Positions 1 through 51,314 of a stretch of DNA of 51,314 nt are shown here, one piece after another. The translations under genes were made by a program, and so were the position numbers. Source of the DNA: a virus; IMG/VR virus record IMGVR_UViG_3300042451_001715, positions 1 through 51,314 of that record. One strand, written 5' to 3'. The notes under the pieces were generated by a model, which was not told the origin of the DNA, searched no databases, and worked only from the letters and a program-made list of their open reading frames with translations. How positions within the stretch are numbered: position 1 is the first letter of the stretch; each line of letters starts with the position of its first letter.

Positions 1-2245
1 TATTACCCGTGCAATTTTCAAAAGTGCCAGTTACTTGACTAGCCCTTCCTCCAAAACTATATGTTCCTGAAGGGGTAGAGCATCCTCTAAAAATACCAGT
101 CGCGCTTGCATCAAACCCACCCCCAAAAGAATAAGTAGTTCCTCTACAGTTCACAAATGTTCCAGCAGCATTACCCCCAGACCCACCAAAACTTGCCCAC
201 CCTCCTACACATCCCGTAAATGTTCCGCTTGTTATTACCCCTTGACCAAAACTAGAGTCTCCACCAACGCAATTTTCAAAAACTTGCAATGACTTGCTTC
301 CTGCAATTTTAAAGTTTTGACTGCCTACCGAAATACCAGTCACACGAACATCGTTAGCAGTAACATTGAGCGTATTGCCGCTTACAAATACAATAGGGGT
401 TTGTGTTTGCGAACCAAGACCAACTAAATCCACAAATTCATCATCAATAAAAAGCTCGGCTGAAAGCGCGTAGCTGCCGGGGAAAATGATAAGGCTGGCG
501 CGATTCGTGGCAGATTTCGCTGCGCCATTTGGAGTCAGGGCTTTTGCTTCAGCGTATTTTGTTGCGAGGTTATCTCCAGGCTTTGCGATGATGTAGCTGG
601 AAGCGGAAAGGCTAAGTGCGCCAATATCGGCAGGCGTAAGCGCATCCGTTCCGCCTGTGGCGTGGGAGGATTTGTGCGTGGTCGATGCCTTGCCAGCGTC
701 AATCGTATCTTGGTCTGAGCTTGTCCGGTAAGGCGTGAGGGCGGCGGGTTGTAAAGCAGAATCAGCTTTGGTTCCCTGTGCTGAGGTTGCGTAGTCGGTC
801 GATGCCGTAGCCGCTGCTGTGCCGAGAGTTGGGAGGTCGGTCAGGTCGTTGTAGCTCGTCACGCCGCCGTCCAACCCCGGCTCTCCAGCAATTGAAACAT
901 TCCAAGTCGAGTAAGTTCCGCTGCCGGATATTTTTGTGACAGTTAGCCCCCACGCATAAAACCCTCCCGCTGGGATGCCTACTGTCAGCTGGCCCTCTAT
1001 CCAAGTGCTTGAGTTTGCGGACAATCTAACTCGATTACCAGTAGAATAAGCCGTTGCAAGCGCAGCGACCATATTAGGCGAATTGCTGGGTTGGGCCATA
1101 CTACCCAAAATAAGCGCTTTAGTTCCCGTTGATACATCTATATTAAGAGAAGTAAATGTGAGGTTATACCCGCGACCATTGACTCCGTTAGAGCCCGCAG
1201 CACCTTTCAGATCATCCAGCGCAACAAGGTCAGTCCATGTGGTTCCGCCGACATACCGCCATTGGAGATGAGTCGTTCCTTTTTGAAGTTCTACTTCACT
1301 TCCGTCATCTCCCGCTGCGCCGTCACTCCCATCGGAGCCCTTCAGATCATCCAGCGCAACCAGATTGGTCCATGTGGCTTCGCCAACATACCGCCATTGA
1401 ATGTGAGTAGCGCTTTTTTGAAGCTCTACTTCACTTCCGTCAGCCCCATCAGCCCCGTCGCCTCCGTCACTTCCATCCAAACCCTTTTGGGCAATCCTTG
1501 TCCAGAAAGCACCTTCGGAGGGGGTGTCCCCCACATTCCCGCCGTTACTATGCTTCCGATACCAAGTTTCCCCTAAGTAAGTAGCAACATCTCCAACCGC
1601 ATACGGTAGGCCCGGATTGTAAGCCCCCGTGAAATTCCATAGCGCGTCAGCTCCCGCTGCTCCGGTGTCGCCCTTGTCGCCTTTGGGACCAACATCTCCG
1701 GTGTCGCCTTTATCGCCTTTCGCTCCTGCGGCTCCCGCTGCTCCGGTGTCGCCCTTGTCGCCTTTGGGACCAACATCTCCGGTGTCGCCTTTATCGCCTT
1801 TATCGCCTTTCGCTCCTGCGGCTCCCGCTGCTCCGGTGTCGCCCTTGTCGCCTTTGGGACCAACATCTCCGGTGTCGCCTTTATCGCCTTTCGCTCCTGC
1901 GGCTCCCGCTGCTCCGGTGTCGCCTTTCGGCCCGACACTTCCGGTATCACCCTTGGGGCCGGCGTCACCGTCAGCGCCTTTTAGATCGTCTAATGCAATT
2001 AGATCAGTCCAAGTAAGCTCTCCTTCATACCGCCACTGGATATGGGTAGTTCCCTTTTGAAACTCTACTTCACGCCCATTCCCGCCACCATTGGCAGCAA
2101 GAGCCGCGATGGCCTGCGCCGTGCGAAGCGGAGTCATCCATCGATCATTGTTGAGTCCGGATTCAGCATCTACTTTCGTTGCCTTAGTTGGCTGGAAACG
2201 ATTGTTTGCCGGTCCAGAAGAAGCATTATTATTGAGAGAATTCAT
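1..2245 (-). CDS. collagen-repeat tail fibre protein (partial, C-terminus off the left edge)
   Basis: An open frame runs from an ATG at 2245 to the window edge (about 748 residues, no stop seen). It starts MNSLNNNASSGPANN. A triplet-repeat collagen-like stretch (GPKGDTG, GAKGDKGD) spans about residues 95-200. After it comes an aromatic module (around WNFTGAYNPGLPYAVGD) resembling carbohydrate-binding type 5/12 folds. A roughly 38-residue module with the core HIQWRY...W.DLVALDDLKG occurs three times (near 2000-2080, 1330-1450 and 1200-1300). The last 100 visible residues are Gly/Cys/Thr/Phe repeats (TGTFENC, YSFGG) typical of a beta-helix shaft. This layout is usual for trimeric phage tail fibres and receptor-binding proteins. 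The start lies 4 bp after the stop of the adaptor-like gene at 2250, so the two are probably co-transcribed. The frame was hand-translated at several points; fibre identity is inferred from architecture. Confidence 0.85.
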   Translation of the reverse strand, partial: MNSLNNNASSGPANNRFQPTKATKVDAESGLNNDRWMTPLRTAQAIAALAANGGGNGREVEFQKGTTHIQWRYEGELTWTDLIALDDLKGADGDAGPKGDTGSVGPKGDTGAAGAAGAKGDKGDTGDVGPKGDKGDTGAAGAAGAKGDKGDKGDTGDVGPKGDKGDTGAAGAAGAKGDKGDTGDVGPKGDKGDTGAAGADALWNFTGAYNPGLPYAVGDVATYLGETWYRKHSNGGNVGDTPSEGAFWTRIAQKGLDGSDGGDGADGADGSEVELQKSATHIQWRYVGEATWTNLVALDDLKGSDGSDGAAGDDGSEVELQKGTTHLQWRYVGGTTWTDLVALDDLKGAAGSNGVNGRGYNLTFTSLNIDVSTGTKALILGSMAQPSNSPNMVAALATAYSTGNRVRLSANSSTWIEGQLTVGIPAGGFYAWGLTVTKISGSGTYSTWNVSIAGEPGLDGGVTSYNDLTDLPTLGTAAATASTDYATSAQGTKADSALQPAALTPYRTSSDQDTIDAGKASTTHKSSHATGGTDALTPADIGALSLSASSYIIAKPGDNLATKYAEAKALTPNGAAKSATNRASLIIFPGSYALSAELFIDDEFVDLVGLGSQTQTPIVFVSGNTLNVTANDVRVTGISVGSQNFKIAGSKSLQVFENCVGGDSSFGQGVITSGTFTGCVGGWASFGGSGGNAAGTFVNCRGTTYSFGGGFDASATGIFRGCSTPSGTYSFGGRASQVTGTFENCTGN
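1648..1930 (-). repeat. tandem 81-90 bp repeats encoding the collagen-like stretch
   Basis: Three full copies and one partial copy of an 81 bp unit lie head to tail; the middle copy carries an extra 9 bp (one extra Gly-Asp-Lys triplet). Unit differences are multiples of nine bases, so both the frame and the Gly-X-Y register are kept. This suggests length variation by slippage or recombination in the fibre gene. Confidence 0.85.
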
Positions 2246-2249
2246 GGCA

Positions 2250-3134
2250 TTAAAAACCGTTGGGTGTTCCTACATTGTATTCAGCAGGCGCATGGGTATG
2301 GGCCAATCGCGGAATTTTGTTTGCAAGCACATCGGCTGCACGGTCGGCAATAAGCCGAATCGTTTCGGGATTGCGCCAAAGCGGGCTAATTATCAAAGCG
2401 GCTTCTACAAGCGGGACAAGAATCTCATCGGCATAGTGATTCAAAATTGGAATTTCGATGGGATCAGCGATGTGCCCTGCATTTAATATGATTGCCGCAA
2501 GCTCCACTTCAAACCGAACGGTGCAATCTTGCGTTGGGGCGGGGTGAATGCGCAGAAGACTTGTGGTTTGCCCGCCAAGCACGACTCCAAGACTATCCAC
2601 GGCGTAATGCGTAGGCTGGGCTGGAGAGAGAAGTGTAAGCTCGCGCCGGTTGCGGATCAGGCCATCGCGTTCAGGGCGGAGTTCCAACGGGCGGTTGCTC
2701 CCATAGTAAAGTCGCGGGGGAGAGGTAAGCCGTTCAATGCTGCCTGGGATTGAAACGCTGTCAAATAAAATCAAACCAGTGGCTGTCAGGCTCTCTCCGA
2801 TCCACGAGTCAAGCACGGTGCTTTCTCCGGTGATCTCGTTGTCGGGGCTTTGTCCTGCAATGCGGAGTCCGCAGCCCAACCAAGCAAGATCAAATGGCTC
2901 ATCTTCGAGATGGTTATCGTATTTTGCTGAAAAATTCAGCGTTACCGGCAACGGCGCGCGAAAAACAGTGGAAATCGTGCTGCGCTTCAAAAGTGGCGGG
3001 GCTTCGCGATAGAACTGCTGCAGCCCGCTGTTGCAGGCGGCAAGCACATCGAGAAGCGCGTCCCCGCCCAAGTCGGCGGGATCGGGAACACCAAGATGCC
3101 TGGCGGCGGCGCGGGCGAGTTGCAGGGTGTTCAT
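2250..3134 (-). CDS. probable head-tail connector / tail protein
   Basis: 294 residues. It begins MNTLQLARAAARHLG, a short helical start seen in phage connector proteins. The middle is beta-rich and the C-terminus is helical and hydrophobic (EILVPLVEAALIISPLWRN...IRLIADRAADVLANK), as in tail-tube or adaptor-like proteins encoded beside SU10-type adaptors. ATG overlaps the stop of the gene at 3131-3856 (ATGA), so translation is coupled, and it ends 4 bp before the fibre gene. It lies between an adaptor-like gene and the fibre in the structural operon. No catalytic motif is visible. The structural role is inferred mainly from position; family assignment is uncertain. Confidence 0.6.
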   Translation of the reverse strand: MNTLQLARAAARHLGVPDPADLGGDALLDVLAACNSGLQQFYREAPPLLKRSTISTVFRAPLPVTLNFSAKYDNHLEDEPFDLAWLGCGLRIAGQSPDNEITGESTVLDSWIGESLTATGLILFDSVSIPGSIERLTSPPRLYYGSNRPLELRPERDGLIRNRRELTLLSPAQPTHYAVDSLGVVLGGQTTSLLRIHPAPTQDCTVRFEVELAAIILNAGHIADPIEIPILNHYADEILVPLVEAALIISPLWRNPETIRLIADRAADVLANKIPRLAHTHAPAEYNVGTPNGF

Positions 3135-3856
3135 CGCTGTCCTCCTTGCGTGTTGCCGCCTGCAATGGCCGCTGCGGGCGGAGCGGGCACGGCGGGCGCG
3201 GCCATGCCAAGCAGCGAGAGAGCGCGTTGGTAGTCGGCCCGTAGGTCCGGCAGTCGCCCGGCATCGCTCTCGCTGTAAAAAGAAGATGTTGCCATTCCAA
3301 ATCGCACTAATGGCCTCAAAATACTTTCATGGTATTTGTGCGGGACAGGCGGGACAATGGCCGTGTTTGCAAGGTCTGCCACAACATAGGATGGAGGCTC
3401 TTGCACGACCGGCACAGTAAGCGCAACCGAAGCATCCGGTGTTGGCACTACATAAAAACGCAAAGCAACGGGATCGCTTCCTGCGGTGCGTGTGCCTTCA
3501 ATAAAATAGGCCACCGGCGGAGCGGGATCGAGCGTGGTGAGAGTGCCAAAATAAAGCGCGCCGAAATCTTGGAATTGGCTGCGTGTTTCCAGCCGTATGA
3601 GCGGCCGGTTGTTCATTCGCACTGGTTCCAACACGCGCTGCACGGCAGACGGCAGCACCACGGAAGCTGTGTTGGCGGGAATAGTTATCGAAAGTTCCTC
3701 GCGGGAGTAAAAATCTTCTCCGGCGAGTTGCATGAGTTGCAGTGCGCCGTTTATATCGGCCAGCGCGCGGTCTCGCATAAACGCAGGCGCTCCGGCGGGG
3801 TTGTAAAGTCCCACGACGGCCAAGGCATCTGCGTAAAGTGCGGAAAGAGTAAGCAT
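3131..3856 (-). CDS. phage adaptor-like protein (SU10 adaptor/DUF6682 type)
   Basis: 241 residues. The N-terminal helices (FMRDRALADINGALQLMQ) followed by a beta domain with an arginine-rich edge (PVRMNNRPLIRLETRSQF) and a long C-terminal helical segment (HESILRPLVRFGMAT...LRADYQRALSLLG) resemble the adaptor proteins that sit below the portal in podovirus-like phages such as SU10. The C-terminal 25 residues are Ala/Pro/Gly-rich and probably disordered. Its ATG overlaps the stop of the upstream gene by one base and its stop overlaps the next ATG, so it is embedded in a coupled operon. The match is from sequence pattern only. Confidence 0.55.
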   Translation of the reverse strand: MLTLSALYADALAVVGLYNPAGAPAFMRDRALADINGALQLMQLAGEDFYSREELSITIPANTASVVLPSAVQRVLEPVRMNNRPLIRLETRSQFQDFGALYFGTLTTLDPAPPVAYFIEGTRTAGSDPVALRFYVVPTPDASVALTVPVVQEPPSYVVADLANTAIVPPVPHKYHESILRPLVRFGMATSSFYSESDAGRLPDLRADYQRALSLLGMAAPAVPAPPAAAIAGGNTQGGQR

Positions 3857-4164
3857 CAGTCAGGCAAGGTGGGGAGAAGTTTGCGTTTTTTTCTAACAGG
3901 CGAATCAGCATCGCTGGCCAATTCCAAAGATTCAGGGAAATTGGAAGGAGCGTCCACGGCGATGACCTCGATGTGCATATCCATTTGATCCCAAGCTCTC
4001 ATAAATGCCAAAGCCTCGTTGGTAATGCGGGCGAGCGTGCCGGCATCTTCTGCCACTATTTGTTTCCAGACATGGCGATTGTAGGCATCCATCCATTGGA
4101 ACGCGCCAACATCGGGCCTCCGGTAACGGCTCTTGATATTTAGGGCAATAATGTATGCAGGCAT
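3856..4164 (-). CDS. small structural-operon protein of unknown function
   Basis: 102 residues, not recognised. It is rich in aromatic and charged residues in the first half (MPAYIIALNIKSRYRRPD) and ends in a basic tail (SPVRKKRKLLPTLPD). It lies directly downstream of the major capsid gene, behind a strong hairpin, and its stop overlaps the next start. The position suggests a minor head or head-completion protein, but no motif supports that. Confidence 0.6.
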   Translation of the reverse strand: MPAYIIALNIKSRYRRPDVGAFQWMDAYNRHVWKQIVAEDAGTLARITNEALAFMRAWDQMDMHIEVIAVDAPSNFPESLELASDADSPVRKKRKLLPTLPD

Positions 4165-4182
4165 GATTAAGTGTTGGGGAAA

Positions 4183-4207
4183 CCCCGGAGGCGCAGGCCC
4201 TCCGGGG
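4183..4207 (-). terminator. hairpin downstream of the major capsid gene
   Basis: A 9 bp GC-only-plus-one-AT stem (CCCCGGAGG / CCTCCGGGG) with a 7 nt loop lies 17 nt beyond the capsid stop on the minus-strand transcript. It is followed by TTTCCCC. It could be a partial terminator or a 3' stabilising hairpin that raises capsid mRNA over the downstream adaptor genes. The short T run makes full termination doubtful. Confidence 0.6.
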
Positions 4208-4223
4208 ATCGTCCCTAAGTTGG

Positions 4224-5720
4224 TCAGCTAATCGTCGGCAGGCTCACGCCTGGGATCGAGATGGCGTGGGTGAGGCGCACGGCGCTTGGCACGCGGCCAA
4301 GGCGGTCCTTGCGGAGAGATTGGCCGAACACGGAGACGATGTATCGCTCCATGAGGAAGCCGCCCTCTTTGTCATCCTGCACACGCTGGTTGCGATGCTT
4401 GCCGTATCCACGGTAAGCGGCGCGTTTGCCAAGCATGAAGCTGTGGCCAAGTGGCACGCCATTAGCGTTGCATTGCACCACAAGCGATCCTGCGGGATGC
4501 GTGTCGGTGTGCCTGTTCAGCCATGCTCCGGTGTTCCATACCACATTGCCAAGCGTGGTCACGCGGTCGCCGGAGGCGGCTGCACCGAGGCGCTTGGTAA
4601 TGGTGATCTGGTTGCCGTTGTTGCCAGTGGTGTAGGCATACATTCCGATTTTACCTGGATCGGTCGCGGCGTTAGCCGGATTGATGATGAGCAGGTAGTG
4701 CGTGTTGGCGTCTTGACCCACTGTGGTAGCTCCACCGGCTGTCGCATCAAGATTCCCGATGAACTTGTATTGGAAGTTCTCGAAATACTTGAAGTATTTC
4801 TTTTTGGTCTTCGCCGCGCTGGTCGAGTTGCCTCCGCCGGTCACAGCAAATGGGGCTGTGCCTGGAGCGATGGCTGTTCCCAAACGGGCTTGCGGGTTGA
4901 GCGGGCTTCCAATCGCACCTTCGCCGTCGTGGTCGATAGGAGTGTATTCCGTGATGATGTGTCCTTTTGGAGCGGAGTATCCACCTTCAAAGAGCATCTT
5001 CGCGTATTGCTCCACTTTCGTGTCGCGCAGGATTTGCTTGTAGGTGGGGTCCATGTCCAGGCTGAACAACGCATCGCTTGTGGCGATTACGGTGTTACGG
5101 AACACGGGTTGTCCGTTCTTGAGCGCACCAACTTGAGCGGGTTCGCCACCTTTGGTTTTCAGAATAGCTCCCAAGCCGATGATCTCATCCCAGTCCAGTG
5201 TGTCTGCGCTGGTGAGCGTGTTGACTGTTTTCCCGCCTGCGTAGAGGATGTTGTCGGAAGGCAGGGACTCGCGGAACATCATGAAAAGCTGTTCGCTCTT
5301 CAAGCGTCCGGCCCATGCACCCTGCTGGGTGTTAAAGCCGGTCTGGATTTCGTTGCGCATTCCCATGAGTTCTTCGGTGCGCTCTGAGACGCGAACGCCG
5401 TGACGCACCCAATCGACAACAAGGTCGTGGGTATTGATGAGGAATTCCTCGTAGTCGTCTTGGGTCTCGAAAATCTGCTCGCCGATGTGCGGTTCGTCGT
5501 AGAATCCGCTGCCAACGGTGAAGGTGATTTTTTGACCACGGCCTTTGGAGAGGTCGGTTTTCTCGAAAATGATCGAGTTGGGGCCTCCCTCCATAGGTGC
5601 GAAGAAGTCTTCGCTTTGCTCGAACAAGTCGATTCCGGATTGCCACAGCCGCCGGACTGCGTCCGGAGCCATCGTGGCGAGTTTTGTGCCCGTGACGGGC
5701 GCTGAGATGTCGTATGCCAT
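4224..5720 (-). CDS. major capsid protein (N4-gp56 / DUF4043 family)
   Basis: 498 residues. Family-type features are an early helical segment with SGIDLFEQSEDFFAPMEG, then a beta strand block LSKGRGQKITFTVGSGF (the gp56-like 'GrGd.vtf.l' region), the helix VRVSERTEELMG, and a late arginine-rich C-terminus ending in THAISIPGVSLPTIS. These fit the HK97-fold capsid proteins of N4-like and SU10-like phages. Length is normal for the family. A Lys-rich patch (AAKTKKKYFKYFENFQYKF begins near residue 305) may be an inserted loop. It is placed right after the scaffold gene, with a hairpin in the 93 bp gap, as expected for capsid-scaffold pairs. ATG was chosen because the N-terminus MAYDISAPVTG looks natural and the upstream gap has no in-frame extension. 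Confidence 0.85.
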   Translation of the reverse strand: MAYDISAPVTGTKLATMAPDAVRRLWQSGIDLFEQSEDFFAPMEGGPNSIIFEKTDLSKGRGQKITFTVGSGFYDEPHIGEQIFETQDDYEEFLINTHDLVVDWVRHGVRVSERTEELMGMRNEIQTGFNTQQGAWAGRLKSEQLFMMFRESLPSDNILYAGGKTVNTLTSADTLDWDEIIGLGAILKTKGGEPAQVGALKNGQPVFRNTVIATSDALFSLDMDPTYKQILRDTKVEQYAKMLFEGGYSAPKGHIITEYTPIDHDGEGAIGSPLNPQARLGTAIAPGTAPFAVTGGGNSTSAAKTKKKYFKYFENFQYKFIGNLDATAGGATTVGQDANTHYLLIINPANAATDPGKIGMYAYTTGNNGNQITITKRLGAAASGDRVTTLGNVVWNTGAWLNRHTDTHPAGSLVVQCNANGVPLGHSFMLGKRAAYRGYGKHRNQRVQDDKEGGFLMERYIVSVFGQSLRKDRLGRVPSAVRLTHAISIPGVSLPTIS

Positions 5721-5762
5721 AATTTTCGGTTTTTGTTGTGACCGCTTATGGCTGCTTAACGC

Positions 5763-5782
5763 CGCCAGCTACATTGCTGGCG
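5763..5782 (-). promoter_or_regulatory. hairpin in the scaffold-capsid gap
   Basis: A perfect 7 bp inverted repeat (CGCCAGC / GCTGGCG, 6 nt loop) sits in the 93 bp between scaffold and capsid genes. It may protect or process the capsid mRNA so that capsid outnumbers scaffold. There is no T run after it, so a terminator is unlikely. Confidence 0.5.
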
Positions 5783-5813
5783 AACTCCAACTCTGAAAAC
5801 GAGAATCTACTGT

Positions 5814-6923
5814 CTATTGAAGACTGTGAATCATTTGATCGTATTCAAAAGTAGAGCGCGGAAGGCCGTTTGGCAGAGATGAGGCGGTCGTCGGTGTGAT
5901 TGTGCGGTCGCCGCCGGAAGCGACGGGCGACTGCTGGTTTGTGCGACGAACCGCTGCACTTTGCTGCACGGCTTGCGGGCGTGGAGTGGGGGCCGGAGAT
6001 GATTTGCTGGATGAAGAGGACGGAGCGATACCAAGGGCATTTGCGGCCATTTGATAAATCTTGAACGGAGCGTCCGCATCCGAAATAAGCGGGTTTTCCT
6101 GGCTCTGCATGGCAGACCAGATGCGCTCGACTTCGGCGTGGATTGGGTGCTTCGGATCAGTAGCGGCCGGATAGATTGAATCGGTCTTAGCGTAGCTTTC
6201 AGAAACCTGCTTTTGGAATTGCTGCTCACCAGTAATGACGGCCTCGCGGGCGTCTTTTAATTGGTCGCGCAATGCCTCGATTTCCTCGGTAAGCTCGTTT
6301 TGCTTGACCGTATCTATATTGGCGGCAGCTTCCTTCCGTTCGGCTCTTAACTGCTCAATTTTAGATTCAATCTCTTGAGGTGCTAATATGGGCTTGACAT
6401 TTTCTGTTTGCTTTTCGCTGTCAACAGGAGCGTCAGAAATCCCAAGCGCCTCTTTGGCGCGAGCAAAAGCTGTGTCAAAATTGATCGGCGTGCCGTTATT
6501 GACCGCCTGCCGGTAGATTTGGAGAGCAAAAGCGTTGGTGTCATCGTGTGTTGTCACTCGCTGACGGCGCTTCACGCTGTCTTCTTCCGACTCGGTTGGG
6601 CTTGGCGGCGTCTCGTCCGTGGCTGGGATTGTGTCTTGGTCAGCGTCGTTTGGTGGAGCGTCGTTCCCTTCGGTGGCAGGTGGGTTATCCCCTACCTGGT
6701 CAGCGTCGTTTGCGGCGTCCCCATCGGTGGCCGGTTCCAAGGCTTCCTGCAGCCTCTTCATGTAATCATCCATGGCCGCCACTCCCTCCGTAGCCGGAGC
6801 GGTGTAGGCGGTTGTCGCGGGTTGATTATCGGACGCAGTGGCCTGTGCCTCTGTGGCACTGGCATTCCCGTCCGCCGTTGCGGTGTCCAATTTGTCGGCT
6901 TGCGCCTGATCGTTAGTGGGCAT
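5814..6923 (-). CDS. probable capsid scaffold protein
   Basis: 369 residues. The first 120 are acidic and low in complexity (repeated TEG, DAADQ-like runs). A coiled coil with many Glu/Gln/Lys follows (around residues 180-230), then a compact C-terminal helical domain (DSIYPAATDPKHPIHAE...ADAPFKIYQMAANALGI) and a Ser/Pro-rich tail. Acidic, coiled-coil composition and location next to the capsid are typical of scaffolds. The C-terminal domain reappears in the secreted-looking protein at 15645-16211. A TTGACAGCG box lies 30 nt before its ATG, back to back with the portal promoter. Scaffold function is inferred from position and composition. Confidence 0.65.
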   Translation of the reverse strand: MPTNDQAQADKLDTATADGNASATEAQATASDNQPATTAYTAPATEGVAAMDDYMKRLQEALEPATDGDAANDADQVGDNPPATEGNDAPPNDADQDTIPATDETPPSPTESEEDSVKRRQRVTTHDDTNAFALQIYRQAVNNGTPINFDTAFARAKEALGISDAPVDSEKQTENVKPILAPQEIESKIEQLRAERKEAAANIDTVKQNELTEEIEALRDQLKDAREAVITGEQQFQKQVSESYAKTDSIYPAATDPKHPIHAEVERIWSAMQSQENPLISDADAPFKIYQMAANALGIAPSSSSSKSSPAPTPRPQAVQQSAAVRRTNQQSPVASGGDRTITPTTASSLPNGLPRSTFEYDQMIHSLQ

Positions 6924-6930
6924 GGCGAAG

Positions 6931-7002
6931 CCATTAGCTCGACCTCAATCCGCTGTCAAGTATTTTTTTTAAGTTGACAGCTAAAAAAAGTCAGGATATA
7001 GA
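6931..7002. promoter_or_regulatory. divergent promoters sharing an inverted -35 pair
   Basis: Two TTGACA boxes face away from each other as a perfect 8 bp inverted repeat (GCTGTCAA / TTGACAGC). On the plus strand TTGACA at 6974-6979, a 17 nt spacer and TATAGA at 6997-7002 form a near-consensus sigma-70 promoter 17 nt before the portal ATG. On the minus strand TTGACA at 6954-6959 with a 17 nt spacer reaches TAATGG (6931-6936), 7 nt before the scaffold ATG. A protein bound at the palindrome would affect both. Confidence 0.65.
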
Positions 7003-7019
7003 GCGAAGCGCCCTGTCCA

Positions 7020-9185
7020 ATGACCACCACAAACGCCGCAGATAGTTTCCAAGTTCAGAAGCTGGAAGAGAGTTTGCCTGCTCCCAAGCGGCTTAGTGAC
7101 TCCAGTCCACGAATGCCTTTTAAGAGCGGCTACAAGCTCACGCGCGAGCAGGAGGACGCTTTGGTATCGCACGCGATTTTGAGGCTGGATCAAATTGAAA
7201 AGCAAATGGGCAAGCGGCAGGCTGTAAACAGCCACGGCACAATACCAGGCGACGATTTCAGCATTCAATGCGAGCCAGGCAGTTTTTTAGGGAAGCGTGA
7301 AAAATTTACAGCGCGGTATTACAACCATGTATCTGACCGCGTGGAGAAGGATACGATTTTCGAGCATTCCAACCTTACGGCTTCGCTCTCCCAGCGGATT
7401 TGCGGGCAAATGATCGCCAAGAGCAGCACTTTCTTCTATGGGCGTCCGGACGATGACGAGTGGTTCACTGCCGAGGGCGTGGGATTGGAGGATGACGCGC
7501 TTGCCGACAAGGTGAAAAAATATGCCCGCCATATTGCCAAAAAATGCAAGGTCAAGGAACGGCATGTGCAAGCGCTGGAATTTGCGTGGGTGCGCGGAGA
7601 ATCCGTGTTGAAAACTACGCACCAAGAACGGTTCCAAATCTACAAGCGCACGGCTACCTATTTGATTGACGAAGCTGGCGAACCATTGCTTGACGCATAC
7701 GGCGACTACATTCTCGACTCCGATTTATTTGTTCCAGAAACAGCGGAGCAGCCTGTCACCATGCAGGACGAAGCTGGAATGCCGATTCAGGATGTGCAGG
7801 TGGTCGAAACCGGCAACATGGTTCTCAAGCGCGACGGCGTGACAATTCTCCCGCAACAGCCTCTCTACACCACCGGAGAAATCGTGCGCCGCCTGGTGAC
7901 TTGGAGCGGACCAGATTCGCGTATTTGCTATTACAAGGATTTCATCTGCCCTCTCGACGCTCCTGGCATCCAAGCTGGCGAGGCCGATATGGTGGCGCAC
8001 CTCTACGATAAAAGCGTTATGGATCTCGCCCAAATGTTCGGCGGGCAATTTGCCGAGGGCGATGCGCGGAGGCAGGAAATCGAAGGCGCTGTGGAATTGC
8101 TGCGGAATATGGTGAGCGATTCCAATATGCCCAAGAGCGCGGCGGATCAGCCTCGTCCGGATTTTGGCGAGCGCGATACCGAAGGCAGCGTGAACAATCC
8201 CAAGGTGCAGTTGGCCGAATGCTGGTTGACCTACGACGCTGATGGCGACGGCATCCAAGAGGAAATCATGATGGTTCTCGACCGGCGCAACAAGGCTCCC
8301 ATTTTTTACGACTACACGGCCAATGTCACGCTGCGCGGCCTGCGTCCATTCACGGTGATTCGCCCTATGGAAGTTGATGGCCGGTGGTATGGCATCGGGG
8401 CGATGGAGTATTTCGAGCCAGAGCAGGATTTCATCGACCTGCAACTCAACCGGCAGAATTTTTTGGAAGGAGCATCGGGCAGAGTCACCTTCTGGTCGCC
8501 GTGGGCCACGCTTGAGGGGCAGCGCGATCCGGCGCTCAAGCTCAACCACGGGCGCACCTACACGCTACGAGAAGGAATGAAAGCCGAAGAAACTCTCTCC
8601 TATGTGTCATTGCCGGAACCCAAGGGCCAAGGGTTGCGCGCGCTCATGGAACTCTTCATGCAATTCATGCAAATCAAGAGCGGCGTGGTCAACGGAGCGG
8701 ATCAGCAAATCTCCGGCCTTCCCACGGCGGATACCGCTACCGGCATCAATGAAGTGCGCGACAGCGGCGCGGAGATGTTTGATATGTTTCTTTTGCGGCT
8801 TTACCCGTCGCTCCACGAGTCCTTGCAGTCCGTTGTTGATGTCGCATTCACGAATCTCAACGAGCGGCAGGTTTTTACTTATTTCAACGGCAGCGCGCAG
8901 GAAATCTTGGAACTCACGCCCGACGATGTGCGCGACCTCTCGCTCAATATCCGCCTCTCGATCACCCAAGCCCGCGACCGGCAGATTTTGGAAGCCGGCA
9001 ACATTGCCGATGGCGTGATTAACAATTTCTACGCACGCCCGCTTCCGCTTCAGGAACGCACCGCGCCGTATGCCCGCGCCCGGCTCAAGAGCCTCAAGGT
9101 GCCGCAGCCCGATTCACTCATCGAGCCACTTGACCCTGCGTTATTGGCTCCGCAACCCGCGCCTGGCTTTCCACCACCCCAATGA
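7020..9185 (+). CDS. portal protein
   Basis: 721 residues, the length of P22-class portals. Features are an early helix-rich stem (HLYDKSVMDLAQMFG in the middle), a wing region with NPKVQLAECWLTYDADGDG and WYGIGAMEYFEPEQDFID, the helical LQLNRQNFLEGASG segment, and a C-terminal INEVRDSGAEMFDMFLLRLYPSLHE block with a long helix and a proline-rich tail (ALLAPQPAPGFPPPQ). The FEPEQDFIDLQLN and TATGINEVRD patterns are typical of P22/N4/SU10-like podovirus portals. It forms the dodecameric DNA gate of the head. It is transcribed opposite to capsid and scaffold from the TTGACA-N17-TATAGA promoter; no clear Shine-Dalgarno precedes the ATG and the leader is about 11 nt. Confidence 0.85.
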   Translation: MTTTNAADSFQVQKLEESLPAPKRLSDSSPRMPFKSGYKLTREQEDALVSHAILRLDQIEKQMGKRQAVNSHGTIPGDDFSIQCEPGSFLGKREKFTARYYNHVSDRVEKDTIFEHSNLTASLSQRICGQMIAKSSTFFYGRPDDDEWFTAEGVGLEDDALADKVKKYARHIAKKCKVKERHVQALEFAWVRGESVLKTTHQERFQIYKRTATYLIDEAGEPLLDAYGDYILDSDLFVPETAEQPVTMQDEAGMPIQDVQVVETGNMVLKRDGVTILPQQPLYTTGEIVRRLVTWSGPDSRICYYKDFICPLDAPGIQAGEADMVAHLYDKSVMDLAQMFGGQFAEGDARRQEIEGAVELLRNMVSDSNMPKSAADQPRPDFGERDTEGSVNNPKVQLAECWLTYDADGDGIQEEIMMVLDRRNKAPIFYDYTANVTLRGLRPFTVIRPMEVDGRWYGIGAMEYFEPEQDFIDLQLNRQNFLEGASGRVTFWSPWATLEGQRDPALKLNHGRTYTLREGMKAEETLSYVSLPEPKGQGLRALMELFMQFMQIKSGVVNGADQQISGLPTADTATGINEVRDSGAEMFDMFLLRLYPSLHESLQSVVDVAFTNLNERQVFTYFNGSAQEILELTPDDVRDLSLNIRLSITQARDRQILEAGNIADGVINNFYARPLPLQERTAPYARARLKSLKVPQPDSLIEPLDPALLAPQPAPGFPPPQ

Positions 9186-9203
9186 TTTTTGCAACCTCCA
9201 AAC

Positions 9204-9277
9204 TGCAGGATAGAGAAATGGTATCTCGTCTCGCTCATAACGAGAAGTTCATGGTTCGATTCCATGTCCTGCTACCA
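9204..9277 (+). tRNA. tRNA-Met (anticodon CAU), with initiator-like features, CCA encoded
   Basis: The complete cloverleaf can be drawn by hand: acceptor 9204-9210 / 9267-9273 (six pairs, U1-U72 unpaired), U8 A9, D stem GAGA/UCUC, anticodon stem UCUCG/CGAGA with loop CUCAUAA (CAU at 9236-9238), a 4 nt variable loop, T stem CAUGG/CCAUG with loop UUCGAUU, discriminator A and encoded CCA. The unpaired 1-72 position and the A11-U24 pair are bacterial initiator hallmarks. The three consecutive G-C pairs of the initiator anticodon stem are absent. It could also be an elongator or an Ile2-type CAU tRNA. Confidence 0.9.
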
Positions 9278-9279
9278 CT

Positions 9280-9558
9280 ATGACGCACGACGAAAAATAC
9301 CGCGCCCAGCGCGACCTGGAATCAATCGACCGCCTCATGCGGAATACAGATTTCACCGGCTATTTCTTGCGGCGGTTAAACGAAACAATCGTATCCCGCG
9401 AGACGCATATCCTCAGTTCAAGTTTTCCAGAGTCCGAATTCCCAAAAGCCAAAACCGCGCTTGCGGAGCTTTATGCCGTGCGCGGGTTGCTTGAGTCCGA
9501 CGCCGCCGGTTGCCGTTCACTGCTGGGGCTGGAAAAAGATGCGATTTCCCTGATTTGA
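9280..9558 (+). CDS. small protein downstream of the portal, unknown
   Basis: 92 residues, helical and charged (MTHDEKYRAQRDLESIDRLM). It is not recognised. Its ATG lies two bases after the CCA of the tRNA, so normal 3' tRNA processing would leave a message starting almost at the start codon. It shares the portal transcription unit and probably has a head-related role. A later start (Met20) is possible but has no better ribosome site. Confidence 0.65.
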   Translation: MTHDEKYRAQRDLESIDRLMRNTDFTGYFLRRLNETIVSRETHILSSSFPESEFPKAKTALAELYAVRGLLESDAAGCRSLLGLEKDAISLI

Positions 9559-9649
9559 ATCGGTTGGAAATTTGATTCCGGCAACGCGCTCAAATCAAAC
9601 CAATCTCCGTTTTCTGGCAGCAAGGCATCATTGCAATACATTATGTCCT

Positions 9650-10714
9650 TCATACAGAAATAAACGGTTGTTGGCGCACCCGTAGATGACCTCGGCACTC
9701 ACCCTCCATCTCATGGTAAGCGCGGTAATGGATAATTTCGGGGACTTCTTTGGGGGCGTCGGACGGCTTGCGTTTGATGTGGTCGCAGGCAATGTGTGGG
9801 ACGCAGGCGATTTTCAACCCTGCGGGGTGCCAGCGCGACCAGCACAAGAAAAGGTCTTGTGTCCCCTTGCCTTCGTATCCGGTAAAGTCTGCGTGCGCCA
9901 AGGCTCGCTTGGAAAGCAGTGTGCAGCCCAGCCCGCACCAGTCAGAGGGAACGATTGCCCCGTATCCAATGCCCGGATACGCAAAGTCCATCCATCCGCG
10001 CCTTCTCCATCCGTGTTTGGCAGTCACTTCCCAGATGTTGCCGTCCGGTGGCGCGTTTTTCACGCGCTCGCGTAGCCGTCCCATGCGCTTGCTCTCCTTC
10101 TCGCCGATCTTTTGTGCGGCTTGTGCTTCCTCTTGATTGGTCGGAGGCTTGATAGCTTTTAGCCGTTTTTCGCATTCTTCCAGACATAATTTGAGGCGTG
10201 TCCGGAGTTTGCGCTCTTCGGGCAGGAAATCCTCGGCGATCTGGTGTTGTGGCGAGCCAAAGCCCCCCAAGAAAAGCCCGTTCGGGTAGGTTGCGGCGGC
10301 TATGTCGTAGTGCGGCGATCCGTCCGCCGTGGGCATATCCAGCGTCCATTCAAGCACTCGCAGGGCGTCAGCGGGGAGGATTGTGTCGCTTTCCACCACA
10401 AGACAACGAGAGGCGCGAATTTTTCGAGCAAAAGAAAAACAAGCCCCTTGGAGAGCGGCAATCCGCATTTGCGCTTCTTCTTTGTATCGCGTGCTGGAGT
10501 CATCTTTCATGGGCAATGCAAGAACGCTCACCTTCCAACCCTCTGGTAGTTCCTGCTTGGCAAGTTCTGCCGCAGCTTTAGCCTCCTTGCTCTCGTCGGT
10601 TGCTAAGATGAAATGCGCCTCGTCATGGTGAGATGCGGCGGCGGCGATGGCACGCACGCATTGGGGCCATGCGTGGAGGTAGGATTTTGTTGCGGCGACG
10701 GTGATGGATAGCAT
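9650..10714 (-). CDS. GT-A-type glycosyltransferase-like protein
   Basis: 354 residues. The first half looks like a family 2 GT-A fold: MLSITVAATKSYLHAWPQ, then a beta strand ending in an acidic triplet (CLVVESDTILP, the likely metal/sugar-nucleotide site in the place of DxD near residue 110). A charged helical insertion follows (about residues 170-225). The C-terminal half has the usual acceptor-side features (GWMDFAYPGIGYG, SDWCGLGCTLLSKRAL, GTQDLFLCWSRW). It lies 5 bp downstream of the large tail-type gene, in a region with a second glycosyltransferase and Ser/Thr-rich proteins. A role in glycosylating virion proteins is inferred; DNA or host-surface sugars are alternatives. Confidence 0.65.
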   Translation of the reverse strand: MLSITVAATKSYLHAWPQCVRAIAAAASHHDEAHFILATDESKEAKAAAELAKQELPEGWKVSVLALPMKDDSSTRYKEEAQMRIAALQGACFSFARKIRASRCLVVESDTILPADALRVLEWTLDMPTADGSPHYDIAAATYPNGLFLGGFGSPQHQIAEDFLPEERKLRTRLKLCLEECEKRLKAIKPPTNQEEAQAAQKIGEKESKRMGRLRERVKNAPPDGNIWEVTAKHGWRRRGWMDFAYPGIGYGAIVPSDWCGLGCTLLSKRALAHADFTGYEGKGTQDLFLCWSRWHPAGLKIACVPHIACDHIKRKPSDAPKEVPEIIHYRAYHEMEGECRGHLRVRQQPFISV

Positions 10715-10719
10715 TGTGT

Positions 10720-12690
10720 TTAATTCCTATCAAGAAACGCCCCCGCTCCAATAACACTACCAGAACCGTTACCCATAGACTCGCCAAGAAACGCGATGGG
10801 GGTAGCTACTATGCAAACGCCCCCGTTATCCACTATATCACCCGCGCTCCATGTTGTAATGAAGGTTGAGGCCGATGCGGATGGATTCGTATTGCCTTTA
10901 GTTACTCTATACGCTCCACCGGATTTACAAACTACAGTTATTGGCTCGCCATTGCAATACCCCCCGGCTACGCCTGCTACATCATAGACATCAGCGGTAG
11001 TAGCATTATCAAGTGGGGTATACGTAATAGATTCAGAATAGCTAGCGCTAGTTGAACTATTGAAAGTAGTTCTGGATACTGTAGTATTTGACCCGTCTAT
11101 AGATGCCCTCCAAACTGTAGTGCGCGAATTAGAATTTGCATTGGAGTGTGAAGTAACTGCATACGTTATATCTTTTTCAAAGTGAAGTATAGGGACAATA
11201 GCGTGGTTATCTTCTACAACCCACTCTGGGTAGTTTTCAAACATCGCAGAGTGTCGAAAACTTTTTGCTTCGTTTGTGCGGTTTGCAGCAGCCCAATGGT
11301 CGTGCAAGTCACTATAAACAACTTTTTTTTGTAAAAATTGGACCTTATCGTTGGAAGTTACGCCTACTTCAGAAATTACAAAGCCTGGCGCAACAATTCT
11401 GTAATGCCTTTCTGTGCCATCCCCCCAAGCTCCTGTAAGGACTACCTCTTCCGTAAATGTATATAAAGATGGCCTATTCCAAGATGAATTAACATTCAAT
11501 ACAGAGTAGGTTTTAAACGGCGGATTAGAAACAACCCCAACAATACGGTCGATTACTTTTTTACTGGTCATCTGATGTGTAACTACTGGACTAGCCCACG
11601 TAAACCCGCTCCGATCCGGAGCGTTAGCGAAGCCCCCACCAAAATTCCATGATGAGGAAGTGGTTGTAGTTACCCATTCAAATCCGACATTGTCCATCCT
11701 AGTAGATGTAGTAGCTATCCAAAGCGATACCCCAGAGCTATTTGCAGACCGCACGTTGACGGTTCTAGTTTTGTTGTTACTAGAAGCGTAAAAACCTTTG
11801 TATGAAAGAGCTTCCCATTGTGAGGAGGAAGAAGAAACCGTCCACTCCCCTAAGTCGGTGTTTGTGGCGCTACCGCCCCAAGTAAAATCTGATTTTATAA
11901 AGCTATCTTGGTATGTAACATCATAATAGAGATGAGTTGAATAATCAGATGCCGCGTAGCTCCCAACACATAACATTTCTCCTTCATCGGCTTGGTATCG
12001 AATTGTATATGCGCCAGTGACTAGCACCGCATCACTTGGACTCTGCATCCACTGTAGTTTTGACGTTGCCACTCTGGTAGCTGTAGATGTGACGTAAGTG
12101 TCTATAGCTGTAAAATGGCTCGTAGTTTGATAACTTACAGCGGAGATAGTTGTCACACCATTTACGATGGTGGTATTATATTTTGTAGGAAAACGTGTTG
12201 TTGTAGTGGTAGAAATGCGTTTTCCGCTATACACGGTTCCGGTATGGGTAACTTCTGTTGGAACATTATCCCCGTATTCATCGTCCCACACATAGTCATA
12301 AGATGATTCTGTATAAGTGTTATAGGTTTCAGTTCCGCACGGCACTTCCAAAGATCGCGAAAATTGAGAAGTAGGTGTGGTCGCCGCTGGGGTTGACGAG
12401 CTAGAAGTTTTGTAAGACCACCTAGGGGTTAGCAACCACTGATACTCCCACCATTCAGCAGAATACGTGCACCCTTCTTTTCTGCAGTTGCGTGTGTTTC
12501 CGTTGACAAACTTGAAACTCTCTATATCATAACTCCTTCTATTTATTTCTGTTTCGCCATCTCCATTTTGAGTTACTTGTCGTGTATGAGTTCCCCCGTA
12601 GTAAATATCAACGTAAGATTGAGAAGCGACAAAATAGCGCTCAGGCGCGGAAAACGTTTTTAGGTTTGCACTATAAATATAGCTCTGCAT
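10720..12690 (-). CDS. large Ser/Thr/Tyr-rich tail-type protein, unknown
   Basis: 656 residues with a very high content of Ser, Thr, Tyr and Trp and almost no helix-type sequence; short beta-prone stretches alternate (TYNTYTESSYDYVWDDEYG, TTTTSSSWNFGGGF). The C-terminus ends GSVIGAGAFLDRN. No catalytic motif is recognised. The composition and its place after another tail-like gene and before a glycosyltransferase point to a beta-rich tail or receptor-binding protein, or a glycosylated surface protein. The DNA looks more AT-rich than its neighbours, which fits an exchanged host-range module. Confidence 0.6.
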   Translation of the reverse strand: MQSYIYSANLKTFSAPERYFVASQSYVDIYYGGTHTRQVTQNGDGETEINRRSYDIESFKFVNGNTRNCRKEGCTYSAEWWEYQWLLTPRWSYKTSSSSTPAATTPTSQFSRSLEVPCGTETYNTYTESSYDYVWDDEYGDNVPTEVTHTGTVYSGKRISTTTTTRFPTKYNTTIVNGVTTISAVSYQTTSHFTAIDTYVTSTATRVATSKLQWMQSPSDAVLVTGAYTIRYQADEGEMLCVGSYAASDYSTHLYYDVTYQDSFIKSDFTWGGSATNTDLGEWTVSSSSSQWEALSYKGFYASSNNKTRTVNVRSANSSGVSLWIATTSTRMDNVGFEWVTTTTSSSWNFGGGFANAPDRSGFTWASPVVTHQMTSKKVIDRIVGVVSNPPFKTYSVLNVNSSWNRPSLYTFTEEVVLTGAWGDGTERHYRIVAPGFVISEVGVTSNDKVQFLQKKVVYSDLHDHWAAANRTNEAKSFRHSAMFENYPEWVVEDNHAIVPILHFEKDITYAVTSHSNANSNSRTTVWRASIDGSNTTVSRTTFNSSTSASYSESITYTPLDNATTADVYDVAGVAGGYCNGEPITVVCKSGGAYRVTKGNTNPSASASTFITTWSAGDIVDNGGVCIVATPIAFLGESMGNGSGSVIGAGAFLDRN

Positions 12691-12696
12691 AGGCAG

Positions 12697-13284
12697 TTAG
12701 TTCCTAGCCCAAATATACCAAATTTCCCACACGCTTTCATTTGGTTTAGCGTTTACTCTAGTTGTTCTACCCGCCTCCGCAACGTATAACCCGATGTTTT
12801 TTTTCCCAGATAAGTTATATGCAGATTGGTCCTTAATTACTCCGAGTAGTATTTTAGAGGAGGCTGGAATTGTATCTTTTACGGCTGCATCGGGAGGGGG
12901 TGGCGTTGTTACAAACGACAATGTGGCAGAATCTACGGCCCTTTTATTAGAATCGAACTTAACTTCTGCTTGTAAATATCTTTCTTTTGCATCGCCAATG
13001 TTGAACTTATCCCACATATTTGAAGGAAGAATGCCATTTATCGTCCCCGGTGTTACTACTGCTTCGTAACTTGTCCCCGTGTTTATTATATTAACATCCC
13101 AAGGCCCCAAACCGAAGTCCGGCGTGCCCTTCTTCAGCCTATCCCCATACACCGCATAGATGTTGTTGTCCCGATCCTTAATCATCGCCTGCCGGAACAT
13201 CCTTGGGCGGATTTTTCCAGGCGAACGGGCGCTGTTTTCGGTAAAATCTATTTCTTTGATTTTCTGGAAGCCCGAATTGTCCAT
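12697..13284 (-). CDS. tail-fibre-associated protein, unknown
   Basis: 195 residues, soluble and beta-prone, with no clear motif. It starts MDNSGFQKIKEIDFTEN and ends in an aromatic stretch (ESVWEIWYIWARN). A proline run (TTPPPPDAA) separates two halves. It sits between the glycosyltransferase at 13286 and the large tail-type gene, with 1 bp and 6 bp gaps, so it is probably co-expressed with them. The tail role is inferred from context only. Confidence 0.55.
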   Translation of the reverse strand: MDNSGFQKIKEIDFTENSARSPGKIRPRMFRQAMIKDRDNNIYAVYGDRLKKGTPDFGLGPWDVNIINTGTSYEAVVTPGTINGILPSNMWDKFNIGDAKERYLQAEVKFDSNKRAVDSATLSFVTTPPPPDAAVKDTIPASSKILLGVIKDQSAYNLSGKKNIGLYVAEAGRTTRVNAKPNESVWEIWYIWARN

Positions 13285-13285
13285 A

Positions 13286-14365
13286 TCAAATTTTGATATC
13301 GAGGATTGAAAGCAAATCGCCCCACCACGGCCATACGAGTTCGGGATTGGCTGGGCCTTCCTCCAGCACCCATCGGCGGGAGGCTGCAGCTATTTTTGCG
13401 CGGAGCGGTTCATCAAAAGCCAATGAAGAGGCGTAGTAGGCGGCCTCATCGGTGGAATCGGCCAAAAAACCGGTTTCCCCGTGGCGGATAAGTTCTATAA
13501 ATCCTCCGGCGCGCGCTCCGATAGGAATGGCTCCTGATAGCATGGCCTGCACGGTGGCGTAGCCGAAGGATTCTACAAATGGATAATAGTGAAGGAGAAC
13601 ATGAAGCCCGCCAAAAAACGCAGTGATCTCAGCGGGATCGTAAATGTGGCCTTGAAGTTCCAGATTAAAATAATCTGCCCACCGGCTGGTCGGATCGCAC
13701 GGGTTGCCGATTTTTTCGAGTGCATTAGCCCCCCACCCAGCAACTTTCACGCGAAGGCTCTTTGATACCGGCGTGTGGATATTCCCATACATGCGCCAGC
13801 TTTCTTCATGCCATTTCTCGGGATCGTCGCGGGTGGCTCGGCCTACGATAAATTCGTTTTTGCTTTTTTCTCCAGGCGCAAAAGGATACAGCGGGCAATC
13901 GGCCTCGATATAAGGAATGTAGTTGAGCCTTGTTTTAAGAACAGCACCCGGACTGCCTTGAAGGATTTGTGGTATTACAACCTTGGATATGGCTTTGCTT
14001 TGAAAGAAAAACTCATCGATAAGGCCGTCACGGAAAGCGGCAGCTTCAACATCCACGCCAAAAGACATCCCGCTTGTCCAAACCATGTGCTTGGGCCTGT
14101 CCGCGTATTCGCGCATATAGTCGAAACACACATCCTCGCCAAAGCTCACAAGCACCGAACACCGCTCAAACATGCCTGGGCGATAGTTTACAACCGTTAC
14201 GCCCATCGAGCGGAGCCACTTTGCGCGGGAGCCGTGCGCCACGGGATCATCCATTGGCACGATGCAGCGCACCTTCACGCCTTTCCTGCGAAGTAAATGA
14301 ATCGCTCCAAGAAGTTCGGCCCCACACCCCCCCGATTGATGAATGATGCCAAAAAAAGAGATCAT
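13286..14365 (-). CDS. GT-B glycosyltransferase (group 1 / GT4-like)
   Basis: 359 residues. The N-terminal part has a glycine-rich loop (IHQSGGCGAELLGAIHLL) as in GT4 acceptor domains. The C-terminal domain carries the GT4 signature: VESFGYATVQAMLSGAIP, with the two glutamates spaced as E-x7-E-like donor-site residues, followed by ARAGGFIELI and HGETGFL. Length is normal. Its ATG overlaps the stop of the Ser-repeat gene (ATGA at 14362-14365), so the enzyme and a likely acceptor protein are translationally coupled. GT4 enzymes transfer sugars from nucleotide-sugar donors; the substrate here is inferred from the neighbours. Confidence 0.8.
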   Translation of the reverse strand: MISFFGIIHQSGGCGAELLGAIHLLRRKGVKVRCIVPMDDPVAHGSRAKWLRSMGVTVVNYRPGMFERCSVLVSFGEDVCFDYMREYADRPKHMVWTSGMSFGVDVEAAAFRDGLIDEFFFQSKAISKVVIPQILQGSPGAVLKTRLNYIPYIEADCPLYPFAPGEKSKNEFIVGRATRDDPEKWHEESWRMYGNIHTPVSKSLRVKVAGWGANALEKIGNPCDPTSRWADYFNLELQGHIYDPAEITAFFGGLHVLLHYYPFVESFGYATVQAMLSGAIPIGARAGGFIELIRHGETGFLADSTDEAAYYASSLAFDEPLRAKIAAASRRWVLEEGPANPELVWPWWGDLLSILDIKI

Positions 14366-14853
14366 GCGGCTTTAATTGGGACAGAAAACGAAACGATTAT
14401 GCTTTCGTCCTCAAAAGTGACGGTTTCTTGTTGGTTTGGAGTTTCCGTAGTGGTCGTAGTTTTTGCACCATTTCTAGTGCGACTGGTGCGCAGTGGTTCC
14501 GTAGTGGCTTGTCGGCGGGAAGCGCTGCGACTATCCGAAGCGCTGCTCGATCTGCTCGTGCTGCCGCTGCGGGATGTGCTTGCAGAACGCGAAGAAGATT
14601 GGCTGCTTGATTGGCTGCCGGACTGACTGCGAGACGATGACTGGCAGCTTGATTGACTGCCGGATTGGCTGCGCGAAGAAGATTGGCTATTGGATTGGCT
14701 TCGGCTTCGTGAAGAACTTTGCGAAGTGCTGGATGAACGGCTTTGTGACCGGCTGGAACTTTGTGACCGGCTGGAACTTTGCGACGAACTTCCCGATGTG
14801 CTGTGTGAACCGCGCACATCTGCCTGCATTCCATCTAAATCTTCACGAGCCAT
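14362..14853 (-). CDS. mucin-like serine-repeat protein
   Basis: 163 residues. Residues 15-115 are almost entirely Ser with Arg, Gln and Gly in short repeats (SSSRSQSGSQSS), then a Thr-rich piece (AKTTTTTETPN) and a short beta-type C-terminus (ESIIVSFSVPIKAA). There is no signal peptide. This is a classic O-glycan acceptor composition. Coupling to the GT4 gene by ATGA overlap supports glycosylation. It could be a flexible virion decoration or a tail spacer. No homolog is recognised. Confidence 0.65.
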   Translation of the reverse strand: MAREDLDGMQADVRGSHSTSGSSSQSSSRSQSSSRSQSRSSSTSQSSSRSRSQSNSQSSSRSQSGSQSSCQSSSRSQSGSQSSSQSSSRSASTSRSGSTSRSSSASDSRSASRRQATTEPLRTSRTRNGAKTTTTTETPNQQETVTFEDESIIVSFSVPIKAA

Positions 14854-14855
14854 AA

Positions 14856-15497
14856 TTATCTAAACCCTGCGCCATTTTCTTGGATTTGAATTGCGCCATT
14901 ATTGGAATCCATCACAAAGTAGGAATAAAGATCGCATGTCCTTGTTTGCGAAGTCTGTGTTTGCGTTTGCGTTTCTGTGGTGGTGGCGGTTTCCGTTCCC
15001 GTTTCCGTTCCCGTTTCCGTTCCTGTTTGTGTATTGGTTTCCGTTTCCGTTTGAGTCGAAGTCTGTGTCTCTGTTCCGGTCTCGGTGTTCGTCTGGGTCG
15101 AGGTTTGTGTCTCGGTTCCGGTCTCGGTGCTCGTCTGGGTCGAGGTCTGTGTTTCCGTTCCGGTCTCGGTGCTTTGATCGGCAGTTGATTCAGCAGAAAT
15201 TTCAACGCGAGCAGTGGTCTCTGCGTTCGATTCCTCCACAATCGTTTCAGAAGGGTCTTGTTCTTGCACCGTAAGCTGCTCCCCTTCGACGCTTTCGCGC
15301 GTCACGCCACCGCCGCTCACGGTCTGCGCGCGGGTAAAACGCTCGGTCGCCGTAACAACCTCTGCTTGAAAATCTACCTTTTCTGGCACTCGCGCCCAAG
15401 CGATGCCGGTATCTCGTGCAGCCACTACGCCTTCATTGATTTTTCCAATGATGCTTGCAATGGCTGTATTGAGGTTTGAAAGAAGGATTTTAGCCAT
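14856..15497 (-). CDS. threonine-repeat (mucin-like) structural protein
   Basis: 213 residues. An ordered N-terminus (MAKILLSNLNTAIASIIGKINEG, helical) is followed by a Thr/Glu/Gln/Gly repeat (units like TETGTETQTSTQT) over about residues 105-180, then a small C-terminal domain (CDLYSYFVMDSNNGAIQIQ) that resembles fibre caps. It lies 2 bp upstream of the Ser-repeat gene, so the two repeat proteins and the GT4 enzyme form one unit. A TTGACA-N17-TATGTG promoter candidate lies about 50-80 nt before the ATG. Confidence 0.65.
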   Translation of the reverse strand: MAKILLSNLNTAIASIIGKINEGVVAARDTGIAWARVPEKVDFQAEVVTATERFTRAQTVSGGGVTRESVEGEQLTVQEQDPSETIVEESNAETTARVEISAESTADQSTETGTETQTSTQTSTETGTETQTSTQTNTETGTETQTSTQTETETNTQTGTETGTETGTETATTTETQTQTQTSQTRTCDLYSYFVMDSNNGAIQIQENGAGFR

Positions 15498-15549
15498 CTG
15501 TAGAAATCGAAAGTTCAGGAACTAAGTTATTTCTTCCATAGTTTACTTG

Positions 15550-15578
15550 CACATAACTTAGCTGTTTTTCGCTGTCAA
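15550..15578 (-). promoter_or_regulatory. promoter candidate for the mucin/glycosyltransferase operon
   Basis: On the minus strand TTGACA (15573-15578), a 17 nt spacer and TATGTG (15550-15555). The box extends to TTGACAGCG, which also precedes the scaffold, the gene at 35621-37015 and the terminase. The -10 is weak (3 of 6 matches). Confidence 0.45.
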
Positions 15579-15599
15579 GTAAAATATCTTGGAGCCTCG

Positions 15600-15616
15600 G
15601 GTAAAATTGCTTTACC
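15600..15616. promoter_or_regulatory. short inverted repeat upstream of the plus-strand gene at 15645
   Basis: GGTAAA / TTTACC with a 5 nt centre lies 28 nt before the ATG at 15645, inside the 147 bp divergent gap. Size and position fit a small operator; no binding protein can be named. Confidence 0.3.
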
Positions 15617-15644
15617 GTCTTTAATGCTGGGCGCATGCTAAGGT

Positions 15645-16211
15645 ATGACCAAGAGACTTTTGGCAATCGTTATGTTTATGGTTTGCGCCGCAGAAGCGGC
15701 TGATTGGGAAATAACCCGACAGATCAAAGAAACTAATTTTCTATTGCGTCAAGCCAACCAAGAAAAACGGTATCAAAATTTCCTATCACAGGTTGAGTAT
15801 CACGCGAAAAATTACCCTAACGAATGCCCGCCAAAGCCAATTTTAAGTCGAGACCCGAGAGATTGGCAGCATGATATTTGGCTCGTTGATCAATGGGTAA
15901 AAATTGCAACAAAATGGGAAAACGAAAAAGAACAGCAAGAAGCGGGAATGGAATCTGTCACACAGCCTGTTTTTTCCGAGGCGGAATTAGAGGCAAAATT
16001 CCAACAACGAATTGCGGAAAGCCAAGCAAAGAAGGATTGCGTGTATCCTGAAGCATTGGACCCCACCCACCCGATCCACGAAGAAGCGGAAAGGATTTGG
16101 AAAAACATTGAGCAATCCGGTCACGCGCTACTTAACGACCCCGACGCGCCTTTCAAGGTTTACGAGATGGCCGCAAATCGGCTGGGTATCAAGCCAACGG
16201 GGAAGCCGTAA
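15645..16211 (+). CDS. secreted/periplasmic-looking protein sharing domains with scaffold and giant protein
   Basis: 188 residues. It starts with a likely signal peptide (MTKRLLAIVMFMVCAAEAADW, cleavage expected after AEA). Residues 62-100 (PPKPILSRDPRDWQHDI...DQWVKIATKWENEKEQQ) match the N-terminal segment of the 6466-residue protein (PPKKPKLSGNPERFQDDI...NDWVERSRQWEAEQ). The last 60 residues (VYPEALDPTHPIHEEAE...DPDAPFKVYEMAANRLGI) match the scaffold C-terminus. AAGG 4 nt before the ATG is a fair ribosome site. It is transcribed opposite to its neighbours and converges on the giant gene with a 7 bp gap. The function is unknown; the shared blocks suggest a common binding partner, perhaps in the virion. 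Confidence 0.7.
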   Translation: MTKRLLAIVMFMVCAAEAADWEITRQIKETNFLLRQANQEKRYQNFLSQVEYHAKNYPNECPPKPILSRDPRDWQHDIWLVDQWVKIATKWENEKEQQEAGMESVTQPVFSEAELEAKFQQRIAESQAKKDCVYPEALDPTHPIHEEAERIWKNIEQSGHALLNDPDAPFKVYEMAANRLGIKPTGKP

Positions 16212-16218
16212 GCGCCTC

Positions 16219-18381
16219 TCACCGGCCTGCAAACATTCTTTCGCGCGTTTCGCGGCGGGCTTCCGAGAAGGCCTTGCGGATTGCTTCAATGTCGTCTTCG
16301 GTAGGGTTGGCAACGCGCGCCGGTGTGGTTATGGCGCGGAGTTTCACGCTGGCAAGGCGACCGGAGGCGAGGCGGAATCGGCGGGTTTCTTCGGCTGTCA
16401 TTTCCACCTCTTTCCCGTTGCGGTCTTTGTAAACGGCCTTGGCTTGCTCGGGGGCGTAGGCCATTGAGGGGTTGGCGCGGTTCCAATTCATAAGAAGATT
16501 GTCCGTGGCCTCAAGCACGGGTTCTGTGGCCAAGGCGCTGTTGAAGAACAAACGCATCACAGGGCTGCTGCCTTTTCGGATTTCGTTTCCGTAAACATCC
16601 ACTTTGGGTTCGGCCAAGTTGCCGGTTGGCAATAAAGTGTAGGTGGCCGGAGCGGTCTTGGTATCGCGCACATAATCGTCCAGGTTGCGAAGCGGTTGGC
16701 GGATTATGTTTGGCACGAGAGCCTGCAATACCGTGCGCTTGGTTGCGCCCACGGGGTCGGATTTCCCTTCAAGGATTGTGGAAATGTTAGCGATGCCTTG
16801 CAGGAAGGTCTTCGAGTTGGTCTGAGCGACCATATAGTTCCACAAACTGGCGAGGTTTTCGGTGGTTGATCCGTTGCGTTTGATCGAGCGAATCAAATCC
16901 GTCGTTGTTCCTAATACGGTGGCGATGGGATCAAACCGCCCGTAGGGGATTGTAATGCCGTTGCGCCCGCCGATGCGAATCATATACTCGCCTCCCGTGG
17001 CGCGGGTGTTGAGGTCGCGCAGGCCCGCCGTGGCTTCGCTGCGTGGCTGACTGCCGGTGATGAGGAGCATCTTGTCATCGTCGTCATCATCTCCCTGCAC
17101 GGCTCCAAAAATGAGAGCCATGGCTGTCCAGGCAATAAGCTGCTCGCTCATGTCGCGCACAAGTGTGGGGTCTCCGTCGAGAAAGGCTTTGCCGTCTTTC
17201 ATAGCGAGAAAACCTTTCCCGGCTTGCCATGCGAGGTTTGCAGCGCCGATTGGAGATTTGCGTATGCCGGTGCGGAAAATGTTGTAAGGCGTTTTGACGA
17301 ATGGGAAGAAAAACCCGATGAGTTGATTATTGAACCGCGCGTCTTGGAGTTTTGCTGCTGCGTCCTCAAACAAACTGCCTCCCTCGTTGCTGCGCTTGAG
17401 GTCTTGTTGGAATGTCATCTCCTTGGATTTTTCCACGGCGCGAATCCAAGCGTCTTCCGTCCATCCCGCATTTTTAGCGGCATCGTAGGCGGCTTGCTCG
17501 CGGGCGAGTTCCCACGCCTCGCTGCTGCGGTTGGCAATGAGCGCGGCAGGGTCGAGCGAGGCGTCTCGGCGAGCCAACTGGCGGGCAAAGTATTCGACCA
17601 TCTCCTGCGATGGGGCGGCTGAAGACAGGTTTTCGCTTACAATTTCGCCACGAGTTTTTGAGAGTTGCGCTACTCGATCTGTGAGGGCTTGCCCGCGCAG
17701 TCCTTCGGCCTTGGCAATACGATACGCAAATGCGGCGACATTCATTTGCCCAGAGAGTTGTTTGAAGAAAGAATCCGCAAAAAGCAGTGCCCTGCCTGGT
17801 ATGCGCACAACGCGCCCAGTTTGTCCAGGAATGGCAGTGCGGGTGTTGCCGAGTTTATCCCATTGGCCGAGTTCGAGAGGTGTTCCGAGAACAGTGTGCT
17901 CGTAGAAATCGTGTTCTGCGCTCCAAGCCTTGGCAGCCATGGCGAGGCCTTTTGTAATGCCTGGCATGATGCCACGGGCAAGCGACTTGAATTCTCCAAG
18001 CTGCGCCGCTTTTTTGTCGCGCACAAATACATTCACCAACGCCTCCATGCCGCGTTGCAGCGTGCTGTCGAGCGCAAGAAATCCCGCGTTGCCCGCGATG
18101 TTTGTTACTTGTGTTTGTGGACCCGAGAGAATGTTCATGATCCACCACTCGTAGGCCATGGCCCCCAAGCCAGCTTCACTCCGCGCGCTTTGGATGGCGC
18201 GGGCAAGCCGCATCACATGAGCGGGATCATCGATGCGGAATTTTGGCCGGCCGATTTTCTTGGTGTCGCTTGTGCCCACCATACCGCTGAACCATTGGTC
18301 AAATGCCGCATCGGCTTCTGCGTCCGAAACCTGACCGCCAAATAATCCGGTTTGTGTTGGCGCGGCCTTCAATGTGACTTC
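16219..18381 (-). other. giant protein: C-terminal virion/polyvalent-associated domain
   Basis: Residues about 5747-6466, after the last TLKAAP boundary motif. It contains the block FFFPFVKTPYNIFRTGIRKSP (first 20: FFFPFVKTPYNIFRTGIRKS region), a hydrophobic helix LIAWTAMALIFGAVQG followed by an acidic run of six Asp, and a basic helical end. Such C-termini recur in phage internal virion proteins with several effector domains and probably anchor the protein in the head or help it cross the membrane. Confidence 0.55.
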
Positions 18382-21300
18382 ACTCTGCTTGTGGATACCG
18401 GCTTTGAATTTGGCGAGGTGTTGCTGGCGCATCCGGTTTTTGAATGCGGTGAATACGGCCTCCACGGCGTCTGGCTTCATGCCGGTGCGCTGTGCAATTT
18501 GCGCGGTTGTCTGGTTTTTACGCAAAAGGAGATCAAAGACCTCAGACTGCTTGGGCGTGAGGCCGTTGCGGAATTGGCGTTGAATTTCTGCATTGTTCAA
18601 GCCCACCACCACGCGGTTGCCTAAAATGTCTTCAGGAGAAATTCCGGCATCTTTGAGCTTTTTGAGAAGCGCAGCGGTCACGCTGTCGATAAGGGCTGTT
18701 TTTTTGGCAGGGTCTTTTTCCGCGTCGATTTTTTCTTTGTCCTTCTTGCCTGGCGTAAGCATGAGATCGAGGAGAAATTCGCGATGACGCATGGCAGGAG
18801 TTTTGAAGGGATCGCGGCGAGAAGCTAACGCCCTTCCAGCCTCGGTGCCGGTGGCGCGATAGGAATACCAGAAAACATTGAATGCCTTTCGGTCTTCATC
18901 CTTGCCAGTTTGGAGCATTTTCTGGCGAAGCGTATTGGCGATTTGGTCGGCTGCCTTGGTGAGTTCTGGAGAAATCGTCTGCCCCGATAGTCCTGCCTGC
19001 TCGATAGAACGACGGGTTCCCTCAAAATCCTTTGTCACCATGTCGCGCGCGGCGGTTTCCCATTGGGCTTCGGTTTCAGGAAGGAATCGATCGGTGTAGA
19101 ATTGATCCAGCCCGCGCACATCGGGGTTGTTTGCTCCGAAAGCCAAGTCTGGGCGACCGACTTGATAGCGTTGCCCGCCACCTTCTTCGAGAGCGGCTTG
19201 TTCCTGCTTTGCTACAGCATTGTCAAGATCGGCAGGAACGCCATTGAGGTCGTTGAGTAGATTTTTTAAGTCGCTTTCAAACGATTCGCCAGGAGCAATA
19301 AAATCTCCGTCGTCTTGAGGTGTGCCGGAGGCGGCGAAAAGAGGTTCGCCAGATTCCAACTCAACAGGTCGGCCACCAATAAATTGCACTTGGCCATTAG
19401 TATCCGTAAAAAGAGCCCGCACTTCGGGAAGGCGCGGCAGGAGATAATCTGCCGTGCCACGGCGGCTGCTGTTTGCGTTATCCACGACGGTTAGCGTGTC
19501 GCGGTAAAGCCTTTCGGCGGCTTGGGCGGCTTCGCGAAATTCGGCTTGGTGGGCGTCGTAGTCGGCGCGATAGATCGGCGGCTGGATCGGTTGCCCGCCT
19601 ACGCTGTTGCGGGGGGCTTCAAATCGGTCGGCGAGACGACGAAGACCCCAAACCCGCGCCGGTGCGTAGGGGATTTTGGAAAATGCGTCTTCGGCGGGGA
19701 TGCCGAGTCGGGTTTGTCCAGGATCAAGGGATCGAACGGGCGCGGTATTTGGCGAGGGTTGCGCACTGGGTCTGTTTCCAATGCTGCCCATTGCTCTATC
19801 GGCGCCGAGTGGTAGGGTTCCGGATATTCCATACTCGCCTATACTTTCGGCAAGCGTGCCAGTCATCGGATTTTTTCGAGCCGCAGAAAGAATTTCTGTC
19901 ACGCTACCGATGCCTTGTTCGTTGAGTTTTTGCCGCAGTCGCTTAAATCCCTCTTGCTGAAGTTTACTGACGGCCTGTTTGCTGATTCCAAACACTCCTC
20001 CAATTTCCTCTTGCTGCCGTTGTTGCAAATAGCCCTCCACGGCAACGCGCATTCTTTCGGGGAGAGTCGCAATAAGACCGTCGATGAGCATTTTGGCTTC
20101 ATTTCGAGATGCCATTGTTGGAGCATCGGGCGTTGTCGTATCAGGAGTGTAATCTTGGCGTGTCTCGTCAAAATCACCAGGCAAAGGCTCATCGAGGCTT
20201 TGAGGAATACGCTCGCGGCGAAGATTTTCACGCCGGTAGAGCGCGTTGAGCCTATTGCGGACGACAATGGAAGAGTAAGGCCCAAATGGAACGCCTCTTG
20301 TGGGATCAAATGTGCGGGCGGCATCGGCCAGCGCAATGCGGGCAGTCTGCCTCACCTCGTCCATGTCCACTCCAGGAATGTTTGAGTAGGTGGAAGCCAT
20401 AGCCATTACGCCATCAAGTCCGGATTGGAAACGGGAGGCGGCGGATTTTTCGGCATCCTCCTGCGCGGCGGCTTGGTTGCGCGGGGCTGCATTGAAATCA
20501 AGTTCTAACTGGTTAGGGTCATAAACCTGACGGCGCGCGGCGGAGAGAGTGACAGCAGATGCGGCATTGCCCACTTGCTCGCCGTTTTCAGCCAGAATTC
20601 TGATTAAATTCTCATCAAAAACAACATAGTTGTATGTTCTTTCTAATGAGTCATCAAATGCCTTGGCTTCGGCTTGTGTTGCAAATCGTTTTGTTGTGCT
20701 TTGACCTGCGGTTGCATCGGCGTATGTCACCGCCCATTGCGATCCATCTTGCCAAATAGAGGAGTTGCTGCCCCTACTAACGCCATCGAGATAGCGAATG
20801 CCGGGGATACCTGCGACGAGTAATGCTTCAGAGGCTTTTTTCTTTGGATCAATTCCATCGCGGGAAAATTCCGCATCTGGCCATGTTGCGGTTAGAGTTT
20901 TGTATAACGCCCCGCCGACTGGGTTCCCAATTTTGCCAGCAATGGTATCCTTCCAAAGAAGGCTGTCGGACTGAACCGCTTTCAACGCTGCCTGCACCTT
21001 CGGACTTTGCTCGGATAAGCGTTTATCCCAGTCAATCAAGTCTTCTGTTTCGACATTGAGGTCAACGGTATAAAGGTTGCCTCCAAAGTCATCAGATAAC
21101 AGTTCTTGGATTGCAAATTTAACATCTTCATTACTTTGATCCCATGAATCAGAACGCATGTAAGCCAGCGCTTCTGCGCGGTTCCCCTTAAACTCCATTG
21201 CCATTCTGGCGTATTCATTAGAAACCGACAGTTTGCGTTGATAACTTTCGCCTACTGACTTGCTCTCCGCAAAATACAACCCCCACCCATAAGCCTGTGC

Positions 21301-24300
21301 GCCCTCGCCTGTGCCGATCTTGTCAGTGCTAAATTTGTCTACCTTGTGCGGCGTGCCGTGATATGTTCGGGCGGCTCCCAAAGTGATATTTGCCGCCTCT
21401 GTCGTGATTTCGGCATTGGCAAAACGCAAACGCGACGAAGGCTGAGTGCGCGCGGCGGAGAGTGTAGTATCATCCGATACCGCGTCTGTTTTGCCTTTGA
21501 GGTCGGCGTTGTAGAGTTTTTCCACTTCCACGCGCTCGGCGGTGAGAGCATCGTATTCTGTTTGGTAAGGCCACGCCGCAGCTTCATCCATGCTGGCAAG
21601 AGCGCGTAACTTGGCGACATTGTTTTGCTTGCTCGACTCGATGCCGGTAGTCGTGTCCCCCAATTCCTCCAATCGAGACAACAGTGTGGCGGGGCTGGTT
21701 ACGGCCCCAAACGAAATATCATTTTCCGCATCGACGGGAAAGGCCAGAAGCTCAAAGGAAACCGTGCCGCGTTGTTCCATGCGCTGTGCATCGTCATTCC
21801 ATTGTTGATCTACGCGAACAACTGGGCGCAAATGAATAGGAATATCATTAACTGTAATAGAAGTCACCGGATCGGCGGTTTGCTGCCCTTCAAAAGTCAG
21901 CTTGAGACTACGCCTGGCTGTCTCCATGGCATTTTTGATGGCCTCAATAGTTTCTACTTTTGTTGGGAAAGTTTGACCGCTCACTGAAATAGCGGTGCCA
22001 TTTGCGGCAATACTTTCGGAAAGTGCCCGCATTTTTGTAATCGAGGGTTGAGAACGCTCGTTGATGGCCTGGACGGCCTCAAGTGAACGCTTGGCAATGC
22101 GGATTTCTTGGGATCGCGTTTCGGCTTCGCGTTCGTTAGCTCTACGGCTGATGTCGAGTTCTTGCAGCCGAGAAGTGATTTCCCAAAGTCGCCGCCCATA
22201 TTTGCCAGAAAGAACAGCGCGCTGCTCTTCAAGGGTCATTGTGCCTTTGTCTTCAGCCAATTCGCGTCCGGTGACTTTGCCGGAGAGCGCGGCATTCGAG
22301 AACCGCTGCTTGGTTTCGAGTTTTTGCCACAAGGCGGCATCGAGCGTGTCGCTCATTCCGTAGCGGATGAGTTCGATGTCCTTTCCGTGTTCGCCATGCA
22401 CATTGCCCTGGCGGAACACGCGTCCGTCGCGCTGCTCAAGCTCTGCCGGAGTCCAAGGAACATCGAGGTGATGAGCCGCAAGCATGAGCCTTTGCATATT
22501 CACGCCGGTTCCCAAACGCTCGGTGCTGCCAATAATTACGCGAATTTTGCCTTCGTTTACTAAATCGAAGAGAGCCTGCTTTTTCTTGTCGGAATTCCAT
22601 GCGGAATCGGTGATGACGGCGATTTCTCCGGTTGGTATGCCTTGGGCGATCAGTTTTTGCCGGATGTCTTCGTAGAGGTTAAAAGTTGTTCCGGCAGGTT
22701 TTGTCGGGTCAATATCTAAATCCAGCGTGGCGCTGGTGACTCCCTCGAAAAGCGATGTTCGCACACTGTTGAAAGAATCGGCAAAAATCACCTGTGTTCC
22801 GCTATAATCGGCGGACTGGCGGTAAAGCCCCATGAGGCGTTCCACCATGCGGTTCACCTTGCTATCCGGCTCGTCCTTGGCGAGGGGATTGATGAGGCGA
22901 ATATCGATGGCTGCAGCGCGGCTGGCCATGAATGCCTGCACCGGCACGGCAGTAAGGCTTGGATTTTCTGCCAATGTTTCTCCCGAGAGGTTTGAAAAAT
23001 CTTCCAAGACACGGCGGATGTAGGCCACCCAAGAAGAAACGCCTTTAGTGCGGGATACCGCGACTAATTCAGGCTTCCCTCCTTTAATGCCTGGTCGATT
23101 CTTCACCACAAGATCGTCACCAAGTTTGACATCGGCGGCTTGCCGCAAAAATGTGTTCCACTCCGGCAGGTTCACAAACTTGGCAAGTCGATCTACATTT
23201 TTGAACTCACCTGTTGGCCCCATTTCCGCCTCCGTTGTCACTTGAGCAAACTTGCTAACAAACTGGTCAAAAAGCTCGATATTCCATTCTTTGAGCACAT
23301 TGGGCGCGACCAAGCGGGCCATGTTCCAGATTTCCCCCAGTGTGTTTGTGACGGGGGTTCCCGTCATGCTAAAAACATTTTTCCCGCCCATGCGCTCTTG
23401 AATATACCTGGCACGCATGAGGAGGTTGTAAGCACGCTTGCTGGTGGAGCCATCAATACCTTTGGCCTCCAACTGCGTAGAAAAAGGCATTTTCTTGAAC
23501 TTGTGAACCTCGTCCACAATGAGGGCATCCACGCCAAGTTGTTGGAAATTTAAGAGTCCGGTATCTTTGCGGCGCTCGCTGGCTTGCTTAATGCTTGTCT
23601 CCAAACGCTCCATTTGTTTGATCATCGCCTTTACGGATGGAGATTTTTTGCGATCTTCTTTTGCTTCGTTGATCGATTTGTAGCCCTTATCGCGAAGTGT
23701 TGCTACAAATTCGTCAAGGATTGCGTTTGAGGCGTTGATTTCTACCTGCGGATCGTCCTCGATCATTCCAAATGTCGAATGGGCAATGACAACAGCATCC
23801 CAATCGCCTGCTGCAATGCGCATAAGAAACTCTTTTCGTTTGTCGCCCTGAAGTTCATCTTTGCGGCCAACCAGCACGCGGGCTGTGGGTGCCATTTTAG
23901 AAATTTCTTGGGCAAATCCTTCAAGTGTGGCGTTGTGAACTACAATCATAGGTTTGCGAGCCATCCCCAGCCGCCGCATTTCAAGCGCAACCGCGCTGCC
24001 AATGATTGTTTTTCCTCCACCAACGCCGTGGGCGATCAGGCCAAATCCTTCCTGAAGCGCGCGCCAGATTGTATTTTTCTTGTCGGGATAAATGTCGAAA
24101 TCTTTGTTTGCCCACGGAAATTGAAGAAACTGCCCGTCGTAAGTGCGCTGCACAAAAGCATTCACCTCGTTGTTAAATTGCTCTTCCAACTCGGCGGTAA
24201 CATCGGGCGTTGATCTCACCCAATCTTGGAAGCTTTGGTTTAGCAGTTTTGCCCGTTCACGCGCCGCTGTGGTGGCGCCCATATCGATGCCGCCGCCATC

Positions 24301-27300
24301 TTTTTCCGGCAACCTGATAGTGATTGCGCGCAAATTAAGCAACGAATCCATGATAGATTCGATATCGATACTTGTGGTTTCGTATTGCTTGTATGCGACG
24401 CCGGTCTTGAGTCCATATCGGCTTTCTTGATTTTTATCGCGTTCCCAGCCGCTACGCTCGCGGGTCGGCACATAGACAAACCTGGCGCTATTGACCCCCA
24501 AACTTTGCAAGAAGCGGTTGTAGATGTCGGCTGGAATCCAAGTCGCTCCAATACTAAACCGTATGTCATCAATCCCGACGCGCTGGGGTTGCACGGATTC
24601 AAGGAGACGAACATTGCGGGCATAGTCAGCCCCAGCTGCACGGGCGATGGAAAGTTTTTTGCGGACATTGCCGGCCAGATATTGTTCACGGGAAACAATG
24701 TTGCCGGTATCAGGGTCGCGCACGGCTATTTCCTGAGTGAGAAGTTGCGTTTCCACTTGCTCCGGGGTCTTGCCAACCAACTGTCCAATAAATTGGGTAT
24801 CTACGCGACCCCGCCAACCGAGACTTATGCCATACGCGTCTTCAATCGTTTCGGCGGTTGTTGGCTCGCTGCGTGGAGCCATGACGCGGCGGTTAAAAAT
24901 ATCAGCCCTTGTGTAAGTTTTCTTTTGTGGACGATTGACTCTCTTTGCAAATTCCTCGGCACTAATCCCCTCTGTTCCTTGGTTTGCTTTGGGTTCTATT
25001 TCTGCGCCGAGAAGTCGGAAATAATCCGGATCGTCGATAAAAAGTTTTTTGTTTTTTGTATCGTGGAAATAGCCGTTTTCGGCAAGGAACCGAGTATATG
25101 CTGTGTTGAGCACGCGACGGTTTGCCTCGATCTCTTCGTCAGTGGCGGTCTCGGATAGCTCAAGATCGTATTGGCTATTGAGCGCATCGCGCACCGAAAG
25201 AAAGCTACGCGTCCGCTTGGCTGTTTTAGGCTCGTTGAGTTCAGCGTCCGGCTCTTCCTGTCCTTGGCGATAAAATTTGCCATCGCGCTCGATGATGTTG
25301 CCCACCTTCACCACGCTTGTAGCTCCGGTGCGCACGGGGCCGGTGGCCTCGATCTCTCCAAGAATTCCTTGAGGAAGTCGCGCCAAATCCTGCTGCATGG
25401 AAATGGCGGGAGGGCGAGATGGATCGCCGTGGACGGTCATTTCTTTTTCGTCGCCATACATACTACCGTCGTTGTCGAGTTGCCCGAGGATATTTTGCGG
25501 ATGCGTGGCAAAATACTCGTTTATCCGTATGTCTTCGCCTTTACGGGTCTTCGCGTTGTCCAAGTTCACCCAAGATTGAGCGTGAGGGAATGGTTTCCCA
25601 TCTTTCTTTCTCAAGATAATGATGTCCGTTACAACATCTGTCCCCGCATTTTCGCGGAAAGCGTCATTGGGTAGCCGGTAGGCAGCAATAAGGTCGGCGC
25701 GCTCGGCAAGCCATTTACGAATTTCTGGATTGCCCTTGTCCATCGTAAACGCGCTGGTGATGAATACTTGAATTCCGCCAGGCTTGAGCTTTGTAATGGT
25801 TTTGCCGAAGAAATAATCATGCAGATTTCCAGTTGGTCCGCCCATCGCCTCCAGCGCGGGATCACGCACGGGAATGTTGGCAAAAGGCACATTGGAAATG
25901 GCAAGATCGATTGAATTGTCGGCAATATCGGCAGTTTGGAATCCTGTATTTTGGATGTCTGCTTCAGGGTAAAGCGCCTTGAGAATTTTTGAAGTGTAGG
26001 CATCGAGTTCCACGCCAAAAAGCTTGCTGCGGTCGGCGATTTCTTCTGGCATGAGGCCAAAGAAATGCCCGATACCGGCACCAGGCTCCAAAATATTACC
26101 TCCTTTGAAGCCCATCCACTTGATGATGTCCCACATTCCTCCGACAATTTCAGGGCTGGTGTAATGAGCGTTGATTGTGCTGCGTCGAGCATCGCGGTAT
26201 TCTTGGTCGCTCAAAAGCGCGCGCACTTCTTTATGCGCATCATACCATTTGGATTTCCAATTTTCGAGGCTTTGCGCTTCATCTTCTAAGTCTTTTACAA
26301 TCCCTGCATAATAAGCATTGGACGCAATGTATCCGCGATAGCGGTCTGCATCGCGGCGTAAACGATCGATTTCCCCGCGCTCTACCAATCCTGCTTTTTC
26401 GTCGTCAAATACCTGCGACAAAGCGCCCCATCCCGAAAACTTGACCAGTTGTTGTTTTTCTTGAGGGGTTGCAAGCCGTTTTTCGTTGTCAATCGATTGA
26501 ATGACGCGGATTGCGTCCAAGTTAGCCCGCAGCTTGCCCACAATGCCTCTTGGGGCAAGGGCTTGGTCGCGAGTAAGAGAAATGTTTCTTTCGGCGCTTC
26601 CTACAGCGGGTCGTTCGACTCTGATCCCGTTACCCGGCTGAAGAATTCTTCCGCGAGGTCTTGGATTGGTTGTAGGAATGGCTCGTCCTGGCTGTCCTCC
26701 CAATTCTCCGGATACGGGAAGATTGTCGCCAGCGATTCCGCTGCGTCTATCCCCGATAGGCTTGACGCTATCAACTGTAGCGCCTTCCCGTCCATCCACA
26801 CGAGGAATTCCTCCTCCTTGCTCGGGTTCATTGCTGGGCGCAACATCAATGTTCGAGCTATCTCGCTCGGCTGCTCGAATTCGAGCCATGAGCGAAAACA
26901 AGTCTCCCACTCCTCCGTCTTCCGAAGGTTCTTGCGCTCCTCGGGCCGAAGTTTGTTGCTCAGGAACCGGAGCAGTTCCGGGTCTTGCTGTGGCGGAAGA
27001 TTCTTGTTCATTGGATTGGGTGTCATTACTTGCGAGTTCAGGCGCAGTCAACGGGTTTGCTGTCGGCGCATTTGGTTTGTAGTCGAAAAGGTCCAAAGCC
27101 TCGGTCGCAGGCAGGCCGATGTCTTGCTGCGCGGCAGCTGCTTGGGCAACGGGGTGGGTGATGCCATCGGCTTCCAATGCAGATTTGTAATCCTGCACCG
27201 CAGGCGCGGTGAAATCGAAATCCAACTGGTTGTCGTTGGCTTTACGGCGAGGGGCGGCAAGAGTAAATTCCGCTAAACTTGCTTCAGGGCCTTTAGGCGT

Positions 27301-30300
27301 GTCTTTGATCGTCCATCCCTCGGCTGTAATTTCTTGGCGAATCGTATCGGCCAACGCCCAAGCTTTTGCTTTCCTGGCTTCTTCGCGTTGGGAGATGAGT
27401 TCTTGAATGCGAGGCGGAACGGCGGGTGCAGAAAAAACAGACTCATCTACATCTTGAGATTGCAGGTATTTTAACCCCGCTTGGTAGCGTTGACGCTGCG
27501 ATTCTGATGGATCATCGGCCAGGTTGCTCAACATATCCGCTATTTTCACCGCTGTTGCGATGGAGTTTTGGCGGATATTTTTGTAGTAACTGGCAACCGA
27601 TTGATTTTGAGATTTGGTCAATAACCGCACGGCGGCAATGACATCTTCAGGAACCCCCAATCGCTTGATTTCTTGAAAGCTATAATTGGGGTTATCTTCA
27701 ACGACATCATGCAACCATGCGGCAGCGCGGATGTTTTCATCGGCATTTTCCAATTTGCTCACAACATCGCGGATATGCTGGATATACGCTGTCTTGCCGT
27801 CTTTGCGAAATTGGTTTTTGTGCGCCTTCGTGGCTATTTTCTGAGCGAGTTGAAGAAGCTTAGATACAGGTTGACTGGCCGCCATCTCGCGCGTAGGAGA
27901 TGAAGGTATGAAAGATGTAACACTAAAACGAGATATGTTCCCAGATGGCGCGAAATTCTGGGTGGATGACGGCACGCCAAAAGTGACAACGCCTGACGGC
28001 AAGGTGTTTGGTGTTGGGCCTGATAAGTTTGCCGAAGCTACTGCGCGATTTACTCCCAACCCATACGGGCCGTTTGTGCGCGAAGTGGATTGGGAGGAAT
28101 TTACAGAGGCTATTCGCGCGGAGTATTTGCGAATTGCTAAAGCGTAAAGCGCTTTCATCTGTTTTTCAAGATAGGCCTTGCGCTCTTCGGAGGTGCCTGG
28201 AGCGCGATATTCTTCATATAGTTTATGGCCAACGCCGTCTGGGACGCCCAAATTTTCCGCCTTGTATTTGTCGGGCATTAAGTTCGGAATAAATCCCTCT
28301 TTGACGACAAGCATTTCAGGAATGTGGACTTGTAATTCAGCCCAATATCCAGGCAAAAGCTGGATTTTAATGTTTATGTCGCTGTATCCGCTGGCCAACG
28401 GCACATTAAATCGGTCTTCCATCCAGATTTTCACCATTCCGTCGCCGGAAGTGTAAAGGTGAGTGCCCTTGTCCTGCTGTTCGGTGCTTGCGGTGTTCCC
28501 GCTATCCGGAGCAAAGGTGTGAAGAATGTCTGCGATGGTTTGCTGAATTTGATCGGCAGAATCTACAACAACCGAAGCGCGTAAAATATCGCCCCCTTTA
28601 TCTTGAACCAGTTGGGCGATATCTGTATCTATTCCGTTGGCCTTATTAAGGCGAAGCGTTTCTCCTATTTTCTCTAAAGCTCGCGGAGCGCCTTTCAGCG
28701 CAGGAATCAAAGCACGGGCTTCCTTTTGGCCTGCGGCAATGGTTTTGATGGCGCGGTCGAAATCCTTTTTCATCTGCGCCATGTCGGTGAGGCGAGAAAT
28801 GAAATAGGGTTCGATCTCTAATTCCTCGGCGTTCAGTTCGACCTCGAAGCGATTTTGCGCCTCCTTGATTCCCATTGTGATGCCAGGCTGATCTGGGGAG
28901 GACGCCCGAACCAAAGTCACTTTGTCCTCGGGGATGTTGATCGACTGCACAACAAATTCGGCACCAGAGTTGGGCGCGCGCAATTTACGGCCTGGCGAGG
29001 TGATTTTCCAACCGCTGCGCCAGTTGCCATCCATCCGGTGAGGGTATTCGCCACCTGTTTTTTTAAGTTCCTCGATGCGGGATTGGATGTCTTTCTTGCG
29101 TTGGCGAGTGGCTTCTTTAAGCCGCGCTGCGGCTTTGGTGCGGTTGAACGACGGAGCGGCAGAAAGCACCAAATCCATTTGTTCCACGGGCGCGCGTTCG
29201 ATGCCTCGGCGTTCGACCTCCTGCTCCAACTCGAAACGCTGGTCGCGGGTGTCCTCAAAGAAATCCATGAACTGCTGGCCGGCCGATTGCTCCAATCGGG
29301 CAAGCTCGTCGCTCTCGTAGCGGGTTAGTCCTTCTTGGCGACGCTTGCGCTCCAATTCGCGCATTCTTTTAGCGCCTGTATTCTTGGGAGCTGAAAGCGT
29401 CGTTTCGCTAGCAGTTTGGGTATTGCGGCGATGCGCTGCGTTGATCGCGGCTACGCGCTCGGCCATAGTCATTGGCTGGCCAAACAAATTTCCCATGGCC
29501 TCGTCTTCGGTTGCTCGCGCAATACCGCTGGACAACGCAACCATGTAATCTTTCATCGCCTCGCTCGTCGCGTCGGTGTTGATGCGACCGCGCTTGTCGA
29601 GCACGATCAATTCTGACAATCGCTGGGTGATCGCAACGGCCACACCGGTGTCGCCGACAAGAGCATTCATCTCGATTTGGCTGGAGGCCAATTCGAGCGC
29701 GCTTTTTAGCGACCTATCTTGATCCAAATAATCGGCGACATTGGAAAGCAACCCGCCAAACGCATCGGCAATGCCTGGGCTGCCGCTTTGCCGCAGGGCG
29801 ATAGCGGACTTGGCCGCGTCGGCGGATAATTCGACAAAAGCGGCGTTGCGGTTTTGCAACTGGTAATCGGCAATCTTGTTGGTAAGCGTTGGTTGCCCAA
29901 GACCGGCAGTAAACATTACCCGCTGCATATAGGCTTGCGCCTGCGCGGGATTTTTTACCATTGGTTCGACGCGGTTGCGCTCGACGATGTTTCCTGGAGC
30001 AGTCAGGAGGCGGGAAAGCGCCTCTGTGGCCTGTTTGCCGCTCATCATCACCGGAAGGTCCGTGACTAAATCGAGTGGAATGTTTTTTGCATCCAAGTCG
30101 GCGCGGTCGGAGACATCCTGCACAACGCCAGTTGAGGGGTTCAAATCATCGACGAGTTTTTGGTATTCGCGCGCTCCCGCTTCAGTGCGGATATCAAATG
30201 TTCCAAGGAACCGGTAGCCACGAAACCCTTCAGGCATGGCTTCAAATCCAAACTGCTGTCCTTTTTCGCTCCATGTTTGGCTCAATCGATCTTGATCTTC

Positions 30301-33300
30301 CTGTGGAGCAAGGTTGCTCATCATCTCGCGAGCGTTGCCTCCGGCTGCTTGCCAGCGGGCGCGTGGCTGGCCGTCGGGAGCGGCATCGATGACTATGGCG
30401 ACCTGCGGGGCGCTGTTTGCGCTGCTTGGGTCGGTGGATGTCAGAATATCCTCATTGAGCGCGCCAGGCAGCGCTCCGGCTCGAACTTTATTTTGCTCGG
30501 CAGGGTCGCTATCGTAAGCGCGGGTATTCTGTCCGGCATACTCAGGGTTTTTTTGGAAATTCGGGCCAATGTGACTGGTTTGAACCACTCCAGGGGGCAA
30601 TGCGATCCAAGTGGAGGGAAGGCGGCGCTGGTTGACAGCAAGCACATAGCCGGTGTTGCCCGATGGCGCTTGCGTTAAAAGTTGTTTAACCAGTTCGCGA
30701 GCGTCTTCGGGCGTGGATTCCACCACCTTGTCATAATCTTTAAGATTCCCAGCCTTGGCGGCAACATACTCAGCGCGACGCTCTTTGGCGCGCTCTTCAC
30801 GAGCCTGCCGCTCCTGCTCTTTGGATTCTAACTCTGCAAGCCTGGCGGCTTGATCTTGTCCAAGAGCATTTCCCGCAGGAGATAGTTGGCCATCGGTTCC
30901 GCCCGGCGTCGTCGCAGGGCGTCCGTCTGGCGTTGTCGGTGGCTGACCTCGGCCCACAGATCCAGCGTCTCCTGGTATTCCTCCTCGCTGATTTCGGGTA
31001 GATTGCTCCAGTCTTGCATATTCTTGCCCATACGCCTCACCTCGGATGCGGTCACCCTCTTTTTTGAGGTTTTGGAAAAATTTGAGGCTGTCCTTGCGGA
31101 TTTTCTCCACGCGGGTGGTAAACTCCTCGATTTCGGCATCGGAGCGCCCCTCGTCGCGCATCAATTTCCCAAGGTTTCCGCGCAAATCGGTAAAAACTTT
31201 AAACAGCTGCTCAAACACGGATTTCACTTGGTCGATCCACGCGCGGTCTCTGATTGCCAGTTCGGCGATCACATTGCCATTGGTATCGAGCACGCGCCCT
31301 TCGGAAAGCGCGATGTCGCCTTGAAGCATCTGGCGGAAAAACTCCATGCCGCTTTGCGCGGGAGTGAGATTGTCCTCGCCGTAAATTTTCCGAGAGGCTT
31401 CCCGCACCGGCTCGGGCAACTGCAAAAAGATTTCCTCGGCTTCACGGAAGGCCAAGGCGGAGTCGTTGCCATCTTCTCCTGTGCGTTCACGCCGATTTTC
31501 GGCGAGCACCTTGAATTGGCTGATGTGGGCGACTTCCTCATCGATCAACAAATCGGCGTTTTCCGTGTTGGCCCAAAAGCCCACACCGCGCTCGGCCAGC
31601 ATGTATGCCGCGTTGATGATCAACTCATCGGAATTGTTCACCTGCACATCGCTGCTGCCGGATTTGTCGAAGACAGCCACCACACCGCGAATGATCGGGC
31701 GGAATCGCAGGAGCGACGGCGCAATCTGGTTGCGAACCACAAGGCGGATGTTTTCGCGGTCCTTGCCAGTCAGCGATGCGGCCTTTGGGTCAGAGTCTAA
31801 CTTTTTCAGAACATCGCTTGTAAAGCTGTCGATCTCCGCTCCCTGTGTGGCGTCTGAGGCTTCGATGCTGGCTAAAATTGCCTGCGGGTTTTGCAACCCC
31901 CCGGCTTTTTGGAACTCGGCTACAGCAGCGTTAAGCTTTTCCGTGCCCCAGCCTTTGAGCGTTTCGCGTTTTATGAAGTAGTCGGCGAATTTTTTTGCAG
32001 CATTGGCTTCGGCGCCGCCTTGGACAAGGCGCGCGGCAAGTGTATCGGAAACTTTTTTCTCTTTTTTGGAAATGAGTTCGCCGCCACGCCCCACGGGGAG
32101 CGGCGGAAGAGCCGGAAGCCCCGCCGCTCCGCCGGGTGTTAGCGTCCCCGTCCCGATGCCTTGGTCATTTTGACCGGCATTTTCGGAACCTTGGATGCCT
32201 TGACCGGCATTTTCGGGGCCTTTTTGCTGGATTTGGTTTTCATTATTGTTTTCACCTCCTTCTTTTTCTGCTGAGAGAATTTCCAACCGGCGTGTGGCTT
32301 CGTCGCGGATGCTCCCTTGCTGCATGAGCGTGGCAGCCTGTGGAGATGTTTGAGAAAGTTCCGTTAAAATATCGTCCGTAAGCACCGTCTGCCCGCCAAC
32401 TTTTGCTGTATGAGGTTTGATGGCGTCCTGTTCGGCTTTTGTAAGGCTATCCATCGATGCGCCGGAAAGAATTTTGATGGCCGTGGCAAGCGGAGCTTGC
32501 CGCTCCGGAGCCGCCTTACCAATTTCAGCCTGCATTGCGGCAATGTTTTCAGGCAATACCGGCGCGGGACGGGCGGCTCCAGGCGTCTGCTGTCCTTGTC
32601 CTGCCATAGCCTGATCTACAGCGCCCTTGCCAAGAATTTCTGAGATGATCGTGAGGCGGCGGGATTCTACTTGAGCCAACTCGCGAGACACATCGTTGCG
32701 AGCCACCTTGTCATTAGGATTGATTCGGTCGAGCCGCATGAGCAGCCCGTTGCTGGCCTCAGTGAGCTTTTCGTATTCCTTCGAGTCAAATTTGGTTCCG
32801 GCCTGCTGCGCGTAGGCCAGCACATTTTCCAACCGGAAAGAATTGGCAACGCCGTTGTATCTGCGCGCCATCTCTTCGGGGTTTTGCCCGCGTTCAATGA
32901 GTGTTCGAGTAGCTGTTTCGAGCGTCTTGATGCCGCCGCCGCTTATTGACGCAATGATAAATGTGTCCAGCGCGCCTCGGTTATCAGCAAGCGCTTTAGT
33001 TACCGAGTCGCCAAGGTTCCCATTTTTAATAAAATCGATGCTCGCGTTGAGAATTTTGTCCTGCGCCGTTTCCGTCAGACCTTCAGTTCCCCCTGCGGCA
33101 ACAATCGCTGCGCTGCGCTTTAACACAGGCGGGAGTTTATCCCACACTTCTCCTACATTGGTAAATTTCGACCAAAATTTTGAAGCTGCTTCGACGCTTT
33201 GGCGCTTTGCAGCCTTTGGAATCATGCGGGAAGTAAAAATTCCACCACTTGCAATATCGCCGATCATTTCAGCGGGCAGAGCTAATGCCGCATAAATTGA

Positions 33301-35619
33301 CGATGCGTTATGCTTTTGATCTTCCGTGAGAGAGTCGTCTTGCGAAGCCTGCGAGTAAGCTTCGTCGTAAAGTTGGCCAATATTGTAAGTGACGGCCAAT
33401 GCAGGGCCGACTGCTGGAACCGCAGTTAGCGCCATGCCTGCCAAGTTAGGCAAAGCCTCGGCCACGGCTGGCATAATCCAGCGGTTTACCGCGTCGTCAG
33501 TTTCCAATCGAGGATCACGAAATTTTTCGCGATATTTTTCCGCATCGAGCTTTACTTGATAACCTGCTTCAGATGCTTGACGGAAAGCATTGTCGGGATC
33601 GAGTCCAAGCCGGTAGGAAACAGCTTTTCCAACGACGGAAACCGCGCCGAAAATTCGCGCGCCAAATGTTGTCATGGCACGGTCAAATCCGTCAAAAAGT
33701 TTTGCTCCCAATCCAGGGTCTTGCTCCAGCATTTGAGCGGCCTTGGCTCGATCTTCGGGGTTTTCCGGATTAAGGTATCCGGCCGCCTTGTAAGCGTCGT
33801 CGAAACTTTGCCCTTCCGGCCGATTTACGGCAGGTTTGACTGCGGCCATGTTGGTAGAGCGAATCAACGCATCGACCGCTTGGTTGCGGATGACTTCTGT
33901 GGCAATTTTTTTGATGTCCGGATCAATTTCCGCGTCTTTTTCCAATGCCGCGATCTGGCTCTTAAATCCTAATGCGCCTCCTGGACCGGCAACTTTATCA
34001 ATAGCTGCGCCAACATCGCCGGAAATGCGTTTTTCCAGTTTGGAAACATAAGCCGAACCGGTTTCTTTGCGTTTGGTTTCAAATTCTGAGTTCAGCGCCT
34101 CGATTGCGGCCTGCTTACCATCGCCATCGGGTTGCTGCTGCAAAGATTCCATGCGGGCGCGGTAATCGGCGTCCACGGAGCGGAAAGCTTTTGCGTCATC
34201 TGCCAATTCGGGATACTTGGCCGCTTGCCGGTCTAATTCCGCAAAGGATTCTTCACGCTTGGCGGTTTCTTTTGCTTTAATCGCTTCAACGCCTTGCATC
34301 ATTTCACCGGCGGCGGCGTTACGACGGGCTATTCGTTCTTCAATCCCTCGCGCATCGGCTTCAATTCCGGCTCGCTCTGATGCGACAGCATCCATCTCCT
34401 GAATTGTGATGCCTTTTTTCGTTCGATTATTCAGCGCATCGCTGCGGCGCTGCAAATCTTGCATAGCCGATTCTGTGGATGCGTCATCTTCTGCAATCGC
34501 CGCGCTACGGGCTTCAATTTCAGCCTTTGCAGTTTGCGGATCAAGGTCGGCCAAACTTTCCGATTTTTTCTTTCGCCGCTCCTGCAAAAAGGTGGAGAGC
34601 GGTTTTTTTTCCAATCCTAACAAATTCTGATCGAGTTCGTATTGACGGGCCTCCAATCCCGCGCGCTCGTCATCAGCTGCAAGCAAAGATTGTTTTTCAG
34701 CCAATAAACCAGCACGGAACGATTCGGCTTCCTGCCATTTCTTCTTTGCGGCTTCGGTAGCCTCGATATTTACTCCGCCGAACATCCCTTTTACTTGCGC
34801 TGGCGGTGGTGCTGCTTGAGAAAGCCCGCTCAATTCAGATTCCACTTTCTGCCTGGCCTCGGGACTCAGCCGGTTTTGACGAGCTGGGTCGCGCAAACTC
34901 AACGAAATCTCATCCCTCTCACGCTTGAGAGTAGTTTTTTCCCGATCAAAAAGCGCTTTTGCGCTGGCTCGAACCACGCGGCCATCAGTTGAATTGATTC
35001 CTTCTTCAGGATCGATCGGTTGCCATGGTTGAAATTTTGTTTTCCGATAAATGAATTTGTCTTCGGGGTAGTCTGGGTTGGGGCCAATGTCTGCATTTGC
35101 GTCAGGATCGGCGATTCGCTCGCTTTGTGTCCCCTGTTCGTTCTGGATAACTTGAAATGGGCGACCTTGTTCATCGTAGCGAACCGGACTTGTGCGTTTT
35201 GTAAACGCCTGTTCTCCGGTTTGTGGATTTACCCTGGCTTGAGCTACGCCATCAGCATCGTAGTTGAACTGCGCCCCAGTCGCTGCGCTGATTTTTCGTG
35301 CTTCAGCATTGTGCGCTTTGCGGGCTTTTTCAAATTCGGCTTTTTGGGCCTTGGCTTCTTGTTCCGCCTCCCATTGACGGCTGCGTTCCACCCAATCGTT
35401 TACTCGATCGATGTCATCTTGAAACCTTTCCGGATTACCGCTTAATTTTGGCTTTTTGGGCGGAACAGGCGCAGCCTCAACCATTGGCCGCTGCGGCGGC
35501 TCTGGCATCGTTGCAAAATCATCGTTTGATATGGGGCTGGGTTCTGTTCCTGCATCTGTGTTATCTTCAGCGGGGCTGATTGATGCAACGCTCTCTTCTT
35601 CTTCAGGAAATTCAGCCAT
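16219..35619 (-). CDS. giant polyvalent protein (6466 residues): DarB-like MTase-helicase, ART, RelA/SpoT-like, sigma-like and virion domains
   Basis: One uninterrupted frame, among the longest phage proteins. Order: disordered coiled-coil N-terminus; hydrophobic segment near 720; metallopeptidase-like segment near 1357; coiled coils; RelA/SpoT-synthetase-like (about 2300-2485); HD hydrolase-like (2575-2720); a short helical block like the CysRS tail (ADTIRQEITAEGW, near 2750); N6-adenine methylase-like (2985-3400); SNF2-type helicase (3640-4480); ADP-ribosyltransferase-like (4744-5015); sigma-factor-like (5040-5235); second HTH (5683-5735); a virion-type C-terminus with PFVKTPYNIFRTG near 6110. 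Short T-L-S-A-A/P motifs mark the boundaries. Polyvalent proteins of this kind are known to be packaged and injected (P1 DarB is the model). The start follows the stop at 35621 by one base with no ribosome site, so it is translationally coupled. Effector roles are inferred from motifs. Confidence 0.9.
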   Translation of the reverse strand: MAEFPEEEESVASISPAEDNTDAGTEPSPISNDDFATMPEPPQRPMVEAAPVPPKKPKLSGNPERFQDDIDRVNDWVERSRQWEAEQEAKAQKAEFEKARKAHNAEARKISAATGAQFNYDADGVAQARVNPQTGEQAFTKRTSPVRYDEQGRPFQVIQNEQGTQSERIADPDANADIGPNPDYPEDKFIYRKTKFQPWQPIDPEEGINSTDGRVVRASAKALFDREKTTLKRERDEISLSLRDPARQNRLSPEARQKVESELSGLSQAAPPPAQVKGMFGGVNIEATEAAKKKWQEAESFRAGLLAEKQSLLAADDERAGLEARQYELDQNLLGLEKKPLSTFLQERRKKKSESLADLDPQTAKAEIEARSAAIAEDDASTESAMQDLQRRSDALNNRTKKGITIQEMDAVASERAGIEADARGIEERIARRNAAAGEMMQGVEAIKAKETAKREESFAELDRQAAKYPELADDAKAFRSVDADYRARMESLQQQPDGDGKQAAIEALNSEFETKRKETGSAYVSKLEKRISGDVGAAIDKVAGPGGALGFKSQIAALEKDAEIDPDIKKIATEVIRNQAVDALIRSTNMAAVKPAVNRPEGQSFDDAYKAAGYLNPENPEDRAKAAQMLEQDPGLGAKLFDGFDRAMTTFGARIFGAVSVVGKAVSYRLGLDPDNAFRQASEAGYQVKLDAEKYREKFRDPRLETDDAVNRWIMPAVAEALPNLAGMALTAVPAVGPALAVTYNIGQLYDEAYSQASQDDSLTEDQKHNASSIYAALALPAEMIGDIASGGIFTSRMIPKAAKRQSVEAASKFWSKFTNVGEVWDKLPPVLKRSAAIVAAGGTEGLTETAQDKILNASIDFIKNGNLGDSVTKALADNRGALDTFIIASISGGGIKTLETATRTLIERGQNPEEMARRYNGVANSFRLENVLAYAQQAGTKFDSKEYEKLTEASNGLLMRLDRINPNDKVARNDVSRELAQVESRRLTIISEILGKGAVDQAMAGQGQQTPGAARPAPVLPENIAAMQAEIGKAAPERQAPLATAIKILSGASMDSLTKAEQDAIKPHTAKVGGQTVLTDDILTELSQTSPQAATLMQQGSIRDEATRRLEILSAEKEGGENNNENQIQQKGPENAGQGIQGSENAGQNDQGIGTGTLTPGGAAGLPALPPLPVGRGGELISKKEKKVSDTLAARLVQGGAEANAAKKFADYFIKRETLKGWGTEKLNAAVAEFQKAGGLQNPQAILASIEASDATQGAEIDSFTSDVLKKLDSDPKAASLTGKDRENIRLVVRNQIAPSLLRFRPIIRGVVAVFDKSGSSDVQVNNSDELIINAAYMLAERGVGFWANTENADLLIDEEVAHISQFKVLAENRRERTGEDGNDSALAFREAEEIFLQLPEPVREASRKIYGEDNLTPAQSGMEFFRQMLQGDIALSEGRVLDTNGNVIAELAIRDRAWIDQVKSVFEQLFKVFTDLRGNLGKLMRDEGRSDAEIEEFTTRVEKIRKDSLKFFQNLKKEGDRIRGEAYGQEYARLEQSTRNQRGGIPGDAGSVGRGQPPTTPDGRPATTPGGTDGQLSPAGNALGQDQAARLAELESKEQERQAREERAKERRAEYVAAKAGNLKDYDKVVESTPEDARELVKQLLTQAPSGNTGYVLAVNQRRLPSTWIALPPGVVQTSHIGPNFQKNPEYAGQNTRAYDSDPAEQNKVRAGALPGALNEDILTSTDPSSANSAPQVAIVIDAAPDGQPRARWQAAGGNAREMMSNLAPQEDQDRLSQTWSEKGQQFGFEAMPEGFRGYRFLGTFDIRTEAGAREYQKLVDDLNPSTGVVQDVSDRADLDAKNIPLDLVTDLPVMMSGKQATEALSRLLTAPGNIVERNRVEPMVKNPAQAQAYMQRVMFTAGLGQPTLTNKIADYQLQNRNAAFVELSADAAKSAIALRQSGSPGIADAFGGLLSNVADYLDQDRSLKSALELASSQIEMNALVGDTGVAVAITQRLSELIVLDKRGRINTDATSEAMKDYMVALSSGIARATEDEAMGNLFGQPMTMAERVAAINAAHRRNTQTASETTLSAPKNTGAKRMRELERKRRQEGLTRYESDELARLEQSAGQQFMDFFEDTRDQRFELEQEVERRGIERAPVEQMDLVLSAAPSFNRTKAAARLKEATRQRKKDIQSRIEELKKTGGEYPHRMDGNWRSGWKITSPGRKLRAPNSGAEFVVQSINIPEDKVTLVRASSPDQPGITMGIKEAQNRFEVELNAEELEIEPYFISRLTDMAQMKKDFDRAIKTIAAGQKEARALIPALKGAPRALEKIGETLRLNKANGIDTDIAQLVQDKGGDILRASVVVDSADQIQQTIADILHTFAPDSGNTASTEQQDKGTHLYTSGDGMVKIWMEDRFNVPLASGYSDINIKIQLLPGYWAELQVHIPEMLVVKEGFIPNLMPDKYKAENLGVPDGVGHKLYEEYRAPGTSEERKAYLEKQMKALYALAIRKYSARIASVNSSQSTSRTNGPYGLGVNRAVASANLSGPTPNTLPSGVVTFGVPSSTQNFAPSGNISRFSVTSFIPSSPTREMAASQPVSKLLQLAQKIATKAHKNQFRKDGKTAYIQHIRDVVSKLENADENIRAAAWLHDVVEDNPNYSFQEIKRLGVPEDVIAAVRLLTKSQNQSVASYYKNIRQNSIATAVKIADMLSNLADDPSESQRQRYQAGLKYLQSQDVDESVFSAPAVPPRIQELISQREEARKAKAWALADTIRQEITAEGWTIKDTPKGPEASLAEFTLAAPRRKANDNQLDFDFTAPAVQDYKSALEADGITHPVAQAAAAQQDIGLPATEALDLFDYKPNAPTANPLTAPELASNDTQSNEQESSATARPGTAPVPEQQTSARGAQEPSEDGGVGDLFSLMARIRAAERDSSNIDVAPSNEPEQGGGIPRVDGREGATVDSVKPIGDRRSGIAGDNLPVSGELGGQPGRAIPTTNPRPRGRILQPGNGIRVERPAVGSAERNISLTRDQALAPRGIVGKLRANLDAIRVIQSIDNEKRLATPQEKQQLVKFSGWGALSQVFDDEKAGLVERGEIDRLRRDADRYRGYIASNAYYAGIVKDLEDEAQSLENWKSKWYDAHKEVRALLSDQEYRDARRSTINAHYTSPEIVGGMWDIIKWMGFKGGNILEPGAGIGHFFGLMPEEIADRSKLFGVELDAYTSKILKALYPEADIQNTGFQTADIADNSIDLAISNVPFANIPVRDPALEAMGGPTGNLHDYFFGKTITKLKPGGIQVFITSAFTMDKGNPEIRKWLAERADLIAAYRLPNDAFRENAGTDVVTDIIILRKKDGKPFPHAQSWVNLDNAKTRKGEDIRINEYFATHPQNILGQLDNDGSMYGDEKEMTVHGDPSRPPAISMQQDLARLPQGILGEIEATGPVRTGATSVVKVGNIIERDGKFYRQGQEEPDAELNEPKTAKRTRSFLSVRDALNSQYDLELSETATDEEIEANRRVLNTAYTRFLAENGYFHDTKNKKLFIDDPDYFRLLGAEIEPKANQGTEGISAEEFAKRVNRPQKKTYTRADIFNRRVMAPRSEPTTAETIEDAYGISLGWRGRVDTQFIGQLVGKTPEQVETQLLTQEIAVRDPDTGNIVSREQYLAGNVRKKLSIARAAGADYARNVRLLESVQPQRVGIDDIRFSIGATWIPADIYNRFLQSLGVNSARFVYVPTRERSGWERDKNQESRYGLKTGVAYKQYETTSIDIESIMDSLLNLRAITIRLPEKDGGGIDMGATTAARERAKLLNQSFQDWVRSTPDVTAELEEQFNNEVNAFVQRTYDGQFLQFPWANKDFDIYPDKKNTIWRALQEGFGLIAHGVGGGKTIIGSAVALEMRRLGMARKPMIVVHNATLEGFAQEISKMAPTARVLVGRKDELQGDKRKEFLMRIAAGDWDAVVIAHSTFGMIEDDPQVEINASNAILDEFVATLRDKGYKSINEAKEDRKKSPSVKAMIKQMERLETSIKQASERRKDTGLLNFQQLGVDALIVDEVHKFKKMPFSTQLEAKGIDGSTSKRAYNLLMRARYIQERMGGKNVFSMTGTPVTNTLGEIWNMARLVAPNVLKEWNIELFDQFVSKFAQVTTEAEMGPTGEFKNVDRLAKFVNLPEWNTFLRQAADVKLGDDLVVKNRPGIKGGKPELVAVSRTKGVSSWVAYIRRVLEDFSNLSGETLAENPSLTAVPVQAFMASRAAAIDIRLINPLAKDEPDSKVNRMVERLMGLYRQSADYSGTQVIFADSFNSVRTSLFEGVTSATLDLDIDPTKPAGTTFNLYEDIRQKLIAQGIPTGEIAVITDSAWNSDKKKQALFDLVNEGKIRVIIGSTERLGTGVNMQRLMLAAHHLDVPWTPAELEQRDGRVFRQGNVHGEHGKDIELIRYGMSDTLDAALWQKLETKQRFSNAALSGKVTGRELAEDKGTMTLEEQRAVLSGKYGRRLWEITSRLQELDISRRANEREAETRSQEIRIAKRSLEAVQAINERSQPSITKMRALSESIAANGTAISVSGQTFPTKVETIEAIKNAMETARRSLKLTFEGQQTADPVTSITVNDIPIHLRPVVRVDQQWNDDAQRMEQRGTVSFELLAFPVDAENDISFGAVTSPATLLSRLEELGDTTTGIESSKQNNVAKLRALASMDEAAAWPYQTEYDALTAERVEVEKLYNADLKGKTDAVSDDTTLSAARTQPSSRLRFANAEITTEAANITLGAARTYHGTPHKVDKFSTDKIGTGEGAQAYGWGLYFAESKSVGESYQRKLSVSNEYARMAMEFKGNRAEALAYMRSDSWDQSNEDVKFAIQELLSDDFGGNLYTVDLNVETEDLIDWDKRLSEQSPKVQAALKAVQSDSLLWKDTIAGKIGNPVGGALYKTLTATWPDAEFSRDGIDPKKKASEALLVAGIPGIRYLDGVSRGSNSSIWQDGSQWAVTYADATAGQSTTKRFATQAEAKAFDDSLERTYNYVVFDENLIRILAENGEQVGNAASAVTLSAARRQVYDPNQLELDFNAAPRNQAAAQEDAEKSAASRFQSGLDGVMAMASTYSNIPGVDMDEVRQTARIALADAARTFDPTRGVPFGPYSSIVVRNRLNALYRRENLRRERIPQSLDEPLPGDFDETRQDYTPDTTTPDAPTMASRNEAKMLIDGLIATLPERMRVAVEGYLQQRQQEEIGGVFGISKQAVSKLQQEGFKRLRQKLNEQGIGSVTEILSAARKNPMTGTLAESIGEYGISGTLPLGADRAMGSIGNRPSAQPSPNTAPVRSLDPGQTRLGIPAEDAFSKIPYAPARVWGLRRLADRFEAPRNSVGGQPIQPPIYRADYDAHQAEFREAAQAAERLYRDTLTVVDNANSSRRGTADYLLPRLPEVRALFTDTNGQVQFIGGRPVELESGEPLFAASGTPQDDGDFIAPGESFESDLKNLLNDLNGVPADLDNAVAKQEQAALEEGGGQRYQVGRPDLAFGANNPDVRGLDQFYTDRFLPETEAQWETAARDMVTKDFEGTRRSIEQAGLSGQTISPELTKAADQIANTLRQKMLQTGKDEDRKAFNVFWYSYRATGTEAGRALASRRDPFKTPAMRHREFLLDLMLTPGKKDKEKIDAEKDPAKKTALIDSVTAALLKKLKDAGISPEDILGNRVVVGLNNAEIQRQFRNGLTPKQSEVFDLLLRKNQTTAQIAQRTGMKPDAVEAVFTAFKNRMRQQHLAKFKAGIHKQSEVTLKAAPTQTGLFGGQVSDAEADAAFDQWFSGMVGTSDTKKIGRPKFRIDDPAHVMRLARAIQSARSEAGLGAMAYEWWIMNILSGPQTQVTNIAGNAGFLALDSTLQRGMEALVNVFVRDKKAAQLGEFKSLARGIMPGITKGLAMAAKAWSAEHDFYEHTVLGTPLELGQWDKLGNTRTAIPGQTGRVVRIPGRALLFADSFFKQLSGQMNVAAFAYRIAKAEGLRGQALTDRVAQLSKTRGEIVSENLSSAAPSQEMVEYFARQLARRDASLDPAALIANRSSEAWELAREQAAYDAAKNAGWTEDAWIRAVEKSKEMTFQQDLKRSNEGGSLFEDAAAKLQDARFNNQLIGFFFPFVKTPYNIFRTGIRKSPIGAANLAWQAGKGFLAMKDGKAFLDGDPTLVRDMSEQLIAWTAMALIFGAVQGDDDDDDKMLLITGSQPRSEATAGLRDLNTRATGGEYMIRIGGRNGITIPYGRFDPIATVLGTTTDLIRSIKRNGSTTENLASLWNYMVAQTNSKTFLQGIANISTILEGKSDPVGATKRTVLQALVPNIIRQPLRNLDDYVRDTKTAPATYTLLPTGNLAEPKVDVYGNEIRKGSSPVMRLFFNSALATEPVLEATDNLLMNWNRANPSMAYAPEQAKAVYKDRNGKEVEMTAEETRRFRLASGRLASVKLRAITTPARVANPTEDDIEAIRKAFSEARRETRERMFAGR
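19915..20502 (-). other. giant protein: embedded sigma-70-family domain
   Basis: Residues about 5040-5235. A region 2-like block (MDEVRQTARIALADAARTF, then DPTRGVPFGPYSSIVVRNRL) matches the sigma-70 pattern for core binding and -10 recognition. A linker (SLDEPLPG) leads to a region 4-like helix-turn-helix (LPERMRVAVEGYL...EEIGGVFGISKQAVSKLQQ). Both regions are complete and in normal order and spacing. The domain is bounded on both sides by the TLSAAR/ILSAAR motif, so it could act as a released transcription factor. Confidence 0.7.
20575..21390 (-). other. giant protein: ADP-ribosyltransferase-like (ART-PolyVal) domain
   Basis: Residues about 4744-5015. It begins right after the ITLGAAR motif with YHGTPHKVDKFSTDKIGTG and EGAQAYGWGLYFAES, the H-G-T and G-WGLYFA pattern of polyvalent ARTs that use NAD. 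The C-terminal part has GIPGIRYLDGVSRG and NYVVFDENLIRIL, also typical (the 'v.FD...i.il' end). These domains modify host proteins such as RNA polymerase in other phages; the target here is unknown. Confidence 0.7.
22180..24702 (-). other. giant protein: SNF2-type helicase (DarB-like)
   Basis: Residues about 3640-4480. Walker A (HGVGGGKTIIG, near residue 3862), DEVH box (IVDEVHKFKK, near 4033), motif III (SMTGTPVTNT, near 4083), and motif VI (EQRDGRVFRQGN, near 4394). All superfamily 2 motifs are intact. With the preceding methylase domain it makes the DarB-type pair that protects incoming phage DNA from restriction. Confidence 0.85.
25420..26667 (-). other. giant protein: N6-adenine DNA methylase-like domain
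   Basis: Residues about 2985-3400. SAM-binding motif ILEPGAGIGHFFGLMP and a catalytic-type tetrad SNVPF in the place of (D/N/S)PP(Y/F) near residue 3240. The first proline is replaced by valine, as in DarB-like members, so catalysis may be altered or lost. FSGWGALSQVFD upstream is also typical of this family. Confidence 0.8.
27460..27897 (-). other. giant protein: HD hydrolase-like domain (RelA/SpoT type)
   Basis: Residues about 2575-2720. KAHKNQFRKDGKTAYIQHI, then AAWLHDVVED (the HD pair) and VKIADMLSNLADDP. The spacing H...HD...D and the words follow the (p)ppGpp hydrolase domain of SpoT/MESH-type proteins closely, so manganese-dependent pyrophosphohydrolase activity is plausible. Confidence 0.75.
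27908..28147 (+). CDS. antisense nested gene inside the giant reading frame
   Basis: 79 residues on the opposite strand to the giant gene. The sequence looks like a real soluble protein (MKDVTLKRDMFPDGAKFWVD, PDGKVFGVGPDKFAEAT, FVREVDWEEFTEAIRAEYL) with balanced composition and acidic/aromatic helices. A good ribosome site (AGGAG) lies 8 nt before the ATG. The minus-strand translation across the same bases (giant protein residues 2491-2570) is a featureless Ser/Thr/Asn/Gly/Pro run, as expected for a non-native frame. Its 240 bp is a multiple of three, so the giant frame is not broken. It lies exactly between the RelA/SpoT-like and HD-like domains. Function unknown. Confidence 0.7.
   Translation: MKDVTLKRDMFPDGAKFWVDDGTPKVTTPDGKVFGVGPDKFAEATARFTPNPYGPFVREVDWEEFTEAIRAEYLRIAKA
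28165..28722 (-). other. giant protein: RelA/SpoT synthetase-like nucleotidyltransferase
   Basis: Residues about 2300-2485. GDILRASVVVDSADQI, then SGYSDINIKIQLLPGYW, AELQVHIPEM and GHKLYEEYR follow the order of the alarmone synthetase fold (D..G-R-like strand, G-Y-x-D, E-x-Q, M..AE/H..Y). Conservation is partial, and the charged pyrophosphate-site residues cannot be confirmed by eye. A polyvalent nucleotidyltransferase of another specificity is the main alternative. Confidence 0.5.
31330..31752 (-). other. giant protein: metallopeptidase-like segment
   Basis: Residues about 1290-1430. A helix-strand context that in polyvalent proteins precedes a zinc peptidase helix is present, with LIDEEVAHISQF near residue 1357. 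The first metal-binding His of HExxH is Glu here (EEVAH), so activity is doubtful. Confidence 0.3.
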
Positions 35620-35620
35620 A

Positions 35621-37015
35621 TCAGTTAATCATAGGGTTGTTGCCGTTAGCTTTTTTTTGCGCGGCCAATCTTGGCGCAACAATCGGTTTGGTAGGATTTG
35701 CAGAACTTGGGTTGACCCTTGTTACAGTAGGAGCGCCGCCAACAGTCGTGCCTTCATATGTCGGCCTAACCGGAGTTGGCCTTCCGGCGGTTGGGTTTAT
35801 GAGGCGGGTATTCTGTATGGCTCCCGCAACCGCTTTGGCGCCGGCAACAGTTCCGGACGCAACATTCGACGCCACTTGTCCAGGCACATTGATCATCGTT
35901 GGCACATTGTTTCCCGCTTGCAACCGCTGCAAATTAGCGTTTTGAGCCGTGGACGATGGCCGTGGGATATTTTGTTGAGACTGATTAAAACTGGCAATCG
36001 CTGCCGAGGCGTTTGGGTCAGCCGCCGGTGCAGGTTGAGGCATAAGCGGAACTTGTGATCCCGATGCACTCAGGGACGAAGGATTAAAATTAGGATTAAC
36101 AATTTTTGTGCTTGGCGAAACTTGAGGCATAGGCCCCATGGCTTGCGCTGATTGCGCTCCCATTTGTTGATCGATTGCGCTTGAAGGGTTGTAAGCAGGA
36201 GCACCCGTCGATTGAGGCATGCTTGATTGCGTTTGCTGAGATGCCCGAGACACCATTTTTGCCCCTCGCGCATCTTGAATTGACGCATAGGCGGCGTCCC
36301 CTTCAGGAGTTGCCCTGGTGTAGCTCGCGGTTTGACCATTGGCTCCGGTCACTTCTGCATAATTCAAATTCCCCGGACGGCCCAACCCGTTCATTCGCAT
36401 TTCTGACATACGCCGATTAGGGTCTTGAGCTACTGCAAGTTGTTTCTGGTCAGCTATTGCCTTTTTTGCAATAGCCGCATCTCTAACAGGCTTAACTAAC
36501 CGGTCTCTTTTCTCATACCGAGCTTTATCATCTTGAGCAAACTTCTCGGCGCGCGCCATACGCTGCGCGTATGCTTCAGTGCCAGGCTTCGACTGATCCC
36601 AAAACGCTTGCCGCCTGCGGTCATCTGATCCTTCTTCTTTAGGTTTCCCATCTAACCCTCGATGAACGATTTTTTTTGGATTTTCTTGCCTCAGTTTCCG
36701 TTTGTAGCTTTCTGGCAATTTTGCTTGAACAGCCAGCGTCTGCGCTCTCTTGTAGTCGTTTTCAACAGCCCTGTCTTCAGCCGTCATGTCCGCATATTGC
36801 TTTGCAGCTGAGACAATATCGGCGTTCATTTGACTGCCTTCCTCTTCGGCAGTTAATGCGGGCTTTTTTTTAGGGTTGGCTACCAGATTATTTCCTGATG
36901 CAGATTGGCCTGCGACGGGGGAGGTGTTCGGTTGCTTTGGCTTTTTGGGAGAGTAGCTTGGTTCTTCTGTCTGCAGGTCAGAGAATTCTTCTTCGGTATC
37001 AAGTGTGGATGCCAT
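35621..37015 (-). CDS. probable internal virion protein, unknown
   Basis: 464 residues. Low-complexity N-terminus (acidic, then KKPKQPN), a central charged helical region (MARAEKFAQDDKARYEKRDR), and a long Pro/Gln/Asn/Ser-rich C-terminus with few aromatic residues. No signal peptide or catalytic motif. It ends one base before the giant gene and lies behind a TTGACAGCG box (37055-37063), downstream of the terminase. The position and disorder suggest a protein packaged or assembled with the giant protein, for example an ejection protein, but this is inference. Confidence 0.55.
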   Translation of the reverse strand: MASTLDTEEEFSDLQTEEPSYSPKKPKQPNTSPVAGQSASGNNLVANPKKKPALTAEEEGSQMNADIVSAAKQYADMTAEDRAVENDYKRAQTLAVQAKLPESYKRKLRQENPKKIVHRGLDGKPKEEGSDDRRRQAFWDQSKPGTEAYAQRMARAEKFAQDDKARYEKRDRLVKPVRDAAIAKKAIADQKQLAVAQDPNRRMSEMRMNGLGRPGNLNYAEVTGANGQTASYTRATPEGDAAYASIQDARGAKMVSRASQQTQSSMPQSTGAPAYNPSSAIDQQMGAQSAQAMGPMPQVSPSTKIVNPNFNPSSLSASGSQVPLMPQPAPAADPNASAAIASFNQSQQNIPRPSSTAQNANLQRLQAGNNVPTMINVPGQVASNVASGTVAGAKAVAGAIQNTRLINPTAGRPTPVRPTYEGTTVGGAPTVTRVNPSSANPTKPIVAPRLAAQKKANGNNPMIN

Positions 37016-37034
37016 AGGTGAGTGGGTTGCTTCG

Positions 37035-37063
37035 CAACTAATCCTGCCTCCTCACGCTGTCAA
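37035..37063 (-). promoter_or_regulatory. promoter candidate for the gene 35621-37015 and the giant gene
   Basis: TTGACA (37058-37063), a 17 nt spacer and TAGTTG (37035-37040), 19 nt before the ATG at 37015. The -35 is part of the TTGACAGCG family. The -10 is weak. Confidence 0.35.
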
Positions 37064-37077
37064 GAAGTTTTTCGCTG

Positions 37078-38937
37078 TCACCATTTCATTGCCAACATTC
37101 CGCTCTTCGTATCCATCGCTTCCAGCAAAGCCACATCCCGAGGCATAAAGTCGCTCCGGACAGACAAGGCATACTCGGTCGCACTCCCGATATTGTAGAG
37201 GCCGATGGCCGCGCTCATCACATCGTCGTCGTGCCCGCTTCCAGCTTCCATGCGCCCGCCCTTGTCCACAAAATCGGCCAACTCCGTTGCCATGTGCGGA
37301 CACCGGATTTCCACGGCTTTGTTTCGCAATAACTCGTGCATGTGCCAAATGATCGTCGCTCTCACTCCCTTGTATTCCGCGCTATCTGTCGTCCTCCACC
37401 CATCCCATGCCCGCTCAGTTCCGCTGTGCGGATCGCGCTCCCGCCTTTGCCAAATCGGAGGGCATGGCCCGCCATCCATCATCCGCAGCGCCGTAATGAA
37501 CGACATGCCCGAGTTGTTCATTTCGGGAATGATCATGCAATTCCCGTAATACCAGGATAGTGCCCGAACCAATCTCGCAAACGGGATCATGGGCATCCGG
37601 TTTGGCGGACGCACCCTTGCCGCCAGCTTAATCGGCCACAACACGCCTCGCTCGTCCAGATACTCGTCACGCCATACCAATGCCGAATGGGCATCTGGGT
37701 TGTCGCCCTTTGTTTGGTCTGCTCCTTCGGCCAAGTCCGCCGAAATCAAATACCGACAGCCCACCTTCGGGGCTTCCCATCTCCACACGGTAGCTGCGTC
37801 CAATGTAGTCGGCCTCCATGTCGCCCGCCCATTCTGGTCGTTGACATCGCCGTGCGTTGGGCCTTCTCGACAAAGCAACTGAATGTGGGTCAAGCCGTCC
37901 TCATCGAATACCTGCCGACCGCTCGCAAGGAAACACGACTTGGGGTCAGCCGGATGCTCCTCGTCAAAAATGCGAACGCTACCACGGCACTTGGTTTTGA
38001 TCGTCAGCCTTCGCCATGCCAGCTGCTCCCATACATCGGCGTCCTCCACCTCCGTCCCGAGGCGCTGCCCAACCGGCCCATCGTTCCCATACAGGTCAAT
38101 CAGCTTTTGCTCGCCTCGATACCAACTCTCAGCATCCAAGCTGTCGCGGATCTCCCGCTTCTGGTCTGCGGTCAAACGAACTACGCTCTCGTCAAACTCA
38201 TACCAGGCGGCGAACACCCGCACAAACAGCCGGTCACGCAATCCGCTCGGTGGTTGGTCGGGGCATACTGCCTCCCATCCCCGCCAATACTCATGCCCAT
38301 CAGGACACTCCGCCCCCGTGGGCCATCGCGCTGCCTCCCATGTTTGTGCGAACGGCTCGCCTGCGCCGAACGGCGTTGACTCCCAAAAGACCGTGTTGAA
38401 GCCAGAATCCGGCACGGCGTTCATCGAGGCATCCATTGCCTCCTCTGGGCTTTCCCAGTGCGCCACCTCTGTGCCGTGGATGAACTGCGGCGTCATACCG
38501 CGCGCCGTGGCTTTCCCTCTTGCCGTAGCTTGCAGGAGCAACGACCCGTGGGGGAATCGCATCCGCTCGCTCGTCGCCTCGGGCTTGCTGCCCCAATGCT
38601 TCCGGAATCCATCGTTGTCCGCAAAGTTCTGCATCATCCGGTAAACGACATCAGCTGTTTCCAGCTTGTCTCCGATAACAACCCCTTGGTGTGCGAAGTT
38701 CTGCATCTGCGCGTAGTGGATCGCGGCCACCATCGTTGAGAATCCCCGCTTACGAGGCTTGAGGCCGATTGCTCGAAGCGGCTGCTGTTCCAAGAGCCGT
38801 TGCACATACAGCGCATTGATACGGCGTTGCAGCACATTCATGCGCGGCGTCACTTGTTTGCCGGAGGTGTCGCGAATCCGCCCGAATGTTTCAAACCATG
38901 CGCCTGGGTTTGAGCGCACCATGTCGTTCATGTCCAT
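37078..38937 (-). CDS. terL: terminase large subunit
   Basis: 619 residues. The ATPase has a Walker A-like loop KPRKRGFST near residue 60 and a Walker B-type strand QFIHGTEVAHWE near residue 155, followed by a C-motif-like TVFWESTPFG. The nuclease has ISADLAEGADQTKGDN near residue 400 (first acidic pair) and GSGHDDDVMSAAIGLYN near the end (last metal-site acids). This is the DNA packaging motor that works with the portal and a small subunit. Length is normal. The ATG at 38937 gives MDMNDMVRSNPG; ATGs at 38931 and 38922 are also possible. A TTGACAGCG box lies 29 nt upstream. Confidence 0.9.
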   Translation of the reverse strand: MDMNDMVRSNPGAWFETFGRIRDTSGKQVTPRMNVLQRRINALYVQRLLEQQPLRAIGLKPRKRGFSTMVAAIHYAQMQNFAHQGVVIGDKLETADVVYRMMQNFADNDGFRKHWGSKPEATSERMRFPHGSLLLQATARGKATARGMTPQFIHGTEVAHWESPEEAMDASMNAVPDSGFNTVFWESTPFGAGEPFAQTWEAARWPTGAECPDGHEYWRGWEAVCPDQPPSGLRDRLFVRVFAAWYEFDESVVRLTADQKREIRDSLDAESWYRGEQKLIDLYGNDGPVGQRLGTEVEDADVWEQLAWRRLTIKTKCRGSVRIFDEEHPADPKSCFLASGRQVFDEDGLTHIQLLCREGPTHGDVNDQNGRATWRPTTLDAATVWRWEAPKVGCRYLISADLAEGADQTKGDNPDAHSALVWRDEYLDERGVLWPIKLAARVRPPNRMPMIPFARLVRALSWYYGNCMIIPEMNNSGMSFITALRMMDGGPCPPIWQRRERDPHSGTERAWDGWRTTDSAEYKGVRATIIWHMHELLRNKAVEIRCPHMATELADFVDKGGRMEAGSGHDDDVMSAAIGLYNIGSATEYALSVRSDFMPRDVALLEAMDTKSGMLAMKW

Positions 38938-38943
38938 GATTCA

Positions 38944-38972
38944 TGGTTGCCGTGGCAGGCTTTCGCTGTCAA
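38944..38972 (-). promoter_or_regulatory. promoter candidate for the terminase
   Basis: TTGACA at 38967-38972 in the TTGACAGCGAAA context, 29 nt before the start codon. The hexamer at the 17 nt spacing (CAACCA) is not -10-like, so this call depends on the shared -35 box only. Confidence 0.25.
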
Positions 38973-39550
38973 ATTGTTTCAGGCTTCATCATGGCATGGG
39001 CCGTTCCGGTGCTGCATCCCAGAATTGCCGCAAGCTCCTTGACTGTCCCTCGGTGGGCTTGGGCCATTGCAATCTCGGCTGCCGTCCATGCCCTGCGCTT
39101 CCGCCCCAAGGCGCTTCCTCGTGCCACAGCCGCCTTGAGTCCGGCTTTTGTGCGTTCTCGGATCATCTCCCGCTCGAACTCCGCCACGGCCATGAGCACA
39201 TGCATCTGCAACCGGCCAGCCGGATTGCTCTCGGTCGTGTCGATGCCCTGTGTGGTGACAACGAGGGCGGTCTTGTGAGTGTCCATCTCGGCAATGATTT
39301 GTGCCAAGTGAGGCAGGCTGCGCCCAAGGCGGTCGAGCTTTGCCACAAGAACCGCGTCGAACTGGTGTTTGCGCACGCCCTTCATCAACGCATCCAGGCC
39401 AATACGGGCGGTCTTGGCTCCGCTGATGACATCGCTGAACTCGGTGATGCTATCCCAGCCGCGACGGCGGCAGTAGTCGAGCAATTCCAGCCTTTGAGGC
39501 TCGGTGGTTTGGTCGTCGGTGCTAACGCGGTAGTAGGTCGCAATTCTCAT
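38969..39550 (-). CDS. serine recombinase (resolvase/invertase family)
   Basis: 193 residues, normal for small serine recombinases. Catalytic Ser10 lies in TYYRVSTDDQ; the arginine motif is AKLDRLGRSLPHL near residue 70; the E-helix is AEFEREMIRERTKAGL; the C-terminal HTH is VKELAAILGCSTGTAHAMM. This size favours resolution or inversion rather than large-serine integration. It overlaps the 47-residue upstream gene by ATGA and is driven with it from the promoter at 39696-39724. It may resolve genome multimers or invert a segment; the target site was not found. Confidence 0.85.
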   Translation of the reverse strand: MRIATYYRVSTDDQTTEPQRLELLDYCRRRGWDSITEFSDVISGAKTARIGLDALMKGVRKHQFDAVLVAKLDRLGRSLPHLAQIIAEMDTHKTALVVTTQGIDTTESNPAGRLQMHVLMAVAEFEREMIRERTKAGLKAAVARGSALGRKRRAWTAAEIAMAQAHRGTVKELAAILGCSTGTAHAMMKPETI

Positions 39551-39690
39551 AGGGCCTCCTGCGTGGCGATTTTTCGCGTTTGATGAGCCGTTCCGGTATC
39601 CATGCCTTGCCAGCCAATAAAAACTCGCTGGCGAGTCACCTGATTGCGGCGCTGGCCTGTTTTGTGGTCGGGGTTGGTTTTATTTTTCAT
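39547..39690 (-). CDS. 47-residue basic protein coupled to the recombinase
   Basis: ATG at 39690, TGA overlapping the recombinase ATG. Sequence begins MKNKTNPDHKTGQRRNQVTR; strongly basic, no recognised family. It starts 5 nt after a conserved TACAGC element, which supports it as the first gene of the unit. It could be a leader peptide that couples translation to the recombinase. Confidence 0.55.
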   Translation of the reverse strand: MKNKTNPDHKTGQRRNQVTRQRVFIGWQGMDTGTAHQTRKIATQEAL

Positions 39691-39695
39691 GGTTG

Positions 39696-39724
39696 GCTGT
39701 ATGAACGAGCAAACCGGCAGTCAA
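39696..39724 (-). promoter_or_regulatory. early-type promoter element 1
   Basis: TTGACT (39719-39724), exactly 17 nt, then TACAGC (39696-39701), with the -10 preceded by GTTCA. The start codon at 39690 begins 5 nt later, so the leader is near zero. Elements 2 and 3 share the same layout. Confidence 0.6.
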
Positions 39725-39756
39725 CCGGTTTTCAAAAATCGTTCGATTCTTGAACG

Positions 39757-40311
39757 CTACTTTTCCGGCTCCGGCTCTCCAGTGATTTCGGCCTCGAAAA
39801 TAGAGGGGGATTTTTGAACGCTCATCCTGCCCAGCATTCGCATCGCCTCGGGCGAGGCTTTGATTCGCTCGATGACGCTCTCACCGCTCTCGAAATTCGC
39901 CTGCACAGAAATCTCGCGCTTCACCGGCAGTCCCTCGTGGTAGGCTCGCCGCAGCGTTGTGGCCGCGAGCCTGGTCTTGTGGTCTGGTCGCTCAACATGC
40001 TTTTTCAGGTGGGGATCGTAAGCGATGATTGTTGCGTTTGCGGCCTCACGGATCACGCGGGCATCGTCCTCGACATCCTGTTCGGTGAGTTGGTCGGCCA
40101 GCGCGGCGCTTCGTCGCATGATGTGGCGAACTGCCGGTTCCATGCGCCAGAGGTTTTTCATTTTTTCGACCCCCTCCTGAATTTCGGGGCCATCCGCGCG
40201 CATGACGGAGGCCGGAGGCTCATTTTTTGGTTTCCCCGAGATTAAATCCGGTTGGGGATTATTTTCTGGGATTTTATTTTCGAGGGATTTTTTTAATTTA
40301 TCGAGAGGCAT
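39757..40311 (-). CDS. candidate small terminase subunit or DNA-binding protein
   Basis: 184 residues: a polar N-terminus, a helical middle (RHIMRRSAALADQLTEQD, then ARVIREAANATIIAYDP, RLAATTLRRAYHEGLP) and a short beta-type stretch (KREISVQANFESGESV) and acidic tail. The helical core, the basic REISVQAN piece, the location next to a repeat cluster (40343-40475) and about 0.8 kb upstream of terL fit a small terminase, but no clear helix-turn-helix is seen. Other roles are possible. Confidence 0.45.
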   Translation of the reverse strand: MPLDKLKKSLENKIPENNPQPDLISGKPKNEPPASVMRADGPEIQEGVEKMKNLWRMEPAVRHIMRRSAALADQLTEQDVEDDARVIREAANATIIAYDPHLKKHVERPDHKTRLAATTLRRAYHEGLPVKREISVQANFESGESVIERIKASPEAMRMLGRMSVQKSPSIFEAEITGEPEPEK

Positions 40312-40342
40312 ATTTTTTAAATTGGTTTAGTCCATTTCGGAA

Positions 40343-40475
40343 GTGGAGTGGAGTTCGTCAAAATTCACGGTCACTGACCACTCCACTCCGGCTTTACTTT
40401 AGTAGCCGGTGGAGTGGAGTGAATTTGGACTACTCCACAGCCGCTGGACTCCATTGGTATTTTTACCGGTGGAGT
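40343..40475. repeat. cluster of direct and inverted GTGGAGTGGAGT repeats
   Basis: Units: GTGGAGTGGAGT (40343-40354), ACTCCACTCC (40380-40389), GCCGGTGGAGTGGAGT (40405-40420), ACTCCAC (40432-40438), ACTCCA (40448-40453), ACCGGTGGAGT (40465-40475). The two central units face each other across 12 bp as an imperfect palindrome. Between a candidate small terminase gene and the small early genes, this could be an origin, a packaging site or an operator. Confidence 0.6.
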
Positions 40476-40563
40476 GATTGGCTGAATAAATACCGGAATA
40501 ATTATTTTCCATTTTTTTATGCGCACAAATACAATTACCGGAATTATTGTTTTGGTCAGTCAT
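40399..40563 (-). CDS. 54-residue possible protein, low confidence
   Basis: ATG at 40563, just after the stop of the gene at 40565 (TAAAATG), so coupling is possible. It begins MTDQNNNSGNCICAHKKMEN and is Asn/Ser-rich with no recognised motif. Its 3' part overlaps the repeat cluster, which argues that it may not be a real gene. Confidence 0.3.
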   Translation of the reverse strand: MTDQNNNSGNCICAHKKMENNYSGIYSANHSTGKNTNGVQRLWSSPNSLHSTGY

Positions 40564-40564
40564 T

Positions 40565-40825
40565 TTAATATTCGATCCAATTTGACCGGGCATCCACGCA
40601 ATGCTCAATGAGGCTTTCGGCAAGTTCTTTTTTGTCCGAAGAAAGATTTATATCTGTGGAAAAAACGCAAACATCGGTTTCTGCGAATCCTGTCAATTCT
40701 CGAAATTCGGAATGGATTTGGTCAATGGTCGCTATGGCTTTCGCCATTTCCTCAGCCATGCTGGTGATGGTCTTGATTTCTTTTTTTGAAACCAAGTCCA
40801 TGTTAAGTTTTGTTTTTGTATTCAT
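40565..40825 (-). CDS. small early-region protein, unknown
   Basis: 86 residues, mostly helical (MAEEMAKAIATIDQIHSEF) with a short beta-type core (ETDVCVFSTDINLS). Not recognised. It is 4 bp downstream of the paralog gene at 40830, in the minus-strand early operon. Confidence 0.55.
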   Translation of the reverse strand: MNTKTKLNMDLVSKKEIKTITSMAEEMAKAIATIDQIHSEFRELTGFAETDVCVFSTDINLSSDKKELAESLIEHCVDARSNWIEY

Positions 40826-40829
40826 AAAT

Positions 40830-41027
40830 TTATCTCGTCAAAAAATCGTGTGCTTGCTGCAAGATGAGGCGTGTGTGTTTGGCTTCCTCGATACGGGGCC
40901 ATGTTGGAGCCTGAAGGCGCTGCAGGTTTATTTCGAGAATGGCTCTGGCGATAACAAATAGGTCGCCGAGAACTTCGGTTGCTGCCTGGTCTCTGGTATT
41001 TTTGTCGGTTGTGTTAGTGTCGTTCAT
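40830..41027 (-). CDS. small helical protein, paralog of the next gene
   Basis: 65 residues. The C-terminal half (APTWPRIEEAKHTRLILQQAHDFL) aligns with the C-terminal part of the protein at 41061-41375 (FPTWKAIEEIKYMNLCLHQARLYL). The 5' flanking DNA is also duplicated. Function unknown. Confidence 0.65.
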   Translation of the reverse strand: MNDTNTTDKNTRDQAATEVLGDLFVIARAILEINLQRLQAPTWPRIEEAKHTRLILQQAHDFLTR

Positions 41028-41060
41028 TGTTTTTTAGGGTCTGTTTGGTTTTCACGGGGA

Positions 41061-41375
41061 TTAATTTTCAGGAGATTGCTTCCGAATATACGGACGCTTC
41101 TTTTTGACAATTTCACCCAAGTAGAGCCGGGCTTGGTGAAGGCATAGGTTCATGTATTTGATTTCCTCAATGGCCTTCCAAGTCGGGAATATGAAGTTCA
41201 TGGCCGTAAGTTTTTGCAAATGGGTGGTGATGTCTTGAACCTCTTGGATAAGTTTAAGAGCCTGCATTTGGCGCTCTTGGCGATCGTCCTCGTTGTATTT
41301 GCCGAAAATGTCTTCTGGCAGGGGTTCCGGCTCATTGTCGTTGTTGTCTGATAAGTAGCGGTTGTTGATGTTCAT
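41061..41375 (-). CDS. small helical protein, paralog of the gene at 40830
   Basis: 104 residues: acidic N-terminus (DNNDNEPEPLPEDI), then helices ending in PTWKAIEEIKYMNLCLHQAR, and a basic tail (KKKRPYIRKQ). The matching helix in the 40830-41027 product indicates tandem duplication. It overlaps the poly-Thr gene by ATGA. Function unknown. Confidence 0.65.
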   Translation of the reverse strand: MNINNRYLSDNNDNEPEPLPEDIFGKYNEDDRQERQMQALKLIQEVQDITTHLQKLTAMNFIFPTWKAIEEIKYMNLCLHQARLYLGEIVKKKRPYIRKQSPEN

Positions 41376-41500
41376 TGGTTTTTAGGGGTCTGTTTGGTTT
41401 TGTTCAGGTCAATAAGAACAGGTCGTTTCCCAATAATTATTTTCCAAGCAAGACGCGGTGGGTTTGTAGTTGTAGTTGTGGTTGTGGTTGTGGGGTTCAT
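41372..41500 (-). CDS. 42-residue poly-threonine leader-like protein
   Basis: ATG at 41500, TGA overlapping the next ATG (41372-41375). It starts MNPTTTTTTTTTNPPRLAW (nine Thr in a row), then a hydrophobic-basic end (IIIGKRPVLIDLN). A flanking 24 nt block (TTTTTAGGGGTCTGTTTGG) is nearly repeated upstream of 40830-41027. It may be a leader that couples translation. Confidence 0.4.
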   Translation of the reverse strand: MNPTTTTTTTTTNPPRLAWKIIIGKRPVLIDLNKTKQTPKNQ

Positions 41501-41521
41501 TGGTTTTTGGTTACGCTAAAT

Positions 41522-41890
41522 TTAGATGGGCGACCGTAATTGCGCCGCGTGTTTGCGGAGGCGCTTGGCTTGTTTCTCCATGTCCGCCGCGATTGCATCG
41601 CACCAGTCGGATTCTACCGTGCTGCAGCACGTTCCGTCTCGGTCGCTGATGTATTCCGTCACTAAGTCAGACAGTTTGCTCGAACACCATTCCTCTCCGG
41701 CGCAGCCATCCACGACTCGCAGTTCACACTGGGCGTATCCGTCGATCTCGGCATACACATCTCCTTTGAGTTGCGCTATCACTTCGTCCCATACTTCTCC
41801 AAAGGCCGAGTGCAACGAGTTTTTGATTGAGGTCTTGAACAATTCGCTGCGAACAATGTCCGCTTGCTTTGCTTCCGGTGTTTTTTTCAT
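41522..41890 (-). CDS. cysteine-containing early protein, unknown
   Basis: 122 residues with a Cys-rich centre (QCELRVVDGCAGEEWC and GTCCSTVESDWC) and a basic helical end (EKQAKRLRKHAAQL). The Cys pattern does not match a known zinc fold. It lies in the same minus-strand early cluster, 26 bp after the gene at 41917. Confidence 0.5.
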   Translation of the reverse strand: MKKTPEAKQADIVRSELFKTSIKNSLHSAFGEVWDEVIAQLKGDVYAEIDGYAQCELRVVDGCAGEEWCSSKLSDLVTEYISDRDGTCCSTVESDWCDAIAADMEKQAKRLRKHAAQLRSPI

Positions 41891-41916
41891 AGTTTAGCTG
41901 TTGGTTTTGGTGTGAG

Positions 41917-42225
41917 TTAAAATGGTTGATCGCAATCCGGTTCTGGTTCTGGCTTGTCGTAATTAGGGTTGTCGTATTTTCCTAATTGCGCATGGTAAAG
42001 AGGGCAGTCTTCAAAAATGGCAGGCATTACATCGTATTCCATTGGCAAATAAGACCAAACTACTGTGAGGCCAGCGTCCGATCTGTTGACGCCTCTTATT
42101 AAATCAAGGTGTTCCAAAGGCAATGCATTGAGATACCTTCCGATTTGATTGTCTTTCATTTCTTCTCGCTTTTCCCAAGCGGGGCATTCCTCGCCAAAAT
42201 CGTGGCCTGGGTGATCGATCCTCAC
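41917..42225 (-). CDS. early-region protein, unknown
   Basis: 102 residues, acidic and Pro/Asp-rich at the C-terminus (DKPEPEPDCDQPF). Not recognised. The start overlaps the methyltransferase stop by ATGA, so it is translated after it. The role may be related to the methyltransferase by position, but nothing in the sequence says so. Confidence 0.55.
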   Translation of the reverse strand: MRIDHPGHDFGEECPAWEKREEMKDNQIGRYLNALPLEHLDLIRGVNRSDAGLTVVWSYLPMEYDVMPAIFEDCPLYHAQLGKYDNPNYDKPEPEPDCDQPF

Positions 42226-42995
42226 GCGGCTTCCTCCATGTCATCCTCGGCCTCGATCAGCCGTTCTTCGCTGACGAACCAATCGTGAGCTTGAAAGAAG
42301 GCAAGAGCAAACCCGTCCGGCGTGGCGCTGCGGGCGGCTTTAGTCTTCTCGCTCTTACCGCCGAGGCGTTGTGTCCAGCTGCCCTGCTTGGTGGCCCGTA
42401 TAGGCTCAATGCGGCGCTTGGCGGCGGCAAGGCCATCGCGGTTGAAGTCGCCAAAGAGCCATGTCTTCTTGGTGTAGAGGTTGAGGCGCTTGATGTCCTC
42501 AATGTCTTGTTGAGTCATTTCCTCGATGGTCATGGCGCGAAGCCTGGCTATTGTTTCTTCATCCTCTGGTGTAGCCATGTGGCCAGCATAATCAGCCGGA
42601 TCGAAAGCGAATGGCTTGCCAAGAGTTGGAATGAGCTTATGAATACGGCCCACGGGGTTTTCAAGCACCCACCAATCGGGCTTGAAGAATTCGACCGTCC
42701 GGAGGGTCTGGTAAACTAATTCCATGCTGGCGGCGGTGCGGCCATCAGCGTCTTTTTCCTTCCACTTCCAGGCTCCGCTGTTGGTAAAGTCTGTGCAAGG
42801 TGGAGCGGCAATAATCGCGTCCACCCATTCGATACCAAGTTCTTCTACGAGGTATTGCACACTGAACCGGTTGACATCGCCAAGTTCCCCCTCGTTCTTG
42901 ATGTCGAGGGCGATAACTTCATGCCCAGCTTCGGCAAATGGTCTGGCCCAATTCCCTGTGTGGTCGAAAAGACTTAATATAACTTTAGGCTCCAT
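42222..42995 (-). CDS. DNA cytosine methyltransferase-like protein
   Basis: 257 residues. ATG at 42995 was chosen because AAGGAGA lies 5 nt before it; the frame is open further upstream but would run into the preceding gene. SAM-site SLFDHTGNWARPFAEAG, catalytic Cys67 in AAPPCTDF, and LENPVGRI in the place of the usual ENV motif. The YTKKTWLFGDFN ending is also typical of phage Dcm-like proteins. It probably methylates C5 of cytosine in phage DNA against restriction. No target domain is seen, so the specificity cannot be read. Confidence 0.75.
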   Translation of the reverse strand: MEPKVILSLFDHTGNWARPFAEAGHEVIALDIKNEGELGDVNRFSVQYLVEELGIEWVDAIIAAPPCTDFTNSGAWKWKEKDADGRTAASMELVYQTLRTVEFFKPDWWVLENPVGRIHKLIPTLGKPFAFDPADYAGHMATPEDEETIARLRAMTIEEMTQQDIEDIKRLNLYTKKTWLFGDFNRDGLAAAKRRIEPIRATKQGSWTQRLGGKSEKTKAARSATPDGFALAFFQAHDWFVSEERLIEAEDDMEEAA

Positions 42996-43413
42996 AAATC
43001 TCCTTAATTTGTGCTTCCAATTTCGCATAACGCTTTGGAGCAAGTTTTGCTGCTTCAAGGTATCCGAGTCTTGTTCCATAAAGCGTTCTGCTCAGGCTGT
43101 AGACCCAATCGTGCCCGTGGGCGGTTTTCTGGAAATAATATTCCCGCTGGGCAATTAGGCCTTTTTTAGCGGCCTTGCGTTCGGCAACTTTTCGAGCCGC
43201 CTGTTCGTATTCGTGAAGCTCAATGCCAAATTTGGCGCGACCAACGCGAAGTTGATTGGCTTCTGGATTTTCTGGATAAACATCCAGATTGATTTTATCG
43301 CCGCTGGGATGAGTCCACCATTCTTCGTCGTATCCAGGCCCGTAAGTGTAAGTGCTGCTGTGAGCGTATTTGAGCGCTTTCAATTCAGCACGGAGTTCTG
43401 CGAGTGTTTTCAT
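42985..43413 (-). CDS. early-region protein, unknown
   Basis: 142 residues, basic and helical at both ends (MKTLAELRAELKALKYAH, AKLAPKRYAKLEAQIKE) with an aromatic centre (GYDEEWWTHPSG). Its 3' end overlaps the methyltransferase start by 11 bp and its start overlaps the previous stop by ATGA. No motif recognised. Confidence 0.55.
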   Translation of the reverse strand: MKTLAELRAELKALKYAHSSTYTYGPGYDEEWWTHPSGDKINLDVYPENPEANQLRVGRAKFGIELHEYEQAARKVAERKAAKKGLIAQREYYFQKTAHGHDWVYSLSRTLYGTRLGYLEAAKLAPKRYAKLEAQIKEIYGA

Positions 43414-43844
43414 AGCGCGGCCTCCAGCATCCGTGTTTCAATGATTTGGTTGGGGATAATCGGCAGGCCGATGTTGATTGGCGCGATTCTCACGCGACCT
43501 CCGTCTTCGTCTTCAAGCGCCTGCCAGATGAATTTATCATCGCCTGCATCTTGAAACTCAGGTTTGATAAACACTTGGTCGCCTGCGGTGATTGGCGCTT
43601 GGATTTTTTTTAACTCGTATTTCGGGAAAATCCCGCCGCCTTGGGGAATGATCTCCATGGGGGTGAAATTCACTCCGAGGAGATTTCCGTATTTCTCGGC
43701 CATCTCAAAAGGCGGGTAACCTTCATTGAAGGTTGTTGCCAAGTGAATGGTGTCGGCCAGCGCCGGAGCGATGTTGCCGATTTGCTGGTTGTTCCCGAGG
43801 AATTTCCCATCTTCTGTCTTGAGGATGTATTTTGTCGTTTTCAC
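43410..43844 (-). CDS. early-region protein, unknown (GTG start)
   Basis: 144 residues, beta-rich (MKTTKYILKTEDGKFLGN, ITAGDQVFIKPEFQD). No motif. The GTG at 43844 is chosen because it lies 5 nt after the conserved TACAGC element, the same layout as the other two such starts; a TTG at 43868 is in frame but would lie inside the promoter. It heads the methyltransferase operon. Confidence 0.6.
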   Translation of the reverse strand: MKTTKYILKTEDGKFLGNNQQIGNIAPALADTIHLATTFNEGYPPFEMAEKYGNLLGVNFTPMEIIPQGGGIFPKYELKKIQAPITAGDQVFIKPEFQDAGDDKFIWQALEDEDGGRVRIAPINIGLPIIPNQIIETRMLEAAL

Positions 43845-43849
43845 AATTA

Positions 43850-43878
43850 GCTGTATGAACGAGGTCAATGCCGGTCAA
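43850..43878 (-). promoter_or_regulatory. early-type promoter element 2
   Basis: TTGACC (43873-43878), 17 nt, TACAGC (43850-43855). The same CTCGTTCATACAGC ending as element 1. It drives the unit of the genes 43410, 42985, 42222 and 41917. Confidence 0.6.
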
Positions 43879-43900
43879 CGGGTTTATTGCATAATTATGA

Positions 43901-43988
43901 TGTCCCCTCTTTTTTGCAGAAATAAGGCCACCATAAGCAAAATGAAGGGGACACGAGCAAAGTGGTGTCCCCCTTTTTTTGCAGAAAT
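43901..43988. repeat. REP-like hairpin with two 23 bp direct copies
   Basis: TGTCCCC-T/C-run-TTTTTGCAGAAAT occurs at 43901-43923 and 43966-43988 (21 of 23 identical). Between them GGGGACAC (43947-43954) pairs with GTGTCCCC (43965-43972) over a 10 nt loop, followed by a T run on the plus strand. It looks like bacterial REP/intergenic repeats, in an otherwise gene-free gap. Confidence 0.6.
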
Positions 43989-44000
43989 CTTCCAATGCGT

Positions 44001-44333
44001 TTATTCGTCCTCGATGATTTTTGTTTCGGCCTTGGCAATGGCTGCTTTGGCGGCACGCAGTGTATCGGCTTCCATGTGGCGATTTAATTCCGCGAGCCGA
44101 ACGGTTTCCTTTAACATCCCCAGTAATTCCGGAGCCGCAGCCATGAGCCTGGCATTGGCAAGCGGTTCTTCCATGTGTGGCGCAAATGCCGCCACATTGA
44201 TTGTCGCCAATGTTAGCGGCCCCTGCGGGTGGTTGGTGGTGTTAGCGTCGATGATGCGTAGCTTGTTCCGCGCACTGTCAAAGGCATCGCGCTCATACTG
44301 GATGCCCCATTCGCCTTGTGTGTGTGTTTTCAT
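44001..44333 (-). CDS. phage early hypothetical protein
   Basis: 110 residues. The piece ANARLMAAAPELLGMLKE is a common phage hypothetical pattern (NARLIAAAP-ELL), usually in small early proteins of unknown role. The N-terminus is KTHTQGEWGIQY. It lies 3 bp after the gene at 44337. Function unknown. Confidence 0.6.
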   Translation of the reverse strand: MKTHTQGEWGIQYERDAFDSARNKLRIIDANTTNHPQGPLTLATINVAAFAPHMEEPLANARLMAAAPELLGMLKETVRLAELNRHMEADTLRAAKAAIAKAETKIIEDE

Positions 44334-44336
44334 ATT

Positions 44337-44504
44337 TTATTCCTCCGTAATGCTTTGGTAGTCGTCGCCGATCCACTGCATTGCTTCGGCAAGGGCCCCT
44401 TCTTTGGTGTTGTTCCGCGTGGTGATATACACTATTCCTTTATTGCCATAGACTTCAGCCTTGATGCCTTTAGCTTCTTTCCGGTATCGAATAATGTAGT
44501 CCAT
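44337..44504 (-). CDS. 55-residue small protein with HicB-like strand pattern
   Basis: ATG at 44504 (TAATG overlap with the previous stop), TAA at 44337. MDYIIRYRKEAKGIKAEVYG, then ITTRNNTKEGALAEAMQWI. Two strands and a helix are similar to the start of HicB-type antitoxins or a dsRBD-like fold, but the match is weak. Function unknown. Confidence 0.55.
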   Translation of the reverse strand: MDYIIRYRKEAKGIKAEVYGNKGIVYITTRNNTKEGALAEAMQWIGDDYQSITEE

Positions 44505-44716
44505 TACGCGGCCCTCCTTCCCGCGTAGAAAGCTATATTGGTTTGCGGGTTGAACACCTGCTTAAACTCAAATCCGAGGGCTTGAAGCGCTTGGATGTCG
44601 GCTCTGGTTAGTGTTTTCCGACCCGTGAGTCGGGCGATTGGTTCAGCGATTGGGCCGGTGGCGTAGATCGCCGTCTGCCCGTAGTTTTGCTTCTCGTATA
44701 TTTCGATGGTTTTCAT
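44504..44716 (-). CDS. 70-residue early protein, unknown
   Basis: MKTIEIYEKQNYGQTAIYA, then RADIQALQALGFEFKQVFN. The short ALQALGFEF helix-strand could bind nucleic acid, but no family is recognised. It starts 8 nt after promoter element 3. Confidence 0.6.
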   Translation of the reverse strand: MKTIEIYEKQNYGQTAIYATGPIAEPIARLTGRKTLTRADIQALQALGFEFKQVFNPQTNIAFYAGRRAA

Positions 44717-44724
44717 AACACTTT

Positions 44725-44753
44725 CCTGTATGAATCACCTCCGCGCCGGTAAA
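44725..44753 (-). promoter_or_regulatory. early-type promoter element 3
   Basis: TTTACC (44748-44753), 17 nt, TACAGG (44725-44730). Same TTCATACAG block. The start codon at 44716 begins 8 nt later. Confidence 0.55.
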
Positions 44754-44789
44754 CGGTTTTTTTCAAAAATCCATATATTTTGTTTAATG

Positions 44790-45077
44790 CTAAGTTGAGC
44801 TTCTTGCTTTTTGCCATTTCCATCCTTTTGCCAAACCATTTCTGAAAACAATGGACTTTCGTTTGTATATCTTCCTTGTTTCTTGAATGTTTAGTCCGCT
44901 TTGAAACGCTTCTCTTCCTGCACGGAAGCCAGCGTCGGCAGTATTCCCGATTTCAAACCCGTAATTATCCGCCACTAAGCTTTCTTCTGTTTGAGCGCCT
45001 GCATCGGGGTGCATATCATCCCAATCTGAAACCCAACCTGCGCCGCCTTTTCGCTTAAATGCTGATGTTTTATTCAT
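44790..45077 (-). CDS. early-region protein, unknown
   Basis: 95 residues, basic with an aromatic-acidic start (MNKTSAFKRKGGAGWVSDWD). It contains GFRAGREAFQSGLNIQETRK, a helix seen in many phage small proteins without known role. It follows the gene at 45084 by 6 bp. Confidence 0.5.
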   Translation of the reverse strand: MNKTSAFKRKGGAGWVSDWDDMHPDAGAQTEESLVADNYGFEIGNTADAGFRAGREAFQSGLNIQETRKIYKRKSIVFRNGLAKGWKWQKARSST

Positions 45078-45083
45078 TTGAAT

Positions 45084-45710
45084 TCAATCTTTTGTAAATG
45101 CTGTGTCGTGAGCATTGCGCCCAAGTTCAGCGTGCCATGTTTGAGGCGCCATCACCTTGTAATCAAAAGGATGTCCAGGCTTGCAGAACGAATCGTCCTT
45201 CCACACTATGCGATTGTTCGGCTGGGCCGCGATTTGGCCTGAACCATCTTCCAGTAAAAGGATATGGTAGCATTTGTGCTCCGGCGGGTATTGGCTGTAG
45301 CCATTGTCTGTGTGATCCAGCGTGAACCAATAACTTGCCGGCACGAGTGACCCATCCCGTTTTCGGTAGCTGCATCCCATTTCCCGTAGGTATTCGTAAA
45401 TGGTGACACTGAAATCCCATCCGTGAGCATCCCACATTTGGAGGTCAGTGAGCGGATGTTCCGGCGATTTTTCGATGCTGGGGATATTCCACCGGAGCAT
45501 ATGCAAAGGGATTCTGGCCCATTGCGCTCCAGATTCGCAGAGAATACTGAAATGCAATGCTCTGCTTGGTATGCTTGTCACGCCGAATATCACGCACGGC
45601 TCGAAATTCAAATCTTGATCTGGGTCAAGCCCCGTTAGGATAGACTTGCAGACATATCCATATAAATGCTGCGGGACTGACGCGTTCATTGCATGGTGGT
45701 TGGTATTCAT
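45084..45710 (-). CDS. early-region protein, unknown
   Basis: 208 residues, soluble, with many His, Cys and aromatic residues (VCKSILTGLDPDQDL, HALHFSILCESGAQW-type stretch) and no recognised motif. The start overlaps the stop of the coiled-coil gene upstream by ATGA. Function unknown. Confidence 0.5.
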   Translation of the reverse strand: MNTNHHAMNASVPQHLYGYVCKSILTGLDPDQDLNFEPCVIFGVTSIPSRALHFSILCESGAQWARIPLHMLRWNIPSIEKSPEHPLTDLQMWDAHGWDFSVTIYEYLREMGCSYRKRDGSLVPASYWFTLDHTDNGYSQYPPEHKCYHILLLEDGSGQIAAQPNNRIVWKDDSFCKPGHPFDYKVMAPQTWHAELGRNAHDTAFTKD

Positions 45711-46138
45711 TTAGGTGTTTTCTCGTAGGCTTCGACGGCGTTTCTTAGTGCGTTGATAAACCCCGCAGTCGGAGCGGTGTCTTTCCATGAGGGTTGATCC
45801 CAGCGGGCAATAAGTTCTTTGGCTTTATCTGCCATGACATCCGCTCTTTCGAGGTCGCCAATCAATCGGTCATGGACTTTATCGGACTGGCGGGCGCTGA
45901 TACGCGCCACGTCCCGTTCGGCTTGCATGACTTTAAGTTGCATCTTCAACTCATCGCGCTCGTTGCATAGCCTCACTGCTTGCTGTGCTAATCCGCTGGC
46001 GACTTCCCTCGCCTCGTCAAGCTGTCGCTTGGTTTCTTTGTAGGCATTTAACCTATTGAGCATTTCATCAACCGACGCTGGCTCGAGTTCTTCGACTCTG
46101 GCGACATAGGCGTGGGGCCGTGTCGTTTGGTCGCTCAT
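45707..46138 (-). CDS. coiled-coil early protein
   Basis: 143 residues. Residues 25-100 are a long coiled coil with Arg/Glu heptads (LNRLNAYKETKRQLDEARE, LCNERDELKMQLKVMQAER). The C-terminus is a short ordered part (GFINALRNAVEAYEK) shared in style with phage small proteins. It overlaps the next gene upstream by ATGA (46135-46138). Confidence 0.55.
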   Translation of the reverse strand: MSDQTTRPHAYVARVEELEPASVDEMLNRLNAYKETKRQLDEAREVASGLAQQAVRLCNERDELKMQLKVMQAERDVARISARQSDKVHDRLIGDLERADVMADKAKELIARWDQPSWKDTAPTAGFINALRNAVEAYEKTPK

Positions 46139-46548
46139 TTCACTACCTCCTCAGCGGCCTGTTCCCATTGTTCAAAGTCGATTACAGGCGGAAGCCACCC
46201 AGCGATCCTGCCATCCTCCAGCACCTTTAGAATGATGTAGTCGCCATATCCGCTTTCTCCGACACACAGCAACCGATCCGGCACATAGTCACCAGCCCAC
46301 TTGTAGAGCTTGTTCCCCTCGGAATCAGCCAGCCAGTAATCACCATCGTCGCACACCTTGTAATGGATGTCCGCCGTCGTTCCTACCGGCCAACCGAGGA
46401 TCTTCCCAGTCGCAAGCTCGATGGATGGCTTCCAGGAATTCCCCTCGCGGCAAGGAATCAGCGAGCCAGCGACATCCTCATAGCAGTTGACTACGGCATC
46501 CTCCCAATACCGCACCCGCGCATCGACCATTAAAATAAAAGGACTCAT
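46135..46548 (-). CDS. early-region protein, unknown
   Basis: 137 residues from the ATG at 46548, chosen because it overlaps the TGA of the 35-residue gene; an earlier in-frame start at 46563 would lie in that gene. Beta-rich with many Gly, Asp and aromatic residues (GDYWLADSEGNKLYKWAGD). No family recognised. Confidence 0.55.
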   Translation of the reverse strand: MSPFILMVDARVRYWEDAVVNCYEDVAGSLIPCREGNSWKPSIELATGKILGWPVGTTADIHYKVCDDGDYWLADSEGNKLYKWAGDYVPDRLLCVGESGYGDYIILKVLEDGRIAGWLPPVIDFEQWEQAAEEVVK

Positions 46549-46652
46549 TTCCAGACCTCCCACTTGCTGATGTCAATTTTCCCGCGCAGCGTTTGCCAAA
46601 TAATCCATGGAACGCATAAAGCGATTATCCCTATAGTTTTTAATAGTTTCAT
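46545..46652 (-). CDS. 35-residue single-span membrane protein
   Basis: MKLLKTIGIIALCVPWIIWQ, then TLRGKIDISKWEVWK. One hydrophobic helix with a basic flank on each side. It lies 9 bp after the coiled-coil gene and its TGA overlaps the next ATG, so translation is coupled. Too short for a function call; a small holin or membrane regulator is possible. Confidence 0.55.
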   Translation of the reverse strand: MKLLKTIGIIALCVPWIIWQTLRGKIDISKWEVWK

Positions 46653-46661
46653 ATTTTTTGT

Positions 46662-47381
46662 TTATTTAAGTTGGTCGAGTTCGGCGCGGAGTTTCGATGC
46701 CGAATTAGTGCGACTCCCAGCCCATAGCGCAACGGCGGTAATCGCCCTCTCCGCGATGTCGCGGAGCTTACTGCACAGAGCTGCGTTCGCATCCGCCCGT
46801 CGAGCATCTCGCATGGATTGCTGAATTGCCTCTTCCTTTTCGTTAAGTAGTTGGGCCATTCTATCTCTCGCCTCGTCGCGTTCTTCGGCGAGTTTATTGA
46901 TTGCCAGCATATGCTCGGTTGCGAGGTCGTCGTATTTCTCACGCGCCTCGTCCCGCTCGCGCTCTGCTGAATCACTTTTTTGAATAAAGTAATTTTTTGA
47001 TTGGATGATGTTTTTGACCATTTCAATAATCGAAAAATCATGAACTCCATTTCCAATAGCCTCTCCGCTTTCGGATAGCATCTTGCGGATGTCATCAATT
47101 TCCTTTCTCGCCTCGTCGAGCTCGCGCTCCAATTTTTCAATTTTGTCACAAGAATCTTCAAAAGCATCTTGGAGAGAATACCATTCAGCCTTTGCCTTGT
47201 CGCGCTCGCGCTTTGTCTGGTTATGCGCCTCGCGCTCGCGGCAGAGGTCGGATTGGTCTCTATTTTTTGACCCGCACCGAAATGGCATGGCTTGATAAAG
47301 GGGGCTTGTTGGCTCGATGATTTCGCAAACAGACCGACATGATTTTTCAGCCCCGCAAAACGGGCAACTCGTGTCGATCAT
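46662..47381 (-). CDS. zinc-ribbon-plus-coiled-coil protein
   Basis: 239 residues from the ATG at 47381, which overlaps the upstream TGA; the open frame reaches further upstream but that part would be a shadow of the next gene. The N-terminus has CPFCGAEKSCRSVC, a zinc-ribbon-like knuckle. Residues 50-200 are a long coiled coil (KLERELDEARKEIDDIRKM, AEERDEARDRMAQLL). This pattern is common in phage Lar-like small proteins with an added coil, but the role is unknown. Confidence 0.55.
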   Translation of the reverse strand: MIDTSCPFCGAEKSCRSVCEIIEPTSPLYQAMPFRCGSKNRDQSDLCREREAHNQTKRERDKAKAEWYSLQDAFEDSCDKIEKLERELDEARKEIDDIRKMLSESGEAIGNGVHDFSIIEMVKNIIQSKNYFIQKSDSAERERDEAREKYDDLATEHMLAINKLAEERDEARDRMAQLLNEKEEAIQQSMRDARRADANAALCSKLRDIAERAITAVALWAGSRTNSASKLRAELDQLK

Positions 47382-47641
47382 TTCGCGACCTCCTCCCGTG
47401 CCGCAAGCATGGCGTCTGCAGCGGCAAAAGCCCATCCCGCTTCGATTTCGGGTGGGGGCACTTGCCCACTCCCGTGGATCGCCGCTGTTGTGGTGGCCAT
47501 GGCAATTCCCGCCAATGCCTGCCCCGCGAACCAATCGCGCAGGGACATGCCACCTTCGGCAATCGGAATGTATGTGTTATCAGAGATATGCCTACGCAAG
47601 TGCGGGAACGCTGGTCCCCCGTCATTTATCTTGTTACTCAT
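47378..47641 (-). CDS. common phage hypothetical protein (GPAFP...GMSLRDWFAGQAL)
   Basis: 87 residues. The pattern DGGPAFP, GMSLRDWFAGQALAG and ADAMLAAREE is widespread in phages and prophages as an uncharacterised protein. Length is normal. The transcript carries a hairpin (47661-47687) just before the start codon. Confidence 0.75.
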   Translation of the reverse strand: MSNKINDGGPAFPHLRRHISDNTYIPIAEGGMSLRDWFAGQALAGIAMATTTAAIHGSGQVPPPEIEAGWAFAAADAMLAAREEVAK

Positions 47642-47660
47642 TTTATGTTAAAGATGTTAG

Positions 47661-47687
47661 CCGCCAAAGGGATCGGACCTTTAGCGG
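47661..47687 (-). promoter_or_regulatory. hairpin between the Tad2-like gene and the next gene
   Basis: CCGCTAAAGG / CCTTTGGCGG in the minus-strand RNA, one U-G pair, 7 nt loop. No T run follows. The wobble is paired only in the minus-strand RNA, so it probably acts there, as a stability or attenuation element. Confidence 0.5.
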
Positions 47688-47698
47688 TCTTGTGGTTT

Positions 47699-47947
47699 TT
47701 AATCTACTGTTTCCCAATCCTCTGCGAGGATGTCGGTTTGCGAAGCCAGCCACGGCACTCGGCTTCCGTTTGGATAAGCCGGATGCCCCTGCGGGTATTC
47801 GATGTAGATGTAGGGGAGCGTCATCTTGCTATTTATGTCGGGGGTTTGCAGCTGGAGCCACATTCCTTTTCCGTTCCAGCCTTCGCGCCGAACGCGACGG
47901 CCTGATTTTAACTGGGAAATTGCCCAGCCGATGTCACATAATGGCAT
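47699..47947 (-). CDS. Tad2-like (DUF2829) anti-Thoeris protein
   Basis: 82 residues, normal for the family. N-terminal IGWAISQLKSGRRVRREGW and NGKGMWLQL, C-terminal VPWLASQTDILAEDWETVD. These are the conserved blocks of DUF2829/Tad2 (W-N-G-K-G-M and W-L-A-S-Q-T-D-x-L-A-E-D-W). Tad2 proteins are known to sequester the cyclic ADP-ribose-type signal made by Thoeris, so the phage blocks this abortive defence. It is in the early operon beside the SSB. The ligand is inferred from the family; alternatives are the other uncharacterised DUF2829 proteins. Confidence 0.85.
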   Translation of the reverse strand: MPLCDIGWAISQLKSGRRVRREGWNGKGMWLQLQTPDINSKMTLPYIYIEYPQGHPAYPNGSRVPWLASQTDILAEDWETVD

Positions 47948-48024
47948 ATTGTTACTTCTTTCTATTTTTGGATTTCAGCGGATTTCTTGGTCAACCCCGA
48001 CCCGCCTATTATCGGGATTGAGAT

Positions 48025-48102
48025 TTATTTTAATATCCACCACGCTGCCAACAGGTAAGCTATTGCGATCAGAGCGGAGGCTACATGGGTTCTAATTTTC
48101 AA
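48025..48102 (-). CDS. possible 25-residue membrane peptide (TTG start)
   Basis: A TTG that overlaps the stop of the SSB gene (TTGA) opens a frame of KIRTHVASALIAIAYLLAAW and a short basic end. One hydrophobic helix is predicted by eye. The start codon is weak, so this is a tentative call for an otherwise gene-free stretch of about 150 bp. Confidence 0.3.
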   Translation of the reverse strand: MKIRTHVASALIAIAYLLAAWWILK

Positions 48103-48386
48103 AACGGAATCTCTTCATCATCTTCGCGCAGCGGGGCAGACACTGGGGCTTGCCTCCGTTTGCGGTGTTCAGGCTCATTCGTTTTGTTCTGAGCAGAAGC
48201 AGGTTCGTAAAAAGAAACCCAGCCACTCCACTCCGGCCCTACCGGCACACAATCAAGTTTTAGGCTTAATCGCCCGGCATCATCTTCAAAAACACTTCCA
48301 ATCGTGGTGTAGCGTTTTTTCTTTTCGCCTGTTTTTGTTGTATATTCGCCAATAGTGGCGACTGCATCGTATTTTTTTCTGTTCAT
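48099..48386 (-). CDS. short single-stranded DNA-binding-like protein
   Basis: 95 residues. A small OB-type beta core (AVATIGEYTTKTGEKKKRY, TTIGSVFEDDAGRLSLKLD), a disordered Pro/Arg linker and an acidic end DDEEIPF, the tip that bacterial SSB uses to bind partner proteins. It is much shorter than E. coli SSB, as in some phage and mobile-element versions. It lies 6 bp after the replicative helicase gene, which fits a replisome role. Confidence 0.65.
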   Translation of the reverse strand: MNRKKYDAVATIGEYTTKTGEKKKRYTTIGSVFEDDAGRLSLKLDCVPVGPEWSGWVSFYEPASAQNKTNEPEHRKRRQAPVSAPLREDDEEIPF

Positions 48387-48392
48387 AAATAT

Positions 48393-50033
48393 TTATTGTT
48401 TGAATGAGTTAATGTGAAAAAAGCGCCGGTCTTTCTGGATTACCCACGGGCTTTTCTTTGCCTCGTCCCAAAGCATCCAGAATTTACTTTTACCCATCCC
48501 CGTCTGTTCCATCACGAGCTTGAGCAATTCTGAAGGATTTCGCCCGTTGGTCGTTTCTTTCAAACAATCAAGAATATGATCGACCTTGTATTTTGTCTGA
48601 AATTGCCCCTCCTCGGAGCGAGTTTTCCCAACTTGCTTTGGCTTTTTTAGGGACTCTGGGTCTAACGCCTCGTCCCGAGTAAAAATCGGCCAGTTCCACC
48701 GAACTACGAATGGCGGTTGAGGAGCAAAGTTTCGCAGCGTGCAATCCACAGTAAACGCCTCCTCCTCCTCGTGCGGCGTCATAGTCAGGATCGCGTCTGG
48801 ATCACGAGCAAACACGCCCGAACCTCCAATTCTGTCCATCGCATCCTTGGCTGCCTGGTTGCCTTTCGAGTAATGCGCGCCAAACGCAATCGCCGCACCG
48901 GTCTTCACCGCGATAGCCTCCAATTCGTTCAGCATCGAAGCCACATCGCCCGCCTTGTTTTCGTCGCGGTCGCCAAGTGCCTTGTAGATCGGATCGAAAA
49001 TGATCAACACATAGTCTTCCTGCAGGAGGATCTTCGTTATCTCTGCCGCCATCTTTTCGATTCCCTCGACATAGCCGCGAAGCGTCCAGCAATGAAACAT
49101 CCCCTTTTCCACCTTCACCGCCTTTGCCCTGCAAATATCTTGGAACCGGCGCGCAAAAAATGGGCGCTGAATCTCAAAATTGATGTAGCACACCTTCCCT
49201 TTTATAGTGGGGAATCCCCACCACGGCGTTCCAGTTGCCACAGAAATGGCAAGGTCCATCAGGGAAAATGTCTTACGCCCCTTTGATGTTCCTCCGATGA
49301 TCAGTTTGGACCCCTTGTGCAAAAGATTCGCAACAAGCTCTGGCGGAGGCGTGGGTAGGTTTTCCCCCGTCAAATCGGTCATATCATCCAAGTCCGGCAA
49401 CACGCCTACCTTTTGACTGGTCGCAATGCGTTTTAATGTCTCTTGCGCGAGTTCCAATATAGCGCTTGGCGAAGCTCCAGGGATTTTGGCCTGCTCAGTT
49501 AGCTTATTTGCAAGAATCTGCAAATCCCTTAACCCTTTCTTTTCCTGCAAAATCTGGATGTAGTAATCCAAATTTGCTTCACTCGGAATAAAAGTGCCAA
49601 GTTCGGTGAGGTATTCCATCCCTCCCGCCTTATCCAGCATTTGAGCGGATTCCAGCGATTGGGTTACAGTCACAAAATCCAATGGCTCATTTTCGAGGTG
49701 CAACACCTTCATGGCGTCCCATACCTCAGCGTGCGCTGGATAATAGAAATGCGATGAGCTTACTTTCCCTTCCGCAAAATACATTGCCTTGCGAGCCAAT
49801 TCAGGGCCGCGTAGAGCGGCTGCAAAAATTGATCCCAAGACCGCCTTTTCGGCTTCGATGCTATGAGGAAAAGCAGAAGCGTGGCCGTTAAGTGCAGCTT
49901 TCGGCGCGGCAGCCGGACGATGGTATTCCTGACGCTCCGGCATAGTGAATGCCTCCCGATAATCTAATTCATCAAAAGACGGACCCTCCTCGACTGCGGT
50001 GTTTTGTCGCAGAGATGCTATAAGATTTTTCAT
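48393..50033 (-). CDS. replicative helicase: DnaB N-domain fused to RepA-like ATPase
   Basis: 546 residues. Residues 55-175 are a DnaB N-terminal domain (SIEAEKAVLGSIFAAA, FYYPAHAEVWDAM, AGGMEYLTELG). The ATPase part is of the RepA/AAA_25 type: Walker A GGTSKGRKTFSL near residue 250, Walker B VLIIFDPIYKALGD near 345, then GAHYSKGN...DRIGGSGVFARDPD. The C-terminus has a winged-helix-like tail. Classic DnaB would have a RecA-like DnaB C-domain instead. It overlaps the next upstream gene by 4 bp. It probably unwinds the phage replication fork and may recruit primase through the N-domain. Confidence 0.7.
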   Translation of the reverse strand: MKNLIASLRQNTAVEEGPSFDELDYREAFTMPERQEYHRPAAAPKAALNGHASAFPHSIEAEKAVLGSIFAAALRGPELARKAMYFAEGKVSSSHFYYPAHAEVWDAMKVLHLENEPLDFVTVTQSLESAQMLDKAGGMEYLTELGTFIPSEANLDYYIQILQEKKGLRDLQILANKLTEQAKIPGASPSAILELAQETLKRIATSQKVGVLPDLDDMTDLTGENLPTPPPELVANLLHKGSKLIIGGTSKGRKTFSLMDLAISVATGTPWWGFPTIKGKVCYINFEIQRPFFARRFQDICRAKAVKVEKGMFHCWTLRGYVEGIEKMAAEITKILLQEDYVLIIFDPIYKALGDRDENKAGDVASMLNELEAIAVKTGAAIAFGAHYSKGNQAAKDAMDRIGGSGVFARDPDAILTMTPHEEEEAFTVDCTLRNFAPQPPFVVRWNWPIFTRDEALDPESLKKPKQVGKTRSEEGQFQTKYKVDHILDCLKETTNGRNPSELLKLVMEQTGMGKSKFWMLWDEAKKSPWVIQKDRRFFHINSFKQ

Positions 50034-51268
50034 TCTACGCTTTCGATCTGGTATCCAAGGGAGCGGTAAGCAGCGACTCGCTTACGCGATTGTGCCGCCA
50101 AGAAGTAATGCTGCAAATCGGAGAAATCGTGAATTATGCCGTAGGTCTTGCCTGGGTAAGGACGCAGGACACGGCCTGTCCTTTGGACTGTCTTCGTATC
50201 CGATCGACCTGCAGAAGCTAAAATGAGAGTGCTGGCAATCGGCACATCCAATCCTTCGTCAGCCAAGCTCGTCGCAAAAAGAGTCTTTAACTCCCCACAA
50301 GAAAATGCCGCGAGCAAACTTTGACGCTTTTTCTTGCCAAGCTTTGCATAGCAAATTGCCGCACTTGGAACATTCGCTAACAATGCCTCGCCGTGTTCGA
50401 TGCTGCCGACAATAACCAGCGTCGAATCTTGCGCGTGCTCAATAGCCAATTCCACGATAAGCGCGTTCCGCTTTTGATTCGCGTGTATTCCTGTGTTTAG
50501 CGCGGCCTGCCAAATGCAACGCCCCATTTGCTCGTCGGCGTCATTTTTTGAACGGAACAAATACGGCCATTTTCGCTTTCGTGCTTCATAAACCGGCATT
50601 GCTGCATTGCGTATTTCCGACTCCATTTCCCCCTTTCTATTCGGCGAATGAATAAAGACGCGCGCCTGGGCCAGTTGGCCAGCATCTACCAAAGCCTCAC
50701 GCGGCACCTCATGAATAATCGGCCCGATCAAATCGAAAACTAACTGCTTCAAATCATCGGCTCGTTCCGGCGTTGCCGACAGCCCCCATCGAGGCCCGTC
50801 GAAATAGCGCAACTTGGGAGCAAACGCAGGGGCAGCGGCATGGTGGCATTCGTCTAAAATCACGAGATCGTATTCAGCCAGCGAGCCCGATCCCGCGTAG
50901 CAGAAAAAATCCACAACAGCCCGCTCTGAAATTTCGGGAAAGTTTTCAACCGCTTTCCGCGCTTGGAAAGTTTGGTCAATGGTATTGGCAATCCAAGCAA
51001 TGTTCTTTTTGCCCGACTGCGACTTTAACCAGGCATCAATCGCCGCCGCGCCGATGATCGTTTTTCCTGATCCCGCCGGAGCTTTTACGATGCCTCGAAT
51101 GCAAGAAACGAGCGACTGAACAGCAGGCCACTGATAATCCCGCAATCGCACTCCTTGACGCGGCTTGTCCCCTTCTTGTCCCCCTCCCCCCGTAAATCGT
51201 TGATTTAGAGGAGAGGCGAGGGTCGGAATCGAACCGACGATTTTAGTAGTCGTTTTATAGTGTTGCAT
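50030..51268 (-). CDS. superfamily 2 DNA helicase (UvsW-like)
   Basis: 412 residues. Walker A KAPAGSGKTIIGAA near residue 63, Walker B LVILDECHHAAAPAF near 130, motif III GLSATPERADD near 168, and motif VI QRTGRVLRPYPGK near 380. The set is complete. It may act in recombination or replication restart. The first 25 residues (MQHYKTTTKIVGSIPTLAS) are encoded by a tRNA-like 3' end, so the true start may be internal; a TTG after AAGGAG at about 51148 gives LRDYQWPAVQS as a natural start. Confidence 0.8.
   Translation of the reverse strand: MQHYKTTTKIVGSIPTLASPLNQRFTGGGGQEGDKPRQGVRLRDYQWPAVQSLVSCIRGIVKAPAGSGKTIIGAAAIDAWLKSQSGKKNIAWIANTIDQTFQARKAVENFPEISERAVVDFFCYAGSGSLAEYDLVILDECHHAAAPAFAPKLRYFDGPRWGLSATPERADDLKQLVFDLIGPIIHEVPREALVDAGQLAQARVFIHSPNRKGEMESEIRNAAMPVYEARKRKWPYLFRSKNDADEQMGRCIWQAALNTGIHANQKRNALIVELAIEHAQDSTLVIVGSIEHGEALLANVPSAAICYAKLGKKKRQSLLAAFSCGELKTLFATSLADEGLDVPIASTLILASAGRSDTKTVQRTGRVLRPYPGKTYGIIHDFSDLQHYFLAAQSRKRVAAYRSLGYQIESVE
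51214..51238 (-). other. tRNA 3'-end remnant (T arm and acceptor), possible att site
   Basis: On the minus strand GTCGG-TTCGATT-CCGAC (51238-51222) is a perfect T arm, followed by CCTCGCC, a normal acceptor 3' strand, and a T. The matching GGCGAGG 5' strand and D arm are missing and no CCA follows. Phages and mobile elements often carry such tRNA ends as integration sites. No integrase is in the window, so a decayed phage tRNA is also possible. Confidence 0.55.
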
Positions 51269-51314
51269 AATGTTTTGATTTGCCTAAAGAAGCGACATCG
51301 TGTTTTTTAGATTT

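Follow-up and report, generated by a model that had tools for sequence, protein, structure and literature searches.

The window, by which we mean the whole stretch of 51,314 bp that was analysed, is an uncultured phage record with an SU10-type portal protein (7020..9185, plus strand; PF23899, E 3e-15), a giant open reading frame (ORF) of 6466 aa and a collagen-like tail fibre. Six genes on the minus strand occupy positions 9650-15497. They encode, in order, a Thr-repeat protein of 213 aa (14856..15497), a Ser-repeat protein of 163 aa (14362..14853), a GT4-type (GT-B) glycosyltransferase of 359 aa (13286..14365; GT4 below), a 195-aa protein that we term the anchor (12697..13284), a hypervariable 656-aa protein rich in serine and threonine (26% S/T, GC 0.44; 10720..12690), which we propose as a tail adhesin and glycosyltransferase (GT) acceptor, and a second, predicted GT-A-fold glycosyltransferase of 354 aa (9650..10714; GT354). 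The distances between successive genes are 2 bp, −4 bp (an ATGA overlap), 1, 6 and 5 bp. A sequence-only reading of this DNA had listed the order and positions of these genes, the 2-bp gap and ATGA overlap, both types of repeat (Thr and Ser) and two GTs, one of them a GT4, and all of them are there as it described.

The upstream neighbour of this module is the giant ORF (16219..35619, minus strand), a hallmark of the phage group with homologues in related records; it takes up 38% of the record, and its homologues in relatives measure ∼4400-6600 aa. A plus-strand gene at 15645-16211, kept in close relatives, encodes a 188-aa protein with a signal-peptide-like start, the C-terminal part of which resembles the C-terminus of a scaffold-like protein (5814-6923), making it an apparent secreted paralogue. 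In one close relative (L004, 7588-8256) a DUF3431 (PF11913) gene lies between the giant ORF and the Thr-repeat gene; it is missing in the window, adjoins GT4 in G034 and is present without GT4 in G019. The collagen-like (GDKGDTG) tail fibre, built of 81-bp tandem units, is encoded at 1-2245 on the minus strand, and a lone tRNA-Met (9204-9277, plus strand) directly follows the portal gene, on the strand opposite to most genes.

The Thr-repeat protein, defined by its ORF, a 42-bp tandem unit and the alignment of its family, consists of a conserved N-terminal domain (GV..AR...PEKVDFQ..VV) followed by an acidic (T-X)n repeat. The Ser-repeat ORF encodes a basic (S-X)n repeat and a conserved C-terminus, xVxFSVPI, a motif common to G001, G003, G005, G008 and others. 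Serine and threonine account for 54-63% of the repeat parts, against 7-18% of other ORFs in the window, and they recur at every second residue: the lag-2 autocorrelation is 0.59 in the Thr-repeat protein, a value matched by 0/5000 shuffles, and 0.30 in the Ser-repeat protein, matched by 7/5000 (s.d. of the shuffle controls ∼0.1). All six serine codons are mixed within the repeats, indicating that the pattern is maintained in the protein and does not merely reflect slippage of the DNA. The number of repeats varies between close relatives, from 161 to 310 aa for the Thr-repeat protein and from 113 to 261 aa for the Ser-repeat protein. These proteins had been called mucin-like, a label that fails in the strict sense of a PTS domain because they contain too few prolines (2 in the Thr-repeat and 3 in the Ser-repeat protein); their two repeat regions are, moreover, oppositely charged. 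The mucus-binding and immune-shield roles proposed alongside that label are not supported.

We read 30 portal-family records, and the unrelated record G001, in whole or for the greater part. The Thr-type protein (PEKVDFQ motif) and its dipeptide partner (xVxFSVPI end) are conserved as a pair across related giant-ORF phages, usually located ∼2 kb behind the MCP gene and after connector genes (most records); the pair belongs to the head-tail structural module. A lack of the pair in L005-L009 was considered and rejected, as the whole contig G003 carries it elsewhere in the genome. The alternating spacer residue is Ser, Thr or Asn, and the Ser partner of G008 is Asn-rich with the alternation retained. 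The low-complexity parts of the two partners bear opposite charge in 17 of 21 genomes, and in G001 the signs of both are swapped together. Their charge densities anticorrelate with a rho of −0.93 over the 21 genomes and −0.96 over 10 clades, compared with only −0.18 to −0.47 for control proteins, although this was an unplanned observation with region boundaries set by eye.

GT4 matches Pfam PF00534 (Glycos_transf_1; E 3.9e-8) and PF13692 (E 2e-6), both above cut-off, has a C-terminal Rossmann domain of GT1/GT4 type and is distantly BshA-like. R179, K184 and E265, the first Glu of the EX7E motif, are invariant among its relatives. The second Glu is replaced by Gln in the window, L008 and G012 and by Thr in G001, the motif being intact in G005, G018, G033 and G034. 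Pfam searches returned no DUF1975 match in GT4 and no second GT4 in the window region.

The window clade, G011 and G001 all have the Thr-repeat, Ser-repeat and GT4 genes in this order on a single strand. The 4-bp overlap between the Ser-repeat and GT4 genes is kept in the window clade and in G001, the GT4 of which is 32% identical to that of the window and which has no match to the portal, MCP or giant ORF. Among portal-bearing records GT4 is present in 15 of the 22 with the repeat pair and in 0 of the 8 without it (Fisher p=0.002), an association that is not phylogenetically independent since the pair was gained or lost in only two independent changes on the portal tree, where a sign test for GT4 against the pair is not significant. 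In the records read, GT4 was seen only in genomes with the pair, most of these records being incomplete and absences of either gene set therefore soft. The pair occurs without GT4 in G008, G019-G021, G029 and G032, and in most relatives GT4 lies 3-11 kb from it. The S+T content of the Ser partner is 57-79% in all genomes with GT4 against 37-55% in all genomes without it (full separation; clade-level exact p=0.0095), a post hoc comparison in which the GT4 absences rest on partial contigs; the Thr partner shows no difference between the two groups. GTs of the PF00535 family occur in most pairless relatives, so that having a GT of some kind does not set genomes with the pair apart, GTs being common in the phage group. 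On these genomic data, the linkage of GT4 to the S/T-rich repeat pair is moderate.

For GT354 no Pfam, PHROG or NCBIfam family passes. Its AlphaFold2 model, of moderate confidence (pLDDT 79), gave many Foldseek matches to GT-A glycosyltransferases, the best with an E of 5e-8 and a low TM-score of 0.42; the top structural match was COLGALT1, a protein-acceptor GT, and others included ABO-type enzymes and TarS. Both acidic residues of a DxD-like metal motif (E108-x-D110) are invariant in 30 sequences. As modelled, GT354 is a GT-A-fold glycosyltransferase.

A search with GT354 matched >90 viral loci, of which the best 80 were analysed. A three-gene cassette is found in 74 loci, a count that takes in the window and three earlier loci. 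It comprises an anchor-family protein of 150-260 aa, an S/T-rich protein of 340-750 aa and GT354, the genes usually overlapping or at most 40 bp apart; in three more loci (L055, L062 and L063) the gene pair is adjacent but convergent. When the 195-aa anchor family alone served as the query, without recourse to the GT, all three genes were present in 33/33 loci with >3.3 kb of downstream sequence; some loci come from near-identical phages, so that neither the 74 nor the 33/33 are all independent. The anchor is conserved in its N-terminal half and variable in its C-terminal part. The middle protein is hypervariable, having no BLAST similarity in 92 of 144 pairs in which GT identity is at least 90%, and the 656-aa protein of the window has none to counterparts whose GT354 is up to 96% identical. 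Its composition is nonetheless steady, with an S+T content of 21-39% (mean 29.5%, as against 8% in the GT) and 1.6% Lys. An AlphaFold2 model of the family (18 members) reached a pLDDT of 41 with an all-beta tendency only and was not used further. The siphophage cassettes come after the tape measure gene (PHROG tape-measure matches in L094, L029 and L045), which makes the anchor and the variable protein candidates for the tail tip. The gene-order evidence makes the linkage of GT354 to the S/T-rich hypervariable protein very strong. The hypervariable protein of G026 (12515-14494) has a dipeptide-like sequence of its own (47% S/T/N), which connects the two modules. A GT354 relative (62%) was also seen in L106, a contig of 3.4 kb in a Burkholderiales MAG; this is a possible host hint or else misbinning, and too weak to name a host.

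The coupling of S/T-rich proteins to GTs picked out by the sequence-only reading thus recurs beyond the window, as Thr/Ser/GT4 in G011 and the unrelated G001 and as the 656-aa type with GT354 in each of the 33 loci. Its further proposal of an O-glycosylation cassette with its acceptor is supported in part, insofar as GTs are coupled to S/T-rich proteins, but the strongest pair is the 656-aa protein with GT354 and not the Thr/Ser proteins with GT4. A GT unrelated to the repeat proteins in other genomes had been named as evidence against that proposal, and this is half the case, as the pair occurs without GT4 or mostly 3-11 kb away from it. The description of the 195- and 656-aa proteins as tail-type draws on those relatives in which the genes follow a tape measure, the window proteins themselves having no direct match to a tail family.

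The conserved links between S/T-rich proteins and GTs suggest that the phage may sugar-coat its own host-binding and surface proteins, and the simplest reading of the gene arrangement is that both GTs would serve the S/T-rich proteins that adjoin them. From gene linkage, hypervariability, tail position in relatives, conservation of the pair, charge match and GT4 co-distribution, all of them sequence-based, we infer virion location in this phage, catalysis, acceptor, sugar and benefit. The likely role of the 195-aa protein is to attach the hypervariable protein to the tail tip, and GT354 probably adds sugar to Ser/Thr residues of the latter. Across the different sequences of the variable protein, its richness in S/T and the accompanying GT are what stays conserved. 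Binding between the Thr- and Ser-repeat proteins is probably mediated by their oppositely charged dipeptide repeats, yielding what may be a flexible surface brush or fibre. The probable substrate of GT4 is the Ser-repeat partner, in a relationship like that of GtfA-type GT4 enzymes to (S-X)n adhesins. That two linked modules glycosylate the surface proteins of the phage itself is, in our estimate, an evenly balanced proposition. We put forward only tentatively the broader idea of a widespread and undescribed cassette, in which a whole-length S/T-rich hypervariable tail adhesin would be paired with a dedicated GT and its glycosylation kept through sequence turnover, and beside which a charge-complementary dipeptide-repeat pair, one partner sugar-coated by GT4, would form a new two-protein surface brush.

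The repeat proteins may instead be a charge-complementary structural polymer (a linker, brush or assembly glue) with Ser, Thr and Asn as neutral spacers and a different target for GT4. The opposite charges in 17/21 genomes and the clade-level rho of −0.96 fit such a polymer, as do the conservation of the pair beside connector genes with no GT4 nearby and the alternation retained in the Asn-rich partner of G008. We nevertheless regard it as somewhat unlikely, because GT4 is directly coupled to the pair in three contexts and never seen without it, and because S/T enrichment of the Ser partner occurs exactly in the clades that have GT4. An origin of the repeats in chance composition or slippage, without function, is scarcely credible: repeat number does differ between close relatives, but the mixture of six serine codons, the conserved termini and the retention of the pair over about ten clades with tracking charges refute it for the pair as such.

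It is also conceivable, albeit distinctly improbable, that the GTs modify host envelope glycans (for receptor change or superinfection exclusion) or phage DNA, their proximity to tail genes reflecting host-interaction genes that travel together. Other phage GTs have established roles of this kind (reviewed in PMC12619734); the distant resemblance of GT4 to BshA and the presence of GTs of several families throughout the phage group point the same way. A free-standing enzyme would, however, hardly account for the linkage of GT354 to one S/T-rich gene in 33/33 loci across unrelated phages. Another candidate acceptor of GT354 is the collagen-like tail fibre (window 1-2245), on which the enzyme would act in the manner of a collagen galactosyltransferase; COLGALT1 as its top structural match and the presence of the fibre in the window speak for this. 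As a general acceptor the fibre is disfavoured and very unlikely: an ORF with (GXX)8 or longer is found in only 15 of 47 cassette loci of at least 15 kb and in 2 of 11 long records that carry GT354, in contrast to the S/T-rich protein, which is present throughout.

If self-glycosylation by the two modules is correct, glycosylation of host-binding proteins would be a routine, gene-linked trait of a large group of uncultured phages, extending beyond a few isolates, and would account for receptor-binding proteins that diverge almost entirely and still function. The modules would also supply acceptors with matching enzymes, ready for use in bacterial protein O-glycosylation, and a clear test case of two repeat proteins assembling by matched charge. 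Among 50,697 cultured-phage records we found no homologue of GT4 (from the window or G001), the portal, GT354 or the N-terminal domain of the repeat pair, and nothing comparable turned up in the literature searched, coverage of which was incomplete.

Tailed phages commonly carry a variable tail fibre with a conserved anchor, a variable receptor-binding part and a conserved helper (chaperone) gene directly downstream. The cassette has the same order of anchor, variable part and helper, but here a glycosyltransferase fold is predicted for the helper, and S/T richness extends along the entire variable gene. Long Ser-dipeptide repeats are likewise a feature of the staphylococcal Sdr/Clf adhesins, the SD repeats of which are glycosylated by dedicated GTs. 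NCBIfam matches of our Ser repeats to SdrC, SdrD and ClfA were weak, composition-driven and far below cut-off; the SD repeats are acidic whereas the Ser protein here is basic, and there are no homologous domains. The SRRP adhesins of Gram-positive bacteria with their GtfA/GtfB enzymes are similar in having alternating (S-X)n repeats of variable number, clustered GT genes and an adhesin context (PMC6973325). They differ in that no DUF1975 was found in GT4, which stands alone where those systems have the GtfA/GtfB pair, in the presence here of a second, oppositely charged repeat protein, and in that the Ser-repeat/GT4 unit is part of a phage structural module, its neighbours being phage structural genes, instead of encoding a cell-wall protein. 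In the glycosylated virions of the mycobacteriophage Che8 and its relatives, virion proteins are likewise believed to be glycosylated by phage-encoded GTs; the modified parts there are the capsid and tail tube, and the GT genes lie near the genome end (PMC11256854 and PMC12619734, citing Freeman et al. 2023). The GTs described here, for which virion proteins are candidate acceptors, lie instead in operons with S/T-rich putative adhesin and repeat genes. By analogy, the mode of action of the phage system would resemble SRRP glycosylation and its outcome the glycosylated mycobacteriophage virions, while the system itself would be a member of neither.
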